Source of the DNA: Marivivens donghaensis
Lineage (GTDB): Bacteria; Pseudomonadota; Alphaproteobacteria; Rhodobacterales; Rhodobacteraceae
NCBI RefSeq assembly: GCF_023541015.1
Contig: NZ_JALNPR010000005.1
Coordinates: 1 to 64,000, forward strand
Reading direction: 5' to 3'
DNA: 64,000 nucleotides
The translations under genes were made by a program, and so were the position numbers. The notes beneath the pieces are model-generated. The model did no database searches, was not told the origin of the DNA, and saw nothing but the letters and a program-made list of their open reading frames with translations. Positions 1 through 64,000 of the stretch are shown here, one piece after another (position 1 is the first letter of the stretch; every line of letters begins with the position of its first letter).

Positions 1-68
<68 letters not shown>

Positions 69-137
69 AAACAAATTCTTCAATACATTCAGTGCCTAGT
101 AACCCCAAAAAAGGGGCTGTCGGCGTTTGGCAATAGC

Positions 138-1796
138 CTAAACGCCCCAAACAATCTGGCCGTCAACAATCGTGGTTCGTGCTTTGGCTTGATCGAGCAC
201 GTCGATTGGTAAATCTTCAAGATTGCTGCCCATAATCACGAGATCAGCAAGCATCCCAGCCTTCAGCATCCCTAGTCGATCCTCGTCGAAACCAGCATAC
301 GCGCCTCCTGCCGTATAGGCATGGAAGGCTTCGTGGAGCGTGCAGGTATTGTCGGGGCAATCATCTGACAGCTTTGGGCGCGTCATGGCCGCTTTTACGC
401 TGCGCATAGGGTTAATATCGGTGATTGGCCAATCTGAGGAGAAGGCGATTGGTACGTTCGCTTCACGCAGGGCCTTGTCTGGGAAAGCATGTTTCAAGCG
501 AGCTTCACCTACCATTGCTGCCCACGGGTCGCGTGGAAAGTCCATCGCTAGGGGGGGATGTGAAGGTTGGACCGATGCGATCACGCCAAGTTCGGCAAAA
601 CGGTGAAGATCGTCAGGATGCATCACTTCGATATGCTCTACACGGTGGCGACTATCGCGCGGGCCGTTGGCTTTTCGAGCAGCTTCATACCCATCAAGCG
701 TTCGCCTAACAGCGGCATCACCGATGGCGTGTACTGAAATTTGTAGGCCGTGTTTGTCCGCTTCAATACAAATTTCGTTAAACCTCTCAGCAGTGTGCAG
801 CGGTTCGCATGTGCTACCGTCACTGAACGGTTCAAACATGAAGGCAGTGCCACTATCTATCACGCCATCCATAAACATTTTGATGCGTCCCGAACGGAGG
901 CGGTCCGTGGAATATCGTTCGCGCATCTCGAGCGCGTCGATAATCGATGAAACCGGTTTTTCAGGGGTGAGGTGAAATGGGACTTCGGTGCGGCAGATGA
1001 GTTCCCCGCGCCTCTCCAATTCCCTTAGCAATTCTAATTGATAGAAGTTCCCGTCCATATTGTGGAGCGAGGTAAAGCCAAACGAGGCGCAGTATTCGAG
1101 GCCTCTGCGTAGGGTGTCGAGGTCTTCCTCTCTTTCTTCCGCAGTCGGCGGTGTGGAGGGTTCTAAGCCCGCGAAGCCCAAATCCTCGCGTCCGCCAGAG
1201 GTTCGCAAGGCTAGGACGGGTGCATATGCGAATTGTTCTCGCAACTCGCCGCTTGCGGTGCCATCGTCGGCCATGACGACTTCACATCCGACTGGCATTT
1301 TGGCGCCATATAGGATCCCAGCTTTTTCCAATGCGATTGTGTTTGCCCAAGCCGTATGATGATCGCTGGATAGTAGAATAACGGGTCGGTCGGAGAGAGC
1401 CGCGTCCAAATCCTGTCGCGTAGTATGTTTCCCGTCACCGAACAGGTTGTAGTCCGCAGCCTTGCAGATCAGTAGACCTTCAGTCGGGTTAGCATCTGCA
1501 TAGGCTCGCAGCCGAGGGGCTAGCTGATCCAGCCCCTTAACGCCCGTCAGTTGGAGGAGTTTCAAGCCATATCCGCCCCAAAAAAGGTGCATGTGTGCCT
1601 CAACCAGTCCAGGCAGAACAGTGCAACCTTGTGCGTCGATCCGCTTGGTTGTGTGGTCCGCCAATGGCGCAATCGACGTGGCGTTGCCGACGGCGATGAT
1701 ACGATTGCCTTGAACTGCCAGTGCCTCTGCTCGGGGATTTTCTGGATCCATTGTGAGAATGGATGCGTTTTCGATAATCAAATCTGCAATCGGCAT
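138..1796 (-). CDS. Amidohydrolase, YtcJ-like (amidohydrolase family 3)
   Basis: This 552-residue protein belongs to the metal-dependent amidohydrolases of the YtcJ type, which hydrolyse amide or related bonds in small molecules; the substrate cannot be told. It has the N-terminal beta-sandwich strand (ADLIIENASILTMD), the metal-binding HxH (EAHMHLFWGG), later metal histidines (SVHAIGDAA and HRVEHIEV), the catalytic aspartate (FSSDWPI), and a C-terminal strand (GMLADLVIMG). The frame is open to 1898 upstream, but the family N-terminus begins at the ATG at 1796, which I prefer; neither start has a strong ribosome binding site. It diverges from the type I secretion genes, with about 170 bp between them. 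Confidence 0.85.
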   Translation of the reverse strand: MPIADLIIENASILTMDPENPRAEALAVQGNRIIAVGNATSIAPLADHTTKRIDAQGCTVLPGLVEAHMHLFWGGYGLKLLQLTGVKGLDQLAPRLRAYADANPTEGLLICKAADYNLFGDGKHTTRQDLDAALSDRPVILLSSDHHTAWANTIALEKAGILYGAKMPVGCEVVMADDGTASGELREQFAYAPVLALRTSGGREDLGFAGLEPSTPPTAEEREEDLDTLRRGLEYCASFGFTSLHNMDGNFYQLELLRELERRGELICRTEVPFHLTPEKPVSSIIDALEMRERYSTDRLRSGRIKMFMDGVIDSGTAFMFEPFSDGSTCEPLHTAERFNEICIEADKHGLQISVHAIGDAAVRRTLDGYEAARKANGPRDSRHRVEHIEVMHPDDLHRFAELGVIASVQPSHPPLAMDFPRDPWAAMVGEARLKHAFPDKALREANVPIAFSSDWPITDINPMRSVKAAMTRPKLSDDCPDNTCTLHEAFHAYTAGGAYAGFDEDRLGMLKAGMLADLVIMGSNLEDLPIDVLDQAKARTTIVDGQIVWGV

Positions 1797-1967
1797 TTGG
1801 AAACCTGTTGCTAAGGGGTCGATCAAACACTCAGTGAGACGTGGTTTCCTGTCAATACGGCTAGAGCGAAGTGAATTGGGCGCCCTACTTTTCGGCATCG
1901 TAATTAATCAGATTTGAACCAAATCGATATTTGATTGGGCCAAGCCAGTCCAATCGCGGAGTGCTCT

Positions 1968-3647
1968 ATGCACGTTTCGAAATTCCCCAATAACCTTCTA
2001 AGTCCGCTTTCTCTTTCTTGGCGTGCATTCGCTGTCGTTGGGCTTTTTAGTGCGGTCATCAATCTCTTGATGCTCACGGGCCCGCTGTTCATGCTTCAGG
2101 TCTATGACCGAGTATTGATCAGTCGATCGACGGCGACCTTGGGCGTTTTGTTTGCAATTGTCGTGTATTGCTATGTGCTGATGGGGCTGCTGGATATCTA
2201 TCGTGGTCGCGTGCTCGCCCGCATTGGGGCGAAATTTCAGGCTTCTTTGGATCGCCGTGTTTACGATGCGGTGTTGATGCAGAACCAACCGAGCGAAGAG
2301 CTCCGTTCTGTGACGGTCGTCCGTGCGGCATTGGCCTCAGCCGGAACGGGTGCAATTTTTGACTTGCCTTGGGTGCCGATCTTTATCGGCGTCTTGTTCG
2401 TGTTCCACCCTGTGATGGGCGGCTTCGCTATATTTGGGGTTGGCGTTGTGTTCGCTTTTGCGCTGGTTAACCACAGCCTGACCGCCTCTCCCCAATCTCG
2501 AGAGGCTGCTGAGACGTCGCGCGCTGACGCTCATGCCTTCGCAATTAGCGCGCATAATGAGACCGTTCGTGGGTTGGGGATGGCGTCAGTGTCGGGCGAT
2601 ATCTGGCAGGATTTACGGATGCGGGCGCTTGGTGCCTCGCTGAAGGTTTCGGACGCTGGCGGTGTGGTCACCTCGCTCAGTCGTTCAGCGCGCATGATGA
2701 TGCAGTCTGGTATGCTTGGCCTCGGGGCCCTTCTGGTCATTCAGGGCCATATTTCAGGTGGGGTGATGGTTGCGGGTTCTATCCTGCTTGGTCGAGCTCT
2801 TTCGCCTGTAGAGCAGGTTGTCGCTCATTGGCCCCACATGCAGCGCGCTATTTCAGCGTGGAAATCTTTGGATCAGACGTTGTCGATGACCACGCAGCGC
2901 ACAATGAGATTGCCTTTGCCCCGCCCAGCAGCACAGCTCGAAGTGACCAATCTGGCGGTTGTCGTAGGACGCCAGAAACGGCCAACGCTCCAAGGTATAT
3001 CGTTTAAGGCCAACGCTGGAGATGCGATCGCAGTGATTGGCCCATCAGCCGCAGGGAAATCAACCTTTGCCAAGGCCATCGTGGGGATATTGCCTATCGC
3101 AATCGGTGATGTTCGACTGGGAGGTGTTGCCTTGAGCCAGTATGATCCAGACCAATTGGGGCGCTATTTCGGTTACCTTCCCCAAGACGCCGCACTTTTC
3201 AACGGCACCATCGCACAGAACATCGCGCGATTTACGCCGGATGCCGACCCACAAGCGATCATAGATGCGGCCATGGCAGCGTCGGCGCACGATGTGATCC
3301 TTGGGCTGCCCGATGGCTATGACACGGTCGTCGACCACGGCGCGACTGTGCTCTCTGGTGGACAAAAACAGCGGATTGGCCTCGCCCGAGCGCTCTTTGG
3401 TGATCCAGTTGCGCTTGTTTTAGACGAACCGAATGCACATCTGGACGATGTTGGAGTTCAGGCTTTGAACGATGCAATTTCGAATGCGCGGAACGCGGGA
3501 AAGGTTGTGGTCGTCATGGCGCATCGCCCCTCTGCCTTAGTTGAATGTAATAAGGTGATGATTTTGCGTGACGGTCAAATGCGCGCCTTTGGGCCACGTG
3601 ATGCGGTGCTTCAGAAATTCGTCCAGCCGCAGGGTATTCCCGCATGA
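1968..3647 (+). CDS. Type I secretion system permease/ATPase (PrtD-like)
   Basis: Inner-membrane ABC exporter half-transporter of 559 residues, the usual length of PrtD-type type I secretion ATPases. The N-terminal half holds hydrophobic segments (from about residue 15, e.g. AFAVVGLFSAVINLLML) and lacks a C39 peptidase domain. The C-terminal nucleotide-binding domain has Walker A (GPSAAGKST), signature (LSGGQKQRIGLARAL), Walker B (ALVLDEPNAHLDD) and H-loop (VVVMAHRPS). The ATG at 1968 has GGAG six bases upstream; the longer frame from 1935 has no such site. Its stop overlaps the start of the adaptor gene (ATGA), indicating translational coupling. No outer-membrane TolC-type gene and no RTX substrate lie in the window, so the cargo is unknown. 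Confidence 0.9.
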   Translation: MHVSKFPNNLLSPLSLSWRAFAVVGLFSAVINLLMLTGPLFMLQVYDRVLISRSTATLGVLFAIVVYCYVLMGLLDIYRGRVLARIGAKFQASLDRRVYDAVLMQNQPSEELRSVTVVRAALASAGTGAIFDLPWVPIFIGVLFVFHPVMGGFAIFGVGVVFAFALVNHSLTASPQSREAAETSRADAHAFAISAHNETVRGLGMASVSGDIWQDLRMRALGASLKVSDAGGVVTSLSRSARMMMQSGMLGLGALLVIQGHISGGVMVAGSILLGRALSPVEQVVAHWPHMQRAISAWKSLDQTLSMTTQRTMRLPLPRPAAQLEVTNLAVVVGRQKRPTLQGISFKANAGDAIAVIGPSAAGKSTFAKAIVGILPIAIGDVRLGGVALSQYDPDQLGRYFGYLPQDAALFNGTIAQNIARFTPDADPQAIIDAAMAASAHDVILGLPDGYDTVVDHGATVLSGGQKQRIGLARALFGDPVALVLDEPNAHLDDVGVQALNDAISNARNAGKVVVVMAHRPSALVECNKVMILRDGQMRAFGPRDAVLQKFVQPQGIPA

Positions 3648-4891
3648 CTTTGACTGCTGATTTCTCTTCTGACAGGTCGACGAAACGCGGCATTCAGGTC
3701 ATCCTGGTTGGGCTAGTTGGCTTTTTAGTCTGGGCAGTTTCTGTCGAAATCGACGGCGCAGTGATTGCATCTGGCCATGTGGAGTACTCCCTTGGGCGGC
3801 AGGTCGTGCAGCATCCTGATGGGGGTGTTGTTTCTCAAATCCACGTGCAAGATGGATTGGAAGTGCGCGCGGGCGATTCGATTGTGACACTCGATGGCAT
3901 TGAACTAGTCGCCCAACGTTCTGTCATTCAGGCGCAATTGGCGACATTGCTGGCCCAAGCGGCACGATTGCGGGCAGAGGCAGTGGGGGCGGCTGCAGTT
4001 GATTTTGACGGTCTTCCAGTCGATGCCGGCCAAGACGCAATTTTTGCGGCGGGGCGAGCGGCTCAAGCGCAGGCACACTTGCAGCTCGCGCAACAGCAAG
4101 CGAAAGCAAATGCAATTGCGGCGGGGCGGGAGAGGCAGTTGACGGCGGTGCGTACTCAGATCGCGCTCGTTCAGGATGAACTTGTTGCTCAGGCCGCCTT
4201 GCTGAATGTTGGGCTGACACAAGCCAATCGGGTCTCCGCTTTGCAACGTGAAGAGGCGCGGCTCGAAGCGCAAATTGCCGAAATCGAAATAGCGATAACC
4301 GAAGCGCGAGGTGCCGCCGACGGCTATGTTGCCGAAGGGCTTCGTTTGGAAGCCGCGACCAGAGATGCAGCACGGGCTGAATTAGCGACGACCTTGTCGC
4401 GGGTTGAGGAACTACAAGAGCGCTTAGCGTTGATCGAGGCGCTCGTGGATCGCCTCGTTGTTCGGGCGCCCATCGACGGTATTGTCACTGCCCTACAAAT
4501 CGAAACAATCGGCGGAGTAATTCCATCAGGTGCGGAAATCGCGACGATTTCTCCAATGGGCCAACCGCGCATAATCGCGGCGGAGGTTGATCCAACCCAA
4601 ATTGATAGCGTTCAATTGGGCCAATCGGTACGAATTCGGTTTCCGACAGTTGATGCAGTCGCCACGCCAGAGGTCAGTGGCGTAGTTCGCTTAGTCTCTC
4701 CTGATACCGTCACCGACCAAATGACAGGAAGGGTGGCCTACCGCTTGGAGGTGGCGATAGACGACGACTTGTTCCCGCTTCCTGCAGGAGTGCCAGCCCA
4801 AGTGTTTCTGTCGACTGGGCCCCGCACTTTGGCGTCCTATTTGGTTAAACCAATTGCCGACTATTGGGCGCTCGCTGTGCGAGAACGATAG
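3644..4891 (+). CDS. HlyD-family type I secretion periplasmic adaptor (PrtE-like)
   Basis: Membrane fusion protein of 415 residues that would bridge the ABC exporter encoded just upstream with an outer-membrane channel. It has a short cytoplasmic N-terminus, one membrane anchor at about residues 17-36 (VILVGLVGFLVWAVS), a first lipoyl-half motif (GGVVSQIHVQDGLEV), a long alanine/glutamine/glutamate-rich coiled coil at about residues 85-270, the second lipoyl half (VRAPIDGIVTALQ) and a C-terminal beta domain with a PAGVPAQVF segment typical of the family. It overlaps the ATPase gene by four bases. The 415-residue length is normal for PrtE proteins. Nothing in the window shows what is exported. 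Confidence 0.9.
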   Translation: MTLTADFSSDRSTKRGIQVILVGLVGFLVWAVSVEIDGAVIASGHVEYSLGRQVVQHPDGGVVSQIHVQDGLEVRAGDSIVTLDGIELVAQRSVIQAQLATLLAQAARLRAEAVGAAAVDFDGLPVDAGQDAIFAAGRAAQAQAHLQLAQQQAKANAIAAGRERQLTAVRTQIALVQDELVAQAALLNVGLTQANRVSALQREEARLEAQIAEIEIAITEARGAADGYVAEGLRLEAATRDAARAELATTLSRVEELQERLALIEALVDRLVVRAPIDGIVTALQIETIGGVIPSGAEIATISPMGQPRIIAAEVDPTQIDSVQLGQSVRIRFPTVDAVATPEVSGVVRLVSPDTVTDQMTGRVAYRLEVAIDDDLFPLPAGVPAQVFLSTGPRTLASYLVKPIADYWALAVRER

Positions 4892-4895
4892 CCTT

Positions 4896-5900
4896 CTAAA
4901 GGTTCGCGATTTCGACTGTTTTCCCAGTCGCGGCGGACCTTTTGATAGCCGTGATCACTTCAACAGCCGCCAGCCCGTCGGCGCCGCTAACCACGGGTTC
5001 TGCGGTACCTGCGATAACCTCAGAAAAATGGGAAACTTGCAGAACTAGCGGGTCATCAAATTCGAAGATCGGTTTCGACGCCGAAATGGGGGACCACCAG
5101 CCGTTCGGCCCGTCGTGCGTCCAAACAGCGAGGTTCGGAAGGGCAAGCGACCCTTTAGTTCCACCGAGCCAATAGCAGTTTTCACTAGTCGCGGGATAAT
5201 GCGCATTCTCTCGTGCGGTGAGTTCCCAACTCCACGGTGCCGATGCCGTGTCGCTCACGTTGACAGTGCCTAAAACGCCACTTTCAAATTTCAGCAGAAC
5301 GACAGCGGTTTCTTCGACCTCGTTCCCACGAACCGCATTGGATTCCATCGCATGGACAGAGGTAATCGGACCGCATAGGGCGTTAAGCAGATCAATGTCG
5401 TGGATCAGGTTCAGGTAAACTGGGCCAGCGCCCGCCTTGCGGCGCCAATCGACGTCGAAATAGTGATCAGGTTTGAGGAAGCACGTTTGCGCTTGAACGG
5501 TGGTGATGTGACCAAGTTTGCCACTTCGAACGATTTCAACAGCCTTTCGTATCAACGGGTTATAGCGCCGATGATGGCCTGTCAAAAGCGGAAGGCCCGC
5601 GGCTTTGGCGGCGGCAAGCACCCTGCGTCCTTCAACTAAATCCGTTGTGAAGGGCTTTTCGACAATAGCGGGAATGCCTGCCTCAACGCATTGCATTGCA
5701 GTGACGCCATGAACGGTGTTCGGAACGGCTAGCACAACTCCATCAACCTCGCCCGCTGCAAAAAGAGCCGCAAGATCGGGATGCCACCTGACGCCCAAGC
5801 TACTGGCGAATGCTTTGCCTTCGTCTGTTGGGTCCACAATTGCGCAGAGTGTGGCAGCGGGGGACAGCTGCACTGCTTCCGCATGGCGACGTCCGATCAA
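4896..5900 (-). CDS. Gfo/Idh/MocA-family oxidoreductase, N-terminus apparently frameshifted
   Basis: NAD(P)-dependent sugar or cyclitol-type oxidoreductase, 334 residues from a TTG at 5900. It shows the family EKP motif (AIVEKPFTTDL) and the catalytic-domain helix (YLNLIHDIDLLNAL). The TTG lies inside the dinucleotide-binding glycine loop: in this frame the codons before it give IGAG, completing IGAGLIGRRHAEA, but there is no start codon before an in-frame stop. The other frame just upstream (5953 to about 5912) reads KATATKRIAV, exactly what should precede IGAG. One inserted base near 5912 would restore KRIAVIGAGLIG. So the gene carries a one-base deletion or a sequencing error. It lies downstream of aroQ, possibly as part of a quinate/shikimate locus; substrate unknown. 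Confidence 0.75.
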   Translation of the reverse strand: MIGRRHAEAVQLSPAATLCAIVDPTDEGKAFASSLGVRWHPDLAALFAAGEVDGVVLAVPNTVHGVTAMQCVEAGIPAIVEKPFTTDLVEGRRVLAAAKAAGLPLLTGHHRRYNPLIRKAVEIVRSGKLGHITTVQAQTCFLKPDHYFDVDWRRKAGAGPVYLNLIHDIDLLNALCGPITSVHAMESNAVRGNEVEETAVVLLKFESGVLGTVNVSDTASAPWSWELTARENAHYPATSENCYWLGGTKGSLALPNLAVWTHDGPNGWWSPISASKPIFEFDDPLVLQVSHFSEVIAGTAEPVVSGADGLAAVEVITAIKRSAATGKTVEIANL

Positions 5901-5962
5901 ACCTGCGCCGATACTGCAATTCTTTTGGTCGCGGTGGCCTTCAACTTACTCAAATGACAATG

Positions 5963-5999
5963 AAAACGCGGCGCTGGATTACCTCTAGCGCCGCGTTTT
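5963..5999 (-). terminator. Rho-independent terminator after aroQ
   Basis: A perfect 13-bp inverted repeat, AAAACGCGGCGCT and AGCGCCGCGTTTT, flanks an 11-base loop. It lies 5 bp past the aroQ stop codon and is followed on the minus strand by a T-rich run, with T-tracts on both sides, so it could also work on the plus strand. The downstream Gfo/Idh/MocA gene begins immediately after it, so readthrough or a promoter within the hairpin would be needed to express that gene. Confidence 0.85.
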
Positions 6000-6004
6000 T
6001 AGTT

Positions 6005-6439
6005 TTAGATCAGTGTTGCAACATGGCTGGTTGCAAGTGTGTAGCCGTTGATCCCGAAGCCAGCCATCACAGCGTCAGCGCGCATGCTGACATACGAATG
6101 GTGGCGGAAGGACTCACGTTTGTGCACTTGGCTAATGTGGACCTCGATAACGGGACCTTCGAATGTGTTCAGCGCGTCGAGAACCGCAATGGAGTAGTGG
6201 GTCAGCGCACCTGGGTTGATGATGATTGCGGCCGCTTGTTCGCGGGCTTCGTGGATCCAGTCGACGATCTGACCTTCGTAGTTAGATTGCAGTAGCTTCA
6301 CGGCAAAGCCAGCAGCAGTCGCCACTGCAGAGCAGTTTGCTTCGACATCGTCCAAGGTGTCGCGACCGTAAATTTCCGGCTGCCGTTTGCCCAATAGGTT
6401 TAGGTTCGGACCGTTCAGAATGTAGACGGTTTTGGACAT
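6005..6439 (-). CDS. aroQ: Type II 3-dehydroquinate dehydratase
   Basis: Cytoplasmic dehydratase of 144 residues that interconverts 3-dehydroquinate and 3-dehydroshikimate, in either shikimate synthesis or quinate breakdown. The length is typical of the dodecameric type II enzyme. Family motifs are intact: [17 protein letters not shown] with the catalytic arginine and tyrosine, [21 protein letters not shown], and [11 protein letters not shown] with the active-site histidine. A GntR regulator gene sits 10 bp upstream on the same strand, and a decayed dehydroshikimate dehydratase lies nearby. This suggests a catabolic (quinate/shikimate) origin rather than the biosynthetic copy; that is inference from context. 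Confidence 0.93.
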
Positions 6440-6449
6440 GGTGTTCTCC

Positions 6450-7118
6450 TCACTTGAAATCTTTGGCGCGTTTTTCGAATAGAGCGCTTAGGTCGTTGCC
6501 CGTGCGTTCGATATGTCGGGCGAGCAGGGTTGGGCCGAGTTCCGCATCTCGGGCGAGAGCCGCGTCAGCAATCGCGGCGTGTTCGCCAGCCATGTCCCGT
6601 CCTGCTCCATCATAGTTCAGGATATTGGCGTATCGTTTGTGGAGATTGCCAAGCATGACGCACAAATCGCGTAGCATCGGCATCGCACATCCACGAATCA
6701 GACTTGTGTGGAACAGGTCGTGTGCGGCCGTCTGATTGGTCCCCGTGGTATTATTCATGTGGTGGATCGCAGCTGGAATTTTGCTTTCCCACTCAAGCGT
6801 TCCTATCGCTATCGCGTGTTTAAGAGCGAGAGCTTCGAGGTCCGCACGTAGACGAGTGATCTCCAGCAAGTTTGCCATGCCAAGAGGGACGATCCTGAAC
6901 CCCTTTTTGTCTTCAAATTCAACGAGCCGATCAGCAACCAATCTGGAAATCGCTTCTCGGATCGGTGACAGCGATACGCCGTATTCTTCGCGGAGGTGAT
7001 CAAGGTTCACCTTCGCTCCGGGCCTCATTTTGCCCGCAATAATAGCGTCGCGTATCTCGTTTGAGACGCGGCTTGCACGGGTTAGTTTGGACGGGTCTTG
7101 AAGCGTATCGTGGAGCAT
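6450..7118 (-). CDS. GntR-family regulator, FCD type
   Basis: Transcription factor of 222 residues. The N-terminal winged helix-turn-helix (about residues 10-75: [34 protein letters not shown]) is of the GntR type, and the all-helical C-terminal ligand domain is of the FCD type ([11 protein letters not shown], metal/ligand histidine positions). FCD regulators usually sense small organic acids. It is 10 bp upstream of aroQ on the same strand and diverges from a second FCD regulator at 7242. It probably controls the aroQ unit. The ATG at 7118 is taken as start; a palindrome-like ATAATCGATT element lies upstream in the shared intergenic region. Confidence 0.85.
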
Positions 7119-7151
7119 TTTTTTGCCTTTAGTTAGACCTGACCATCGGAA

Positions 7152-7162
7152 TATAATCGATT
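7152..7162. promoter_or_regulatory. TATAATCGATT element between divergent GntR genes
   Basis: The 11-base string TATAATCGATT occurs here and again at 7921-7931, upstream of the broken quiC-like gene. Its core AATCGATT is self-complementary. Presence in both regulatory regions flanking the two FCD regulators suggests a shared operator, but it also contains a TATAAT-like string and could simply be a -10 element. Confidence 0.4.
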
Positions 7163-7241
7163 TAGGTCAAGTCTGTTGCACTTCCCAATTACCTGTTTAT
7201 CCTCCGCTCGTCTGAGGGAAGGCGTAGAGTTAGAGATTTTC

Positions 7242-7889
7242 ATGAGCAAACTTGGGGACGATATTTACCGCGTAATGCGTCACGACATCGTTTTTGGTCG
7301 CTTGGATGCTAATTCGAAAATTCGGCTTTCTCACCTCAAGGCAACCTATGGCGCGTCGATCCCGACGCTACGCGAGATCCTGAACCGTCTCGTCTCTGAA
7401 GGCTTTGTTGTCGCCGAAGGAAAGCGCGGTCACATTGTGGCGCCCATTTCCAAGGAAGGCCTCAAGGAAATCGCGGACCTTCGCATTCTATTGGAGTGCT
7501 ACGCTCTTCGGCAGTCACTGGCGGAAGGGACAACGGATTGGGAGGCGCATGTTATTTCGGCGCATTACAAGCTGTCCCAGATGGAAAAGCGTATGCAGTC
7601 AGGTGATGACAGCGCACGTGAAGCATGGAAGCAATATGACTGGGAGTTCCATCAGGCGCTGATTTCCGCCTGTGGTTCGACCGAACTGTTGCAAGTCCAC
7701 GGCATCGTTTTCGACAAATACCTCCGCTACCAAATGCGCCTTCTGACATACCGTGGCGATGTCGCGAGTGCTGAACATAAGGCCCTGCTTGATGCCGCGC
7801 TGAATAGAGATGCCGACACGGCAGAATCCGTCTTGCGTGCTCATATCGACGGCGGTGTGGCGCATAGCCTCCAAATTTTCGCAAAGTGA
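7242..7889 (+). CDS. GntR-family regulator, FCD type
   Basis: Second FCD-type GntR regulator in this locus, 215 residues from the ATG at 7242; the frame is open upstream to 7176 but MSKLGDDIYRVMRHDI gives the usual short N-terminus. The winged helix covers about residues 5-70 (ATYGASIPTLREILNRL, followed by the wing EGKRGHIVAP), and the FCD domain follows (YDWEFHQALISACGS, SAEHKALLDAALNRD, with conserved metal-site histidines). It reads toward the decayed dehydroshikimate dehydratase gene. It differs clearly from the divergent regulator at 6450, so it is not a recent duplicate. Confidence 0.83.
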   Translation: MSKLGDDIYRVMRHDIVFGRLDANSKIRLSHLKATYGASIPTLREILNRLVSEGFVVAEGKRGHIVAPISKEGLKEIADLRILLECYALRQSLAEGTTDWEAHVISAHYKLSQMEKRMQSGDDSAREAWKQYDWEFHQALISACGSTELLQVHGIVFDKYLRYQMRLLTYRGDVASAEHKALLDAALNRDADTAESVLRAHIDGGVAHSLQIFAK

Positions 7890-7920
7890 GCCGATGGTCA
7901 CAGTGCGGCGCTTGAGATGT

Positions 7921-7933
7921 TATAATCGATTAT
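7921..7933. promoter_or_regulatory. ATAATCGATTAT palindrome upstream of the quiC-like remnant
   Basis: A perfect 12-bp palindrome, ATAATC/GATTAT, at 7922-7933 lies about 140 bp before the start of the broken gene and 30 bp after the GntR/FCD stop codon. It shares TATAATCGATT with the site at 7152. It is a plausible operator for one of the two FCD regulators. Confidence 0.4.
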
Positions 7934-8072
7934 TTTCGCAAAATAAGATTTATAACGAATTTACATACAAAGTGAATATCGCCTGTTGATTTAGATTTTT
8001 TATTTGTCAGCATCCCTCCTGATGCTTCATCTGCCTACATAGAAGCACTGGCATATAAACGGAGGAAAATTT

Positions 8073-8428
8073 ATGCTCCTTACCCTCGCATAAGTCAAAG
8101 TTCGGATGCGTCTTTCGACTGTTATGTCCGTCGCCGACCAGCGCGCCGTCGCTGACACTTCTGATCTTTGAAAACTATTTCGCCGATCAGAATGCACGTG
8201 GGTCTCTAAACGCAGAAGAAATTGCTCTCTTGAAGGCCGTGAACATCCTCTATGACGAGGATAAAAAGGGGCCTACTATCAGCTTTATAGCCCCCCATAC
8301 GGCAATGGCTTCTTCTTCGAAATTATCCAGCGCAAAGTTGAGTATGCGGGCTATGGCGCACCAAACGCATCCTACCGGACTGCCGCGTTGAAACGGCTCG
8401 CCCGCGATATCCACATCCCCAAAGTGTG
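8073..8428 (+). pseudogene. Remnant of 3-dehydroshikimate dehydratase (QuiC-like, HPPD-type C-terminus)
   Basis: A good ribosome binding site (GGAGG) precedes an ATG at 8073, but the frame stops after six codons (MLLTLA). From about 8150 the sequence again codes for recognisable protein: ENYFADQNARG and LKAVNILYDEDKKG in one frame. A one-base loss in the G-run near 8267-8271 follows, and the next frame reads YYQLYSPPYGNGFFFEIIQR, EYAGYGAPNASYRTAALKR and LARDIHIPKV to a stop at 8428. This is the end of the 4-hydroxyphenylpyruvate-dioxygenase-like domain of dehydroshikimate dehydratases. Intact genes are about 1.9 kb, so roughly 1.5 kb has been deleted in addition to the frameshift. It sits with aroQ and two regulators. 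Confidence 0.75.
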
Positions 8429-8435
8429 AGGCGGA

Positions 8436-9368
8436 TTAGAGGCCGATTGTCTTTTCGGCCTCTGCCACCGCTATGGCAGCCATTTTCTGAATGGCCTCAT
8501 AACTGTTGGCCACGGCGATAAAGCGTGCGTTGTGGCAGAACTTCGCGCCTTTGACACCTGACGCGAGTTCGAGCGCTTCATCAGTCAATCCAGCCCAAGC
8601 GGCGGGTAGATCGGCGCGTTGGTCAAAGGTGTCAGCCGACATTTTGATTCCGTTAATCGCCCAATCGTCATCGCGTGGATGGATCACAAAGAGCAAGTGA
8701 TCCGCGCCGGCTTTCTCGACGGCTGATCGATATGGCATGCCCATTGGCAGTTCGAGCACCTTTGAAGTCCCCGCTTTTTCTATCGCGTCACGGACCATCG
8801 CTTCGGCTCGGTATTTTGCGACGACGTTCTGGATGCGGGCTTCGACGAAGGCGCGTGCGATGGGAAGGGCCGAGCGGAATGCATCATCGTCTGCTGTTGG
8901 GGAACGGTCGTCGAATATGGGCTTCAAGCTTTCGAGGAGCACAGGAAGCGTAAGGCCCGAGAGCGGTCCTGCAACCGAAGGCGCGACGGCACCATTGTCC
9001 AAAAGATCGATGGGCAGGACGAAACTCTTATCAAAGCTGGCGAACACCTCCTCGATCATCGTGTCGGGAACATCCATTGCCGCGAGGTAGTCGCGCCCAT
9101 ACTGTGCCCAAATCAGACCGAATGAGCTGTAAGGCTGACCGTCGTCGCGCAATGGGTTCGGGCGCTGATGGTGGTCAAAAATCTGCGCGACAGCGTCATA
9201 GTCGCGGCCCACATCGTAGATGATTTTCGACGGGGCAGGGGTGATCCACGTTTCATCACGGCTCCGCACCAGTTCGGCTTGTGGGTACAAGCGGGTCAGG
9301 ATGACAGACGACAGAAGTTCGTCGGCATGAAAGCCGCCAGAGTGCGTAACGAGGTGGGTGATGGTCAT
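8436..9368 (-). CDS. MYG1-family protein (predicted DHH-like phosphoesterase/exonuclease)
   Basis: 310 residues from the ATG at 9368, chosen because MTITHLVTHSGGFHADELL is the family N-terminus; the open frame extends to 9404. The THSGGFHADE motif and the later FDHHQR (DHH) motif match the MYG1/UPF0160 family, whose members are predicted metal-dependent phosphoesterases; the eukaryotic protein is a 3'-5' RNA exonuclease. The C-terminal half (HLLFVIHPRDDDWAINGIK) is also typical. It ends 8 bp from the stop of the quiC-like remnant, facing it. Bacterial role unknown. Confidence 0.85.
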   Translation of the reverse strand: MTITHLVTHSGGFHADELLSSVILTRLYPQAELVRSRDETWITPAPSKIIYDVGRDYDAVAQIFDHHQRPNPLRDDGQPYSSFGLIWAQYGRDYLAAMDVPDTMIEEVFASFDKSFVLPIDLLDNGAVAPSVAGPLSGLTLPVLLESLKPIFDDRSPTADDDAFRSALPIARAFVEARIQNVVAKYRAEAMVRDAIEKAGTSKVLELPMGMPYRSAVEKAGADHLLFVIHPRDDDWAINGIKMSADTFDQRADLPAAWAGLTDEALELASGVKGAKFCHNARFIAVANSYEAIQKMAAIAVAEAEKTIGL

Positions 9369-9768
9369 GGATATGGGCTCTTGCAAAGGAACCCTCGGAT
9401 ACACCGAAAAACGACGTCACTTCCATGGTCTATTTTCTGTGACGGCGTTCGAAGCAAAAAACATCCGAGCCAAACGCCGATGAACTGTCGGTCAATCGAG
9501 GGGATTTAGCCACAGAAGGTGCAGCCGCTGTCCTGCCAATATCGCTATAGTAAGGGGCAGTTCTGCTCGAGGGCATTTGGGTAGCGCTCTCCCTCCAGTG
9601 TTGGCTGAACAAGTTCATTTGGGAAAGTCAGTTTACATACGGATCAGCGTATGTTCTGTTTGCGACATGCGTGGTCGTATTTTTGCATCTGCAGCATTTC
9701 GACTTCGTCTCAAGAGGGGCCGTAACGGCGACCCTTCAAAATGAAATATGACCAGGGAGACTGGACCG
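9369..9768. other. Intergenic region upstream of the betaine importer
   Basis: About 400 bp separate the divergent MYG1-family gene and proX. I see no convincing gene in it. The only clear structure is an inverted repeat at 9635-9654 (annotated separately). The regulatory region of the importer should lie here. Confidence 0.6.
9635..9654. promoter_or_regulatory. Inverted repeat ACATACG-N6-CGTATGT upstream of proX
   Basis: Two perfect 7-base half-sites, ACATACG and CGTATGT, are separated by GATCAG, giving a 20-bp operator-like dyad about 115 bp before the proX start. No T-run follows it, so it is not a terminator. The cognate regulator is not evident. Confidence 0.4.
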
Positions 9769-10779
9769 TTGAAATTCAAGACACTTAGCACAATCGCTGC
9801 CATCGGACTCACCGCGGGCTTTGCAAATGCGGCAATGGCCGAAGAATGTGGCTCGCTGACTATGGCAGAAATGGACTGGGCTTCGGCCGAGTTCATGGCA
9901 AACGTCGATAAAATCGTTCTCGAAGCGGGCTACGGCTGTGATGTCGAACTTATCCCGGGTGCAACGACGACTACTTTTGCATCTATGAATGAAAAGGGTC
10001 AGCCTGACGTAGCTGGCGAACTCTGGATCAATGCTGTTCGGGATCCGCTGGCCGCTGCAATGGCCGAAGGGCGTCTGCATTCCGTCAATGGCGGCCCGAT
10101 TGATGGGCTCGGCGAAGGTTGGTGGGTCGATCCTAAATTCGCAGCTGATCACCCTGAAATTACTACTGTCGAGCAACTCCTCGAACACCCAGAGTTCTTC
10201 CCTTACGCCGAAGATGAATCGCTCGGTGCGTTCATGGGTTGCCCTGCGGGTTGGGGTTGCCAGCTGTCGAACGCCAGCCTGTTCCGTGCCTTTGACATGG
10301 AAGAAAAAGGCTGGACATTGGTTGATCCGGGTTCCGCAGCTGGCCTTGACGGGTCCATCGCCAAAGCGGTTGAGCGCGGCGAATATTGGTTTGGCTACTA
10401 CTGGGCGCCGACTGCGGTGATCGGCAAATACCAGCTCCAGATGTTGGACTGGGAAACCCCGTGGGGTGGTTCTGAAAACTGGGACGGCTGTATCGTGAAG
10501 CCCGAACAGGAATGCCTCGATCCGCAGCCGACGTCCTACACCGAGTCCGAAGTGCACTCGGTCATCACCGATCGCCTGATGAAAGAGGGCGGCTTGGCTG
10601 TTGATTACCTCGGCACACGTGTGTTCCCGGGTGAGGTCATGAACGCCATGCTCGTTTACATGACCGAAAATCAGGCCACTGGCGAAGATGCTGCTTACTA
10701 CTTCTTCGAAGAGTACGAAGACCTGTGGAGCGGTTGGGTCAGCGCCGAAGCTGCCGAAGGCATCAAGTCTGAACTTTGA
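9769..10779 (+). CDS. proX: Glycine betaine/proline-type ABC transporter substrate-binding protein
   Basis: Periplasmic solute-binding protein of the OpuAC type, 336 residues. The signal peptide is KFKTLSTIAAIGLTAGFANA with cleavage after AMA. I choose the TTG at 9769 because AGGGAGA lies at a proper distance; an ATG at 9748 gives seven more residues without a binding site. Aromatic-rich stretches that would cage a quaternary ammonium group are present (GEGWWVDP, EYWFGYYWAP, LWSGWV). It may bind glycine betaine, choline, carnitine or dimethylsulfoniopropionate; the sequence does not decide. It is followed by a strong hairpin, then the permease and ATPase genes. Confidence 0.88.
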   Translation: MKFKTLSTIAAIGLTAGFANAAMAEECGSLTMAEMDWASAEFMANVDKIVLEAGYGCDVELIPGATTTTFASMNEKGQPDVAGELWINAVRDPLAAAMAEGRLHSVNGGPIDGLGEGWWVDPKFAADHPEITTVEQLLEHPEFFPYAEDESLGAFMGCPAGWGCQLSNASLFRAFDMEEKGWTLVDPGSAAGLDGSIAKAVERGEYWFGYYWAPTAVIGKYQLQMLDWETPWGGSENWDGCIVKPEQECLDPQPTSYTESEVHSVITDRLMKEGGLAVDYLGTRVFPGEVMNAMLVYMTENQATGEDAAYYFFEEYEDLWSGWVSAEAAEGIKSEL

Positions 10780-10801
10780 TCACTGAATAGACGAAAACAT
10801 G

Positions 10802-10821
10802 CGGGGGGCCTGTGCCCCCCG
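10802..10821 (+). terminator. Hairpin between proX and proW (attenuator-like)
   Basis: A perfect 8-bp stem, CGGGGGGC and GCCCCCCG, with loop CTGT is followed by TTT. It lies 23 bp after the proX stop and 41 bp before proW. Such partial terminators let the binding protein be made in excess over the membrane components. Confidence 0.75.
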
Positions 10822-10861
10822 TTTCCCATTCATGGGTATAATTTGGGACTAAGGACACAGA

Positions 10862-11752
10862 ATGGAATTCTTGCTGGAATTTCCCGCACTTGGCCGCCGC
10901 ACATTGAGCGGCATGAAACAGGCGGTTGATGAGACGTTCAAAGCGTTCTCTCGCGCGTATGGCGAAGCACTCGAAAACTTTTTCGACCCGCTTCTGCAAT
11001 TTCTAATTTGGCTGGAAAAGCTGCTCTTGGCGGCACCGTGGCCGATCATTCTGTTGATCGTCGGTGGCCTGTCGTGGCTGGGTTCACGGTCGTGGAAGGT
11101 GACGATCGGAGCCGTCGCGGCCTTTGTTGTGATCGGCATTTTCGACATGTGGGAAGACACGATGGCCACGCTCGCGATCATCTCGGTCGCGACACTGGTG
11201 TGCATCGTGGTTGGGATTCCGCTGGGCGTCCTAATGTCCCGATCTGACCGCACACAAGGCATCATCACGCCCATCCTTGATGTGATGCAGACCATCCCGT
11301 CATTCGTTTATCTGATCCCTGTCGTGATGCTCTTGGGCATCGGCAAGGTTCCCGGCCTTTTGGCCGTCTGCATCTACGCGCTTCCGCCAATCGTTCGCCT
11401 GACAAATCTCGGAATTCGTTTGGTGGACAAAGACGTGCTCGAAGCGGCCGATGCGTTCGGCGCGTCACCGCGGCAGAAACTGCTGGGGGTTCAGGTGCCG
11501 CTGGCCCTGCCAAATATTTTTGCTGGCATCAACCAGACCATCATGATGGCACTGTCGATGGTTGTGATTGCCTCGATGATTGGTGTCAAAGGCCTCGGTG
11601 TGCCTGTGCTGCGCGCAATCTCGAACCAATACCTCGCGCTGGGCCTGATGAACGGCCTCGCCATCGTTGCATTGGCTATCATCTTTGACCGCGTCACGCA
11701 GAGCTACGGTAAACGTCTACAGGCATATCGACAGGGGCACGGCAATGACTGA
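10862..11752 (+). CDS. proW: Betaine/proline-type ABC transporter permease
   Basis: Inner-membrane permease of 296 residues with about six to seven hydrophobic segments (e.g. PIILLIVGGLSWLGS, VTIGAVAAFVVIGIFDMW, LGLMNGLAIVALAIIFD). The cytoplasmic EAA loop that contacts the ATPase is clear (VLEAADAFGASPRQKL). It shows the GIPLGVLMSRSD stretch usual for ProW proteins. The last eight bases overlap the ATPase gene, so the two are translationally coupled. It works with ProX and ProV to import a quaternary amine or related osmolyte. Confidence 0.92.
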   Translation: MEFLLEFPALGRRTLSGMKQAVDETFKAFSRAYGEALENFFDPLLQFLIWLEKLLLAAPWPIILLIVGGLSWLGSRSWKVTIGAVAAFVVIGIFDMWEDTMATLAIISVATLVCIVVGIPLGVLMSRSDRTQGIITPILDVMQTIPSFVYLIPVVMLLGIGKVPGLLAVCIYALPPIVRLTNLGIRLVDKDVLEAADAFGASPRQKLLGVQVPLALPNIFAGINQTIMMALSMVVIASMIGVKGLGVPVLRAISNQYLALGLMNGLAIVALAIIFDRVTQSYGKRLQAYRQGHGND

Positions 11753-12758
11753 GACCAAAGTCAGCATTAAAAATCTCTACAAAATCTTCGGCAAATCGCC
11801 CGAAAAAATGTTGCCGCTGGTCCAAAAAGGATTGTCCAAATCGGACCTTCTAGACCAGCATAACCACGTTCTTGGGATCGACAACGTGTCGCTCGAAATC
11901 CCTGAAAAGCAAATTCAGGTGGTGATGGGGCTTTCGGGATCTGGGAAATCCACCCTGATCCGACACATCAATCGATTGATCGAACCCACGGGCGGGGAAA
12001 TCCTGATCGACGGCGAAGACGTTTTGGCGATGTCCGAAACCCAACTGCGCGACCTACGTCGGAAAAAGACGTCGATGGTGTTCCAGAAATTCGGTCTTCT
12101 GCCGCACCGTCGAATTGGCGAAAACGTCGCCTATGGCCTGAACATCCAAGGCGTCCCCGAAGACGAAGCGACCAAACGTGCACGTCACTGGATCGATCGG
12201 GTTGGATTGACTGGCTACGAGGACCATTACCCAGGGCAGCTATCGGGCGGTATGCAACAGCGTGTCGGTCTGGCCCGAGCATTGGCGACGGACGCAGAAA
12301 TCCTCCTGATGGACGAAGCCTTCAGCGCGCTCGATCCGTTGATCCGTTTTGATATGCAGTCGATCCTTCTCGAACTTCAGGAAGAACTGCATAAGACGAT
12401 CATCTTCATCACTCACGATCTGGATGAGGCACTCCGCCTTGGTGAAAACATCGCCATCCTTCGGGACGGATCAATGATCCAGCAGGGTGACGCGCAGGAA
12501 ATTGTGCTCAAACCTGCGGACGACTACATCGCCGACTTCACCAAGGATATTAACCGCGCAAAGGTCATCCAACTGCGTGCCTTGGCGAAACCAGTGGCGA
12601 GCTTTGATGGGCCAACCTTGCGTGGCGCGACGGTTTTGGACGAAGCGCTATCCCCCCTTGCGCAAGCACCAGATCAAACGGTTGGCGTGGTGAACAGGGC
12701 TGGTGAATTGCTCGGCGCCGTCACACTGACTGACGCAATTGAGGCGCTGCACGGTTAA
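11745..12758 (+). CDS. proV: Betaine/proline-type ABC transporter ATP-binding protein
   Basis: Cytoplasmic ATPase subunit of 337 residues; the ATG at 11745 overlaps the end of proW, and the frame upstream (to 11667) is inside proW. Walker A is GLSGSGKST, the signature LSGGMQQRVGLARAL, Walker B ILLMDEAFSALDPL and the switch histidine IIFITHDLDEA. The extended N-terminus (KVSIKNLYKIFGKSPEK) and a C-terminal CBS-like region (GATVLDEALSPL, LLGAVTLTDAIEAL) are typical of ProV, where the CBS part senses ionic strength. Here the C-terminal region is short, suggesting only a partial CBS module. Confidence 0.92.
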   Translation: MTETKVSIKNLYKIFGKSPEKMLPLVQKGLSKSDLLDQHNHVLGIDNVSLEIPEKQIQVVMGLSGSGKSTLIRHINRLIEPTGGEILIDGEDVLAMSETQLRDLRRKKTSMVFQKFGLLPHRRIGENVAYGLNIQGVPEDEATKRARHWIDRVGLTGYEDHYPGQLSGGMQQRVGLARALATDAEILLMDEAFSALDPLIRFDMQSILLELQEELHKTIIFITHDLDEALRLGENIAILRDGSMIQQGDAQEIVLKPADDYIADFTKDINRAKVIQLRALAKPVASFDGPTLRGATVLDEALSPLAQAPDQTVGVVNRAGELLGAVTLTDAIEALHG

Positions 12759-12805
12759 TTCAGTGGCCCTAAGGGGTCCCATCAGCGGTCCGATAAAGCG
12801 CTAAT

Positions 12806-12842
12806 CCCCAGATTGCATTGATATTTATCAGATAATCTGGGG
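12806..12842. repeat. Inverted repeat downstream of proV
   Basis: CCCCAGATT and AATCTGGGG form a 9-bp stem around a 19-base loop that itself contains a smaller GATA/TATC dyad. It lies 47 bp after the proV stop. No T-run follows on the plus strand, so termination is only a guess. Confidence 0.45.
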
Positions 12843-12967
12843 GTGCTATCTGTCGCTACATGGCAACCAGCCCTTCGCTAGGTTGGGCGGACTGTGGGGT
12901 CACTTCTCCAGAGCGGGTCAGTAGAGCGGGCAGTTTCTTCTGGTCACTTTCTAATACTAATGCCCGC

Positions 12968-13588
12968 TCAGGAAAAGACGACACCGGCCGACGACATCCG
13001 CATTTCAGAAACGTCAGTTGGTCCAACCGCGAGAGTTCCATGCTTAATGACGGTGACGTCATAGCCTCTGTGTCTGGCGGCCAGCGCTGTCTTTTGCACA
13101 CAATAGTTTAAATCCAGACCAACGAGACGCAGCGAGCCGACGTTAAGACGCTCTAAAAGAGCATCAAGCTCGCCTGTTTCAAATGCATCCTGCAAACGCT
13201 TTACAATCACATGTTCAGGACACGACGCGAATGGCCTCGCGAGTTCTGTCCCTTCACTGCCTTCTAGCGCCTGGCCTTTCATCGTGAGCTTCGCCAAGAA
13301 TTTTGTTGAAGGGATCGACCATTCCTGACGGACCGCAATAACAGGATGGTTCTGTGCCCGAGCCGCTGCGACCTCCTCAAGAATGACGTCGGCAGCAGAT
13401 TGCTTTGAAGTGTCCGAATAGGGGCCGCGATCCCAGAAAACGGATTGAAGATCAATCAGCAGGAGGGCTGATCCGCTACGTCGCCCTATGGGTTCCCCGA
13501 CACTGACTGAGCCAATGCGTCTTATGCCATTGCCGAGCCAAAGTATGAGGAGAAGGACCGCAGCACCAATAATATACCCTGCTGTCAT
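12968..13588 (-). CDS. Isochorismatase-family cysteine hydrolase with N-terminal membrane anchor
   Basis: 206 residues. The isochorismatase-like fold is shown by the catalytic aspartate (ALLLIDLQSVFWD), the lysine (HVIVKRLQDAFETG) and the nucleophilic cysteine (LVGLDLNYCVQKTALAA). Unusually, it starts with a hydrophobic segment (TAGYIIGAAVLLLILWLG, about residues 2-19), predicting a membrane-tethered enzyme; most relatives are soluble. It overlaps the MarR-family gene by four bases (ATGA), so the regulator is likely its partner. The substrate is unknown: family members act on isochorismate, nicotinamide and various amides. Confidence 0.82.
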   Translation of the reverse strand: MTAGYIIGAAVLLLILWLGNGIRRIGSVSVGEPIGRRSGSALLLIDLQSVFWDRGPYSDTSKQSAADVILEEVAAARAQNHPVIAVRQEWSIPSTKFLAKLTMKGQALEGSEGTELARPFASCPEHVIVKRLQDAFETGELDALLERLNVGSLRLVGLDLNYCVQKTALAARHRGYDVTVIKHGTLAVGPTDVSEMRMSSAGVVFS

Positions 13589-14046
13589 TTTCGTTCTCCG
13601 GTCCGTTTTTGCAAACCGTCCACCACAGAAAGTATAACCTTAAGTGCGGTTGCAATATCTTCCGTGCTGAGGTCTTCGCTCATTTCCTGCATGATCTGCA
13701 TCTCTTTAGAAAGGATATCTTCGATGAGCGCGCTGCCCTGATTGGTCAACGTCAGGATAGGCGAACGCTTATGGCGGGGATTTGGACGTTGCTCAATGAA
13801 ACCTGAGGTCAGCGTTTCGTTGCACATGATTTGGACGTATTGCCGCTGGATATCGAGCCTTGCCGCAAGTTCCGGCACGGTCTGCTCTCCGTACTTGTGC
13901 AGTATTTCGAGAACGGCGCGCATACGGACGGTAAGGTTGGTGCCAGTCAAGCCATTTTCAACGCAGCCTTCCGCAGCTTGCATCAAGGGGCGTGACATCC
14001 AAATCAGTTGGTGGAGTTGTTCTGCTTTCATATTGACATTATGCAT
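13585..14046 (-). CDS. MarR-family transcriptional regulator
   Basis: 153-residue winged-helix repressor. The DNA-binding region is about residues 40-100 (MRAVLEILHKYGEQTVPELAARL, IQRQYVQIMCNETL, wing EQRPNPRHKRSPIL), flanked by dimerisation helices. The frame starts with MHNVNMKAEQL; the second ATG, at 14031, is equally possible since neither has a clear ribosome binding site. It precedes and overlaps the isochorismatase gene. Two adjacent dyads at its 5' end (14034-14071) suggest autorepression. Confidence 0.85.
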   Translation of the reverse strand: MHNVNMKAEQLHQLIWMSRPLMQAAEGCVENGLTGTNLTVRMRAVLEILHKYGEQTVPELAARLDIQRQYVQIMCNETLTSGFIEQRPNPRHKRSPILTLTNQGSALIEDILSKEMQIMQEMSEDLSTEDIATALKVILSVVDGLQKRTGERK

Positions 14047-14071
14047 GTCATTTTGACAAGTGCAATGTCAA
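14034..14071. promoter_or_regulatory. Tandem dyads at the MarR gene start, likely operator
   Basis: TGACAT-TATGC-ATGTCA (14034-14050) is followed at once by TTGACA-AGTGCAA-TGTCAA (14053-14071). Both are inverted repeats built on TGACA/TGTCA and cover the start of the regulator gene, as expected for MarR autorepression. Confidence 0.6.
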
Positions 14072-14174
14072 AATCGGGCAGGACTGACGTGGTGTATCGT
14101 ATTGTATCGAATAACGTAGGCACAGTGCGGTCATGCGGCGGCCTTTGTGACGATCAAACGAAGGTTGGCTTTGA

Positions 14175-15098
14175 TCAATTATTGGTTTTTTGAACCAATC
14201 GTCGCCACTGACCCGGTGAAATCCCAAAGCCTGCTTTGAATTGCCGTGTCATGTGCGCTTGATCAGAAAATCCTGCACGAAGAGCCGCTTGGATCAGAGG
14301 TACACCAGCTGCAATGTCGCCACGCGCCTGATCTAGTCGGCGCATTGTCAGATACCGATACGGACTTGTTCCATAGGCTCTCCGAAACTGGCGCGACAGC
14401 GCATACCTGTCCAAACCAGTGATTTTTTCTAGCTCCTCCGATTGAACAGCCTCGCTAAGGTTACTTTCCAAGTATTCTTTGGCGCGACGGGTGGCATTAA
14501 AGTCGATCAAAGACCGGGTCGTTCGACGAGCGGATGCATCATTCGCAATCAACCCATCCGCCAGCAACACTGTCAATTCATCCATCGCGACCGTTTCAAG
14601 AGACCTGTCCATATCGGTAAACGCGGCATGGATAGCTCGCATCAACAGTGGATCAGTTAGAACAGCGTCACGCAGAAACGGAAGTGCACTTGCGCGCTCC
14701 GCCAGAGCGTCGCGCACCAACGAAGGTTCGACGTATAGCATTCGGTAGTGAAAGCCAGCTTCTGTCCCCGCCTCGCCCGTATGAATTTCGTCGGGATGAA
14801 GAACAATCACTTGGCCTGCGACACTGTCACTACGAGCACCACGATAGTCAAAGCTTTGGACGCCCTTAATTGTGTAGCCAATCGAATAGGTATCATGGCG
14901 ATGCGGGGCGTAGGCCTCGCCAGAGAAATAAGCCTCGATCCTCTGGATGCCAGTTTGCCAAGGAGCGGTCACGACCCAATCCGTCGCGCACGATCGTTCA
15001 AGACCCGGCGTCAAGTCTTGTGATGTTATATCCTTGGATCGTCGTTCGTTTTGGATGGAAAGTCCCTCACCAGCTTCGAAAGTATATTGGAACACCAA
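14175..15098 (-). CDS. AraC-family transcriptional regulator with cupin sensor domain
   Basis: Up to 307 residues. The N-terminal AraC-type cupin (GEAYAPHRHDTYSIGYTIKG, VLHPDEIHTGEA) would bind a small ligand. The C-terminal double helix-turn-helix is clear (LEKITGLDRYALSRQFRRAY, YLTMRRLDQARGDIA, ALRAGFSDQAHMTRQFKAGF). The open frame begins with a TTG at 15098 that lacks a good binding site; a later start near the cupin is possible. It diverges from a small cupin gene 17 bp away, which it may control. Confidence 0.82.
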   Translation of the reverse strand: MVFQYTFEAGEGLSIQNERRSKDITSQDLTPGLERSCATDWVVTAPWQTGIQRIEAYFSGEAYAPHRHDTYSIGYTIKGVQSFDYRGARSDSVAGQVIVLHPDEIHTGEAGTEAGFHYRMLYVEPSLVRDALAERASALPFLRDAVLTDPLLMRAIHAAFTDMDRSLETVAMDELTVLLADGLIANDASARRTTRSLIDFNATRRAKEYLESNLSEAVQSEELEKITGLDRYALSRQFRRAYGTSPYRYLTMRRLDQARGDIAAGVPLIQAALRAGFSDQAHMTRQFKAGFGISPGQWRRLVQKTNN

Positions 15099-15115
15099 TT
15101 AGAAGGAAATCGTCA

Positions 15116-15472
15116 ATGAATTCAGTAAATCTCGCAGAGAAATTATCTCAATTCTCAACGCATTGGGACCCGCATGTTGTCGCTGACTACAACGAAAACG
15201 AGATCATGGTGGTAAAGCTCATGGGTGAGTATCCATTCCACAAACACGACAACACCGATGACTTTTTCTATGTTCTGGAAGGTGAGATGCAGATGGATAT
15301 CGAAGGGGAACCGTCGCGCACTGTAAAGGCGGGTGAATTGTTTGTTGTGCCCAAAGGCGTGGTTCATCGACCGAGGGCAGAATCCGAGGTGAAGGTACTT
15401 CTGATCGAACCGAAAGGGGAACCTAATTCAGGCGATTCAGATCGTGAAGCTGCGCCAAAAACTCGCATCTAA
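15116..15472 (+). CDS. Small cupin-domain protein
   Basis: 118-residue single-domain cupin. Both cupin motifs are present: GEYPFHKHDNTDDFFYVLEG with the metal-binding HxH and glutamate, and FVVPKGVVHRPRAE with the second-motif histidine, so a metal-dependent enzyme or binding protein is plausible. The ATG at 15116 follows AGAAGGAAA; the frame open from 14870 lies inside the divergent AraC-family gene. Similar small cupins often accompany AraC regulators; the specific role is unknown. Confidence 0.8.
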   Translation: MNSVNLAEKLSQFSTHWDPHVVADYNENEIMVVKLMGEYPFHKHDNTDDFFYVLEGEMQMDIEGEPSRTVKAGELFVVPKGVVHRPRAESEVKVLLIEPKGEPNSGDSDREAAPKTRI

Positions 15473-15477
15473 AACGT

Positions 15478-15511
15478 TGCGGCGGGATGGCCGGTGTTCG
15501 TTCCCGCCGCA
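15478..15511 (+). terminator. Hairpin after the small cupin gene
   Basis: TGCGGCGGGA and TCCCGCCGCA form a perfect 10-bp GC-rich stem around a 14-base loop, 5 bp after the cupin stop codon. No long T-run follows. Confidence 0.6.
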
Positions 15512-15523
15512 GCTTACTGTAAA

Positions 15524-15550
15524 TGCGGTCAGGTGAGAAACCTGACCGCA
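15524..15550 (-). terminator. Terminator for the Gfo/Idh/MocA gene at 15567
   Basis: TGCGGTCAGGT and ACCTGACCGCA form an 11-bp perfect stem with a 5-base loop, 16 bp past the stop of the minus-strand oxidoreductase and followed on that strand by TTTACAG. Confidence 0.7.
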
Positions 15551-15566
15551 ATTCACAAGGTGTAGG

Positions 15567-16679
15567 TTAAGTGCCCATGATTTCGGTCAGTGAAACAGTT
15601 CGATGTTCACGCATAGAGATTTGTGCCGCCATTCCCATCAAGATAGCCATTTTCCCGTCGTTCAAACTCACCTCCGGAGCGTTCCGTTCGCCACGGACGA
15701 GTTCAAGGAATTTCTGATGTTGGTAGAAGGTCGATCCGTTATGATCTCCAGCTTCTAGCAACGTCGGATCGACAGGTATTTCGCGCAATTCAGGACCCTT
15801 TGGTGCACGAGGACTGACGATCAGTTGGGGGATCGGCGGCTCGCCCAAATGCTCGGGCCAGAACCGTCCCGGTCCCGGCACCAGCGCCTCTACTTTGCCA
15901 GCGGGTCCGACGGCGGAAATTTCTTCCTGATATCGCGACCCTTCGGCGAACATGCAGAGTTCCAGCATTGCGCGCACGCCGTTAGCGAAATCGACAATCA
16001 CATAGCCATTGTCGAGGATATCAGGCGTTTCACCTGCATAGGATTCTTCGAGGTGGTTGGCATCCTGACCACCTGACGCCATCACGCGGATCGGTTCAGA
16101 CTGTATCGCGAGGCGCATCAGGTCAAAGAAGTGGCAGCATTTCTCGACGAAGGTGCCGCCTGTGTAGCGATTAAAGCGGTTCCAATCCCCCACCTTTTCC
16201 AAGAACGGAAAACGGTGTTCACGAATGGTTAGCATTTTTACTCCGCCAGTCGCGTCGTCCAAGCACTCCAGAAGTGCAGCGACTGGTGGCATGTAGCGAT
16301 ATTCCATCGCGACCCAAACTGGTGCGGGATATGTTTCGATAAACGTGTTTAGACGCGCAAGGTGGTCTGGGTCGGTGAAGAGCGGCTTTTCCACGAGAAT
16401 TGGTACAGGCCGCTTTGCGCCAATCATCTCGAGCTGCTCGATATGACGGAAGTTTGGGCTTGCAATCAGAATACAATCGAGGTGCTCGGCCTCCAAAAGC
16501 GCGTCGATACTATCGACAAATTTGGCATCGGGTGCGAATTTCGCGGCCTCTGCTTGCATGCCTGTGTCAGGCTCAAAGATTACGGACACCTTCGTATCGG
16601 GCAAGAGCGCGATATTACGGAGGTGTTCCTGACCCATCATGCCGCAGCCGATGATGCCGTAGTGCGTGGTGGTGGACAT
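15567..16679 (-). CDS. Gfo/Idh/MocA-family oxidoreductase; candidate NAD-dependent sulfoquinovosidase
   Basis: 370-residue protein with a Rossmann N-terminus (YGIIGCGMMGQEHLRNIA), the family EKP motif (PILVEKPLF) and the conserved catalytic-domain segment (GTFVEKCCHFFDLMRLA). Most relatives oxidise sugars or inositols with NAD(P). Its position matters: it shares a strand with, and lies next to, a GntR/UTRA regulator that diverges from what looks like a sulfoquinovose desulfonation operon lacking a GH31 sulfoquinovosidase. A subgroup of this superfamily (GH188, SqgA-type) cleaves sulfoquinovosides by an NAD-dependent oxidation-elimination mechanism, so that is my preferred guess. A plain sugar dehydrogenase remains possible. 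The regulator gene lies 9 bp upstream. Confidence 0.8.
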   Translation of the reverse strand: MSTTTHYGIIGCGMMGQEHLRNIALLPDTKVSVIFEPDTGMQAEAAKFAPDAKFVDSIDALLEAEHLDCILIASPNFRHIEQLEMIGAKRPVPILVEKPLFTDPDHLARLNTFIETYPAPVWVAMEYRYMPPVAALLECLDDATGGVKMLTIREHRFPFLEKVGDWNRFNRYTGGTFVEKCCHFFDLMRLAIQSEPIRVMASGGQDANHLEESYAGETPDILDNGYVIVDFANGVRAMLELCMFAEGSRYQEEISAVGPAGKVEALVPGPGRFWPEHLGEPPIPQLIVSPRAPKGPELREIPVDPTLLEAGDHNGSTFYQHQKFLELVRGERNAPEVSLNDGKMAILMGMAAQISMREHRTVSLTEIMGT

Positions 16680-16688
16680 GTCCTCTCC

Positions 16689-17411
16689 CTATTTCAGGCG
16701 CTGCACGTAGCGCGCCGTTGTGTGGTCAAACCAAGTGCGTGAGAATTCGACGGTGCCGACCTGTTCGGAGTGGCTAAACCGTTCGATAAATCCGATGGGG
16801 GTGCCGATGGGCTTGGGAAATTCGTTCGGAGACCAATCGGGGACCGAATCCACACCGACCGAGTCTTCCGCTCTCGAAATCCAAAACCCTAGCTGCATCT
16901 TGTAGTAGCGGTAGAGTGAATCAGAGAGTTCAGTGGCCTTGATTCGACCCGCCGAGCCGTCCAGCCAAATCTCTTCGACAGCGATTGGTACACGATTGAG
17001 ATACCTCAGTCGCCGAATGCGATTGGCACGGTCTGACTGGCCGAATTCTGGTAAATCGTTCGGTTTCCTAAGGTCATCTACGGATAAAATCCGCGCAGTA
17101 GGAAGACCACCACCTGTCCGCAATTCGAGCCGGAACATAGAGTAGACGCTATCGACATTCTGGCTCGATCGGACATAGTTTCCCGAACCTTGGATTCGCT
17201 CGATAAGCCCCTTATTTTCTAATATATCCAATGCCTTGCGGAGTGTTCGGACGGTGGTGAAATGCTCTTTGGCGAGCTCGCGTTCGGGTGGCAAACGGGT
17301 GCCGTCAATCAGGCGTCCGGACGCAATTTCGCGGATCAGCACTTCGCTGATCTGGACATAAATTGGCAGCCCGCTGGAGGCCTCGCTCTTTGAGTAGATG
17401 GTCTGCGGCAT
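16689..17411 (-). CDS. GntR-family regulator, HutC/UTRA type
   Basis: 240 residues from the ATG at 17411 (MPQTIYSKSEASSGLPIYVQ); the open frame reaches 17480. The GntR winged helix covers about residues 15-80 (EVLIREIASGRLIDGTRLPP, TVRTLRKALDILENKGLI, wing RIQGSGNYVRSS). The C-terminal UTRA ligand domain fits a sugar or carboxylate effector (RANRIRRLRYLNRVPIAVEE, VGTVEFSRTWFDHTTARYV). It likely represses both its own unit, with the oxidoreductase, and the divergent monooxygenase operon through a palindrome at 17439. Confidence 0.87.
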   Translation of the reverse strand: MPQTIYSKSEASSGLPIYVQISEVLIREIASGRLIDGTRLPPERELAKEHFTTVRTLRKALDILENKGLIERIQGSGNYVRSSQNVDSVYSMFRLELRTGGGLPTARILSVDDLRKPNDLPEFGQSDRANRIRRLRYLNRVPIAVEEIWLDGSAGRIKATELSDSLYRYYKMQLGFWISRAEDSVGVDSVPDWSPNEFPKPIGTPIGFIERFSHSEQVGTVEFSRTWFDHTTARYVQRLK

Positions 17412-17438
17412 TGTGTCCGATAAAAAATTGATACACCA

Positions 17439-17452
17439 TTGATCCAGATCAA
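17439..17452. promoter_or_regulatory. TTGATC-CA-GATCAA palindrome, candidate operator of the sulfoquinovose operon
   Basis: A perfect 6+2+6 dyad lies in the 125-bp region between the GntR/UTRA gene and the monooxygenase gene. A further half-site-like TTGAT lies 11 bp upstream (17428-17432). The spacing suits a dimeric GntR regulator, placing control of both transcription units at one site. Confidence 0.55.
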
Positions 17453-17536
17453 AGACACTGTTAGCGATAAAGAAAGTCAAGCGGTTTCTGAGGAGAGGGG
17501 CAGCATGACTGGAGCGCCAAAACAGGGGAGTTGGTC

Positions 17537-18691
17537 ATGGGTGTTGTTCCCGTTACATCCGAAGATCTGGATGCAGTCGAAGTGTCGTGGTTCGCGGCGC
17601 TGTGTTCGGATGATTATCAATTCCTTGGCGTTCCGGATGGATCGCTGCGGTCTTCGTGGGCGCATTGTTCTGAAATCGTAAAAACCGCCGAAGAGCAGGG
17701 GTTCCGTAACATCCTGTGTCCGTCCTCCTATCAAGTCGGACAGGACACGCTGAGCTTTGTTGCGGGCTGTGCTCCGATCACGTCCAAGATCAATATGCTG
17801 GCCGCTGTGCGATGCGGGGAAATGCAACCGATCATGCTCGCTCGCACGATTGCGACGCTTGATCACATGCTCGAAGGTCGTTTGACGGTAAACATCATTT
17901 CGTCGGACTTTCCTGGCGAAGTTGCGGATAGCAGCTATCGTTATCAGCGGTCCCGCGAAGTCGTTGAAATTCTCAAACAGGCTTGGACCCAAGACGAAAT
18001 CAATCACGCGGGCAACGTTTACAATTTCACGGGCATGACGACCGATCCGGTACGTCCTTATCAAACCGGTGGCCCGCTTTTGTACTTCGGGGGCTACTCG
18101 CCTGATGCGCTCGAGCTATGTGGACAACATTGTGATGTGTATCTGATGTGGCCCGAAAAAATGGAAGAAATCGAAGGACGTATGAAAGCCGTTCACGCCG
18201 TGGCTGACCGCTATGGACGGACGCTGGACTACGGTCTGCGCGTGCATGTCATCGTGCGAGACACCGAAGCCGAGGCTCGCGAGTATGCTGATTACATCGT
18301 GTCAAAGCTGGATGACGACAAGGGCACAGCCATTCGCAATCGTGCGCAGGACGCGAAATCTCTAGGTGTGAGCCATCAGGCCAAAAACCGTGAAATCGCA
18401 GACGATCATGGCTACATCGAACAGAACCTCTGGACGGGTGTTGGTCGTGCCCGCTCAGGCTGCGGGGCAGCGATTGTCGGATCGACCGATCAGGTGCTGA
18501 GCAAGCTAGAAGCTTATCAAAAGATGGGCATCCGCGCGTTTGTTCTGTCGGGTTATCCGCATTTGGACGAAGCCAAACACTTCGGCTCGCGTGTTCTACC
18601 GCAGATGAAAACCTGTTCCCTTCCTCACGCCTATGGCCGCGTTCCAGCGTCAACCCCAGCAACCCCACTCGGAATTGGAGAGCGCCGCTGA
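17537..18691 (+). CDS. smoC: LLM-class flavin-dependent monooxygenase, probable sulfoquinovose monooxygenase
   Basis: 384-residue luciferase-like monooxygenase of the alkanesulfonate monooxygenase (SsuD) type. It would use reduced FMN and oxygen to break a C-S bond, releasing sulfite and leaving an aldehyde. Family features: the internal barrel strands (INMLAAVRCGEMQPIMLART, RLTVNIISSDFPGEV), the SREVVEILKQAW helix, GGYSPDALELCGQHCDVYLMW, and the C-terminal VGSTDQVLSKLEAYQKMG and FVLSGYPHLDEA segments. The ATG at 17537 follows AGGGGAG. Downstream are an aldo/keto reductase, a flavin reductase and a sugar-type importer, not a taurine/sulfonate-type importer; this order matches the sulfo-SMO pathway. 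Sulfoquinovose as substrate is inferred from context. Confidence 0.82.
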   Translation: MGVVPVTSEDLDAVEVSWFAALCSDDYQFLGVPDGSLRSSWAHCSEIVKTAEEQGFRNILCPSSYQVGQDTLSFVAGCAPITSKINMLAAVRCGEMQPIMLARTIATLDHMLEGRLTVNIISSDFPGEVADSSYRYQRSREVVEILKQAWTQDEINHAGNVYNFTGMTTDPVRPYQTGGPLLYFGGYSPDALELCGQHCDVYLMWPEKMEEIEGRMKAVHAVADRYGRTLDYGLRVHVIVRDTEAEAREYADYIVSKLDDDKGTAIRNRAQDAKSLGVSHQAKNREIADDHGYIEQNLWTGVGRARSGCGAAIVGSTDQVLSKLEAYQKMGIRAFVLSGYPHLDEAKHFGSRVLPQMKTCSLPHAYGRVPASTPATPLGIGERR

Positions 18692-19584
18692 TGATGCCGC
18701 GTGTTGATATCGCCCCTGACCTTACGTTTAGCCGCCTGATTTATGGCATGTGGCGTTTGGCTGATGATGCCGATACGTCGGTGAGCCACGTCGAGGCCAA
18801 GATCCAGTCGTGCTTAGAGCAAGGGATCACCACGTTTGATCAGGCCGACATCTACGGTGGCTACACAACCGAAGACGTCTTGGGCGCAGCCTTGCGCGCT
18901 AATCATTCGCTACGTGATCAGATGGAGATTGTCACCAAATGCGATATCGTGGCGCCCGTTGGTCGCTACGAGAATGCTCCGGTTAAGTACTACGATACGT
19001 CGCGTGCTCACATTCTGAAATCGGTTGATCTTTCGCTAAAAGCGATGGGGATCGATCATATCGACCTCTTGCTGATCCATCGTCCTGATCCTCTGATGGA
19101 TCACCACGAAACCGGCATGGCGCTGGATGAAGTCGTCAAGAGCGGAAAGGTCCGCGCAGTTGGCGTGTCGAATTTCCGCCCTTGGGATTGGCAGTTACTG
19201 CAATCGGGCATGAAGACCCAGTTGGTGACGAACCAGATCGAGGTGTCTCTGTCTGCAGTCTCGCCCTTTACGAACGGCGATGTAGCGTTCCACCAACAGC
19301 ACGGTCAGCCGATCATGGCGTGGTCGCCTCTGGGTGGCGGGGCTTTGATGTCAGATGGTGGTCTTTTGGGGCAGCGTCTCGATGCGATCGCTTCTGCACA
19401 GGGTGTCGATCGCGCGGCGGTCGCCATCGCGTTCCTGTTGCGTCATCCCGCTAACATTTTGCCAGTCCTTGGCACGAATAGTCTGGGACGGATTGCTACG
19501 ATTTCAGAAGCCCTGAGGGTTGAGTTGGATCGCCCGACTTGGTTCTCTCTCTACGAGGCGGCGTTGGGGCAGGAGGTTCCATGA
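18691..19584 (+). CDS. smoB: Aldo/keto reductase, probable 6-oxo-glucose reductase
   Basis: 297-residue AKR of the YdhF-like type. The catalytic tetrad is visible: aspartate and tyrosine in TTFDQADIYGGY, lysine in EIVTKCD, histidine in LLLIHRPDP. The NADPH-binding end has VLGTNSLGRIATISEA. In the sulfo-SMO pathway such an enzyme reduces 6-oxo-glucose, the product of desulfonation, to glucose. It overlaps the monooxygenase gene by one base and the flavin reductase gene by four, so all three are translationally coupled. The product assignment rests on this context; the family itself is broad. Confidence 0.82.
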   Translation: MMPRVDIAPDLTFSRLIYGMWRLADDADTSVSHVEAKIQSCLEQGITTFDQADIYGGYTTEDVLGAALRANHSLRDQMEIVTKCDIVAPVGRYENAPVKYYDTSRAHILKSVDLSLKAMGIDHIDLLLIHRPDPLMDHHETGMALDEVVKSGKVRAVGVSNFRPWDWQLLQSGMKTQLVTNQIEVSLSAVSPFTNGDVAFHQQHGQPIMAWSPLGGGALMSDGGLLGQRLDAIASAQGVDRAAVAIAFLLRHPANILPVLGTNSLGRIATISEALRVELDRPTWFSLYEAALGQEVP

Positions 19585-20102
19585 CCGAACTTTTGCCGAC
19601 CAAAACAATCCAGCATTTCGTTCCAAGTGAGCAAACACAGCGTTCGTTGCGCGATGCCTTTGGGCGGTTCGCAACGGGTGTGACTGTCGTGACAGTCGGC
19701 ACGGATGAGGGACCAATCGCGATCACAGCGAACAGTTTCGCTTCGGTCTCAATGGAGCCGCCATTGGTGCTGTGGTCTCCACAAAAGTCGTCGAAACGCT
19801 CGCAGTACTTTTTGAATGCAAAGTATTTCGCGATCCACATTCTGGCCGCGGATCAGGACGATCTGTGCTGGCGCGTCGCTAAAGATATGAATGCGCTGTC
19901 TGGACTTGATTTGGTCGAAAACTCCGAAGGTGTGCCTTTGATCGATGGCTGTCTTGCTCGGTTCGAGTGCAGTCAATACGCGGTTCATGACGGAGGAGAT
20001 CATGACATAATTGTTGGAAGAGTGCTGCGCGCGGCCTTTGTGGAGGAAGGCGACGGGCTGGGCTTTTTCAAAGGGAAGATGAACCGGATTGTGACCCAAT
20101 AG
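19581..20102 (+). CDS. smoA: NAD(P)H:flavin reductase partner of the monooxygenase
   Basis: 173-residue flavin reductase of the FMN-binding split-barrel type that feeds reduced FMN to the LLM monooxygenase. Typical motifs: LRDAFGRFATGVTVVTV, ITANSFASVSMEPPLVLWSP, FAIHILAADQDDLC, and the HDIIVGRVLRA end segment with a conserved aspartate-histidine area. The start at 19581 overlaps the AKR stop (ATGA); the frame open to 19539 lies inside that gene. Two-component monooxygenases are often encoded with their reductase, which supports the operon reading. Confidence 0.88.
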   Translation: MTELLPTKTIQHFVPSEQTQRSLRDAFGRFATGVTVVTVGTDEGPIAITANSFASVSMEPPLVLWSPQKSSKRSQYFLNAKYFAIHILAADQDDLCWRVAKDMNALSGLDLVENSEGVPLIDGCLARFECSQYAVHDGGDHDIIVGRVLRAAFVEEGDGLGFFKGKMNRIVTQ

Positions 20103-20177
20103 CCCGAGGAGGGGCGGGTATCCGGACAAAAGAGTGATGGGCGCGCAGTGTCCAGAGCAACCAAACGGGAGGAAACT

Positions 20178-21443
20178 ATGAAAAAACTGACAGCTTCGAC
20201 GGCTATGTCGATTGCTCTTTTTGCTGGCGCATCTGTTGCGTGGGCAGATGAGATTACTTTTCTATGCTACCAAGACGCCAACGAATGTGACGTGATTGCA
20301 GGCATGCTGCCTGCGTTTACCGAACAGACCGGCCACACCGTGAAATTGGAAACGGTTGGTTACGATGTCATCCGTGACCAATTGGAAAACCAGCTTCAAA
20401 CAGATGCGGCGCCTGACGTTGCACGGGTTACAAACCTTGGCGGTTTGAACCAGTACTACCTTGATCTCGCACCCTATGTAGATGGCGCGGCATGGGAAGC
20501 ATCCTATGGCGCAACACTGCCGTGGTTCCGTCAACCCGGTGGTGCCGATCAGGGCATTTACGGCTGGATGACGCAGCTCACCGTGACTGGTCCGTTCGTG
20601 AACGTATCCCTCTTTGAGGATGCGGGCGTCGACATGCCGGGTGACGGCGCGACCTGGGATGACTGGGCGGCTGCTCTGTTGGAGGTCAAAGAGGCAACTG
20701 GCATCACTGCAGGTCTTGCAATGGACCGCACGGCACACCGCTGGGCTGGTCCAGCGTTCAGCTATGGCGCAAAGTTCTTTGATGATAGCGGCAACCCGAT
20801 CCTCGTTGACGACGGCTTCCGCAAATACGCAGAGGTCTTTGTAGGCTGGCACCAGAGTGGTCTTATGCCCGCAGAGGGTTGGCCGGCAGGCGAGGGCACT
20901 CAGTATCGCAACGCGGCTCCGCTGTTCCAGTCGGGTGACGTTGCTATGCATATGTCGGGTTCGTGGATGATCAACAGCTATGCTGAGAACATCTCTGATT
21001 TCGACTGGAAAGCTGTCCCTGCGCCGTGTGGTGATGGTGGCTGTGGCGCAATGCCCGGTGGTGCTGCTGTTGTAGCGTTCAAATCGACCAAGTCGCCTGA
21101 GGCTTCTGCTGCATTGATCGACTTCCTTGCTGCCGAAGAAAACGCAGCGGCATTTGCTGCGCAGACAAAGAACATCACTGCGCATCAGGGCCTTCAGGAA
21201 TCTGGTATTGATTATGCGGATGCGTCTCCTGCAGTCGCTGCGGCTTTGTCGGTCTTTGCGGCAAACGCAGGTAAGGCGGCTCAGACCACACCGCAGGCCT
21301 ATACCTTCCAAGGCTACGCTAAGAACTTTGTCATCTATGGTGTGATCCCTGATTACATCACCAAAGCCATCACAGGCGAGATGACCTTGGACGAAGCACT
21401 GGCTGCCATCGACGCGGATGTTGCCGCGAAGATCGCAGAATAA
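20178..21443 (+). CDS. smoF: Sugar-type ABC transporter substrate-binding protein, probable sulfoquinovosyl-glycerol binder
   Basis: 421-residue periplasmic binding protein of the carbohydrate (MalE-like) cluster. The signal peptide is KKLTASTAMSIALFAGAS with cleavage after AWA. The ATG at 20178 follows GGGAGGAAA; an upstream frame to 20148 has no site. Features include TDAAPDVARVTNLGGLNQYY, GDVAMHMSGSWMINSY and a cysteine pair in APCGDGGCGAMPGG, resembling my memory of SmoF-like binders. It is encoded 75 bp after the flavin reductase gene and starts the transporter block. The ligand is inferred from the neighbours. Confidence 0.82.
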   Translation: MKKLTASTAMSIALFAGASVAWADEITFLCYQDANECDVIAGMLPAFTEQTGHTVKLETVGYDVIRDQLENQLQTDAAPDVARVTNLGGLNQYYLDLAPYVDGAAWEASYGATLPWFRQPGGADQGIYGWMTQLTVTGPFVNVSLFEDAGVDMPGDGATWDDWAAALLEVKEATGITAGLAMDRTAHRWAGPAFSYGAKFFDDSGNPILVDDGFRKYAEVFVGWHQSGLMPAEGWPAGEGTQYRNAAPLFQSGDVAMHMSGSWMINSYAENISDFDWKAVPAPCGDGGCGAMPGGAAVVAFKSTKSPEASAALIDFLAAEENAAAFAAQTKNITAHQGLQESGIDYADASPAVAAALSVFAANAGKAAQTTPQAYTFQGYAKNFVIYGVIPDYITKAITGEMTLDEALAAIDADVAAKIAE

Positions 21444-21461
21444 CCCAGCGGAGGCATTCGT

Positions 21462-22526
21462 ATGACAGAGGCGCTTCACGCCGCGTTTGCGGGTGCCCCA
21501 TGGCCACTTTATCTGCTGGTCTATTTACTCATCGGTTGGGCGCTCTTGCGCCCAACTGGCCCCTTGTGGGACCGTGCAGTCAGCGTGATTGGCTGGCCGA
21601 TTGAGATGACACAGAAGCTGGCAGGCGCAACGGGGCTCCCATACTTGTTTCTCTTGCCTAATATGTTGATCTTTGGGGCATTTACCTTTGCGCCCATGTT
21701 TATCAACTTCGGCTTCTCGGTCACCGAAGGCCAGTCAATCTTGTTTTCAGAACGCGATTGGGCGGGGCTAGATAACTTGCGTCGTTTGCTGTCTGAGACA
21801 CAGATCGATACGGGCGCACCCAACCTCGAAGACGATAAATTCCTTGGTGCCGTCTACGCGACAGCCACATTTGTCGTGTTCCAAGTGCCAATCATGATCG
21901 CGGTTGCTTTGATTTCTGCCTTGGCGCTGAACCGCAAAATTGTAGCCCGCGGGTTCTGGCGAGCAGTCTTTTTCTACCCAGTAATGCTGTCGCCAGTGGT
22001 TGTCGGCTTCTTGTGGTCTCTGATCCTGAAACGGCAAGGTGTGCTGTCGCAAACCTTAATGATGTGGGGCTGGATTGATGAACCGATCCAATGGCTGACG
22101 GACCCATCTTGGACAATGTTCTGGTCCGTTTTTGTCTACACATGGGCGCACCTTGGATTTTATATGTTGATCCTCCTCGCTGGACTGCAGGCAATCCCCC
22201 GTGATGTCTATGAGGCGGCCGAGATGGACGGAACGTCGGCGTGGCGCCAGTTGACGCGGATCACCATTCCGCTCCTTGCGCCGACCCTACTGGTCGTGAC
22301 GGTTCTTTCACTGATTAAAGCCTTCCAAGCCTTTGAAGAGCTTTACGCCATGTCGGTTCGGTGGACCTCTCTCGTGGGTTACATCTTCGAAGCATCAGGC
22401 CTTCGCGGACAACCAACAGCCAACGGATTGGGGATTGCGGCGATGGCATCGCTCTTGGTCGCGATTGTCTTGATCTTCCTCTCCCTTCTCCAAGTTTACC
22501 TTTCGTCGAAATCGAGCAAAGCATGA
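21462..22526 (+). CDS. smoE: Sugar-type ABC transporter permease (MalF class)
   Basis: 354-residue inner-membrane permease. An N-terminal extension contains an extra hydrophobic segment (LYLLVYLLIGWALLRP), then the standard six-helix core starting at about residue 65 (LPYLFLLPNMLIFGAFTFAP). The EAA loop is present (IPRDVYEAAEMDGTSAWRQL). Extracytoplasmic material of about 50 residues follows the first core helix. It is 18 bp after the binding-protein gene with a GGAGG site, and its stop overlaps the next permease gene. It pairs with that permease to form the transport channel. Confidence 0.85.
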   Translation: MTEALHAAFAGAPWPLYLLVYLLIGWALLRPTGPLWDRAVSVIGWPIEMTQKLAGATGLPYLFLLPNMLIFGAFTFAPMFINFGFSVTEGQSILFSERDWAGLDNLRRLLSETQIDTGAPNLEDDKFLGAVYATATFVVFQVPIMIAVALISALALNRKIVARGFWRAVFFYPVMLSPVVVGFLWSLILKRQGVLSQTLMMWGWIDEPIQWLTDPSWTMFWSVFVYTWAHLGFYMLILLAGLQAIPRDVYEAAEMDGTSAWRQLTRITIPLLAPTLLVVTVLSLIKAFQAFEELYAMSVRWTSLVGYIFEASGLRGQPTANGLGIAAMASLLVAIVLIFLSLLQVYLSSKSSKA

Positions 22527-23959
22527 ACGCAGTAACCACTTTTCTAACGCGTAAAGCGGGCGGACAGCGGGCGAATTGGCTCGATTATCTGACCTATGCA
22601 TATCTGCTGTCTGGGGTGTTGCTGATCCTCTTGCCGGTGGCGTGGCTGGCGCTCAATTCGTTGAAGTCCTCGTCGCAGCTGGAAAAACAGGATCTGTCGC
22701 TTCTGCCGACGTCGTTCGAAACCGTTGCACGGGCAACGGTGTCTTACCCAGACGGAAACCAGATCTTCTTCATCCCAGATTTGCCGCAGTGGGTATTGAA
22801 TTGGGGTGACCTGTCCGACGACGAACGCGCTGCGCGGGATGTCTCAGAATTCCTGAGCGGTTTTGAAGGTCGTGACCTCTATGCGCTGCGGTCGCACCTA
22901 GGTCAGGTTCCGTCGCTCGTTCGGGATCTGATCGAAGCGAAGAATTTGCCGGAATGGATCGTTCGCTATCCGTCGATGTCAGCCAGCGCGCGCGGCGAAT
23001 ACGATCTGGATGGTGTGTTGACGTCTCTCAACACCGAAGACGTCCGCCTCTTGTCCGAATATCTGAACCTCGAACCATACGAACCAGCGCGGCTTGCGTT
23101 GCAGGTTTTGGTCACGGCACCTGACCCAGTGACGGGCGTGGAAACGGAGTTCGGCATTTCCAACTTCAAAGCAACCCGAGACTTCACGCCTGCGCGATAT
23201 GTCAACAACCGCAATGATGATGTTGTGCGTTTGGATACGGCGTCCATCACCATGCGGCGAACCCTCGATCCGAGTTGGGAAAACTTCACAGATCCGGTTA
23301 TAGGGCGCGCGTTTGGTGTGAACGTCAACTTTGCCACCTGTTTCACCAATTCCGTCTTAGTCACTGTGATTGCGACTGTTCTAACGTTGTTGATCAACTC
23401 GATGGCTGCCTTTGCATTGGCAAAGTATAAATTCCGCGGTCAGGTCGCGTTCTTTATCGTGATCTTGGCAACCCTTATGGTGCCACCGACCATCACGCTC
23501 GTTGGGGTGTTCAAGGCTGTCTACGCGACAGGGTTGTCGGGATCAATTTGGGGCGTGATCATTCCGGGGGCTGCAACACCAACCGGTGTGTTCCTGTTGC
23601 GCCAATACATGCTGTCGATCCCTGATGAGCTGATTGAGGCAGCGCGTATGGATGCAGCATCCGAGTGGAAGGTCTATTGGCGTATTATTCTGCCTCTAGC
23701 ACTCCCTGCGATTGCTGCTCTCGCGATCCTGTCCGTCATTTGGCGGTGGAACGACCTTATTCTTCCTCTTGTGGCTATCGCCACCACCAAAGAGGCTTAC
23801 ACCATCCAACTCTGCCTGCTGGAGTTTCGTGGTGAACACCTGAGCCAAGAGCATTATCGACTTGCCATGACCATGGTTAGCCTCGTGCCTTCCACGCTCG
23901 TTTTCGTGTTCCTCCAGAAATACATCACCACAGGCATCGCCAATACGGGGCTGAAATAA
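22523..23959 (+). CDS. smoG: Sugar-type ABC transporter permease (MalG class) with a large periplasmic insertion
   Basis: 478 residues, against about 280-300 for a standard MalG-type subunit. The ATG at 22523 overlaps the previous stop (ATGA); the frame open from 22361 lies in the upstream gene. The first membrane helix is at about residues 30-46 (LLSGVLLILLPVAWLAL). About 200 mostly polar residues follow (50-265, including DDERAARDVSEFLSGFEG and DVRLLSEYLNLEPYEP). Then come five normal core helices (NSVLVTVIATVLTLLINSMA onward) and the EAA loop (IPDELIEAARMDAASEWKVY). The extra domain should be periplasmic and could dock the binding protein. Confidence 0.85.
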   Translation: MNAVTTFLTRKAGGQRANWLDYLTYAYLLSGVLLILLPVAWLALNSLKSSSQLEKQDLSLLPTSFETVARATVSYPDGNQIFFIPDLPQWVLNWGDLSDDERAARDVSEFLSGFEGRDLYALRSHLGQVPSLVRDLIEAKNLPEWIVRYPSMSASARGEYDLDGVLTSLNTEDVRLLSEYLNLEPYEPARLALQVLVTAPDPVTGVETEFGISNFKATRDFTPARYVNNRNDDVVRLDTASITMRRTLDPSWENFTDPVIGRAFGVNVNFATCFTNSVLVTVIATVLTLLINSMAAFALAKYKFRGQVAFFIVILATLMVPPTITLVGVFKAVYATGLSGSIWGVIIPGAATPTGVFLLRQYMLSIPDELIEAARMDAASEWKVYWRIILPLALPAIAALAILSVIWRWNDLILPLVAIATTKEAYTIQLCLLEFRGEHLSQEHYRLAMTMVSLVPSTLVFVFLQKYITTGIANTGLK

Positions 23960-25023
23960 TGACTGATCTCGTCCTTTCCAAAGTTGTGAAACACTACGGT
24001 GCGGTTGAGGTCATTCATGGCATCGACATGGAAATCGCCTCGGGGGAGTTTTGCGTCTTCGTCGGGCCTTCGGGTTGCGGGAAGTCTACGCTCTTGCGCA
24101 TGATTTCTGGACTCGAGAGCATCACGGACGGCGAAGTTCGAATTGATGGGGAAGTAGTGAACCATGTGCCCGCGTCGCAGCGTGGGCTGGCAATGGTATT
24201 CCAATCCTATGCTCTCTATCCTCATATGTCGGTGAGAAAGAACCTGAGTTTTGGCCTCGAAAACCTGCATACGCCGAAAGCCGAGATCGCAAAGCGGGTA
24301 GAGGACGCAGCACGTATGCTGCAGATCGAAGACTACCTAGATCGTCGACCCGGCCAGCTTTCTGGAGGGCAGCGTCAGCGCGTTGCAATCGGGCGCGCGG
24401 TGGTTCGAGAACCCAAAGTATTCTTGTTTGACGAGCCTCTCTCGAACCTCGATGCAGAACTGCGTGTGAACATGCGACGCGAGATTGCCAATCTGCACCG
24501 CCGGTTGGGGAACACGATGATTTACGTCACCCATGATCAGGTCGAAGCTATGACTATGGCCGACAAGATTGCGGTGCTTCGTGCAGGTAAGGTTGAACAA
24601 TTCGGAACGCCGCTTGAGCTGTTCAATGCGCCAAAGAACCGATTTGTCGCGGGCTTCATCGGATCTCCGTCAATGAACTTTGTGACTGCGACGATTGCGG
24701 ACGGTGGCGTAAAACTCAGCGACGGAACCCATCTGAACATCGATCGCACCCGGGCCGGTGTTGCCACTGGTGACGCTGTCGAAGTGGGATTTAGGCCCCG
24801 TGATCTGGCGATTGACGATACTGGACCGCTCGCACTGACCGTCACCGAAGTCGAACAATTGGGATCGGAAAGCTATGTCTTCGGCGAACTGGCAACGGGC
24901 CAAACAGTGACGGTTCATCAATCTGGACAGACATCAGTCAAGATTGGAGCTGTTGTTAAACTGTCTGTATCACCCTCGGCCCTTTACATATTCCGACAAG
25001 ACACTGGTCTCGCATGTTACTAA
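23959..25023 (+). CDS. smoH: Sugar-type ABC transporter ATP-binding protein (MalK/UgpC-like)
   Basis: 354-residue cytoplasmic ATPase. Walker [11 protein letters not shown]-loop VFQSYALYPHMSV, signature [14 protein letters not shown], Walker [16 protein letters not shown] and switch histidine [11 protein letters not shown] are all intact. A C-terminal MOP/TOBE-like regulatory domain follows from about residue 240 (VEVGFRPRDLAI, LTVTEVEQLGSESYVFGEL). It starts on the last base of the preceding permease gene and overlaps the next gene by ten bases. It powers the importer encoded upstream. Confidence 0.88.
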   Translation: MTDLVLSKVVKHYGAVEVIHGIDMEIASGEFCVFVGPSGCGKSTLLRMISGLESITDGEVRIDGEVVNHVPASQRGLAMVFQSYALYPHMSVRKNLSFGLENLHTPKAEIAKRVEDAARMLQIEDYLDRRPGQLSGGQRQRVAIGRAVVREPKVFLFDEPLSNLDAELRVNMRREIANLHRRLGNTMIYVTHDQVEAMTMADKIAVLRAGKVEQFGTPLELFNAPKNRFVAGFIGSPSMNFVTATIADGGVKLSDGTHLNIDRTRAGVATGDAVEVGFRPRDLAIDDTGPLALTVTEVEQLGSESYVFGELATGQTVTVHQSGQTSVKIGAVVKLSVSPSALYIFRQDTGLACY

Positions 25024-26003
25024 CAGCCGCTCGCGCCAAAGGCGTCGCGCCGGGTTTGTTCATGGCCTTATTGGTCGCGATGGCGGCGCAATTCTTGTCG
25101 GACCATTACGGCGCGCCTGTCATGTTGATGGCGATCCTTTTGGGGATACCGTTCCAGTTTCTGTCAAACGACCCTCGTATGGGCGAGGGTATCAATTTCG
25201 CGGCTAAATCTATTCTACGGATCGGGGTAGCCCTCTTGGGGCTCAGAGTAAGTGTTGAACTGCTTTGGCAAATCGGACCGACCTTTGCTGTGTTGATTGC
25301 ATTCGGTGTTGTGCTGACAATCGCCATTGGCATCTTAACAGCCAGTATCTTTGGCAAAGACTACGCGTTCGGATTTCTGGCGGGAGGATCGGTTGCCATT
25401 TGTGGCGCATCTGCAGCCCTCGCATTGGCGAGCCTTCTGCCTAAACATGAAAAAAGCGAAACCAACCTGACGTTCACTGTGGTTTCAGTGACCGTCGCAT
25501 CGACTGTTGCGATGATCGTCTATCCTATCTCGGCATCCTTGGTTGGTTTTGACGATAGATTGGCTGGAATATTCTTGGGCGGCACGATCCACGATGTTGC
25601 TCAGGTCGTCGGCGCCGGATTTTCGATGTCTGATGAAACTGGCGAAGTTGCGACACTGATCAAGCTGTTCCGCGTGACGATGTTGGCGCCTGTCGTCTTT
25701 GTCGGGGCACTCGTCTTGCGGAAAAATGCGCCCGCTGAAACTGCTCCCCCGATCGTACCGATGTTCGTACTCGTGTTTATTGCGCTGGCGGGGCTGAATT
25801 CCCTCCACGTTTTCCCTATAGCTTTGATTGAATATTCCAATCAGCTGTCACGTGCTTGTTTGATTACGGCTGTAGCTGCGGTCGGGATGAAGACATCGCT
25901 TCAGGATTTGCAGAAGGTTGGCGGTGGGGCCGTTGGTTTGGTCGCGTCACTGACAGCGTTCTTAGCAATATTCGTGATGCTGGGGGTGTTGGCGTTCGGC
26001 TGA
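25014..26003 (+). CDS. YeiH-family (PSE) membrane protein, candidate sulfite exporter
   Basis: 329-residue protein with about ten hydrophobic helices, of the putative sulfate exporter (UPF0324/YeiH) family. Family landmarks: FAAKSILRIGVALLGLRVS, LAGGSVAICGASAALALASL, IFLGGTIHDVAQVVGAG and KLFRVTMLAPVVF. It overlaps the ATPase gene by ten bases, so it belongs to the same operon. Desulfonation yields one sulfite per sulfoquinovose, which must leave or be oxidised. In the described sulfo-SMO clusters a different family provides an exporter, so this YeiH protein looks like a functional substitute. That role is inferred. Confidence 0.82.
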   Translation: MLLTAARAKGVAPGLFMALLVAMAAQFLSDHYGAPVMLMAILLGIPFQFLSNDPRMGEGINFAAKSILRIGVALLGLRVSVELLWQIGPTFAVLIAFGVVLTIAIGILTASIFGKDYAFGFLAGGSVAICGASAALALASLLPKHEKSETNLTFTVVSVTVASTVAMIVYPISASLVGFDDRLAGIFLGGTIHDVAQVVGAGFSMSDETGEVATLIKLFRVTMLAPVVFVGALVLRKNAPAETAPPIVPMFVLVFIALAGLNSLHVFPIALIEYSNQLSRACLITAVAAVGMKTSLQDLQKVGGGAVGLVASLTAFLAIFVMLGVLAFG

Positions 26004-26018
26004 CGTTTGGGGGCAAGG

Positions 26019-27587
26019 ATGACTGATCAGATGCATGACCTGTTTATCATTGGCGGCGGGATCAATGGCTGCGGGATTGCCCGTGATGCCGCGGGTCGTG
26101 GTCTGTCGGTTGTTCTGGCAGAGCAGGGGGATCTGGCATCGGCCACGTCCTCTGCATCGACCAAGCTATTCCACGGTGGTCTGCGGTATCTTGAGTATTT
26201 TGAGTTCCGTTTGGTTCGCGAGGCCCTGATTGAACGCGAGACGCTCTTGCAGGCGATGCCGCACATTTCATGGCCGATGCGGTTTGTGTTGCCGTATCAC
26301 GCCTCGATGCGGTTCGAGGGTGCGACACCGACCTCACGGTTGTTGAATGTCGTAATGCCGTGGATGAAGGGACGAAGGCCCGCGTGGCTCATTCGGTTGG
26401 GACTTTTCCTCTATGATCATCTGGGCGGACGTAAGATTTTGCCGCCCACGCAGGTGGTTGATTTAACGACCGCTGTGGAAGGGAAGCCGCTCCACTCCAA
26501 ATTCGAAACGGCTTACGAATATTCCGATTGCTGGGTCGAGGACGCGCGGCTTGTTGCGTTAAATGCACGCGATGCGGTGAACCGTGGGGCGCGCATTTTG
26601 ACCCGCACAAAGGTGATCGCGGCTGATCGACTGAAGGATCATTGGGTCATCACGTTAGAGGACGTAGAGACGGGGGAACACCGCACCGAACGGGCGCGGA
26701 TGCTGATCAATGCGGCGGGGCCGTGGGTTGGCAATGTGATCGCAAATACCCTGCGCCTCAACTCTCGCGATGGGGTGCGTTTGGTGCGCGGCAGCCATAT
26801 CGTGACCAAGCGTCTCTATGATCACGATAAATGCTATTTCTTCCAAGGGACCGATGGGCGGATCATTTTTGCCATTCCCTATGAGACGGACTTTACCCTG
26901 ATCGGGACCACGGACGCGGAACACCACGATGTTTCAGAAAAGCCGCGCTGCACGGAAGAAGAACGCGATTATCTGATCCGTTTTGCCAACGGCTATTTCA
27001 AACGCCAGCTTACAGCCGACGATGTTGTCTGGACCTACTCGGGCGTTCGGCCGCTCTACGATGATGGGTCCAGTTCTGCGACGGCCGCGACGCGGGATTA
27101 CACGCTGAAGGTCGATGATACGGGCGGGGCTCCGATCCTCAATATTTTCGGGGGTAAGATCACGACCTATAGGCGCCTAGCTGAGGCCGCTATGGCGAAG
27201 GTCAAAGGCTATGTCCCAGACCTAAAACCTGATTGGACAGCTGGCGTTCCGCTGCCGGGTGGCGATTTCCCTGTCGATGGGGTGGACCATTTGATCGTCG
27301 AGGCAAAGATACAGTTTCCGTTCCTCGATGACCGTTTGATTAGACGATTGGTGCGTGGATATGGCACCGACCTCTGGGCGATCCTTGGGCAGGCTAGATC
27401 GATTGAAGAGCTCGGTCAGCACTTCGGAGCGACGCTCTATGAGGCCGAAGTGAACTGGTTGATGGAGCACGAATTCGCGCGAGAGGCCGAGGATGTCCTT
27501 TGGCGCCGGACCAAGCTTGGCCTAAGGTTCGAGGACGCAGAGGTGGAAGCGCTCGATGCGTGGATGCGGGATAAGAGGAGGTACTGA
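26019..27587 (+). CDS. glpD: Glycerol-3-phosphate dehydrogenase, FAD-dependent
   Basis: 522-residue membrane-associated flavoenzyme that oxidises sn-glycerol 3-phosphate to dihydroxyacetone phosphate and passes electrons to quinone. The FAD-binding loop ([19 protein letters not shown]), the [20 protein letters not shown] segment and [14 protein letters not shown] are diagnostic. The ATG at 26019 is preferred to the one at 26007 because [14 protein letters not shown] is the usual N-terminus. It follows the YeiH gene by 15 bp and precedes glpK by 2 bp, which ties glycerol oxidation to the sulfoquinovose operon. Confidence 0.94.
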
Positions 27588-27589
27588 GG

Positions 27590-29101
27590 ATGCCGTCAAA
27601 ACAGTATATTCTGGCGATTGACCAAGGAACGACCTCATCGCGGGCCATCCTCTTTGATGCGGATATGACCATCGCGGCGAGCGCCCAAGAAGAATTCCCA
27701 CAACACTTCCCTCAGTCGGGATGGGTCGAACATGATCCGAGCGACCTCTGGACAACGGTTGTCGACACGGCGCGTGGGGCGTTGGAACAGGCCAGTGCGT
27801 CAGCAGACCAAGTGGCTGCAATCGGCATCACCAATCAGCGCGAAACGACCTTGGTTTGGGACCGCACCACAGGCGAACCCGTCTACAATGCGATTGTTTG
27901 GCAGGATCGTCGCACGGCAGAGTTTTGCCGCGACCTGACCGCTGCGGGCCACGCAGAGATGATCACGGATCGGACGGGTCTGCTCGTTGATCCGTATTTT
28001 TCTGCGACCAAGGTGAAGTGGATTTTGGATCACGTCGATGGTGCGCGGGACAAGGCGCGGCGCGGTGATCTGCTCTTTGGCACCGTGGATAGCTACCTGA
28101 TCTGGAAGCTGACCGGCGGCGCGTCCCATGTGACTGATGCGACCAATGCGGCGCGCACGATGCTCTACGATATTCATAAAGGACGGTGGAGCCAGACGAT
28201 CTGCGATCTCTTTGATATTCCGATGGCAATGCTGCCCGAGGTCAAAGACTGCGCTGCTGAGTTTGGGACAACGCAGGCCGATCTGTTCGGCGCGCCCATC
28301 CCGATCACGGGCGTTGCGGGAGATCAGCAGGCGGCGACGGTCGGCCAAGCGTGCTTTGAACCCGGTATGATGAAATCGACCTATGGTACGGGCTGCTTTG
28401 CGCTGTTGAACACCGGCGACGTGCCCGTGCGGTCGAACAATCGCCTGCTCACAACGATTGCGTATCAATTGAATGGCAAGCCGACCTATGCCCTCGAAGG
28501 ATCGATTTTTATCGCAGGTGCGGTGGTGCAATGGTTGAGGGATGGTCTACAAATCATCGACAACGCGTCAGAAACGCAATCCCTCGCTCAGAGTGCAGAC
28601 GAAGGCCAAGACGTCATCCTCGTGCCCGCTTTCACAGGGTTGGGTGCGCCCTATTGGAACCCCGATTGCAGGGGCGCGATCTTTGGCCTGACACGCAATT
28701 CCGGTCCTGCGGAACTATCAAAGGCGGCACTCGAAAGTGTTGGGTTCCAGACGCGCGACCTCTTGGAGGCGATGAAAGCGGATTGGAGCACGGATGAGGC
28801 CACAGCCACCCTGCGGGTCGATGGCGGGATGACGGCCTCTGATTGGACGATGCAATTCCTCGCCGACATCATTGGTGCCCCCGTCGATCGGCCTGAAGTC
28901 CTTGAAACCACCGCGCTCGGGGCGGCGTGGTTGGCTGGCCAATTCGTCGGCTTCTATCCTGAACAGGTTACCTTCGCGCGCCGCTGGAAGGTCGACACAC
29001 GTTTTGAACCCGCAATGGAGGACACGGTCAGAGACCGACGTTACGCAGCATGGAAACGCGCGGTCGCCGCGACGATGACTGCTGTATCATCCAGCCAATA
29101 G
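27590..29101 (+). CDS. glpK: Glycerol kinase
   Basis: 503-residue FGGY-family kinase that phosphorylates glycerol to glycerol 3-phosphate. Signatures include the phosphate-binding [67 protein letters not shown] and [18 protein letters not shown]; the length is normal. It is the last gene of the ten-gene plus-strand unit, with only 2 bp to glpD. It would capture glycerol freed from sulfoquinovosyl-glycerol, and its product feeds GlpD. The next gene (LacI) is on the other strand. Confidence 0.96.
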
Positions 29102-29259
29102 AGAACATGTCTTACGTTGCAGCGAATGACTGCAATTCGCCCAAGGTACCGTAACCTCTCAGTGGTAGGGGAGCTTTAGACCGTTCTCATAATTTTATTG
29201 GTCGTGAAATGTGTCTGAATTCGGAGTGTTGGGTTAGTCGTGCGCTGATCAGTAGCCGT

Positions 29260-30252
29260 TCAATGCGTTGCGCGGAGAACGAGTTCAGCATCGAGCCACT
29301 TGGTTTCGCCTGCGCGATCAGGTTCGGCCTCGCGCGCCATAAGGAGGTCTATCGTCCCTTTCACCAACGGCTCGATTGGATTGCGTAGGGTGGTAAGTGC
29401 CATGTTCGGCCACTCCGCCATTGAGATATCGTCGAACCCTGTCACCGCGATCTCTTCGGGCACAGAAGTGCCTTTTTCCTTAAGGTACATCAAAGCGCCC
29501 AGCGCCATTGCATCGTTAGCGCACACCAATGCATCAATGTCCGCCAGATCGGTACATGCCTGCATGGCGTTAAACCCACCCATAACGGAGTAATCGCCAT
29601 AAAGCCGTGAAACAGGTTCTAGGTGATGCGCTTTCAGTGTCTCTTCAAACCCGCCGTAGCGTTCACCCGTGGACCAAAATGCGTCTGGTCCTGAAAGATA
29701 AGCAAATTTCCGGCGACCTTGCTTAATAAGGTGTTCTGTCATCACCGCCATGGCCTCGCGATTTCGGACGCAGATGTTATCGACGTTTGGCCCATCCACG
29801 ATGCGGCCTGATGAAATCACTGGAATGCCGAGCTTTAGGCAGGATGACACGACATCCGCACCGAGGCTCCCTGACCGGAGGATCATCGCTTCGAGCGGAT
29901 AGCGAAGGACGTTCTGAATGGCGGCTTTTGCCGCATCGCCAGACCCGCCGACAACGATGGGCCATTTGCCCGCAGCGTTGAGACCGTTGATCAACGCGGT
30001 CGCGACTTCTTTGTCGTAGTGGTTTGGCATTTCGCCGACAAAGATCGCGACGAGGTTTGACCCTGCCCCCTGCAAACTGGCCGCAAGGGCATTTGGACGA
30101 TACCCCAATTCATCGGCAGCTTTTAGGATGCGGGTTTTCTTGTCAGCATCCAGATATGCGCCCTCGGTAAAGGCGCGGGACACAGCGGATCGAGACACAT
30201 CCGCGAGCTTTGCCACATCAGCCGCGGTGACCCGACGTTTTTGACCAGTCAT
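29260..30252 (-). CDS. LacI-family transcriptional regulator
   Basis: 330 residues: an N-terminal LacI helix-turn-helix (VTAADVAKLADVSRSAVSRA) and hinge helix (RPNALAASLQG), then a periplasmic-binding-protein-like sensor domain (VAIFVGEMPNHYDKEVATAL, VCANDAMALGALMYLKEKG, VTGFDDISMAEWPNMALTTL). It diverges from ugpB with a 200-bp spacer containing the palindrome TGAACACGTGTGCA, so it probably controls the ugp operon and perhaps itself. The effector would be a sugar or polyol such as glycerol 3-phosphate, but this is not shown. Confidence 0.9.
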   Translation of the reverse strand: MTGQKRRVTAADVAKLADVSRSAVSRAFTEGAYLDADKKTRILKAADELGYRPNALAASLQGAGSNLVAIFVGEMPNHYDKEVATALINGLNAAGKWPIVVGGSGDAAKAAIQNVLRYPLEAMILRSGSLGADVVSSCLKLGIPVISSGRIVDGPNVDNICVRNREAMAVMTEHLIKQGRRKFAYLSGPDAFWSTGERYGGFEETLKAHHLEPVSRLYGDYSVMGGFNAMQACTDLADIDALVCANDAMALGALMYLKEKGTSVPEEIAVTGFDDISMAEWPNMALTTLRNPIEPLVKGTIDLLMAREAEPDRAGETKWLDAELVLRATH

Positions 30253-30299
30253 GAAAAAATGCTCTCCGCGTCACTTTGGCGTTACACAGCATCGGTATA

Positions 30300-30313
30300 T
30301 GAACACGTGTGCA
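30300..30313. promoter_or_regulatory. LacI-type operator candidate, TGAACACGTGTGCA
   Basis: A near-perfect 14-bp palindrome with a central CG, the pattern bound by LacI-family repressors. It lies 48 bp before the lacI-like start and 140 bp before ugpB, in the shared intergenic region. Confidence 0.55.
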
Positions 30314-30452
30314 GATGGTGTGCAAGCGGAATCAATGCGCTGCGGCTGTCTGGCAAAACTCTGACCCGCGCTGGGTCCGAACCTGCCATCGCGTCCACAT
30401 TTGAGGGCGTTGTCTAACCCAAGGCCATGACGGCTTTGATTGGAGAATGAGA

Positions 30453-31754
30453 ATGAAACACCTGTCTTTTGTTTCGGCTGCCGCCCTCGCGCTGGTTGCC
30501 AATACTGCTTTTGCTGAAACTGAAATTACTTGGTGGCACGCAATGGGCGGCAAACTGGGTGACACCGTCAACCAGATCGCTGCTGACTTTAACGCGAGCC
30601 AAGACGAATACACCATCACGCCAGTGTTCAAAGGTTCTTACGAAGAGACCCTCACCGCTGGTATCGCGGCGTTCCGCGCGGGTGAACAGCCGAACATCAT
30701 GCAGGTGTTTGACGCTGGCGCTGCAACCGTGATCGGCGCAAAAGGCGCAACTGTTCCGGTTCAGGACCTTCTCGAAGCAAACGGCGTTGAGTTTGACATC
30801 AACGACTACATCTCTGGCGTTCGTTACTTCTACGCTGACGCAGATGGCAAAATGATCGGCATGCCGTTCAACTCGTCCTCGCCGATCATGTACTTCAACG
30901 TCGACGCTCTGGCAGCTGCTGGTGTTGAAGCGCCGAAAACTTGGGAAGAGTTTGAAACTGTAACCGCACCTGCACTGGTTGCTGCTGGGTACATCCCGCT
31001 CGCAGAATCCCACTCCCCGTGGATTTTTGTTGAGAATTTCATGTCCCGCCACAACCTGCCGTTCGCAACGAACGACAACGGTTACACTGGCGTTGACACC
31101 CAGATCCTCGTCAACTCTGACGAACTGAAAATGCATTGGACCAACGTTAAAGAATGGCTCGATGAGGGCTACTTTGGCTGGTACGGCGCTTCGTGGGACG
31201 ACAACCAAGCACCGTTTGAAGAAGGCAAAGTTGCACTGTGGATGGGCTCTTCGGGTTCGTTCGGTGGCCTGATGCAGAAAGACCTGCCGTTTGAATTTTC
31301 GGCAACCTACCTGCCGTATTGGGAATCGATCACCACGGAGCCGACCCAGACCTTTATCGGTGGCGCATCGCTCTTTGCTATGGCTGGTCAGTCTGACGAA
31401 GAAAACGCAGCAACTGCAGCGTTCTTTGACTACCTGACTTCGCCAGAAGTCCAGTACATGTGGCACCGTGAAACCGGCTATGTGCCGATCACCACTGCGG
31501 CCTACGAAATGGCAAAAGCTGACGGTCACTACGATCGCTTTCCTGCTGCCGAAGTTGGCATCCAGCAGCTTTCGCTCGCTTCTGGTGAGAACACCAAAGG
31601 CTACCGCCTGGGCTTCTACGTTCAGATCCGCGACGTGATGAACCGTGAATTCGGCCGCATCCTGACGGGTGAGACCTCGGTTGATGACGCATTCGCAACC
31701 ATTGAAACCGAAGCAAACGAGCTCCTGTCGCGCTTTGCGATGACCCAAGGTTAA
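30453..31754 (+). CDS. ugpB: sn-Glycerol-3-phosphate ABC transporter substrate-binding protein
   Basis: 433-residue periplasmic binding protein with signal peptide KHLSFVSAAALALVANTAFA. UgpB features: ITWWHAMGGKLGDTVNQIA, FKGSYEETLTAGIAAFRAGE, MPFNSSSPIMYFNVDAL, GASLFAMAGQS and WHRETGYVPIT. The ATG at 30453 follows GGAG by seven bases; the one at 30447 is too close. It starts the ugpBAEC operon, and its high use of preferred codons suggests strong expression. It would bind glycerol 3-phosphate or glycerophosphodiesters. Confidence 0.93.
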   Translation: MKHLSFVSAAALALVANTAFAETEITWWHAMGGKLGDTVNQIAADFNASQDEYTITPVFKGSYEETLTAGIAAFRAGEQPNIMQVFDAGAATVIGAKGATVPVQDLLEANGVEFDINDYISGVRYFYADADGKMIGMPFNSSSPIMYFNVDALAAAGVEAPKTWEEFETVTAPALVAAGYIPLAESHSPWIFVENFMSRHNLPFATNDNGYTGVDTQILVNSDELKMHWTNVKEWLDEGYFGWYGASWDDNQAPFEEGKVALWMGSSGSFGGLMQKDLPFEFSATYLPYWESITTEPTQTFIGGASLFAMAGQSDEENAATAAFFDYLTSPEVQYMWHRETGYVPITTAAYEMAKADGHYDRFPAAEVGIQQLSLASGENTKGYRLGFYVQIRDVMNREFGRILTGETSVDDAFATIETEANELLSRFAMTQG

Positions 31755-31773
31755 TCGCTTAGCTCAGACACCG

Positions 31774-31801
31774 CTGGCGGCTGCAGAAATGCGGCCGCCA
31801 G
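31774..31801 (+). terminator. Hairpin between ugpB and ugpA (attenuator-like)
   Basis: CTGGCGGC and GCCGCCAG form a perfect 8-bp stem followed by a T-rich run (TATTTTAG), 20 bp after the ugpB stop and just before the ugpA ribosome binding site. It probably lowers expression of the membrane components relative to the binding protein. Confidence 0.7.
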
Positions 31802-31821
31802 TCCATATTTTAGGGGGTTTC

Positions 31822-32703
31822 ATGAAACGCGCAGGATTTTCGACACGGTGGTTGCCGATCCTATTACTGCTTCCGCAGCTATCCATCATTCTCATCTTCT
31901 TTTACTGGCCAGCCGCCCACGCGGTTAAGTCGTCCTTTTATCTTCAGGACCCGTTTGGCTTTGGCGAAACCTTCGTCGGGATGAAGAACTATACCTCGCT
32001 GTTGAAATCTTCCGCCTATCTGCGATCTGCGCAATTCACTGTCATCTTTACCCTACTCGTGACGATCCTTTCCCTGTCTCTCGCCCTTCTCTTGGCGGTG
32101 AAGGCCGACAAAGTGATCAAAGGGGCCAAAGCCTACCGCACCCTTTTGATGTGGGTCTACGCTGTCGCTCCACCCGTCGCGGGCGTCATTGGCCTTGTTC
32201 TGTTTGACCAAACATGGGGACCGCTCAAGGACTTCTTTGGCCTCTTCGGCTGGGATTTCCGACTGGGCGTGAATTACTTCGATACCGCCTTTGCGATGGT
32301 TGTTGTCTCTGTCTGGAAACAGCTACCCGTGAATTTCATCTTCTTCCTGTCGGGCCTGCAGTCCATTCCCAAATCCGTCCGCGAGGCAGCGCTGATCGAC
32401 AACCGTTCAGCATCGGGACGGTTCTGGGACGTGACCTTCCCTCTTCTCGCTCCGACCGCGTTTTTCCTGCTGATCATCAACATCACTTACGCGCTCTTTG
32501 ACACTTTCGGCATCATCGACACGGTGGTCAAAGGGGAGCCCAGCAACAACCCCATGACGCTCGTCTACCGCGTTTATGTGGACGGTTTCCGTGGCAATGA
32601 CCTTGGCGGATCGTCGGCGCAATCGGTCGTTCTGATGGTGCTCGTGCTTGCGCTGACCGTTTTCCAGTTCCGCATGGTGGAACGCCGCATCCATTACACC
32701 TGA
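31822..32703 (+). CDS. ugpA: sn-Glycerol-3-phosphate ABC transporter permease
   Basis: 293-residue MalF-class permease. The ATG at 31822 has AGGGGG upstream; the frame open to 31789 includes the hairpin. Six hydrophobic segments start with WLPILLLLPQLSIILIFFYW. The SSFYLQDPFGFGETFVGMKN segment and the EAA loop (IPKSVREAALIDNRSASGRF) are as expected for UgpA. It forms the membrane channel with UgpE, encoded 8 bp downstream. Confidence 0.92.
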   Translation: MKRAGFSTRWLPILLLLPQLSIILIFFYWPAAHAVKSSFYLQDPFGFGETFVGMKNYTSLLKSSAYLRSAQFTVIFTLLVTILSLSLALLLAVKADKVIKGAKAYRTLLMWVYAVAPPVAGVIGLVLFDQTWGPLKDFFGLFGWDFRLGVNYFDTAFAMVVVSVWKQLPVNFIFFLSGLQSIPKSVREAALIDNRSASGRFWDVTFPLLAPTAFFLLIINITYALFDTFGIIDTVVKGEPSNNPMTLVYRVYVDGFRGNDLGGSSAQSVVLMVLVLALTVFQFRMVERRIHYT

Positions 32704-32711
32704 GGATCACG

Positions 32712-33563
32712 ATGAAACGTATTAAGTTTGAAACCATTGTGGACCATTCGATCCTGATCCTCGGATCGCTGATTATGATCCTTCCCGTGGTGATGTTGCT
32801 GCAAATGGCCTCCACCACGGACCTAGAGACCATGCGTAATGGTCCTGGTTTGGTGTTCGGGGATCAAATCCCGATCAACTTTGAAAAAGCCATGTTCGAA
32901 GCCTCTGGATTCAGCGGCGAAAATACAGGCCTGAGTATGCTCTATAACTCGCTGATCCTGGGGTTTGGCTTTGCCATTGGTAAGATCGTCATCGGTATGA
33001 TGGCCGCCTACGCCATCGTCTATTTCCGTCTGAAGTTCGCGACAATGGCGTTCTGGATTATCTTCACGACGCTGTTGTTGCCGCTCGAGGTGCGCATCCT
33101 GCCGTCCTATGAAATCGTCCAGAAACTCGGCATGCTGAACACCTATCAGGGCCTGATTATCCCCCTGATCGCCTCGGCCACCGCCACGTTCTTTTTCCGA
33201 CAGTTTTTCCGTTCGGTCCCTGAAGAGCTGATCGAAGCCGCCCGCATTGATGGCGCAGGCCCGATCAAGTTCTTCATCGACATTCTGGTGCCGCTCTCAC
33301 GTACCATGATCGCCGCGATGTTCATCATCATGTTCGTCTACGGGTGGAACCAATACCTCTGGCCCACCATGATCACGACAGATGAGGGGATGTTCACCCT
33401 CGTTCGCGGTATCAAACAGATCACCCAAACCCTCGAAGGCACGAACCTGCCCGAATACGGCAAGTCGAACATCCTTCAGATCATTGCGATCCTTCCGCCC
33501 GTCCTCATCGTCATTTTCTTCCAGAGCTGGTTCGTAAAGGGCCTGACGGAATCCGATAAGTAA
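32712..33563 (+). CDS. ugpE: sn-Glycerol-3-phosphate ABC transporter permease
   Basis: 283-residue MalG-class permease, the usual UgpE length, in contrast to the enlarged MalG-type subunit of the upstream sulfoquinovose transporter. It has six hydrophobic segments ([20 protein letters not shown] first) and the EAA loop ([20 protein letters not shown]). The conserved [16 protein letters not shown] stretch of UgpE is present. It lies between ugpA and ugpC with spacings of 8 and 10 bp. Confidence 0.93.
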
Positions 33564-33573
33564 GGAATTTACC

Positions 33574-34611
33574 ATGGCTCAGGTTACTCTGAACGCTCTC
33601 CGCAAGGTTTACCCCAACGGTTTCGAAGCCGTGAAGCCTGCGAGTTTCACCATTGAAGAAGGCGAGTTCGTCGTGCTCGTCGGACCGTCTGGATGTGGCA
33701 AGTCTACGATGCTGCGCATGATCGCAGGGCTTGAGGAAATCACTGAAGGCGACCTCCATATCGGCGACCGTGTTGTAAATACCGTCGACCCCGCCGACCG
33801 TGACATCGCGATGGTTTTCCAGAACTACGCTCTCTACCCGCATATGACCGTTCGTAAAAACATCGGATACGGGCTGAAAAACCGTAAAATCGCTAAAGAT
33901 GTGATCAACCAAAAGGTCGAAGAGGCCGCGAACCTTCTGAACCTCAACGACTACCTTGATCGCAAACCCTCGCAATTGTCGGGCGGCCAGCGTCAGCGCG
34001 TTGCGATGGGCCGTGCGATTGTCCGCGATCCATCACTTTTCTTGTTCGACGAGCCTCTCTCGAATCTTGATGCAAAACTGCGCAATCAGATGCGGATCGA
34101 GATTAAGGCCCTTCAACGCCGACTTGGCGTGACCTCCGTCTACGTGACCCATGATCAGGTCGAAGCTATGACCATGGCCGACCGTATCATCGTGATGAAT
34201 GGCGGAGAGATTGAACAGATCGGCACCCCGTCCGAGGTGTATCATTCGCCCGCATCGACATTTGTTGCGTCCTTTATGGGCGCGCCACCGATGAACCTTT
34301 TGGATGTCTCGCGCGAGAACGGCGCGGTGATGGTCGGTGGGCAACAGGTTGCCGAATTCACTGGCAGCGGTTCTGTGACGTTGGGCGTCCGTCCCGAGGA
34401 TATTCTGCCTGATGCGAACGGTTCCTTCGAAATCAATGTCACCCTTATCGAGGAACTCGGTGCGCACCGAATTCTGCACGCGGTCTGGGCAGGACAGCCG
34501 ATCATGATCAGCGTTACCAAAGACGTCGCCGCTGAAACGGGTCCGCTGCGCGTCGCTATCAAGCCTGATGCGCTTAAGTATTTTGACCCTCAGACAGGTC
34601 GCCGCCTATGA
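33574..34611 (+). CDS. ugpC: sn-Glycerol-3-phosphate ABC transporter ATP-binding protein
   Basis: 345-residue ATPase. Walker [11 protein letters not shown]-loop [13 protein letters not shown], signature [14 protein letters not shown], Walker [16 protein letters not shown], switch histidine [11 protein letters not shown]. The C-terminal TOBE region includes [13 protein letters not shown], the phrase typical of UgpC, and [10 protein letters not shown]. It is very similar in layout to the ATPase at 23959. Its stop overlaps the start of the phosphodiesterase-like gene (ATGA), so that gene is part of the operon. Confidence 0.93.
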
Positions 34612-35606
34612 TCACCGAAACTCTGAACGAACTGCCCCTCGTATCGGCAGAGCTAAGGGCCAAAATCCTTTCTGCCCCACGCACCACAGAGGCGCACCGC
34701 GATCTGTTTGAACAAACAGACGCGATGCATTTTGTGCAGACAGGAGGCGAGGCAACCTCCGAGGCTCTACCGAGCCCACTGACGATCGCCGCATGGAATG
34801 TTGAACGCTGTCTGTTCCCCAAAGAAACTGCCGATAAACTACGAGCCGAAGGTGCTGATATTGTTTTGCTGTCCGAAGTCGACCACGGCATGGCCCGCAC
34901 AGGCCAACGTCACACGACCGAAGAGGTCGCAGCGCACCTCGGCATGGCCTACATTTACGGCGTCGAGTTTTTCGAGCTTGGCCTTGGCAGTCCCACCGAG
35001 CGTGAATTCTGCGAGGACACCCAAAATGCTCGTGGCTGGCACGGCAACGCGATCCTGTCTGCGGTGCCGTTCAATCGTGTCGCGCTCGTGCGGCTCGACG
35101 ATCACGGACATTGGTTCTCGACCGAGTTTGGCGCCGATCCAGGTCAGCCACGCATCGGGGGCCGGATGGCTCTCCTCGCGGAGGCCGAAACCGAAAATGG
35201 TCCGATTTGTGTCGTATCGACCCATCTTGAGAGCAATTCAAACGAAGCCCACCGTGCGGCCCAGTTTTATATCCTGATGGATGCCATCGACGATTTCGCC
35301 CCCGACCTACCTGCGGTGATCGGAGGAGACTTGAACACAGGCAACCACATGCCTCCTGATTTCGATTGGCAGTCCGAGACCCTGTTCGAGAACGCGCGGA
35401 ACCGTGGCTATCATTGGGATGGCACTGCCGAGGGTATGACCACCCGCCCCAGCCTAATCACCCGTCACCCCGACCGCACGATGAAACTCGATTGGTTTGC
35501 TTGCAGAGGTCTGACCGCACAGGCGCCGCGTATCGTGTCTTCGATGAATGGCGAGGTCCCGCTTTCAGATCATGATCTGATCGTAATGGAGTGTGTCAGC
35601 GAGTAA
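34608..35606 (+). CDS. Endonuclease/exonuclease/phosphatase-family protein in the ugp operon
   Basis: 332-residue soluble enzyme of the EEP fold. Catalytic motifs: IAAWNVERC (metal asparagine), [13 protein letters not shown] (glutamate), [22 protein letters not shown] (histidine), [10 protein letters not shown] (aspartate/asparagine) and PLSDHDLIV (final aspartate-histidine). No signal peptide is seen. It overlaps ugpC by four bases, the place where many ugp operons carry ugpQ, a glycerophosphodiester phosphodiesterase of a different fold. A phosphodiesterase acting on imported glycerophosphodiesters is therefore a reasonable inference. Confidence 0.85.
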
Positions 35607-35711
35607 TTTGGACGAACCTTGCGTTCAACCTCTATGCGGCGGGCATCGCTTTGGGCACAACAGACGTTCGATGGCCGACTGCTTGATTTAGAGCCATAAC
35701 CGCCTAGCTCG

Positions 35712-35933
35712 ATGAGGATGACGAAACGAGAAATTATCCCCGAAGACCATCTGAGCGAGATTGTCGAAATGGCGCTGTCTGATGATATCCAATTCGCGGA
35801 CATTGAGCGCCAGTATGGGCTGTCCGAGAAGGCTGTCAAAGCGCTTATGCGAGACACCCTTAAACCCGGGAGCTACAGATCCTGGAGAAAGCGCGTGCGT
35901 GTTTTTTCGGACCGCCGCGAACACTATAAATAG
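35712..35933 (+). CDS. TIGR03643-family (DUF2805) small protein
   Basis: 73-residue protein with a helix-turn-helix-like core (DIERQYGLSEKAVKALMRD) and a basic tail (PGSYRSWRKRVRVFSDRREHY) that marks the TIGR03643 family. The IIPEDHLSEIVEMALSDD start is also typical. The function is unknown; a nucleic-acid-binding role is suggested by the fold but not proven. It stands alone, 105 bp after the ugp operon. A second ATG two codons in is an equally good start. Confidence 0.78.
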   Translation: MRMTKREIIPEDHLSEIVEMALSDDIQFADIERQYGLSEKAVKALMRDTLKPGSYRSWRKRVRVFSDRREHYK

Positions 35934-36101
35934 TCAATAGGCCCCCGTCAGAGCAGGTTTCAGTTCACGGGACAAAGGATCATTTGTCAGCGGTTGCACA
36001 ATATCTGCAATCGTTGTTTGGTGTGCTATGGTAGTTAAATGCCTTAAGACGCCGTTCCCAAATACTTTTTCCGAGGGCAACACATTGAAAACAGCAACGG
36101 T

Positions 36102-36509
36102 ATGAAACGTCATTTTACAACTCGTGCATTCATAACGGCTCTGCTCTTTGGGGCGCTCTATTCGCTGGTTATTGGAATTATTGGAGAGGTGGCTGTTGAG
36201 TATTGGGGCCGTCCCAGAGGTGTCGCCTATGGCATCTTCGGCTACTATTACTGGGTCTTTCTCAGCATCAATGGGCTTGCAATGGGCTTTGTTTTTCGGA
36301 CGACACCAATTCGGTATGCGCTGCCAATGTTCGTGACCATCATTACCGTGCCGACATTTCTGTTTTTGCCAGATCAGGGCGAGCGTCCGATCCTTGCCGT
36401 GTATGCTGGTGCCATCTCAATGTGTCTGGCCTTGGCTGCGTTGGAATACTATCGCAGGAAGCGACCCAAACGGCAGTCTGATGCTAGTATGAAGGACTTA
36501 CGAAGCTGA
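36102..36509 (+). CDS. Hypothetical four-helix membrane protein
   Basis: 135 residues with four predicted membrane segments (about 10-34 ITALLFGALYSLVIGIIGEV, 43-62 YYYWVFLSINGLAMGFVF, 70-88 YALPMFVTIITVPTFLFL, 94-114 PILAVYAGAISMCLALAAL) and a basic C-terminal tail (RRKRPKRQ). I do not recognise the family. Its 3' end overlaps the convergent gene at 36484 by 26 bp. Only a short ribosome-binding-like sequence precedes the ATG. Confidence 0.6.
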   Translation: MKRHFTTRAFITALLFGALYSLVIGIIGEVAVEYWGRPRGVAYGIFGYYYWVFLSINGLAMGFVFRTTPIRYALPMFVTIITVPTFLFLPDQGERPILAVYAGAISMCLALAALEYYRRKRPKRQSDASMKDLRS

Positions 36510-37476
36510 TACTGCTCACGCGTTTATCCTGTCCGAATTCAATCAAGATACCCCATTCGTCCTCCGCATCGGGTACGTCGGAGCAGACGTGGGTATAATA
36601 CCGATCTGAGGTGGCTGAATATCCGCTTGGCACACGCCCCAAAATACGGATCACTTCGCCGCGGGTCAGGCCAACCCTTAGCCCTGAGGGCGTGTGCCAA
36701 CCCGGTGATGTGGTGGACATTCCATAGACCTTGTCCTGAAAAATATCGATATTCGCGCCAACAAGGACCATCCGATCTATCAACTCACCGCTCCCGAAAG
36801 GGTCTGCGACCGTTTCGGGTGATCCAAGTTTGCCGAGCGTATCCAGCGGACTGCCCATGCTGACGCCATTCAGGCTGAACTCGGATACGGGCAGGCAATC
36901 TTCGACGGTCTGATACAGATGGCTTTCCAACAGAAGCGGCGTGATCGGCGGTACAATACTGTCCGATACCCATGTAAAGGAGGATGGGTCCCACGACTGC
37001 CCAGCTGCTACCTTGATGTCAAGAATGCCGCCGCCAAAACCGTAGCTCACCGTTTCGGGGATGCATTCGAGACGTGCGGCTATTTCACCGCTCTGGGTCA
37101 CCTCTACCCAGCCAAAGCGCCTGATTGGCTTTTGCATCTCTTTTTCAGAAAATGGACGGTCAAAGCCGCCGCCAACGTCATAGGCAAAGTCTCCGTTGTA
37201 AAAGGTAACGCTTTCGCTGATCGCTTTCCCCAGACCCGACCATGGTTCATAGTCAACACGCTCAACAGGTTCTGACAGGAACAGATCAGGTGTGCCGCCG
37301 ACAGGCCCATAGCTGTAGGTTGCGACCTGATCGTCGAAACAGACAAATACCTCTGTGTTGCGTCCCTCGATCTGGCACGATGTAAAGGGTTCTTGTCCTG
37401 CCGGACAACCAGCCTGCGTCATGTTACCGATAAGTGCGCAGCAAGAGGCGAGATACGGGACAAGGTTCTGTTTCAT
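36484..37476 (-). CDS. Hypothetical exported protein
   Basis: 330 residues from the ATG at 37476 (KQNLVPYLASCCALIGNMTQ), which gives a signal-peptide-like N-terminus, with possible lipidation at a cysteine; the open frame extends to 37509. The mature part is rich in aromatic residues, glycine and acidic residues, with cysteines that could form disulfides (CPAGQEPFTSCQIEG, HVCSDVPDAEDEW) and a pattern TPSGLRVGLTRGEVIRILGR recalling small lipoprotein-like beta modules. No catalytic motif is seen. It follows the gene at 37487 by 10 bp, so the two probably form an operon. Confidence 0.6.
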   Translation of the reverse strand: MKQNLVPYLASCCALIGNMTQAGCPAGQEPFTSCQIEGRNTEVFVCFDDQVATYSYGPVGGTPDLFLSEPVERVDYEPWSGLGKAISESVTFYNGDFAYDVGGGFDRPFSEKEMQKPIRRFGWVEVTQSGEIAARLECIPETVSYGFGGGILDIKVAAGQSWDPSSFTWVSDSIVPPITPLLLESHLYQTVEDCLPVSEFSLNGVSMGSPLDTLGKLGSPETVADPFGSGELIDRMVLVGANIDIFQDKVYGMSTTSPGWHTPSGLRVGLTRGEVIRILGRVPSGYSATSDRYYTHVCSDVPDAEDEWGILIEFGQDKRVSSISFVSPSY

Positions 37477-37486
37477 GCCCTCGAGC

Positions 37487-37945
37487 CTAATCCATTTCGC
37501 CTCTTCCAATCAAACCGAGTTTCAATGCAGACTCCCGCATCGCTTCGACGGCTCGCATTGGCGGGTTTGCAGCACATGTGCCCGAAATTTCGTAGTAGAA
37601 ATCGGAATAGAGCAAAGGCCAAGGCGTTGACTGCGTAACCACTTTGCTTTCACTGATGTTGTTATCGCGCATAAATCCCATCATCAGAACAGCAAATGGC
37701 AGAACGTCTTCGGATGGGAGCCCTAGGTCCGCATGAAACGCGGCGGTCCGCCCGTAATGGACAATCTCTGCGTCATGGTAGGCATCGATGACTTCAGTGT
37801 GGCGTTCACTAAGCTCCTCACACGTCAATTCTGACAGGTCATCGAAGGTGTAATGCCTGATAGGGGCCGGACCTGACCAGACGAAAGCAGCCAGAGCAGC
37901 TACCGAGACACATAACATAAGAGCAACTGCAACATACACCTTCAT
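37487..37945 (-). CDS. Hypothetical membrane-anchored protein
   Basis: 152 residues from the ATG at 37945 (KVYVAVALMLCVSVAALAAF), giving one N-terminal membrane helix or signal anchor and a small extracytoplasmic domain (FDDLSELTCEELSERHTEVI, SEVVTQS-like end region with two cysteines). The frame is open to 38068 and would add 41 residues of low complexity; I judge the shorter form more likely. The family is not recognised. It is 10 bp upstream of the exported-protein gene at 36484. Confidence 0.55.
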   Translation of the reverse strand: MKVYVAVALMLCVSVAALAAFVWSGPAPIRHYTFDDLSELTCEELSERHTEVIDAYHDAEIVHYGRTAAFHADLGLPSEDVLPFAVLMMGFMRDNNISESKVVTQSTPWPLLYSDFYYEISGTCAANPPMRAVEAMRESALKLGLIGRGEMD

Positions 37946-38243
37946 GATGCCAACTTGGATATGTGCAAGTGGATTGTCAAAACGCAATGAACTGCTCGGA
38001 GGCTGGGAGGGGGTTTTGGACGAAAGGCCCACGACCACATTCTTTTTACGTTGATTAGACATCATCATATTTTACTCGAGTAAAACAGCTGAGGCCAGAT
38101 CAGCGCATCCGGCCCAAAGCTGCCATTTGCCAATGGCGCAGTGAACGTCAGGTAAGGCTCCATTTGTCTTAACGACACGTTTGAGCCTGGACGATTGGCC
38201 GAGTCGAGGAACGATCCTCAAAGGTGCTACATTCTTCCTAAAA

Positions 38244-39614
38244 CTATGCTGAAATCGGAAGGCATATCGTGAACTGAGCTCCTTTGGAGACTAGATCTAC
38301 TGTTAACCTGCCGTTCGATTGCTGGACGATCTCATTTGCAATCGCGAGGCCCAATCCGCTGCCTGTATTCGGTTCAAGCTGTGTGAAGCGTCCAAAAATT
38401 TTTGTGGCGTTGTCAGGATGCAGATCCTTTCCGTCGTCCCAGATAGACACTTTCGCGTGGTTGTCTTCCGCGTAGCAGTTGACGATTATTGTGCTCAATA
38501 ACGGGCCGCCATGCGTCAGGGCATTGTCCAGTATGTTCTTGATCGCCTCTTTCAATAAAACTTCTGTACCATGAACTTTTAGCGCACCGTCAGATGAGTT
38601 GAATTCAAAGTGGATGTCTTGCTTGAGTACGAGGTAGGCGAAATCGGTGCAAACATCTGAGACGACAGAGTTCAGGTTGATCTCATGTGTTTCTCTCTGG
38701 TCGCGGCCATATGTCAGCCGTTCTAGGGACAAGAGTTGCTCGGTGACATGGGCTGAGTGTTTGGCAGCATAGAGAAGCTTTTCGATCCGTTGTTCGCGAT
38801 CCTCGTTTGTTTTCGCAGATTTGACGGCCTCTGCCATTGCCAAGATGCCAGCTGCAGGATTTCGAAGTTGATGGGCCGCGTCAGATATAAAGGCCTGTTG
38901 AGCCGAGATGCTGTCGGAAACTTGCCCGAACAGACGGTTTAACGTTCTCACAATCCCTTTTACTTCGCCTGGAACAGCCCGTTTGATCGGGCTTAGATCG
39001 TTCTGAGATCGCTTATCGATTGCGTCTTGAAGGTCGTTGAGGGGGCGCAGACCCAACTGCACACCAAACCAAACGACAAGAGCAAGAGTCACCAGAAGTG
39101 CGCCCATCAATGCAGCAGCCTTAAGTGCGAGATCTCGTGCAAATTCGTTTCGGTCTGACATGCGTTGCCAAACTCGAATTATCGTTTGACCCGTTATGCC
39201 TCCGACTTGAGTGTTTTCGGTGAGCTTTAAGACACGGACCGGCTCATCACGGTATATGGCTTCAAAATAGGACGTCGTTTGAGGTTCAGCGCCGAGCGTT
39301 GCTGGTTCGACGGGTGGATACGCATATCCGGTGACGTAATATCCACCAGGTCCTGTCGCGTGATAGAAGACTTCGCCGCCAGACGCGTCGGTGAGTAAAT
39401 CGCGGGTTGAAGGCGAAAGTGCGTCGCCCTCAGAGCTCGCTACGTCGCGTGAAATTGCTAAGGCTGTAGACAGCAAACCCCTATCAAAAAGCTCGTTTGC
39501 AGTCTGTTGGGCAACCGAAAATCGCCAATAGCCAAGAAATAAGCTCACAATCAAAAGTGGTGTAAGGATCAGAACGAATAGGCGAAATCGAAGTGTATGC
39601 GGGTCGGTTTTCAT
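38244..39614 (-). CDS. tctE: Sensor histidine kinase (TctE-like)
   Basis: 456-residue membrane sensor. The first helix (RLFVLILTPLLIVSLFLGYW) and the second (LKAAALMGALLVTLALVVWF, near residue 170) bracket a periplasmic domain of about 130 residues. The H-box is DAAHQLRNPAAGI, with the HQLR form typical of TctE/QseC relatives. The ATPase part has N-box (NILDNALTHGG), G1 (SIWDDGKDLHPDN) and G2 (GSGLGLAIANEI). The ATG at 39614 overlaps the regulator stop (ATGA). The tricarboxylate transporter encoded next door on the other strand is the likely target. Confidence 0.88.
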   Translation of the reverse strand: MKTDPHTLRFRLFVLILTPLLIVSLFLGYWRFSVAQQTANELFDRGLLSTALAISRDVASSEGDALSPSTRDLLTDASGGEVFYHATGPGGYYVTGYAYPPVEPATLGAEPQTTSYFEAIYRDEPVRVLKLTENTQVGGITGQTIIRVWQRMSDRNEFARDLALKAAALMGALLVTLALVVWFGVQLGLRPLNDLQDAIDKRSQNDLSPIKRAVPGEVKGIVRTLNRLFGQVSDSISAQQAFISDAAHQLRNPAAGILAMAEAVKSAKTNEDREQRIEKLLYAAKHSAHVTEQLLSLERLTYGRDQRETHEINLNSVVSDVCTDFAYLVLKQDIHFEFNSSDGALKVHGTEVLLKEAIKNILDNALTHGGPLLSTIIVNCYAEDNHAKVSIWDDGKDLHPDNATKIFGRFTQLEPNTGSGLGLAIANEIVQQSNGRLTVDLVSKGAQFTICLPISA

Positions 39615-40318
39615 CCTTCGACCTCGAGTAGATATCCGAGGCCGCGGGCGGTCTTGATTTGAACCCCACATTGCGCCAATCGGCGGCGAAGGCGCGAAAT
39701 ATGAGGTTCAATTGCCGTGTCATCCACATCAGCACCGATACCGTAAACGTGGTCAATAATTTGGGACTTGGATACCAATCTCCCCTTGCGTTCGATGAGG
39801 CATTCTAAAGTCGCCAGTTCTTTGCGTGGTAAATCGAGGGGAAGGCCGTCAACAGTCACTTGGCGAGTCGAGCGATCAAAAATAAGTCGACCGAGGGTCT
39901 CTTTCGGGCTGTATTCGAGGTTTTTACGTCGTGAAAGAGCTCTGATCCGTGCTTCGAGTTCGTCCATTTCAAAGGGTTTCACCAGATAATCATCAGCGCC
40001 GCGATCCAGTCCTAAAACACGGTCGCTGGTTTCAATGCGGGCCGTGAGCAAGATCACGGGTGTATGCCCTCCGCGTTGTCGCAGCGCGTGCAACACGTCC
40101 AAGCCACTCATACTTGGCAGATTGATATCAAGCACGATGAGGTCTGCGCCTTCATTGCGAAGGTAAGTGTCGGCTTCTAATCCATCATGCAGAACGTCAA
40201 CAGCATGGCCGCGGTCCCTCAATCTATAGGCGATCGCGTTGGAGAGTGTGACGTTGTCTTCGATGATGACGATACGAATTTTTCGACTCCGCAAGTTTGC
40301 CGCAAGGTTCGCACACAA
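39611..40318 (-). CDS. tctD: OmpR-family response regulator (TctD-like)
   Basis: 235 residues. The receiver domain has the acidic pocket (IVIIEDN), phosphoacceptor aspartate (DLIVLDINLPSMSG) and conserved lysine (DYLVKPFEMDEL). The C-terminal winged helix is of the OmpR type (LPRKELATLECLIERKG, VDDTAIEPHISRLRRRLA). The frame begins with a TTG at 40318; another TTG at 40294 (RSRKIRIVIIEDN) is equally possible. It diverges from tctC with a 105-bp spacer. Phosphorylated TctD normally activates tctCBA transcription when tricarboxylates are present. Confidence 0.88.
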   Translation of the reverse strand: MCANLAANLRSRKIRIVIIEDNVTLSNAIAYRLRDRGHAVDVLHDGLEADTYLRNEGADLIVLDINLPSMSGLDVLHALRQRGGHTPVILLTARIETSDRVLGLDRGADDYLVKPFEMDELEARIRALSRRKNLEYSPKETLGRLIFDRSTRQVTVDGLPLDLPRKELATLECLIERKGRLVSKSQIIDHVYGIGADVDDTAIEPHISRLRRRLAQCGVQIKTARGLGYLLEVEG

Positions 40319-40423
40319 AGTTCAACGCGTTGGAGGGGGGAATCAATCCCCAAAAAATAAATCGGATTAAAGTGGAGTTTTGACTGCCGCTGTGATCCCA
40401 TCGGTCATTAAGGGAGGAAACCA

Positions 40424-41512
40424 ATGACCTTACTAAAGCTTTCACGCCGTGCGGCGCTTGCCCTTACCGCAGCTGCTGGCTTGGCTGCGCCCGCAATGGC
40501 TGACGTTGATTTTTCCGGTAAAACGATTGAGTGGGTGATCCCATTCTCTGAAACTGGTGGGTCGGCGAAATGGGCGAACTTCTTTGCACCTCTTCTGTCC
40601 GAAGAGCTACCAGGTAACCCAACCGTTGTCGTTAAATTCATGCCAGGCGCTGGCTCCACTAAGGGCGCAAACTGGTTCCAAGAACAAACTGAAGGCGACG
40701 GCACGCTTCTGTTCGGTTCGTCCGGTTCTACTCAGTTCCCGTTCCTGCTGGATGACCCGCGCGTGATGTATGAATACGCGGATTGGAACGCAGTTATGGC
40801 AACAGGCACTGGCGGTGTTGCCTATCTCAACGCTGAAGATGGCGCGTTGTTCGATGGCTCGGCCAACCAACTGAAAGATATCCCGTTCATTTTCGGTTCG
40901 CAGGGCGCGACTGGTCTCGATCTTGTGCCTCTCTTGGCTTGGGAAATGCTGGGCATGAACGTCGAACCCGTCTTTGGCATCAAAGGCCGTGGCGATGGTC
41001 GTCTGATGTTTGAACGTGGTGAAGCAACGATCGATTACCAAACGTCGTCTGGCTACATCAGCGGTTCTATGGACCTCGTGAACGCAGGTACTGCGGTTCC
41101 AATGATGTCGTGGGGCGCTCTGGACGAAAACGGTATGATCGTGCGCGATCCAACGTTCCCTGATCTTCCGAGCTTTAAGGAAGTTTGTGAAGCGACTGAC
41201 GGTTGTGAAACCTCTGGCCCAGCATGGGATGCTTGGAAAGCGTTCTTTATCGCAGGCTACCCGTCCCAGAAGATCGCGTTCCTGCCAGCTGGAACTCCTC
41301 AGGACGTGATCGACACCTACACTGCAGCTTTTGAAGCAGTGCGGGCACGCCCAGATTTCAAAGAAATCGCATCCCAGCAGGTTGGCGAATACCCGATGTT
41401 CGTAGGTGCAGGTGCTCAAAAGGCAACCGACGAAGCGACAACTGTTTCGGACGAGGCAAAACAATTCGTCCTGACATGGCTTAAAGACGCATATGGCGTC
41501 GAACTGAACTAA
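40424..41512 (+). CDS. tctC: Tripartite tricarboxylate transporter substrate-binding protein
   Basis: 362-residue periplasmic binding protein of the TTT (Bug) family. The signal peptide contains SRRAALALTAAAGLAAPAMA; the twin arginine may or may not send it through Tat. TctC features include VDFSGKTIEWVIPFSETGG, VVVKFMPGAGSTKGANWF and KIAFLPAGTPQDVIDTY. A strong GGGAGGAAA site precedes the ATG. Four cysteines are present in the C-terminal half (EVCEATDGCETSG). It starts the operon and is followed by a hairpin before the permease gene. Confidence 0.9.
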   Translation: MTLLKLSRRAALALTAAAGLAAPAMADVDFSGKTIEWVIPFSETGGSAKWANFFAPLLSEELPGNPTVVVKFMPGAGSTKGANWFQEQTEGDGTLLFGSSGSTQFPFLLDDPRVMYEYADWNAVMATGTGGVAYLNAEDGALFDGSANQLKDIPFIFGSQGATGLDLVPLLAWEMLGMNVEPVFGIKGRGDGRLMFERGEATIDYQTSSGYISGSMDLVNAGTAVPMMSWGALDENGMIVRDPTFPDLPSFKEVCEATDGCETSGPAWDAWKAFFIAGYPSQKIAFLPAGTPQDVIDTYTAAFEAVRARPDFKEIASQQVGEYPMFVGAGAQKATDEATTVSDEAKQFVLTWLKDAYGVELN

Positions 41513-41523
41513 GCCAGTTCAAA

Positions 41524-41549
41524 GCGCCCTCTCGAATACGAGGGGGCGC
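41524..41549 (+). terminator. Hairpin between tctC and the TctA-TctB gene (attenuator-like)
   Basis: GCGCCCTCTCG and CGAGGGGGCGC form an 11-bp stem with one G-U pair and the tetraloop AATA, 11 bp after the tctC stop. It is not followed by a long T-run, so it may act as a partial terminator or mRNA stabiliser. Confidence 0.65.
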
Positions 41550-41588
41550 ACCTCATCAAAAAATCCAAATTAACAGAAAGCGACTCCG

Positions 41589-43619
41589 ATGGAGATTTTC
41601 GCCAACGCACTTCCTGCGCTCGGTGACGCATGGGCATTGATACTCCAGCCTATTGTGCTGGGCTATCTAATCCTTGGTGTCACCATGGGCCTCGCGGTTG
41701 GGGTTTTCCCTGGCCTTGGTGGTATCGCCGGCTTGTCCCTCCTGCTCCCCTTCATGTTCGGCATGGAACCCGTTTACGGTTTGGCCTTGATGGTGGGGAT
41801 GGTGGCGGTTGTGCCAACGTCAGACACCTTTGCTTCGGTCCTAATGGGGATACCTGGGTCATCGGCATCTCAGGCAACTGTGCTTGATGGTTTCCCGATG
41901 GCGAAGAAAGGCGAGGCCGCGCGTGCGCTTTCTGCGGCATTCGCATCTTCTCTGTTTGGCGGCTTAGTTGGGGCTCTCTTCCTGACTGCGTTTATCTTGG
42001 TCGCGCGTCCTATTGTTTTGGCATTCGGGTTACCCGAAATGCTGATGATAACGGTCCTAGGACTTTCGATGGTGGCTGTGCTTGCAGGGCGCGTTCCGTT
42101 GAAAGGACTGGCCGCTGCTGGCCTCGGCATGATGGTCGGGACTATCGGGATCGCCGACGCTGGCGGTTCGCTTCGTATGGCCAGCTATGACATCCCATAC
42201 CTGACCGATGGCCTTCAGTTGGTGATTGTCGGCCTTGGTATCTTTGCGATTCCAGAAATTGTGTCTCTGCTTCGTCAAGACCGCTCCATCTCTGAGAATA
42301 GCAATTTGGGCGCTGGTTGGCTGAGCGGGGTAAAGGACTGGTTTGACAATATCTGGCTGTCCGTCCGCTGCTCGTTGATCGGTGTCCTTGTCGGCATCAT
42401 TCCTGGCCTTGGTGGATCCGTTGTTGACTGGATCGCTTATGGCCACACGGTTCAGACCACCAAAGATAAATCGGGCTTTGGCAAAGGTAATGTGCGCGGT
42501 GTCATTGGGCCTGAAAGCTCGAACAACGCGAAAGAAGGCGGTGGCCTCGTTCCGACCTTGCTCTTTGGTATCCCGGGTTCGGGATCAATGGCGATCTTCA
42601 TCGGCGCTATTGCTCTTCTGGGCTCTGGTGACATCGAAGTCGGGCCTAAGATGCTCAAGGACAACCTCGACATCACTTATTCGATCGTCTGGTTGCTCGC
42701 GCTCGCAAACGTGTTTGGCACGCTGATGTGTATCGCGTTGTCGGGCGGGATCGCACGGTTGACGACGATCCGCTTCACATACCTTGCACCATTCCTGTTC
42801 ATGCTGATCAGCTTTGCGGCATTCCAATCTGGTCAGAGCTTTGAAGACCTCCTTGCTCTCTTTGCGATCGGGTTGGTCGGTATTTTCCTGCGGCGCTTTG
42901 ATTGGTCACGACCCGCATTCCTGATTGGGTTTGTTTTGTCGAACCCCGTGGAAAAGTTTTCCAACCAAGCGTTTCAGATTGCGAGCTTCAAGTTCCGTCG
43001 CGGCTTTGAGACGGGCATGGAATATCTGTTCAGCCCAATCGTCATTGTATTGATCATCGTTACCCTGATTTCGGTTGTCTTTGGCATCCGTCAGGCCAAA
43101 GCGATCATGGCGGAAGGCGATGTTCAGTCTGGTAGCAAGCGGGCACCCGTTACGTTCTTGCTGATCATCACAGCCTATCTCGTTGTTGCGCTGTTGAACG
43201 CCAATGCGATCCCAGACTTCAACATGACCGATAAAATCGTGCCGCTCGTTGTTGGTGGGATTTCGCTGGCCTGTTGCTTGATTGTGTTGGTGCAGATGAT
43301 GCGTAGCCCCGAAGGCGATGTGGTCTTTGCCGACAAAGAAGTGGCCGGTGAAGATGCGGACGCGCCTTACGGCCTTTGGTCGACGTTGGCGTGGTTTGCG
43401 GGATTGATCGCGGCCACGTGGGTCGTTGGTTTCATCATCGCTTTGGTTGGTTTCTTGATCACGTTCCTTCGGGTTCGCGCTCAGGCTGGTTGGTTCAAAA
43501 CTCTTATCCTCACGGCATGTGGCCTAGGGTTCATCTGTTTGATGGCCGGCGCATTGAACCGTGATTTCCCCCCAGGACTTTTGCAGGGAGCGGTTGATAT
43601 GCCGTGGCCGTTGAAATGA
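41589..43619 (+). CDS. tctA: Tripartite tricarboxylate transporter TctA-TctB fusion
   Basis: 676-residue membrane protein. Residues 1 to about 500 are the large TctA permease with its hallmark glycine-rich motifs (GLAVGVFPGLGGIAGLSLLL, VLMGIPGSSASQATVLDGFP, GIIPGLGGSVVDWIAYGH, VIGPESSNNAKEGGGLVPTL). Residues from about 515 on contain four more hydrophobic segments (VTFLLIITAYLVVALLNANA, IVPLVVGGISLACCLIVLVQ, STLAWFAGLIAATWVVGFII, LILTACGLGFICLMAGALN) matching the small TctB subunit, so TctA and TctB are joined in one chain. No separate tctB is present. The stop overlaps the next gene (ATGA). Confidence 0.9.
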   Translation: MEIFANALPALGDAWALILQPIVLGYLILGVTMGLAVGVFPGLGGIAGLSLLLPFMFGMEPVYGLALMVGMVAVVPTSDTFASVLMGIPGSSASQATVLDGFPMAKKGEAARALSAAFASSLFGGLVGALFLTAFILVARPIVLAFGLPEMLMITVLGLSMVAVLAGRVPLKGLAAAGLGMMVGTIGIADAGGSLRMASYDIPYLTDGLQLVIVGLGIFAIPEIVSLLRQDRSISENSNLGAGWLSGVKDWFDNIWLSVRCSLIGVLVGIIPGLGGSVVDWIAYGHTVQTTKDKSGFGKGNVRGVIGPESSNNAKEGGGLVPTLLFGIPGSGSMAIFIGAIALLGSGDIEVGPKMLKDNLDITYSIVWLLALANVFGTLMCIALSGGIARLTTIRFTYLAPFLFMLISFAAFQSGQSFEDLLALFAIGLVGIFLRRFDWSRPAFLIGFVLSNPVEKFSNQAFQIASFKFRRGFETGMEYLFSPIVIVLIIVTLISVVFGIRQAKAIMAEGDVQSGSKRAPVTFLLIITAYLVVALLNANAIPDFNMTDKIVPLVVGGISLACCLIVLVQMMRSPEGDVVFADKEVAGEDADAPYGLWSTLAWFAGLIAATWVVGFIIALVGFLITFLRVRAQAGWFKTLILTACGLGFICLMAGALNRDFPPGLLQGAVDMPWPLK

Positions 43620-44701
43620 CACAACATCCTATTCCGTACGTTTTTATGCGTGGTGGTACATCTCGTGGTCCGTATTTTAGCCGCGCAGATCTTCCAGAAG
43701 ATCTCGATCATTTGGCCGAGGTATTGTTGGCTGTGATCGGGTCTGGACACAAACTTAATATCGACGGCATTGGTGGCGGAGCCGCAGTCACAACCAAGGT
43801 CGCGATGTTGAGCCGGTCGACTGACAGCTGGGCTGATGTGGACTACTTTTTTGCACAGGTTTCGGTCGAAGATCGTCTCGTTGATTTCAAGCCAACTTGT
43901 GGGAATATCCTTTCCGGCGTTGGTCCAGCTGCTCTCGAAATGGGGTTGGTAGAACCCTTGGGGGATGTCACTGAAATCAAGATCAACGCGGTGAATACAG
44001 GAGCACAGGTTGTTGCAAAGGTCCAAACGCCCGGCGGAAAATTGGACTATACCGGGCAGGCAGAAATTGCGGGAGTTCCAGGGACGTCTGCGCCTGTTGC
44101 TCTCAATTTTATGGGCGTCGTCGGGTCGTCGACTGGGGCGTTTTTGCCGACCGGAAATCTAACTGATGTTATTGGCGGGATCGAGGTCACGTGCATGGAC
44201 GTCGCCATGCCATTGGTTATAGCTCGTGCATCTGATTTTGGACTTACGGGATATGAGTCCGCTGAAGAACTGGACGCCAATCGCGACTTCTTTGCGCGAA
44301 TGGAGGCGATCCGGATCGAAGCGGGCGCGGCCATGGGTATGGGGGATGTTTCGAAATCCGTCACACCCAAATTCGGATTGCTAGCGCCGGCTAAGAACGG
44401 CGGGACGATCGCGACACGATACTTTATGCCGTGGAATACGCACCCGACAATGGCGGTAACAGGGGCGCAGTGCCTTGCGTCTTGTGCTCTAACCCCTGGG
44501 ACTGTTTCTGATGGATTGCTGGATCGACCATCAACGGGACCAGCCGAAGTCATCCTAGAACACGCCTCTGGTAACATCGATGTGCTGGTCGATTTTTCTA
44601 ATGAAGACGGTTTCAACCTCAAATCAGCAGGGCTGGTCCGGACCGCTCGAAAATTGGCGGATGGGCATGTCTACGTCCCAGCTGATGTATGGAAGAAATA
44701 G
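43616..44701 (+). CDS. GalD/PrpF-family isomerase (4-oxalomesaconate tautomerase or aconitate isomerase type)
   Basis: 361-residue protein of the PrpF fold (double diaminopimelate-epimerase-like domain). Motifs: IPYVFMRGGTSRGPYFSR, IDGIGGGAAVTTKVAML, FKPTCGNILSGVGPAALE with the catalytic cysteine, and THPTMAVTGAQCLASCAL with the second. GalD tautomerises 4-oxalomesaconate; PrpF isomerises 2-methyl-aconitate and related aconitates. Next to a tricarboxylate importer and TcuAB, a cis/trans-aconitate-type isomerisation is an attractive alternative. The ATG at 43616 overlaps the transporter stop by four bases. Confidence 0.82.
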   Translation: MTQHPIPYVFMRGGTSRGPYFSRADLPEDLDHLAEVLLAVIGSGHKLNIDGIGGGAAVTTKVAMLSRSTDSWADVDYFFAQVSVEDRLVDFKPTCGNILSGVGPAALEMGLVEPLGDVTEIKINAVNTGAQVVAKVQTPGGKLDYTGQAEIAGVPGTSAPVALNFMGVVGSSTGAFLPTGNLTDVIGGIEVTCMDVAMPLVIARASDFGLTGYESAEELDANRDFFARMEAIRIEAGAAMGMGDVSKSVTPKFGLLAPAKNGGTIATRYFMPWNTHPTMAVTGAQCLASCALTPGTVSDGLLDRPSTGPAEVILEHASGNIDVLVDFSNEDGFNLKSAGLVRTARKLADGHVYVPADVWKK

Positions 44702-44710
44702 GAGGCACAG

Positions 44711-45526
44711 ATGCCAGTTCTGAATATTTTGGTGGCCTTTAATGGTTCGGCCTCTTCTGTTTCTGCTCTTAAATATGCGGCGATGCTCGCAGATAAGGAC
44801 GAAGCATATGTGACCGCTATTTTGGCTCATACGACACACGATGTCATAGATCGCAAGCATCGTTGGATACCAGCGCAAGCTGCAGCACTGATCGCCAATG
44901 CTAACGATGAAGTCATCAATAAAATTGAGGCAAAATTTATCGAGTTGTCGACCGAACTCGATATGGGAGACCGTCTGACATTCCGTCGGACCTCGGGACG
45001 CGTTGATGATCTATTAGCGCGCACTGCAAGATCATTCGACCTTTTGATCGTCGGTCAGCACTTAGACAATGACGATGAACACATCACCCTGCATCCCGAT
45101 CGCATAGCTCTTATTAGCGGTCGACCTGTCATCGTTGTTCCAGCTGACTTCAGCCTGTCTGGTACCCACAGCCATGTGGCGGTTGCTTGGGATGGTGGGC
45201 GTGCGGCTGCAAGAGTCGTGTCCGATAGCCTGAGAATTCTCGAGGATGAAGGGAAGGTCAGCCTCTTGACCGTGCGAGGGACGGATAATCCACCCGTTGA
45301 CGATTTGCTTCAACATCTCAGCCGTCACGGTACGGATGCTATCCATCACGACTTGCCTCGTGTCACATCGATTGGGGATGCGTTGGTCAATTTCTGCAAA
45401 CGCCAAGACGCAACGCTTCTTGTTATGGGAGCCTACGAACATTCCAAGTTCCGCGAAGACTTCATTGGCGGCGTGACGGCGACTGTTCTGCGGGACACAA
45501 AGATACCTGTGTTGCTTTCTCACTAA
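44711..45526 (+). CDS. Universal stress protein, two-domain
   Basis: 271 residues, about twice the size of a single Usp domain. The N-terminal half starts with PVLNILVAFNGSASSVSALK. The second half has the nucleotide-binding-like end LLVMGAYEHSKFREDFIGGV, then TATVLRDTKIPVLLSH. AGGAGG precedes the ATG, 9 bp after the isomerase gene, so it is co-transcribed with the transporter genes. Usp proteins of this kind often ride with TRAP or TTT transporters; a modulatory role is likely but unproven. Confidence 0.83.
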   Translation: MPVLNILVAFNGSASSVSALKYAAMLADKDEAYVTAILAHTTHDVIDRKHRWIPAQAAALIANANDEVINKIEAKFIELSTELDMGDRLTFRRTSGRVDDLLARTARSFDLLIVGQHLDNDDEHITLHPDRIALISGRPVIVVPADFSLSGTHSHVAVAWDGGRAAARVVSDSLRILEDEGKVSLLTVRGTDNPPVDDLLQHLSRHGTDAIHHDLPRVTSIGDALVNFCKRQDATLLVMGAYEHSKFREDFIGGVTATVLRDTKIPVLLSH

Positions 45527-45600
45527 AGCGACTTAGCTTCGGCGCATTCGGACTGACGCGGTCAAACCTTTTGGCTGCGGGCATGTTAGGGGGACACACT

Positions 45601-46575
45601 ATGAAAATTCATATCCTAGATGACTGGTTTAACACGCTCAGTGGTTTGCCATGCTTTGAAAAGCTCGATCAGCACGATGTTACTGTCTGGACAGATCATG
45701 TTGCGGATATTGATCAGCTCGTTGACCGTTTGAGTGACGCAGACGGTGTTGTCCTCTTCCGCGAAAGAACGAAAGTGACGCGTGATCTTGTTGCGCGACT
45801 CCCGAACCTCAGATTAATCAGCCAACGTGGCGTCTATCCCCACATCGATGTGCAAGCCTGTACCGATCACGGCATTCTCGTTTGTTCTAAGACCAGCGGT
45901 GAGGCGCCTGCGCATGCCGCTGCCGAATTGACCTTTGCGCTGATTTTGTCTGCAATGCGCCAACTGCCACAGCAGATGGCTTCGGCAAAAGCGGGGACTT
46001 GGCAGGTCGGCGTGGGAAAAACTCTACATGGCAGCACGCTAGGCCTTTATGGATATGGACGCATTGCCAAGGCCGTTGCGGGTTATGCCAAGGCGTTTGG
46101 ACTTAATGTCATCTGGTGGGGGTCTGAAGAAGGTCGTCGTCGGGCTATTGCAGATGGCAATACCGTCCCTTCGTCGCGGGAAGAGTTCTTTGGCTCATGC
46201 GATATTGTGTCAGTACACGTGCGGATGCTGCCTCAGACTAAGGGGCTGATCACCGCGACTGACTTGGCATCGATGCGAGAAGGTTCGGTATTCGTTAACA
46301 CCTCCCGAGCAGGATTGATCGAGGCGGGCGCGCTTTTGGAAGGCCTCAATCGGGGCAGACCCGAATATGCGGCTATTGATGTCTTTGACGTTGAACCTCT
46401 GCTCGATCCCACGGATCCACTGCTAAGTCATCCAAATCTAATCGCAACGCCTCATATTGGTTTCGTGACCGAAGATGAGTTTGATTTTCAATTCTCAGAT
46501 ATCTTTGATCAAGTGAACGCCTTTGCGAATGGTTCACCCATTCATATGATCAATCCCGAAGCTTGGAACGTTTGA
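45601..46575 (+). CDS. D-2-hydroxyacid dehydrogenase, NAD-dependent
   Basis: 324 residues of the D-isomer-specific 2-hydroxyacid dehydrogenase superfamily. The NAD-binding loop is LGLYGYGRIAKAVAGYA. The catalytic arginine (FVNTSRAGLIE), glutamate (IDVFDVEPL) and histidine (ATPHIGFVTEDE) are all present. The ATG at 45601 follows AGGGGGACAC. It is 74 bp after the Usp gene and overlaps the convergent AbrB-family gene by 26 bp. Its substrate could be a hydroxy-acid derived from the imported tricarboxylate; the sequence does not tell. Confidence 0.87.
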   Translation: MKIHILDDWFNTLSGLPCFEKLDQHDVTVWTDHVADIDQLVDRLSDADGVVLFRERTKVTRDLVARLPNLRLISQRGVYPHIDVQACTDHGILVCSKTSGEAPAHAAAELTFALILSAMRQLPQQMASAKAGTWQVGVGKTLHGSTLGLYGYGRIAKAVAGYAKAFGLNVIWWGSEEGRRRAIADGNTVPSSREEFFGSCDIVSVHVRMLPQTKGLITATDLASMREGSVFVNTSRAGLIEAGALLEGLNRGRPEYAAIDVFDVEPLLDPTDPLLSHPNLIATPHIGFVTEDEFDFQFSDIFDQVNAFANGSPIHMINPEAWNV

Positions 46576-47620
46576 TCAGCCCCGCAATCAAAGGCGCTCC
46601 GGTAATCACGAGAATGATCCGGACTAGATGATGGGTTACGACATAACCCAGATCAGCGCCTGCGATGATGGCCAGAACAGTCATCTCTGCTTGGCCGCCG
46701 GGAGCGAAGGCCAAAAAAGCTTCGACTTTCCCGCCCAGGCCAAAATAGAAGACGATCTGGCTAAAGAACTCGGCGAGCACGGCGAGAAGAGCAACGTAAG
46801 CGATACCTGCTGCAACGAAGCGCCGAAGTTCCTTTAGCGTAACGCCGACAAAATGCACCCCGATGCCGACCCCAATGAAGAATTGGGCGAAAAGGATTGC
46901 TTCGCGAGGGGGGCGGACGTGAATGAGATCGCCGAGCGACAGCGCAGCGGTCGCTATCATAGGGCCAAGGATAGACGCCCCAAACAATCCAACGCGGGTC
47001 CCAATTTTCCAACCACCAATGGCTGCAATCGCCATAAGGACGAGTTCCATCAAAGGAACGTCCGCTACTGGGGTGCCGATCGGATTATTGAGGGAAGCGT
47101 CATAAAGAGTGGTTAGGACGAAAGGTGCGATAGTGACAATAATCAGGACTCTCGTCGCGTGAATGAGCGACAGCGCGCGTGGGTCTCCACCTGCCTCTGT
47201 TCCAAAGATGACCATGTCCTGCAACCCACCTGGCATCGCCGCGTAGTACGACGTGGTAGGGTCTAGTTTCCAAATGCGTCTGAAAAACGGGACCCCAACG
47301 GCCCCAATCGCGAAAATGAACACAGGTATCATAGCGATAGAGACCAGCATCGTCGGGAGCTGATGGAACAGTGCAGGTGTAATACTTGCGCCAACCGCGA
47401 CGCCCAGAATAGTGCGCGCACCAACCGAAATGTCACCAAACCCTTTGAGAGGAAGGCCTGTGAGGGCCGCCAATAGGCAGGCAAACATGGGGCCGAACAG
47501 GAATGGCAGGGGCAGGTCGAGGGCCAAGAAAACGCCGACACCTATCAGAGCCAAGGCAAAGGTGACTGCTCTCATGGAGCCATTTGAAAGTTGGGGCTTT
47601 GCCATTGGATTATCTAACAT
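46550..47620 (-). CDS. AbrB-family membrane protein
   Basis: 356 residues with about ten hydrophobic segments, of the AbrB-duplication family once labelled 'ammonia monooxygenase'. Two repeats are recognisable: LPLPFLFGPMFACLLAALTG and VGARTILGVAVGASITPALF, then YYAAMPGGLQDMVIFGTEAG, and the second-half counterpart AFAPGGQAEMTVLAIIAGAD. The start at 47620 is preferred; 47605 is possible, and the frame open to 47740 crosses the divergent regulator. The function is unknown, though relatives have been proposed as transporters or regulators. It diverges from a GntR gene by 57 bp. Confidence 0.83.
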   Translation of the reverse strand: MLDNPMAKPQLSNGSMRAVTFALALIGVGVFLALDLPLPFLFGPMFACLLAALTGLPLKGFGDISVGARTILGVAVGASITPALFHQLPTMLVSIAMIPVFIFAIGAVGVPFFRRIWKLDPTTSYYAAMPGGLQDMVIFGTEAGGDPRALSLIHATRVLIIVTIAPFVLTTLYDASLNNPIGTPVADVPLMELVLMAIAAIGGWKIGTRVGLFGASILGPMIATAALSLGDLIHVRPPREAILFAQFFIGVGIGVHFVGVTLKELRRFVAAGIAYVALLAVLAEFFSQIVFYFGLGGKVEAFLAFAPGGQAEMTVLAIIAGADLGYVVTHHLVRIILVITGAPLIAGLIKRSKLRD

Positions 47621-47641
47621 TTGACTTGCTTTGAATCCGAA

Positions 47642-47659
47642 TGTATACACTTGGATACA
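47642..47659. promoter_or_regulatory. TGTATACACTTGGATACA dyad, candidate GntR/FCD operator
   Basis: The perfect palindrome TGTATACA (47642-47649) overlaps a longer dyad with TGTAT and ATACA arms. It sits in the short space between the AbrB-family gene and the FCD regulator, and resembles the TNGTATACNA pattern of FCD-type operators. Confidence 0.5.
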
Positions 47660-47677
47660 ATATGCAAGGTAGTTGTT

Positions 47678-48352
47678 ATGGCAAAGCACGACGACAACAT
47701 TTCCGCCGATGGGCCGCAGGGCAATCAGGCTTATCTTCAATTGTTGTCTGATATCCGTGAAGGACGTCTGGCGGCTGGTGATCGCTTGCGTGAAACCGAT
47801 TTGGCAGAGCGGTTTGGAATTAGCCGAACGCCGATCCGTGAAGCTATCCGGCTCCTCGAAGCAGATGGTTTAGTTTCTCATCAGCCGCGACAAGGGGCCA
47901 CCATAAGGAGCCTCGACTATGCGGAGGTGATGGAGCTGTATGAAATGCGGTCAGTCTTAGAAGGGACTGCTGCGCGCCTTGCTGCCCGTTCCGCATCGGA
48001 CATTGAGATTGAAGAATTGATCGCTTTGAACGACGACCTGGCTGCGGCGGGCAATTCGCCTGAGGCGTTTAGGTTGAACCGCCAATTCCACCACGCTTTG
48101 CTTCATTCGACGAAAAACCGCTTTCTGGCGAAATCAATGGATAGCCTGCAGAAGTCTTTGATGATTTTGGGGCCGACCACTTTGACTCAGCCCGACCGAG
48201 CAGAACGCGCGATTGAGGAACACAATGATGTTCTTACAGCAATTCGTTCGCGTGATGGCGATACCGCTGAAAAGGCGATGCGCGCTCATATCCAAGCCGC
48301 CCAAAGAGTGCGAATTCGCGCCCTGAGGCAATTGCCAGTTACGGAGGACTAA
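47678..48352 (+). CDS. GntR-family regulator, FCD type
   Basis: 224 residues from the ATG at 47678 (AAGG upstream); the frame is open from 47621. The GntR winged helix is at about residues 20-85 (SDIREGRLAAGDRLRETDLA, RFGISRTPIREAIRLLEADG, wing HQPRQGATIRSL). The FCD domain is helical (FRLNRQFHHALLHSTKNRF, AIEEHNDVLTAIRSRDG, MRAHIQAAQRVRI) with conserved ligand histidines. It diverges from the AbrB-family gene and precedes tcuA by 35 bp, so it probably controls both units. In Salmonella the tricarballylate regulator TcuR is a LysR protein, so this would be a replacement. Confidence 0.88.
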   Translation: MAKHDDNISADGPQGNQAYLQLLSDIREGRLAAGDRLRETDLAERFGISRTPIREAIRLLEADGLVSHQPRQGATIRSLDYAEVMELYEMRSVLEGTAARLAARSASDIEIEELIALNDDLAAAGNSPEAFRLNRQFHHALLHSTKNRFLAKSMDSLQKSLMILGPTTLTQPDRAERAIEEHNDVLTAIRSRDGDTAEKAMRAHIQAAQRVRIRALRQLPVTED

Positions 48353-48387
48353 CACTCTATCTGGCTGGTTCCTCCCTCCAACAAGCG

Positions 48388-49842
48388 ATGAAACCAGAAA
48401 CCGTGAATTGCGGTGCAGATAAAAGCAATACAGAGATGAACAGACAGTCAACAGCGAACGATCCCAACTGGGATGTAGTCGTGGTTGGAGGAGGGAACGC
48501 CGCCCTTTGCGCAGCAATGACTGCTGCCGAAGAAGGTGCGCGCGTCCTGATCCTCGAAACCGCTCCAAAACCCTATCGAGGTGGTAATTCTCGGCACACC
48601 CGTAACTTCCGGTGCATGCATCATGGACCACTTGGGCCATTGATCGAAAGCTACACCGAGGACGAGTATTTCAGTGACCTTATGAAAGTTACTGGTGGCA
48701 AGACACATGAGGGTCTGGCCCGTCTGGCCATACGCGCGTCCGAAGAGTGTCTGCCTTGGATGGAGGAACACGGCGTTCGGTTCCAGCCGTCATTGTCGGG
48801 AACGCTCTCGCTGGCGCGCACGAACGCGTTTTTCTTGGGCGGGGGTAAAAGTCTCGTTAATGCGTATTACCGAACCGCCGAAAAACTCGGCGTGACTGTG
48901 ATGTACGAAGCGGCGGTGACCCACATCGAATTGGATGATGATCGGGTGAGCTATCTTGACTACACGCTGGCCGATGAAACGCATCGAGTCTATCCAAAGT
49001 CTGTCGTGGTCGCTTCGGGTGGTTTTCAAGCCGACACCGACTGGCTTGCCCGTGCTTGGGGGCCAGCCGCGAAAAACTTCCTCATCCGCGGCACACCTTT
49101 CAACAGAGGTGTCGTTCTCGCAGACCTTCTCAATCAGGGCGTTGAGCAGGTTGGAGATCCCACACAGTGCCACGCGGTTGCCATTGATGGGCGTGCTCCA
49201 AAATTTGACGGTGGCATTGTCACCCGATTGGACTGCGTGCCGTTCTCAATCGTCGTGAATAAGAACTGCGAGCGGTTCTATGACGAAGGCGAAGATGTCT
49301 GGCCAAAGCGCTATGCGATCTGGGGTCGCTTGGTTGCGGCACAACCAGATCAGGTCGGGTACGTCATCATTGATGCAAAGTCTCTGAATCTATTCATGCC
49401 ATCTGTATTTCCGCCAATCAAAGCTGACAGCATTGAAGAGTTGGCCGAAAAGATGGGTCTTTCGCCAAGCGCACTGAAAAATACGGTTGAGGAATTCAAT
49501 AGGTCTTGTGGTGATACCTCCAATTTTCACCCGACCGAACTAGACGGTGTAAGAACCACCGGACTTAACCCCGCGAAAACCAACTGGGCACGACCAATCA
49601 CAGAAGCGCCGTTCTACGGCTACAGCCTCAGAACCGGCGTCACATTCACCTATCTCGGTCTAAAAGTGGATGAAAAAGCGCAATGTTCTGTGGGGAACCG
49701 CCCAATAACCAACCTATGGGCGGCTGGCGAAACAATGGCTGGTTCAATCTTGGGGCAGGGATACTTGGCCGGTTTTGGCATGACGATCGGAACAGTCTTT
49801 GGACGCATCGCAGGCAAGGAGGCCGCTGCCCATGCAAATTGA
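48388..49842 (+). CDS. tcuA: FAD-dependent tricarballylate dehydrogenase
   Basis: 484-residue flavoprotein of the fumarate reductase/succinate dehydrogenase family. FAD-binding segments: WDVVVVGGGNAALCAAMTAA, EGARVLILETAPKPYRGGNS, VVVASGGFQADTDWL, and the C-terminal LWAAGETMAGSILGQGYLAG. TcuA oxidises tricarballylate to cis-aconitate. The coupling to a TcuB gene, which starts before this gene ends, strongly supports that call over a generic dehydrogenase. A shorter start at 48436 (NRQSTANDPNWDVVVV) is possible. Confidence 0.87.
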   Translation: MKPETVNCGADKSNTEMNRQSTANDPNWDVVVVGGGNAALCAAMTAAEEGARVLILETAPKPYRGGNSRHTRNFRCMHHGPLGPLIESYTEDEYFSDLMKVTGGKTHEGLARLAIRASEECLPWMEEHGVRFQPSLSGTLSLARTNAFFLGGGKSLVNAYYRTAEKLGVTVMYEAAVTHIELDDDRVSYLDYTLADETHRVYPKSVVVASGGFQADTDWLARAWGPAAKNFLIRGTPFNRGVVLADLLNQGVEQVGDPTQCHAVAIDGRAPKFDGGIVTRLDCVPFSIVVNKNCERFYDEGEDVWPKRYAIWGRLVAAQPDQVGYVIIDAKSLNLFMPSVFPPIKADSIEELAEKMGLSPSALKNTVEEFNRSCGDTSNFHPTELDGVRTTGLNPAKTNWARPITEAPFYGYSLRTGVTFTYLGLKVDEKAQCSVGNRPITNLWAAGETMAGSILGQGYLAGFGMTIGTVFGRIAGKEAAAHAN

Positions 49843-50893
49843 TTTTCTAAATGAAGCGCGCCGACAGGCAGAGATCTGTAACGCTTGCCGTTACTGCGAG
49901 GGATATTGTTCAGTGTTTCCAGCGCTCCACGCCGAGCGCGCCTTTTCTGATGGAAATTTGACCCAGCTTGCCAATCTTTGCCACAATTGCAGAGGCTGCT
50001 ACTACGCATGTCAGTACACAGCGCCGCATGAGTTTGACCTCAACCTGCCGCAGGCGTTGGCCAATGTGCGTCAGCAAAGCTGGGAAGAGTTTGCCTATCC
50101 AAAATCCGCAGCCAAAGCCTTTCAGAAGAATGGTGCATTGATCGCCCTGATGGCGACAGTAGGGTTTGCATTCTTCTTTTGGTTAGCAAGGCAGGTGGCA
50201 ACGATCGGTGGCGAAGGCTTCTACTCAATCCTGTCTCATAACATGATGGTCGCCATTTTCATGCCGGCTTTCGTATTTCCGTTGGTGAGCATAGCGATGA
50301 GTCTTCGCAGGTATTGGCGTTCTGTTGATGGTGACCCTGTAAAGTTGGCTCACCTCAAAAAAGCATTTGCCGCAGCTGCCGTAATGAAGAACCTAAAAGG
50401 CGGTCATGGTGATGGGTGTAATTTCGAGGAAACTGATCGGTTTTCCCAAGGCCGACGCCACGCGCACCAGGCAGTGATGTATGGATTTTTGCTATGCTTC
50501 GCCGCGACGAGTTCTGCAACATTTATGCATTACCTCTTCGACATGCCCGCACCTTATCCGTTGTGGTCGTTGCCAAAACTCTTGGGCGTCGTAGGAGGAG
50601 TCATGCTTTCGCTCGGCTGCCTTCAAATGATCCGGCTCAAACTGAAGGCAGACAAGGCACTTTCTGCAAACAACGCATTCTCCGGAGAAATCGGGTTCAT
50701 CGGTCTCCTGGGTTTCGTGGCATTCAGCGGACTGCTTCTCTATTTGCTCGGAAATACCGAGCTGATGCCGGTGACCCTGTTTCTTCACTTGGGCGCGGTA
50801 TTGGCGTTTTTCACGCTGACACCATTCACTAAGATGGTCCACGGATTTTACCGTCTAGCTGCCCTAACACGTGATGCTCAACGGACGAAATAA
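49832..50893 (+). CDS. tcuB: Tricarballylate utilization protein, 4Fe-4S membrane electron acceptor
   Basis: 353 residues. The N-terminus carries two CxxCxxCxxxC iron-sulfur motifs (CNACRYCEGYC and CHNCRGCYYAC). Several hydrophobic helices follow (about residues 105-135 GALIALMATVGFAFFFWLAR, then FMPAFVFPLVSIAMSL, FLLCFAATSSATFMHYLF, GFVAFSGLLLYLLG). TcuB reoxidises FADH2 of TcuA and feeds electrons to the quinone pool. The ATG at 49832 has AAGGAGG upstream and overlaps tcuA by 11 bases. No tcuC transporter follows; the TctC and TctA-TctB genes upstream could supply uptake. Confidence 0.92.
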   Translation: MQIDFLNEARRQAEICNACRYCEGYCSVFPALHAERAFSDGNLTQLANLCHNCRGCYYACQYTAPHEFDLNLPQALANVRQQSWEEFAYPKSAAKAFQKNGALIALMATVGFAFFFWLARQVATIGGEGFYSILSHNMMVAIFMPAFVFPLVSIAMSLRRYWRSVDGDPVKLAHLKKAFAAAAVMKNLKGGHGDGCNFEETDRFSQGRRHAHQAVMYGFLLCFAATSSATFMHYLFDMPAPYPLWSLPKLLGVVGGVMLSLGCLQMIRLKLKADKALSANNAFSGEIGFIGLLGFVAFSGLLLYLLGNTELMPVTLFLHLGAVLAFFTLTPFTKMVHGFYRLAALTRDAQRTK

Positions 50894-50897
50894 GCTT

Positions 50898-50940
50898 GAT
50901 GAGGCAAGATCGAGCTGTGTTCTTGCCTCATCGTTTTCTT
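50898..50940 (+). terminator. Rho-independent terminator after tcuB
   Basis: GATGAGGCAAGA and TCTTGCCTCATC form a perfect 12-bp stem with an 11-base loop, followed by GTTTTCTT, 4 bp after the tcuB stop. The rest of the 289-bp gap before the next gene holds no recognisable gene. Confidence 0.88.
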
Positions 50941-51091
50941 GGTTCAGCGAATGACCGCTAACCGCCCAAAATGTAAAAGACGCATTCTGATCCATCGCAT
51001 ATTTCAAGCGATTTCCAAATTAATGCCTATCGATCTGACGAGGTGATGGCATCAAATCGGTCATTTCTCATCCATAATCAACATATAGAAA

Positions 51092-51110
51092 AGGCGCCCA
51101 GTAGGCGCCT
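51092..51110 (-). terminator. Terminator of the NDUFS4-like gene
   Basis: AGGCGCC and GGCGCCT form a short GC-rich stem. On the minus strand it is followed by TTTTCTATA, and it lies 73 bp past the stop of the minus-strand gene at 51183. Confidence 0.6.
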
Positions 51111-51182
51111 ACATTTTGTGCTGGAAAAGTCATCGCGAAATCTTTGCCCCGAAACCGAGACAACTTTGCCCCGTTTTACACC

Positions 51183-51494
51183 TCAGTGGGTCCAGACGGT
51201 GCGGCGGTTGGTGGCGAAGTTGTCGCCGTAGCCGCCGGGACGCACGTTGGGTTTGCGGGTCTTGGGGTCTTGGACGACGGCGTCGATGCCATGCGCCTGA
51301 GCGTAGTCCATTGCCGCTTCTTTGGAGTCGAACTTCAGTTTGACTTGCGCTTGCGTGTCACCCGACGAGGTCCAGCCCATCAGCGGGTCAACTTCGCGTG
51401 CCGAGGCCGGAGCGTATTCCAAAACCCATTGCTTCATCTTTGCGGTGCCAGACGACATTGCAGTTTTTGCTGGGCGGTAGATTCGTGCGCGCAT
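51183..51494 (-). CDS. NDUFS4-like complex I accessory protein
   Basis: 103-residue protein of the ETC complex I subunit conserved region family (mitochondrial NDUFS4/18-kDa relatives, found in alphaproteobacteria). Typical parts: [47 protein letters not shown] and a C-terminal [20 protein letters not shown] segment. It probably supports assembly or stability of NADH:quinone oxidoreductase on the cytoplasmic side. It stands alone, divergent from uvrB. Confidence 0.93.
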
Positions 51495-51627
51495 CGGTAT
51501 GCCTCCAAATTCCTTGGTTCCTTATCGTGAAAAACGCAGACAGTTTCAAGCTATGTCAGCAGATGATTGCTCCCCCCTTGAAGGTGAACAAAAAGAGGAC
51601 ATTATAAGGGCCGACAAAGGAGCTCAG

Positions 51628-53817
51628 ATGCACAACAACAACCCCCAAGACATGCCAATGCTGCACCGCGCGCCTCAACAGCGCGAAAAGCTGGAAGGCG
51701 GCAAACGGTTTGTCATGAGCACAGAGTTCGAACCCGCAGGCGATCAGCCCACGGCGATTGCGGAACTATCGACGGGGGTTTTGCAGGGTGAGCGCGATCA
51801 GGTGCTGTTGGGGGCAACGGGCACGGGTAAGACATTCACTATGGCCAAGGTGATCGAGGAAACGCAGCGCCCCGCCATTATCCTCGCCCCGAACAAGACG
51901 CTCGCGGCGCAGCTTTATGGGGAGTTCAAAGGTTTCTTCCCCGACAACGCCGTCGAATATTTCGTGTCCTACTACGATTACTACCAGCCTGAAGCCTATG
52001 TGCCGCGGTCGGACACCTACATCGAAAAAGAGAGCCAGATTAACGAACAGATCGACCGTATGCGCCACTCGGCCACGCGGGCACTGTTAGAGCGGGACGA
52101 TGTGATCATCGTGGCGTCGGTTTCGTGTATCTACGGTATCGGTTCGGTCGAAACCTATTCGGCCATGACGCAGGACCTGTTCGCGGGCAAAATGTATGAC
52201 CAGCGTCAGGTGATGGCGGATCTCGTGGCGCAGCAATATCGGCGCAATGATGCGGCGTTCCAACGGGGATGTTTCCGTGTGCGTGGCGATAGCCTTGAGA
52301 TTTGGCCTGCCCACTTGGATGATCGGGCATGGCGGTTGTCGTTCTTTGGCGAAGAGCTTGAGGTTATTCACGAATTTGACCCGCTGACGGGCGAGAAGAC
52401 CGATACTTTCGATAAGGTAAGAATTTACGCGAACAGCCACTACGTGACCCCGCGCCCAACGATGCAGCAGGCGATCAAGGGCATCAAAGAAGAACTCCAA
52501 GTCCGTCTGAAGCAATTGCAGGACGAAGGGAAATTGCTGGAGGCGCAGCGTCTTGAGCAGCGAACGAACTTTGATCTCGAGATGCTCGAGGCGACAGGCG
52601 TCTGTAACGGCATCGAAAACTATTCGCGGTATTTGACGGGCCGCGCCCCGGGCGAGCCACCGCCAACGTTGTTCGAATTTATCCCTGATAATGCGATCGT
52701 TTTTGCCGACGAAAGCCACGTGTCCGTGCCGCAGATCGGCGGCATGTATAAGGGCGACTACCGTCGTAAATTCACGCTGGCAGAGCACGGGTTCCGTCTG
52801 CCGTCCTGTATGGATAACCGCCCGCTCAAGTTTGAAGAATGGGACGCCATGCGTCCGCAGTCGATCTATGTATCGGCAACGCCTGCCTCATGGGAGTTGG
52901 AACAAACGGGCGGTGTCTTTACCGAACAGATCATTCGTCCGACGGGCCTCCTTGACCCTGTCGTCGAAATTCGTCCTGTTGAGATGCAGGTCGATGACCT
53001 TTTGGACGAAGTGCGCAAGGTCGCGGCCCAAGGTTATCGGACGCTCTGCACCACGCTGACCAAACGCATGGCCGAAGACCTGACCGAATACATGCACGAA
53101 CAGGGCATTCGCGTGCGCTACATGCACTCGGACATTGATACGATTGAGCGGATCGAAATCCTGCGTGACCTGCGTTTGGGGGCCTTTGACGTGCTGATCG
53201 GTATCAACCTCTTGCGCGAGGGTCTCGATATTCCTGAATGCGGATTGGTTGCGATCCTCGATGCGGACAAAGAGGGCTTCTTGCGTTCTGAAACCTCGCT
53301 CATCCAGACTATCGGTCGTGCGGCGCGAAACGCCGAAGGCCGCGTGATCATGTATGCGGATCGGATCACAGGGTCGATGGAACGGGCGCTGGGCGAAACA
53401 GAACGCCGCCGTGCCCGCCAGATGGCCTATAACGAAGAACACGGGATCACCCCGCAGACGGTCAAAAAGAACGTCGAGGATATCCTTGCAGGCCTCTACA
53501 AAGGTGACACCGATCAATCACGCGTCACGGCTACGGTCGACAAACCGCTCCACGGCGGGAACCTTGAGGCGGTACTGGAAGGGCTCCGCAATGATATGCG
53601 CAAGGCCGCTGAAAACCTCGAATTCGAGGAAGCCGCCCGTCTGCGCGATGAAGTCAAACGGCTAGAGACGGTCGATCTGGTGATTTCAGACGATCCATTG
53701 GCCCGACAGTCCGCCGTCGACGATGCGGTCGAGGAAAGCCGCAAGGCATCAGGTCGGTCATCCGCTGGCCGCGCGGGGCAGCGCGGTGGCAACAAACGCA
53801 GTCGTAAGTCGCGTTAG
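51628..53817 (+). CDS. uvrB: Excinuclease ABC subunit B
   Basis: 729-residue DNA-damage-recognition helicase of nucleotide excision repair. Walker [15 protein letters not shown], the beta-hairpin region [24 protein letters not shown]-like motif [19 protein letters not shown], motif [21 protein letters not shown] and [19 protein letters not shown], and a C-terminal UVR domain ([19 protein letters not shown]). The tail is basic and glycine-rich ([19 protein letters not shown]). I place the start at 51628, where AAAGGAG precedes MHNNNPQDM; the frame is open back to 51499 but without a site. Confidence 0.97.
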
Positions 53818-53891
53818 ATAAACGGCACCAACGGCACGCCACCACATGCGGTGAGAAGTGTCAGGGTGATCAGTGCAAGTGTGATGCGCAT
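53814..53891 (-). CDS. 25-residue lipoprotein-like peptide
   Basis: A short gene that standard cut-offs miss. AGTAGGAGA lies just before the ATG at 53891, and the product is a hydrophobic signal ending in a lipobox (LLTAC), a glycine pair and a short VPLVPFI tail. If processed, the mature lipopeptide would be only ten residues. Its stop codon overlaps the end of the convergent uvrB by three bases. It resembles entericidin-like or other tiny lipoproteins in size, but the family cannot be assigned. Confidence 0.55.
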
Positions 53892-53927
53892 TGTGTGTCT
53901 CCTACTGTGTGTTCAGAGAACACGAAG

Positions 53928-53955
53928 TTTGGCCACGAGGAAACCCGTGGCCAAA
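53928..53955. terminator. Terminator between the UspA gene and the small lipopeptide gene
   Basis: TTTGGCCACG and CGTGGCCAAA form a 10-bp perfect stem with loop AGGAAACC. A TGTTTTT run follows on the plus strand and a short AAACTT on the minus strand. It lies 13 bp past the stop of the minus-strand stress-protein gene. Confidence 0.75.
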
Positions 53956-53968
53956 TGTTTTTCAATGA

Positions 53969-54376
53969 TCAGCGCATGACGTGCACAGCGCATTGCGCAT
54001 GACGCACAACCCGCGCTGCGGTCGAGCCGATCAGATAATCGCCCAGACCCGGATGGTGCGAGGCCATGACGATAAGGTCGACGCCGTGCTCTTCGGCCCA
54101 GTCGAGGATGGTGCGGCCAGCGTGACCATCAACCACCCAAACTTCGGCATTGGGGATGTCTGCGGCTCTTTCCTGTAGGTCATTGCGTATGGCTTCGCGG
54201 CTTTCTGCGCGGAAGTCATCGGGCATGTAGGAAATCGCGTAGCTGGGCACTTCTTCGAGGACGTGGATCAGGCTGATCCGCGCATCTGGTTCAGCGAGCG
54301 CCTTTGCGATCGGAAAGGGATCGAGGTGATCATAACCCGCGTCAAATGAGACCGGCACAAGGATGTGTTTGTACAT
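53969..54376 (-). CDS. Universal stress protein UspA-family, single domain
   Basis: 135 residues from the ATG at 54376 with CAGGAG just upstream; the open frame reaches 54409. MYKHILVPVSFDAG is the typical start. The ATP-binding end is present (DLIVMASHHPGLGDYLIGST, AARVVRHAQCAVHVM, i.e. the G-2x-G-9x-G-S/T pattern in slightly changed form). It lies alone between two terminator-like structures. Role: general stress tolerance; details unknown. Confidence 0.9.
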   Translation of the reverse strand: MYKHILVPVSFDAGYDHLDPFPIAKALAEPDARISLIHVLEEVPSYAISYMPDDFRAESREAIRNDLQERAADIPNAEVWVVDGHAGRTILDWAEEHGVDLIVMASHHPGLGDYLIGSTAARVVRHAQCAVHVMR

Positions 54377-54448
54377 ATCAGACTCCTGTTTCTGACCCCT
54401 ACCAACCACGCCCGCAGAGTCGCCGCATTGATTCAGATCACCCTTTGA

Positions 54449-56737
54449 TCAAAGGGGTTTGTCCATGCGGGCCTTTACCCAGACCTTGCCTTTGACCGCC
54501 GAGGGCCAGACCAGTCGGACTTGGCTCTGCGCGGTGCCATATGATGCGTCGATCCAAGGGGTTACGAACTGCGTTGCGTTCGAGGCGTTGGTGATCGCGC
54601 CGTTGGGTGCGCAGCTTTCCACGGTGCGGGACCGTCCGCCGAACGGCAGGAGAGGGGCCGTATCGACGACCCAAGCAGAGCTTGCCGTATCTTGGCTATG
54701 TTCGATCATTGCGGGGTTTTCGACCTCCTCTTGGACGCCATTAAACGTGTTGCCTTGGAACAGGACATTCCGCATCCGCCCGTAGTCGAGATCGGCAAAG
54801 GTGGTGTCGACTTTCTCGATCCGCTGGATACTGCCATTGAGCACGCGGAAGGTGTTCCCCGTCACCGAAATGCCGTGGATGTAGTGATTTGGGCCGTAGG
54901 GTTTGATGACGATGTAGTTGAACCAATCGGCCACATCGTTGGCGGTAAAAATATTCCCCGTGATCGTCAGGCCCCCAAACGAATATTGTTGTCCCAAGGC
55001 GGGCGTTTCGTCGTGTTCGTTGGTCCATTCGATAAAGTTGTTGTCGATGTAATTACCCGTGATCACCGACTTTGCGTTCGGCGTGGTAAAGATGATCCCG
55101 CCCTTGCGCACACCATCCGTTTCGCCATCCCCGTGGAACCAGTGGTTGCCGACGATCAGGTTACCAGTCCCGCCCAAAAGGCAGAAGTGTTTGAACCGCA
55201 CAACGCGGCAATCGCGGATTTTCACGTCGTTGGCGTTTGCGTTGAACCCGATTGTGGTGCGGTTGCTGACGGGTTGATCCATTTCGTTCGATAGGAACTG
55301 GCAACGGTCGATGGTCAGACCCTGACAAGCCCCACCGACAGAGGTGATCCCGCGGTCTTTGGGTTTGGTCATGCGGCAGTCGCGGAGTTGGAAAATGCTG
55401 CCCTCAATAGCCAGCATCACTCCACTAGCGTTGCCCTGACAGTTAAAATCCACCCCGTCGATGATGAAGTTCGAAATGCTCTCGAACCCCGAAAAATCGA
55501 GCAGATATTGGAACCGCCTGAAGGTAAAGACCTGCGTCCCCTCCGCATCATAGAGCGGCTGGTTGAGTGTGATGGTTTGCGCGGCGATATTGCGGTCTTT
55601 GACATAGATTTCGCGGCCGACCCCGTTGCCCGTGATGTGCGATCCGATGGGGATGTTAGCGATGTTCACCACATTCGTCAGTTGCCGCGAATTGGCCGCC
55701 GAATAGGTCGCTTGCGATGTGACCGTGACATCGTCCCAATTGGCAGAGCTATTCGCTTGAAGCTGACCATTTCGGACTGCGCGTCGGCTGGCGTAGGTGG
55801 TTTTGGTGCCCTCGGCGGCCTGCATATCTACGGGGCCGTTCAATTGAATCCGCCGTCCGCAAAGGTCGAGCGAGTCATGATCCGCGTTGTTCAAAAGCGC
55901 CTGAAATGCCTTGCGAAAGGCGACCTCTTCGTCGGGGAAGGCATCGTTATAGGTCGCAAAGTCAAAGTTCTTTTGCAGGACGAGCCGTTTGTCGTCGGGC
56001 ATCACAACCGAGCCCGAGAAATGGATCTGGTTCTCGATGGTCACATGGTTGGCGAGGTAAAATACGCCATCAGAGACGAGCACCTCACGTCCCCGCGCAT
56101 CGGCATCGGCGGCTTCAAACGCGGCACTGTCGTCGGTGACGCCATCCCCCACAGCGCCGTAATCGCGCACATCGACAAAGCCGATCATGTCGCGGATGTA
56201 GACGTTGGTGATATCCTCAATCACGATGTCATCGACGCGGACCACGCCGCCCGTGCCGTTCACGATGTCGATGCCAAAGTGACCGTAAATCGCGTTCGGC
56301 CAGATCATATCGACGCCACCGCGCGGACCTGTGCCGACAATCGCGCTGATCTCTGTCACCTCGCCATAGGCGCTCAGCGTAACCTCTGGCCCTGTCTCGG
56401 TGAGGCCCGCTACGTGATTGCCACCCGCGCCACCAGCCCAGCCCGCAATGCGCACAGTGGGCAGCGGACCAGAGATCGCCTTAACCCGTGCGGTGACGCG
56501 CAGATAACAGCCCGGCAGGATCGTCGTTTGCCCCATGTATCGCAGCTTTTGCAGGGCGGCGGTCGATAGAATTTCAATACAGCCGTCAAAATGCTGATCG
56601 GCGGGCACATAGACGCCCTGTCCTGATCCGTCGTAGGTGTCCGATCCTGGGGTGCCTTCCCCGCTCGACCATACAGAAAGACCGAGCGCGAATTCAGGCG
56701 GCATAAAGACCAGACCGTCGGTAATAGCTTTGTTCAT
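54449..56737 (-). CDS. Large right-handed beta-helix protein (GH28-related / pectate-lyase-3 type)
   Basis: 762 residues. The N-terminal half has a beta-rich domain (about 40-200), then the pectate-lyase-3 entry motif (VDVRDYGAVGDGVTDDSAAF, about 188-208). Repeating short strands form a parallel beta-helix (FIIDGVDFNCQGN, LTIDRCQFLSNEM, VKIRDCRVVRFKH, LTITGNIFTANDV, ISVTGNTFRVLNG, VLFQGNTFNGVQE). No signal peptide is seen. The ATG at 56737 has AAGAGG; a longer frame to 56752 adds five residues. Such proteins can be polysaccharide lyases, epimerases or phage tail-spike-like depolymerases. No phage genes are nearby, so the role is open. Confidence 0.8.
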   Translation of the reverse strand: MNKAITDGLVFMPPEFALGLSVWSSGEGTPGSDTYDGSGQGVYVPADQHFDGCIEILSTAALQKLRYMGQTTILPGCYLRVTARVKAISGPLPTVRIAGWAGGAGGNHVAGLTETGPEVTLSAYGEVTEISAIVGTGPRGGVDMIWPNAIYGHFGIDIVNGTGGVVRVDDIVIEDITNVYIRDMIGFVDVRDYGAVGDGVTDDSAAFEAADADARGREVLVSDGVFYLANHVTIENQIHFSGSVVMPDDKRLVLQKNFDFATYNDAFPDEEVAFRKAFQALLNNADHDSLDLCGRRIQLNGPVDMQAAEGTKTTYASRRAVRNGQLQANSSANWDDVTVTSQATYSAANSRQLTNVVNIANIPIGSHITGNGVGREIYVKDRNIAAQTITLNQPLYDAEGTQVFTFRRFQYLLDFSGFESISNFIIDGVDFNCQGNASGVMLAIEGSIFQLRDCRMTKPKDRGITSVGGACQGLTIDRCQFLSNEMDQPVSNRTTIGFNANANDVKIRDCRVVRFKHFCLLGGTGNLIVGNHWFHGDGETDGVRKGGIIFTTPNAKSVITGNYIDNNFIEWTNEHDETPALGQQYSFGGLTITGNIFTANDVADWFNYIVIKPYGPNHYIHGISVTGNTFRVLNGSIQRIEKVDTTFADLDYGRMRNVLFQGNTFNGVQEEVENPAMIEHSQDTASSAWVVDTAPLLPFGGRSRTVESCAPNGAITNASNATQFVTPWIDASYGTAQSQVRLVWPSAVKGKVWVKARMDKPL

Positions 56738-56824
56738 GATGACCTCTTTCATTCCAGCTTTGCGCTAGAAATATCAGGTCAGTTTGAACATCTGCTTAGA
56801 CCACCGTGACGGTGCCCCCTGCGC

Positions 56825-57553
56825 CTAGAACAGAAACCGAAACGCGCGTTTCAGTTCGGCCACGCCGTCACGCTGATACCAATGCCCGTGGGCAAGGATC
56901 ACCTGTTCAGGTCCCCACGATATCATCTGTTCGACCGCTGTCCGCAGTTGGTCACGATGGCCGTTAAAAGTCTGGCGCATATCAATCGGCATTTGCCCGT
57001 CAGGATGCTGAATGCGAGCGAATTTGGTAAGGATACGCATCCACCACGGCAGGGTGCGACGTTCAAAATTCTCGATCAGATCAGTGAGGATCAGCGTTTT
57101 CGACGCTGCGTGATAAAACACGGCCTCGTGGTGGATTTTGCTGCCGCGCACGATCATTTGGTCTAACTGATCCGCCCACGCATCGGGCGCCGTGTCGATA
57201 AGGTGTTCATCGACGGTCAGCGGCACATTATGTTTTGCGGCGCGTGCTTCAACCCCTGGCGCCACCCAAACCAGCGCCGCGGGATAGCGCGTTTTCCAAT
57301 CGTGGAGCGAGGCGTAGTGAATCCAGTTCGGCCCGATCAAATGCCGAACAGGGCCGATTTTGTTGATCTGCGCGATGAGTTTGTCATCGGGTTTGATTGG
57401 GGAATGTATCCACAGACCGCCATCGGCCAATCGCACGACCGTCATTCGGGTCGGGAAGGGGAGGCCATAAAACGAGATATGCGGACCATCTGCAATCCAG
57501 ATGTCCGGTCCAATCGTCTTGAGCGTGTTGAGGGGTTCGTAACCTGTCGTCAT
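56825..57553 (-). CDS. DUF4336-family metallo-beta-lactamase-fold protein
   Basis: 242 residues with a DUF4336 layout: GPDIWIADGPHISFYGLPFP, TVVRLADGGLWIHSPIKP, VRHLIGPNWIHYASLHDWK, FYHAASKTLILTDLIENFE and VILAHGHW near the end. The fold is that of the metallo-beta-lactamases but with changed metal ligands, so activity is uncertain. It lies between the beta-helix gene and lysS, on the same strand as both, 39 bp from lysS. Confidence 0.82.
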   Translation of the reverse strand: MTTGYEPLNTLKTIGPDIWIADGPHISFYGLPFPTRMTVVRLADGGLWIHSPIKPDDKLIAQINKIGPVRHLIGPNWIHYASLHDWKTRYPAALVWVAPGVEARAAKHNVPLTVDEHLIDTAPDAWADQLDQMIVRGSKIHHEAVFYHAASKTLILTDLIENFERRTLPWWMRILTKFARIQHPDGQMPIDMRQTFNGHRDQLRTAVEQMISWGPEQVILAHGHWYQRDGVAELKRAFRFLF

Positions 57554-57592
57554 GGGCGAATGATGCGCCCATGACGTAACAGGTTCAAGACG

Positions 57593-59170
57593 TTAGCCGA
57601 GTTTACCGGCTAAACCGTCTTCGATCAGCTTGATGCTTTCTTCAACGCCGTAGAGCGCGATGAAACCACCGAAACGCGGACCTTGGGATGCGCCCAAGAG
57701 CACCTCGTAGAGGGCCTTGAACCAATCGCGGAGGTTCTCGAACTCGTGGTCCTTACCAACGGCAAAGACCATCGACTGCAGTTCTTCGGCATCCAGACCG
57801 CCGTCCCAAGCCTTGAGGCGTGTGACCATGTCCTGCATTGCGGCGCGTTCTTGATCGTTTGGCGCGCGGTAGGTTTTCTCAGGCTTCACGAAGTCCTGAT
57901 AGTAGCGCACGGCAAAGCCTGCGGCCTGATCCAGATCGGGGTGCGACTCTGGGCCCGCGTCGGGTGCGTAGCGCTGGATAAAGCCCCACATTGCGCCCTT
58001 GTCCTCTGCGCCCGAAACAGACGCGAGGTTGAGAAGCATGGAGAACGGCACGACCATGTTGGACTGCGGAACGTTACCGTTGTGAATGTGGTAGACGGGG
58101 CTCGCCAGCTGACCTTTGGCATCCTGACCGTGGTAGGCGTTCAGCTGCTGGTGATATTCGTCCATCATCTTTGGGATCACATCAAAGTGCAGGCGCTTTG
58201 CGGTCTTGGGCTTCAGGAACATGAAGTAGGACAGCGATTCCGTCGAGGCATAGGTCAGCCATTCGTCGATGGAGATACCGTTGCCTTTGGACTTCGAAAT
58301 CTTTTCACCGTTCGCGTCGAGGAATAGCTCATACACCATGTGGTTCGGCTTTTTCGCGCCGAGGATTTCCGAGATGCGGTCGTAGATGTTGGTGTTGGTG
58401 GAGTGGTCCTTGCCATACATCTCAAAATCGACGCCAAGCGCAGCCCAGCGTGCGCCAAAGTCCGGCTTCCACTGGAGTTTCACGTTGCCACCCGTGACGG
58501 GCAGTGTCCATTCTTTGCCTGTCTCGTCGTCAAAGGTGATCGTGTAGTTTTCGCGGTTCACTTCCTTCATCGGCACGTACAAAACGCGGCCCGTTTCAGG
58601 GTGGATCGGAAGGAAGATCGAATAGGTCGCCTGACGTTCGTCGCGCAGCGAGGCCAGCATCACTTTCATGATGTCGTCGTATTTATCGACAGCGCGTTTC
58701 AGGACTTCGTCGAACTGGCCCGACTTGTAGAACTCAGTTGCCGAATAGAACTCGTACTCGAACCCAAAGGTATCGAGGAAACGGCGCAGCATCGCGTTGT
58801 TGTGGTGGCCGAAGGATTCGAATTCACCGAACGGATCGGGCACAGAGGTCAGCGGCTTTTGCTCATGGTCTTTGAGCATGTCCTGATTGGGGACGTTGGT
58901 CGGAACCTTGCGCATCCCGTCAAGGTCGTCCGAGAAACAGATCAGACGGGTCGGGATGTCCGAAATTTGGTGGAATGCATTGCGGATCATCGTGGTCCGC
59001 AGAACTTCGCCAAAAGTGCCGATATGCGGCAGACCCGACGGCCCGTATCCTGTCTCAAACAGAACGTATCCCTTTTCCGGCGGCGCCTTTTCATAGCGTT
59101 TGAGTAGGGCGCGGGCTTCTTCAAAGGGCCATGCCTTGCTCTCCATCGCTACTGCGCGCACGTCGGTCAT
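57593..59170 (-). CDS. lysS: Class I lysyl-tRNA synthetase
   Basis: 525 residues from the ATG at 59170, chosen because [19 protein letters not shown] is the alphaproteobacterial N-terminus and GAGAG lies upstream; the frame is open to 59221. Class I signatures are the HIGH-like PHIGTFGE and the KMSKS-like KISKSKGNG. It charges tRNA-Lys. Most bacteria use a class II enzyme; the class I form is usual in alphaproteobacteria, which supports the taxonomic placement. Confidence 0.96.
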
Positions 59171-59271
59171 TGTGATACTCTCAGATTTATGGCCCGCCCC
59201 CATGGCAGGTCTCAAGCGCACTCCCTATTGCGACAGCGCCATGTCGTCAATAAATGAAGGGGTGTAACACG

Positions 59272-59703
59272 ATGGAGACGACAATGATCGAAGACGCCCC
59301 AATGACCGCTCAGGACGCACTTGTTGCCCTGATGATTGCCGTTTCCGCAAGCGACGCCGACATCCGCACCGCGGAATTGGTGCGGATCAACAATATGATC
59401 AACCATTTGCCAGTATTCGCGGAATTCGATGAAATCCGCCTGCCGCGCCTGTCTCAGACCGTTTTCGATCTGTTGGAGCAAGAAGATGGATTGGACGCCT
59501 TGTTCGGCCTGATCCGTGATGCATTGCCTGAAAAACTATTTGAAACGGCCTATGCGTTGTCCTGCGATGTTGCGGCAGCAGATGGTCGGATCGAAGGCGC
59601 CGAAGCACGTATGTTGGAAGAAATCCGCCACGAGTTGGATATCGACCGCCTGCATGCCGCGGCAATCGAACGTGGTGCGCGTGCGCGTCATATGACGATC
59701 TAA
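59272..59703 (+). CDS. TerB-family (tellurite-resistance-like) protein
   Basis: 143-residue helical protein with two TerB-like repeats: DALVALMIAVSASDADIRTA and ALSCDVAAADGRIEGAEARM, each with the acidic D-A/G-x-I pattern of this fold. The ATG at 59272 follows AAGGGG. The stand-alone TerB fold occurs in many alphaproteobacteria and does not by itself imply tellurite resistance. It diverges from lysS and converges with dacB, overlapping it by four bases. Confidence 0.83.
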   Translation: METTMIEDAPMTAQDALVALMIAVSASDADIRTAELVRINNMINHLPVFAEFDEIRLPRLSQTVFDLLEQEDGLDALFGLIRDALPEKLFETAYALSCDVAAADGRIEGAEARMLEEIRHELDIDRLHAAAIERGARARHMTI

Positions 59704-61187
59704 TAGCGGCCCCAGCGTTTCAGCAGCTCTTGTTGCAGCGCCTTGGCGCGGTGGTTCCATCCGACCGCGCCCGCTGGCACATCGTCTAGGCTACCTTCGG
59801 CGGCTATGCGTTCCCCGAGGTTGGCCGAGAAAATCGCGAATGCCAGTTCGCGACCCGTCTCCGTGTGGATGTATCCCGCAAGCGTAGAGACAAAGTTCAA
59901 CGTGCCCGTTTTCGCCTCGACTTTGATCGGGGTTTCCATCGGGCGACCGTTTTCATCCTTAATCGGAATGGACTTCAGTAACGGTCGAAGTTGCGCCTCG
60001 ACCCCATCGGTCGTCAGGAATTTCACCATCTGCGCCGGGCTCACCTTCGAATCGCTTCCAAGGCCAGAGTGATCTTCGACGGCGACCCGTGCCCCCGTGC
60101 GCTGGGCGATCCAATCGCACATGTGTTGGGCGGATCTGTGCTGGTCCTCAACGTCTCCAGAAAGGCGGGCGCTTGCAGCTAGGCCAATCGCCTCAGCCGT
60201 GAGGTTGGTCGAGTATTTGAGGCAATCGCGCACAACAGTGGTCAGCGGTTCGCTGCTATGGGTCACCAGTATTGCGCCACGCGGAGCACGGCTACGTTTC
60301 GTCGGCGCGGGCAGGGTGATGCCGTGGCTGCTGGCAAAACTGCGGAACACATCACCCGCGTAGAGCGCGGGTTGCCGAACGGGGAGCCAACGAGAACCGT
60401 CGTTCCCCAAGGCACGCCGCGCAACCGTCCAGTCATCGACCTCGCCATCGGCATCGTAGGTGTAAACAGGCAGATCACGATCAACGACTCGCATTCGTGC
60501 CATATGCACTTCGGGGCGGTAAAGTTCGCTTCGGGCGTCTAGGCTGACGCGATAGTCCCCCGCCGTCCGCGCCCATTCAAAATACACGCGGTTAAAGTTC
60601 AGGTTCAGCCCCGACACCGCAGGGTTATAGCCCAGATGGTCGAGCTGGTCTGGGTCGATTTCATTGATGTAGGGCAGGGCGCCGTTCCAGACCTCGAACC
60701 CGCCGCGCACTTCGCGCAGACCCGTCGCGGCAAGCCCCTCTGCCATCGCAGCGAGGTCATCCGTGACCAAGGTCGGATCGCCGCCACCCGCCAAGATAAG
60801 CGTGCCATCCAGCACCCCATCGGTGATCGTGCCCTCAGCGCGAAGGGTGGTCCTGAATTGGTAATGCGGCCCGAGAGCCTCTAGCCCGTAAACCGATGTC
60901 AGGGTTTTCGTCACGCTCGCTGGAGGGAGTGGCACATGCGCCGATCCACGTTCGATGACTTCGCCCGTTTGGGCGTCCGCAATGACAAAGCCCGTAGTTC
61001 CGCCCAATCGGGCCTCGGCGATCAGGTCTTCGACCTCTGGACGGGTCACGGGGCGCGGGGCGGGTGGCCAAAAAGCTGGTCGTTCGGTCGGACGGGGTGA
61101 CTGCGTAGGTGCGCCAGCCAACGCGATGGACGCGCTAGACGACAAGAGGCCGATCATGGCGGCGCGGCGTGTCAGTCGAACCGTCAT
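59700..61187 (-). CDS. dacB: D-alanyl-D-alanine carboxypeptidase/endopeptidase (PBP4 type)
   Basis: 495-residue periplasmic penicillin-binding protein that trims peptidoglycan cross-links. An N-terminal signal with a twin-arginine-like [11 protein letters not shown] precedes cleavage near ALAGA. Active-site motifs are SVTK ([11 protein letters not shown]), SxN ([10 protein letters not shown]) and KTG ([12 protein letters not shown]). The insert between them is normal for the PBP4 class. The ATG at 61187 overlaps the nadD stop by four bases. Confidence 0.93.
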
Positions 61188-61801
61188 GCGCCTGCCTTGC
61201 CGTGATCCCATTCGCCCTTATCGCGGATCGCGGTGCTCGATGCATGCGAGAGCGGGTGGTTCACATAGCACCACGCGGGCGCGTCGTGGGAGCCAAGCAC
61301 ATTAGACGCGCGGGGATCCAATTGCGCGCCCCTAAACATCCGCGCCATTTTCGAGGTCCGCGCCTGAACGCCATACCCCGGACGGGCGACGACACCGATA
61401 GGCACCGAATTGGCGATCTGTTTCCAGCTCTGCCAGCGATCAAACTGTGACAGGTTATCGGCCCCCATCAACCAAACAAACCGCACGCCGCGATAGCGTT
61501 GTTGCAGGGCAGCGATGGTTTCAGCGGTGTAGCGCGTACCGAGCCGTGCTTCGATGCCCGTGACGATAACACGCGGGTCATTGATGACCTTGCGGGCACG
61601 TTCAATGCGCAGGTCCAACGGTGCTGGGCCGTGCTCTTTTAACGGGTTCCCCGGAGAGACGAGCCACCACACGCGGTCCAGTCCGAAACGGCGCAAGGCC
61701 ACGCGGGTGATATGGGCATGGCCTTCGTGGGCGGGGTCGAATGACCCGCCCAAAAGGCCGATCACCTGACCGGCTTGCGCGACTGGAAACCTCTGATCCA
61801 T
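61184..61801 (-). CDS. nadD: Nicotinate-nucleotide adenylyltransferase
   Basis: 205 residues; transfers AMP to nicotinate mononucleotide in NAD synthesis. The nucleotidyltransferase motifs are [19 protein letters not shown] and the late [11 protein letters not shown] (ISSTxIR pattern), with [14 protein letters not shown] and [14 protein letters not shown] in between. Its end overlaps dacB by four bases, so NAD synthesis and cell-wall hydrolysis are co-transcribed here. The start MDQRFPVAQ is taken as given. Confidence 0.94.
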
Positions 61802-61848
61802 GGCTGACCAGAAACCGTGTGGCGGCTGAAAAGTAAAGCCGCTGTTTG

Positions 61849-62877
61849 TTATTCCAGCTCTGACGACCGCGCCCAGAGGTTGATCTGTTCCTCATTTGCA
61901 TAGGTGTCGATCAGAGCCAGTTCATCGGCGGTGAAATCGAGGTTCCCGATCGCGCCACAGCAATCCACGACCTGCGAGGCCTTGGACGCACCAATCAACG
62001 CCGTCGTCACCCGACCACCGCGCAGCACCCATGCAATCGCCATTTGGGCGAGTGTTTGACCACGGCCCTCTGCGATTTCGTTGAGCTTGCGGATATTGTT
62101 CAGAACACGTTCGTCCAGAACATTCGGATCGAGGCTCTTGCCTTGAACTGCGCGGCCTTCGGTGACACCGCCGAGGTATTTGTTCGTCAGCATACCTTGG
62201 GCCAGCGGCGTAAAGGCAATCGACCCAACGCCAAGGTCATCCAATGTATCCAGCAGACCGTCATGTTCGACCCAGCGGTTCAGCATGTTGTAGCTGGGCT
62301 GATGGATCAACAGCGGCACGCCCATATCCTTTAGGATCGCGGCGGCTTCGCGGCTGCGTTGCGAATTGTAGGACGAGATGCCGATATAGAGCGCCTTGCC
62401 CGACCGCCAGATATGCTCCAGCGCGCCCATTGTCTCTTCGAGCGGGGTTTCGGGGTCAAAGCGGTGCGAATAGAAGATATCGACGTAGTCCAGACCCATC
62501 CGTTTCAGCGATTGATCACAAGATGCGATCAGATATTTGCGGCTTCCCCATTCGCCGTAGGGTCCAGGCCACATGTCATAGCCCGCCTTGGAAGAAATGA
62601 TCAATTCATCACGATAGCCTGCGAAGTCGGTCTTTAGGATTTCGCCAAAGGCTTCTTCTGCAGAGCCTGCGGGTGGGCCGTAGTTGTTCGCCAAATCGAA
62701 ATGCGTGATGCCTAGGTCAAAGGCCGTCTGGCAGATGTCGCGCTTTGTTTGATGCGGTGTGTCATGTCCAAAATTGTGCCAAAGGCCGAGCGAGATCGCG
62801 GGCAGTTTCAGGCCAGAATTTCCGCACTTGCGGTAGACCATTTTCGAATAACGGTCCTCGGCTGGTGTGTATGTCAT
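61849..62877 (-). CDS. Aldo/keto reductase, YghZ/glyceraldehyde-3-phosphate reductase type
   Basis: 342 residues from the ATG at 62877 (AGAGAGGA upstream); the frame is open to 62988. Tetrad residues appear in [12 protein letters not shown] (Asp, Tyr), IISSKAGYD (Lys) and [12 protein letters not shown] (His). The NADPH-binding end has [18 protein letters not shown]. The [18 protein letters not shown] segment is typical of YghZ relatives, which reduce L-glyceraldehyde 3-phosphate and methylglyoxal. It lies alone between nadD and ettA. Confidence 0.9.
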
Positions 62878-63010
62878 GTCATCCTCTCTCATGTTGGCGC
62901 TAACTTGATCGGAAAGATGGTATTGAGCAAGCGGATTGCAAGCCACGCCGCATTGCCCCTCGTCGCCATGATCGCTATCTAGGGCCAAACCAGATTCAGA
63001 GGATCACCCA

Positions 63011-64000
<990 letters not shown>

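Follow-up and report, generated by a model that had tools for sequence, protein, structure and literature searches.

A predicted sulfoquinovosyl-glycerol utilisation locus of the sulfo-SMO type in Marivivens donghaensis, with a rare glpD-glpK tail

A locus within a 64,000-nucleotide stretch of DNA from Marivivens donghaensis (the window) quite probably serves the utilisation of sulfoquinovosyl-glycerol (SQGro), the head group of the sulfolipid of plants and algae, by a pathway of the sulfo-SMO type, its genes being arranged in two divergent arms whose predicted products would use both halves of the substrate. The sequence establishes the genes, their families and order, the conserved residues, a conserved element between the arms and the rarity of the arrangement; the chemistry of the sugar half is known, whereas blocks that also hold glycerol genes are rare. 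Annual production of sulfoquinovose (SQ) amounts to some 10 billion tons (PMC10755693), and whether free SQ or its glyceride is taken up decides the carbon and sulfur gained by marine bacteria. The combination of an importer, a sulfoquinovosidase, desulfonation and glycerol use in one locus argues for the glyceride and makes the question accessible to a clean genetic test.

Two divergent arms and the element between them

The features of the locus, with their positions in the window, are as follows.

15567..16679, minus strand: sqgA, GH188-type NAD+-dependent sulfoquinovosidase (predicted), Gfo/Idh/MocA fold, 370 aa; from PDB matches, residues and Pfam
16689..17411, minus strand: gntR, GntR-UTRA regulator (PF00392 and PF07702); start chosen at ATG 17411
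17428..17457, plus strand: conserved element TTGATACACCATTGATCCAGATCAAAGACA, predicted to be promoter/operator-like, separating the two arms
17537..18691, plus strand: smoC, predicted FMN-dependent SQ monooxygenase (7olf and 7oh2 matches)
18691..19584, plus strand: smoB, aldo/keto reductase, predicted 6-oxo-glucose reductase (7bby and 7bbz matches)
19581..20102, plus strand: smoA, flavin reductase (PF01613; FerA-type 195 bits, below the cut-off of 260)
20178..21443, plus strand: MalE-like periplasmic sugar-binding protein without a recognisable SmoF entry among the matches listed (PF01547/PF13416)
21462..22526, plus strand: ABC permease 1 (PF00528)
22529..23959, plus strand: ABC permease 2 (PF00528 at residues 293-468 of 476, preceded by a long stretch)
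23959..25023, plus strand: ABC ATPase, UgpC/MalK type (NF008653, 471.4 bits, cut-off 432)
25014..26003, plus strand: YeiH-family exporter, probably for sulfite (PF03601, 202.2 bits)
26019..27587, plus strand: glpD, glycerol-3-phosphate dehydrogenase, second copy (NCBIfam GlpD)
27590..29101, plus strand: glpK, glycerol kinase, second copy (NCBIfam GlpK)

The original prediction described a ten-gene plus-strand unit, and this is borne out by the reading frames, which occupy 17537-29101 and are all open and intact, with a largest gap of 75 bp. The distances between successive genes, from smoC to glpK, are -1, -4, 75, 18, 2, -1, -10, 15 and 2 bp, and it is this spacing from which co-transcription of the ten genes is predicted. 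Along the operon the Pfam families are PF00296, PF00248, PF01613, PF01547/PF13416, PF00528 twice, PF00005 and PF03601, followed by the NCBIfam families GlpD and GlpK. Scans for promoters and terminators performed at chance level, returning 5 promoter-like sites against a shuffle mean of 7.9 and 16 terminator-like sites against 14.9 in shuffles.

The unit does not stand alone. A divergent gntR-sqgA arm at 15567-17411 on the minus strand, 125 bp upstream of smoC when the gntR start is placed at ATG 17411, belongs to the same locus, and this neighbour had been missed. Between the arms lies a conserved element with the core TTGATRCACYATTGAT. Of 170 distinct SMO upstream regions, 166 carry this core with at most 2 mismatches and 117 carry it exactly, against 1 of 850 shuffles; in the window's genome it occurs in exact form once. 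A GntR regulator gene is found in 97 of the 100 SMO loci of the survey. The location of the element between the arms suggests that both may be under shared control through this predicted promoter/operator-like site, which would offer a way into studying an SQ regulon common to a whole bacterial family.

Release and desulfonation of sulfoquinovose

The divergent gene is, by sequence, a GH188-type NAD+-dependent sulfoquinovosidase, SqgA, with activity predicted from its family and residues. Its product scores 542 bits against PDB 8zn9 and 357 and 356 bits against 8qc2 and 8qc3, of which 8QC2 is a GH188 crystal structure (PMC11465081). The eight residues that contact SQ in ArSqgA (K107, Y136, R166, L170, K172, E189, H193 and H321; PMC10755693) are all conserved in the window protein, as K98, Y127, R156, L160, K162, E179, H183 and H313, so that both the family sequence and the SQ-contacting residues of a GH188 SqgA are present; the mapping uses an offset of 13 between the numbering of the paper and that of the chain, with six of the eight positions checked and K98 and H313 mapped by hand. 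Glu163, which is also named for ArSqgA (PMC10755693), falls with this offset on a non-conserved position, and a conserved Glu lies one residue further. A sqgA gene is found in 95 of the 100 survey SMO loci and in 78 of 80 named SMO loci, two sets which overlap, and Kaur et al. 2023 (PMC10755693) already describe GH188 as near-universal among the sulfo-SMO clusters of Roseobacter. No GH31 sulfoquinovosidase was found in the genome, where the only PF01055 match scores 25 bits; the protein concerned was rejected as a candidate because its PDB matches are alpha-galactosidases (309 bits). Since SqgA is predicted to split SQGro into SQ and glycerol, its presence would explain that of glpK and glpD, and the proposal that SQGro is the natural substrate is more strongly supported than could be known from the ten-gene unit, because the divergent neighbour is a sulfoquinovosidase of the GH188 type.

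The assignment of the desulfonation enzymes to the sulfo-SMO pathway is likewise upheld. SmoC scores 706 and 695 bits against PDB chains 7olf and 7oh2, presumably SmoC of the SQ monooxygenase pathway, compared with 184 bits for the best SsuD-type chain, and SmoB scores 399 bits against 7bby/7bbz, presumably SmoB of the same pathway, compared with 205 for the next best; both matches lie far above those to other families. The comparison with SmoC that had been proposed as a check on the monooxygenase places it with the chains that are presumably SmoC, well above the SsuD-type chains. It is extremely improbable that the enzyme instead takes simple alkanesulfonates or dialkylsulfones, as part of an operon for sulfonates in general. 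Such a reading can draw on the PDB names of the best chains (methanesulfonate sulfonatase and alkanesulfonate monooxygenase), which are presumably SmoC, and on NCBIfam, in which alkanesulfonate monooxygenase ranks top for SmoC; this top-ranking match, however, reaches 241.6 bits against a cut-off of 518.2, the SsuD-type chains are far outscored, and of the 100 survey loci 94 carry smoB and 95 carry sqgA. A working definition of the sulfo-SMO pathway is the co-location of SmoB and SmoC (PMC13372026), which are adjacent here at 18691-19584 and 17537-18691. SmoA (19581-20102) carries PF01613; none of the entries that it matched in the searches made was recognisable as SmoA. The YeiH protein, which carries the Pfam family PF03601 and scores 121.6 bits against TIGR00698, below the cut-off of 232.6, is probably a sulfite exporter, judging by its family and place.

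The expectation that the binding protein is a SmoF relative found no support, as sequence, profile and fold gave no recognisable SmoF entry among the matches listed. No entry named for SmoF or SQGro binding was present among 10 phmmer hits, among the best 60 of 82 matches to a profile of 21 relatives of the protein, or among the 50 Foldseek matches listed; the solved SmoF is presumably present in the PDB set searched.

In the proposed pathway the ABC importer would bring SQGro into the cell, where cytosolic SqgA, by transient C3 oxidation with bound NAD+ as its family and residues imply, would convert it to SQ and glycerol. By analogy with their relatives, SmoA would supply reduced flavin with which SmoC frees sulfite from SQ to give 6-oxo-glucose, SmoB would reduce 6-oxo-glucose to glucose, and the sulfite would leave through the YeiH-type protein. 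GlpK would phosphorylate the glycerol released in the cell and GlpD would oxidise glycerol-3-phosphate to dihydroxyacetone phosphate, and by this processing central metabolism would receive both halves of SQGro. Adding glpD-glpK to the operon would place the glycerol half under SQ control, apart from the other glp operon of the genome.

The glpD-glpK tail and its possible origins

Both tail genes are clear members of their families (GlpD 767.5 bits against an NCBIfam cut-off of 360, GlpK 704.1 against 590.35). Another complete pair is located elsewhere in the genome, with glpD at G000:C3:23448-25001 (70% identical to the operon copy) and glpK at G000:C3:25004-26479 (73% identical), so the operon pair is extra and may be dispensable. 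The operon pair may or may not derive from this C3 operon: the two do not fall together in the GlpD tree, but 18 of its 31 inner branches are open and its bootstrap had not settled. The linkage of glp genes to the operon had been described as unusual, and a survey of 184 SMO loci besides the window (170 distinct smoC sequences) confirms this, with a single carrier of the yeiH-glpD-glpK tail among them: the near-identical sister genome G003, whose glpD is frameshifted, through either decay or an assembly error. In two members of the genus, G004 and G005, the operon is otherwise present, but the stretch compared holds no glp genes. The tail is rare and is not conserved.

This distribution lends some weight to a rather unlikely explanation, in which the SQ genes form an ordinary sulfo-SMO cluster of the Roseobacter kind, and glpD-glpK, added by chance or recently, borrows the operon promoter and has no tie to SQGro. 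The YeiH comparison also speaks for an addition: the window protein shares 65-67% identity with its counterparts in G004 and G005, and these two share 72%. The replacement of an older yeiH by a yeiH-glpD-glpK block is no more than possible, because YeiH varies widely between other loci too. Set against a chance addition are the intactness and tight packing of the window pair (2 bp apart, with glpD 15 bp after yeiH), the predicted release of glycerol in the same cell by SqgA, and the fact that elsewhere glpD adjoins sqgA by other routes. A gntR-sqgA-glpD arrangement is found in L145 (the same locus as L079) and, by match positions, in L087; in L150 glpD is convergent with sqgA; in L170 a glycerol ABC operon is convergent with smoCBA; and in the tree the GlpD of HIMB11 type has a branch of its own (100/100). 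These three other arrangements are not clearly more numerous than chance would give: glpD is near SMO in 3 of 100 survey loci, including G038, which was chosen because its nearby glpD had already been seen, and without this genome 2 of 99 remain, where about 0.5 to 0.65 would be expected (P 0.09-0.14, under rough assumptions).

It is very improbable that the pair serves, not SQ use, but the LacI-ABC-phosphoesterase operon at 29260-35606, as part of, for example, a glycerophosphodiester system. That operon begins only 158 bp downstream and encodes an Exo_endo_phos protein together with a binding protein of the SBP_bac_8 type, and in G004, too, the gene for the latter lies a mere 12 kb or so from smoC. 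In G005, however, the distance is about 413 kb; all 7 genus genomes have the binding protein (87-100%), even G001 and G002, which lack smoC; no GlpD or GlpK match of G001, G002 or G004-G006 is close to it; and glpK reads toward a lacI gene on the opposite strand. No glycerol genes were seen beside this operon in SMO-less relatives among the 7 genus genomes.

Relation to known systems

The sulfo-SMO pathway of Agrobacterium is encoded by smoA-I, with SmoA, SmoB, SmoC, an ABC importer, SmoF and the GH31 enzyme SmoI. The window shares the core of SmoA, SmoB, SmoC and the importer, but has GH188 in place of GH31 SmoI, no recognisable SmoF and an exporter of the YeiH type, and it adds the glp genes. 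Rhodobacterales glycerol operons consist of glpD-glpK pairs, or of glpD with an ABC importer and glpK; the enzyme families are common to the window, and L170 places one such operon beside smoCBA, but the window pair sits in an SQ unit and is not flanked by a regulator or importer gene dedicated to it.

In Roseobacter sulfo-SMO clusters, as in the window, a GH188 SqgA replaces the GH31 sulfoquinovosidase, but no glpD or glpK is mentioned for them in the abstract, results and discussion of PMC10755693, whereas the window operon ends with both. None of the papers listed by literature searches, which did not extend to two original sulfo-SMO papers, described a sulfo-SMO cluster with glpD-glpK. A precedent is the sulfo-SFT cluster of Eubacterium rectale, which includes a sulfoquinovosidase and a glycerol kinase that its authors suggest may help with SQGro-derived glycerol; that organism, however, uses sulfoglycolysis and GH31 SftG, while the window has oxidative desulfonation, GH188 and also glpD (PMC11968277). 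The SqgA-bearing Arthrobacter AK01 consumed the glycerol of SQGro (PMC10755693).

A bolder reading, offered tentatively as the somewhat less probable outcome, is that the locus is a self-contained SQGro regulon, in which one SQ-responsive GntR and one conserved element might drive a new, SmoF-unrelated class of SQGro-binding protein, the GH188 arm, desulfonation, the export of sulfite and a second glpD-glpK dedicated to this use, with glycerol genes having joined SQ clusters repeatedly. If such repeated recruitment is real, then SQGro, and not free SQ, would be the substrate under selection in marine Rhodobacterales. The suggestion that the organism is a marine heterotroph living on phytoplankton lipid fits its Roseobacter-type relatives.

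The operon core and its divergent arm

The ten-gene, single-strand unit of the original prediction is borne out by the analysis: the genes, located on contig C7 of a 2.84 Mb genome, are all intact, and the spacing between them, which ranges from -10 to 75 bp (in order: -1, -4, 75, 18, 2, -1, -10, 15 and 2 bp), leads us to infer that they are co-transcribed. Family searches gave the same assignments as its gene-family list, which had overlooked a GntR-UTRA regulator and a Gfo/Idh/MocA protein encoded 125 bp from the operon on the minus strand. The features are as follows.

1-65: tRNA gene, truncated by the contig end
15567-17411, minus strand: divergent arm, gntR-sqgA
17537-29101, plus strand: smoC, smoB, smoA, binding protein, two permeases, ATPase, yeiH, glpD, glpK
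22529-23959: second permease
29260-35606: LacI-ABC-Exo_endo_phos operon

Against PDB chains, the monooxygenase scored 706 bits with 7olf and 695 bits with 7oh2, compared to at most 184 bits with SsuD-type chains, and it fell far short of the alkanesulfonate monooxygenase cut-off (241.6 vs 518.2 bits). The aldo/keto reductase scored 399 bits with 7bby/7bbz, the next best match being 205, and the flavin reductase gene is the next after its own. We take these four entries, which carry other chain names, to be SmoC and SmoB, and the matches uphold the predicted assignment of the operon core, which on this comparison is that of the sulfoquinovose (SQ) monooxygenase pathway, sulfo-SMO.

The Gfo/Idh/MocA protein scored 542 bits with 8zn9, 357 with 8qc2 and 356 with 8qc3; PMC11465081 describes 8QC2 as the crystal structure of GH188, the family of the NAD+-dependent sulfoquinovosidase SqgA. 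PMC10755693 reports the SQ-contacting residues of ArSqgA and describes GH188 as near-universal among Roseobacter sulfo-SMO clusters. All eight contact positions are identical in the window protein (K98, Y127, R156, L160, K162, E179, H183 and H313). Six of the positions were confirmed by a script that applied an offset of 13, while K98 and H313 were placed by hand on the alignment; Glu163, as numbered in PMC10755693, is one residue out of register with this offset. Because the Rossmann motif lies almost at the very start of the protein, window SqgA should be cytosolic, and in the route proposed here whole sulfoquinovosyl-glycerol (SQGro) would be imported and its glycerol released inside the cell by SqgA. 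A PF01055 search detected no GH31 sulfoquinovosidase in the window's genome.

The suggestion that the binding protein is a SmoF relative was not supported, since no SmoF entry could be recognised among the matches listed by sequence, profile and fold. It is similar to MalE-like sugar-binding proteins, which also make up most of the 50 Foldseek matches listed (16-21% identity; mean pLDDT of the fold model 85.5), and its tie to SQ is drawn from gene context: in the window smoA is directly followed by its gene, and in 13 loci by that of a protein at least 77% identical to it. The second permease has 476 aa, with the permease domain confined to residues 293-468, and is 99-100% covered by matches in seven named relatives. 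The importer seems to have collapsed in locus L018 (12667-13779), where the stretch between smoA and yeiH retains a partial binding protein (63% over 42%) and a small fragment of the ATPase. The binding protein of the neighbouring LacI-ABC-Exo_endo_phos operon is present in all seven genus genomes.

Distribution of the glycerol genes

SmoC matches were found in 164 of 394 family genomes (E <= 1e-120) and in 21 of 385 class genomes (E <= 1e-100), nine of the 21 at 74% identity or more and 12 at 49-54%; among the latter are G407, G540 and G750, whose SmoC-like matches (53-54% identity) have one in-frame TGA in the matched stretch. The 100 survey loci comprise 96 from the 164 family genomes, mostly taken best-ranked first, and four from the class list; many family loci on short contigs and the greater part of the lower ranks were left out. 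The low-ranked G038 was added since its glpD near smoC had already been seen; the same was true of G249, but it fell within the ranks taken anyway.

At the set thresholds the survey loci, 91 of which extend 11.5 kb beyond the smoC start, contain sqgA in 95 cases, gntR in 97, smoB in 94, smoA in 87, a window-type binding protein in 3, yeiH in 8, glpD in 3 and glpK in 1. Eighty named loci with flanks of up to 10 kb contain sqgA in 78 cases, glpD in 2 and glpK in 0, with 65 reaching at least 10 kb past the smoC start, which covers a window-type glpD and only the beginning of glpK. With four genus loci, the total besides the window is 184 loci, or 170 distinct smoC sequences.

Linkage of glpD to SMO loci is rare: it lies within the fetched stretch in 5 of the 170 distinct loci (L079/L145, L087, L123, L150 and L170), and the yeiH-glpD-glpK tail recurs in L123 alone, in agreement with the original view that this linkage is unusual. 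Crude Poisson estimates, which use rough genome size and copy number, give P 0.015-0.029 for glpD in at least 3 of 100 survey loci, including the deliberately added G038; enrichment is not shown once G038 is left out (2/99, P 0.09-0.14). In L145, glpD follows sqgA by 80 bp on the divergent arm, an arrangement that match positions also indicate for L087. In L150, which has an importer of the window's type, glpD is convergent with sqgA, with a DeoR-like gene beyond it, while L170 has a minus-strand run of glpD, two ABC ATPases, permeases, binding protein and glpK convergent with smoCBA. The GlpD tree sets a HIMB11-type pair apart (100/100) and does not group window GlpD with the genome's other copy, with 18 of 31 inner branches open and bootstrap not settled.

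Within the genus, smoC is present in 5 of 7 genomes. The sister genome, G003, has the entire operon with its tail, its in-operon glpD (L123:16523-18100) reading in two frames, with the break near codon 370-380, through either decay or assembly error. G004 and G005 both keep the operon up to yeiH, and the fetched 20 kb lacks glp genes; in G006, smoCBA and yeiH are accompanied, farther along, by a more distant importer. The window GlpD and GlpK both exceed their NCBIfam cut-offs; a further glpD-glpK pair on contig C3 of the same genome encodes products 70% and 73% identical to them, with a divergent upstream gene that on visual inspection resembles DeoR-type regulators, and full-length GlpK of 72-74% identity occurs elsewhere in all seven genus genomes.

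Contig C3 also carries a decayed remnant (L130:9786-10115, ~267.8-268.1 kb) in which short YeiH, GlpD and GlpK pieces are fused in that order, the GlpK piece being 87-90% identical to window GlpK, which suggests that this genome formerly had the operon tail at a second place as well; no such GlpK piece was seen in G003. The parts of the locus are already known, and their assembly is, judged from gene content, a rare variant, which makes SQGro its likely substrate.

A conserved element between the arms

The gap between the two arms contains TTGATRCACYATTGAT, which recurs with at most two mismatches in 166 of the 170 distinct regions upstream of smoC: 117 are exact matches, 33 differ at one position and 16 at two. 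One further region has 3 mismatches and three have at least 4. The element is found in 156 of 160 regions when the ten used to draw the pattern are dropped, and in 1 of 850 in a shuffle control. Because the genomes are related, this recurrence shows conservation rather than function; the element may act as an operator or belong to a promoter. The window's genome has one exact site and four more at 2 mismatches. After the window copy comes TTGATCCAGATCAA, a perfect palindrome that agrees with an Fnr-type box as well. L190 has an additional exact copy of TTGATRCACYATTGAT at 4656; smoC lies ~1.9 kb downstream of this copy, which is on the same side as the gene of a 46% identical binding protein.
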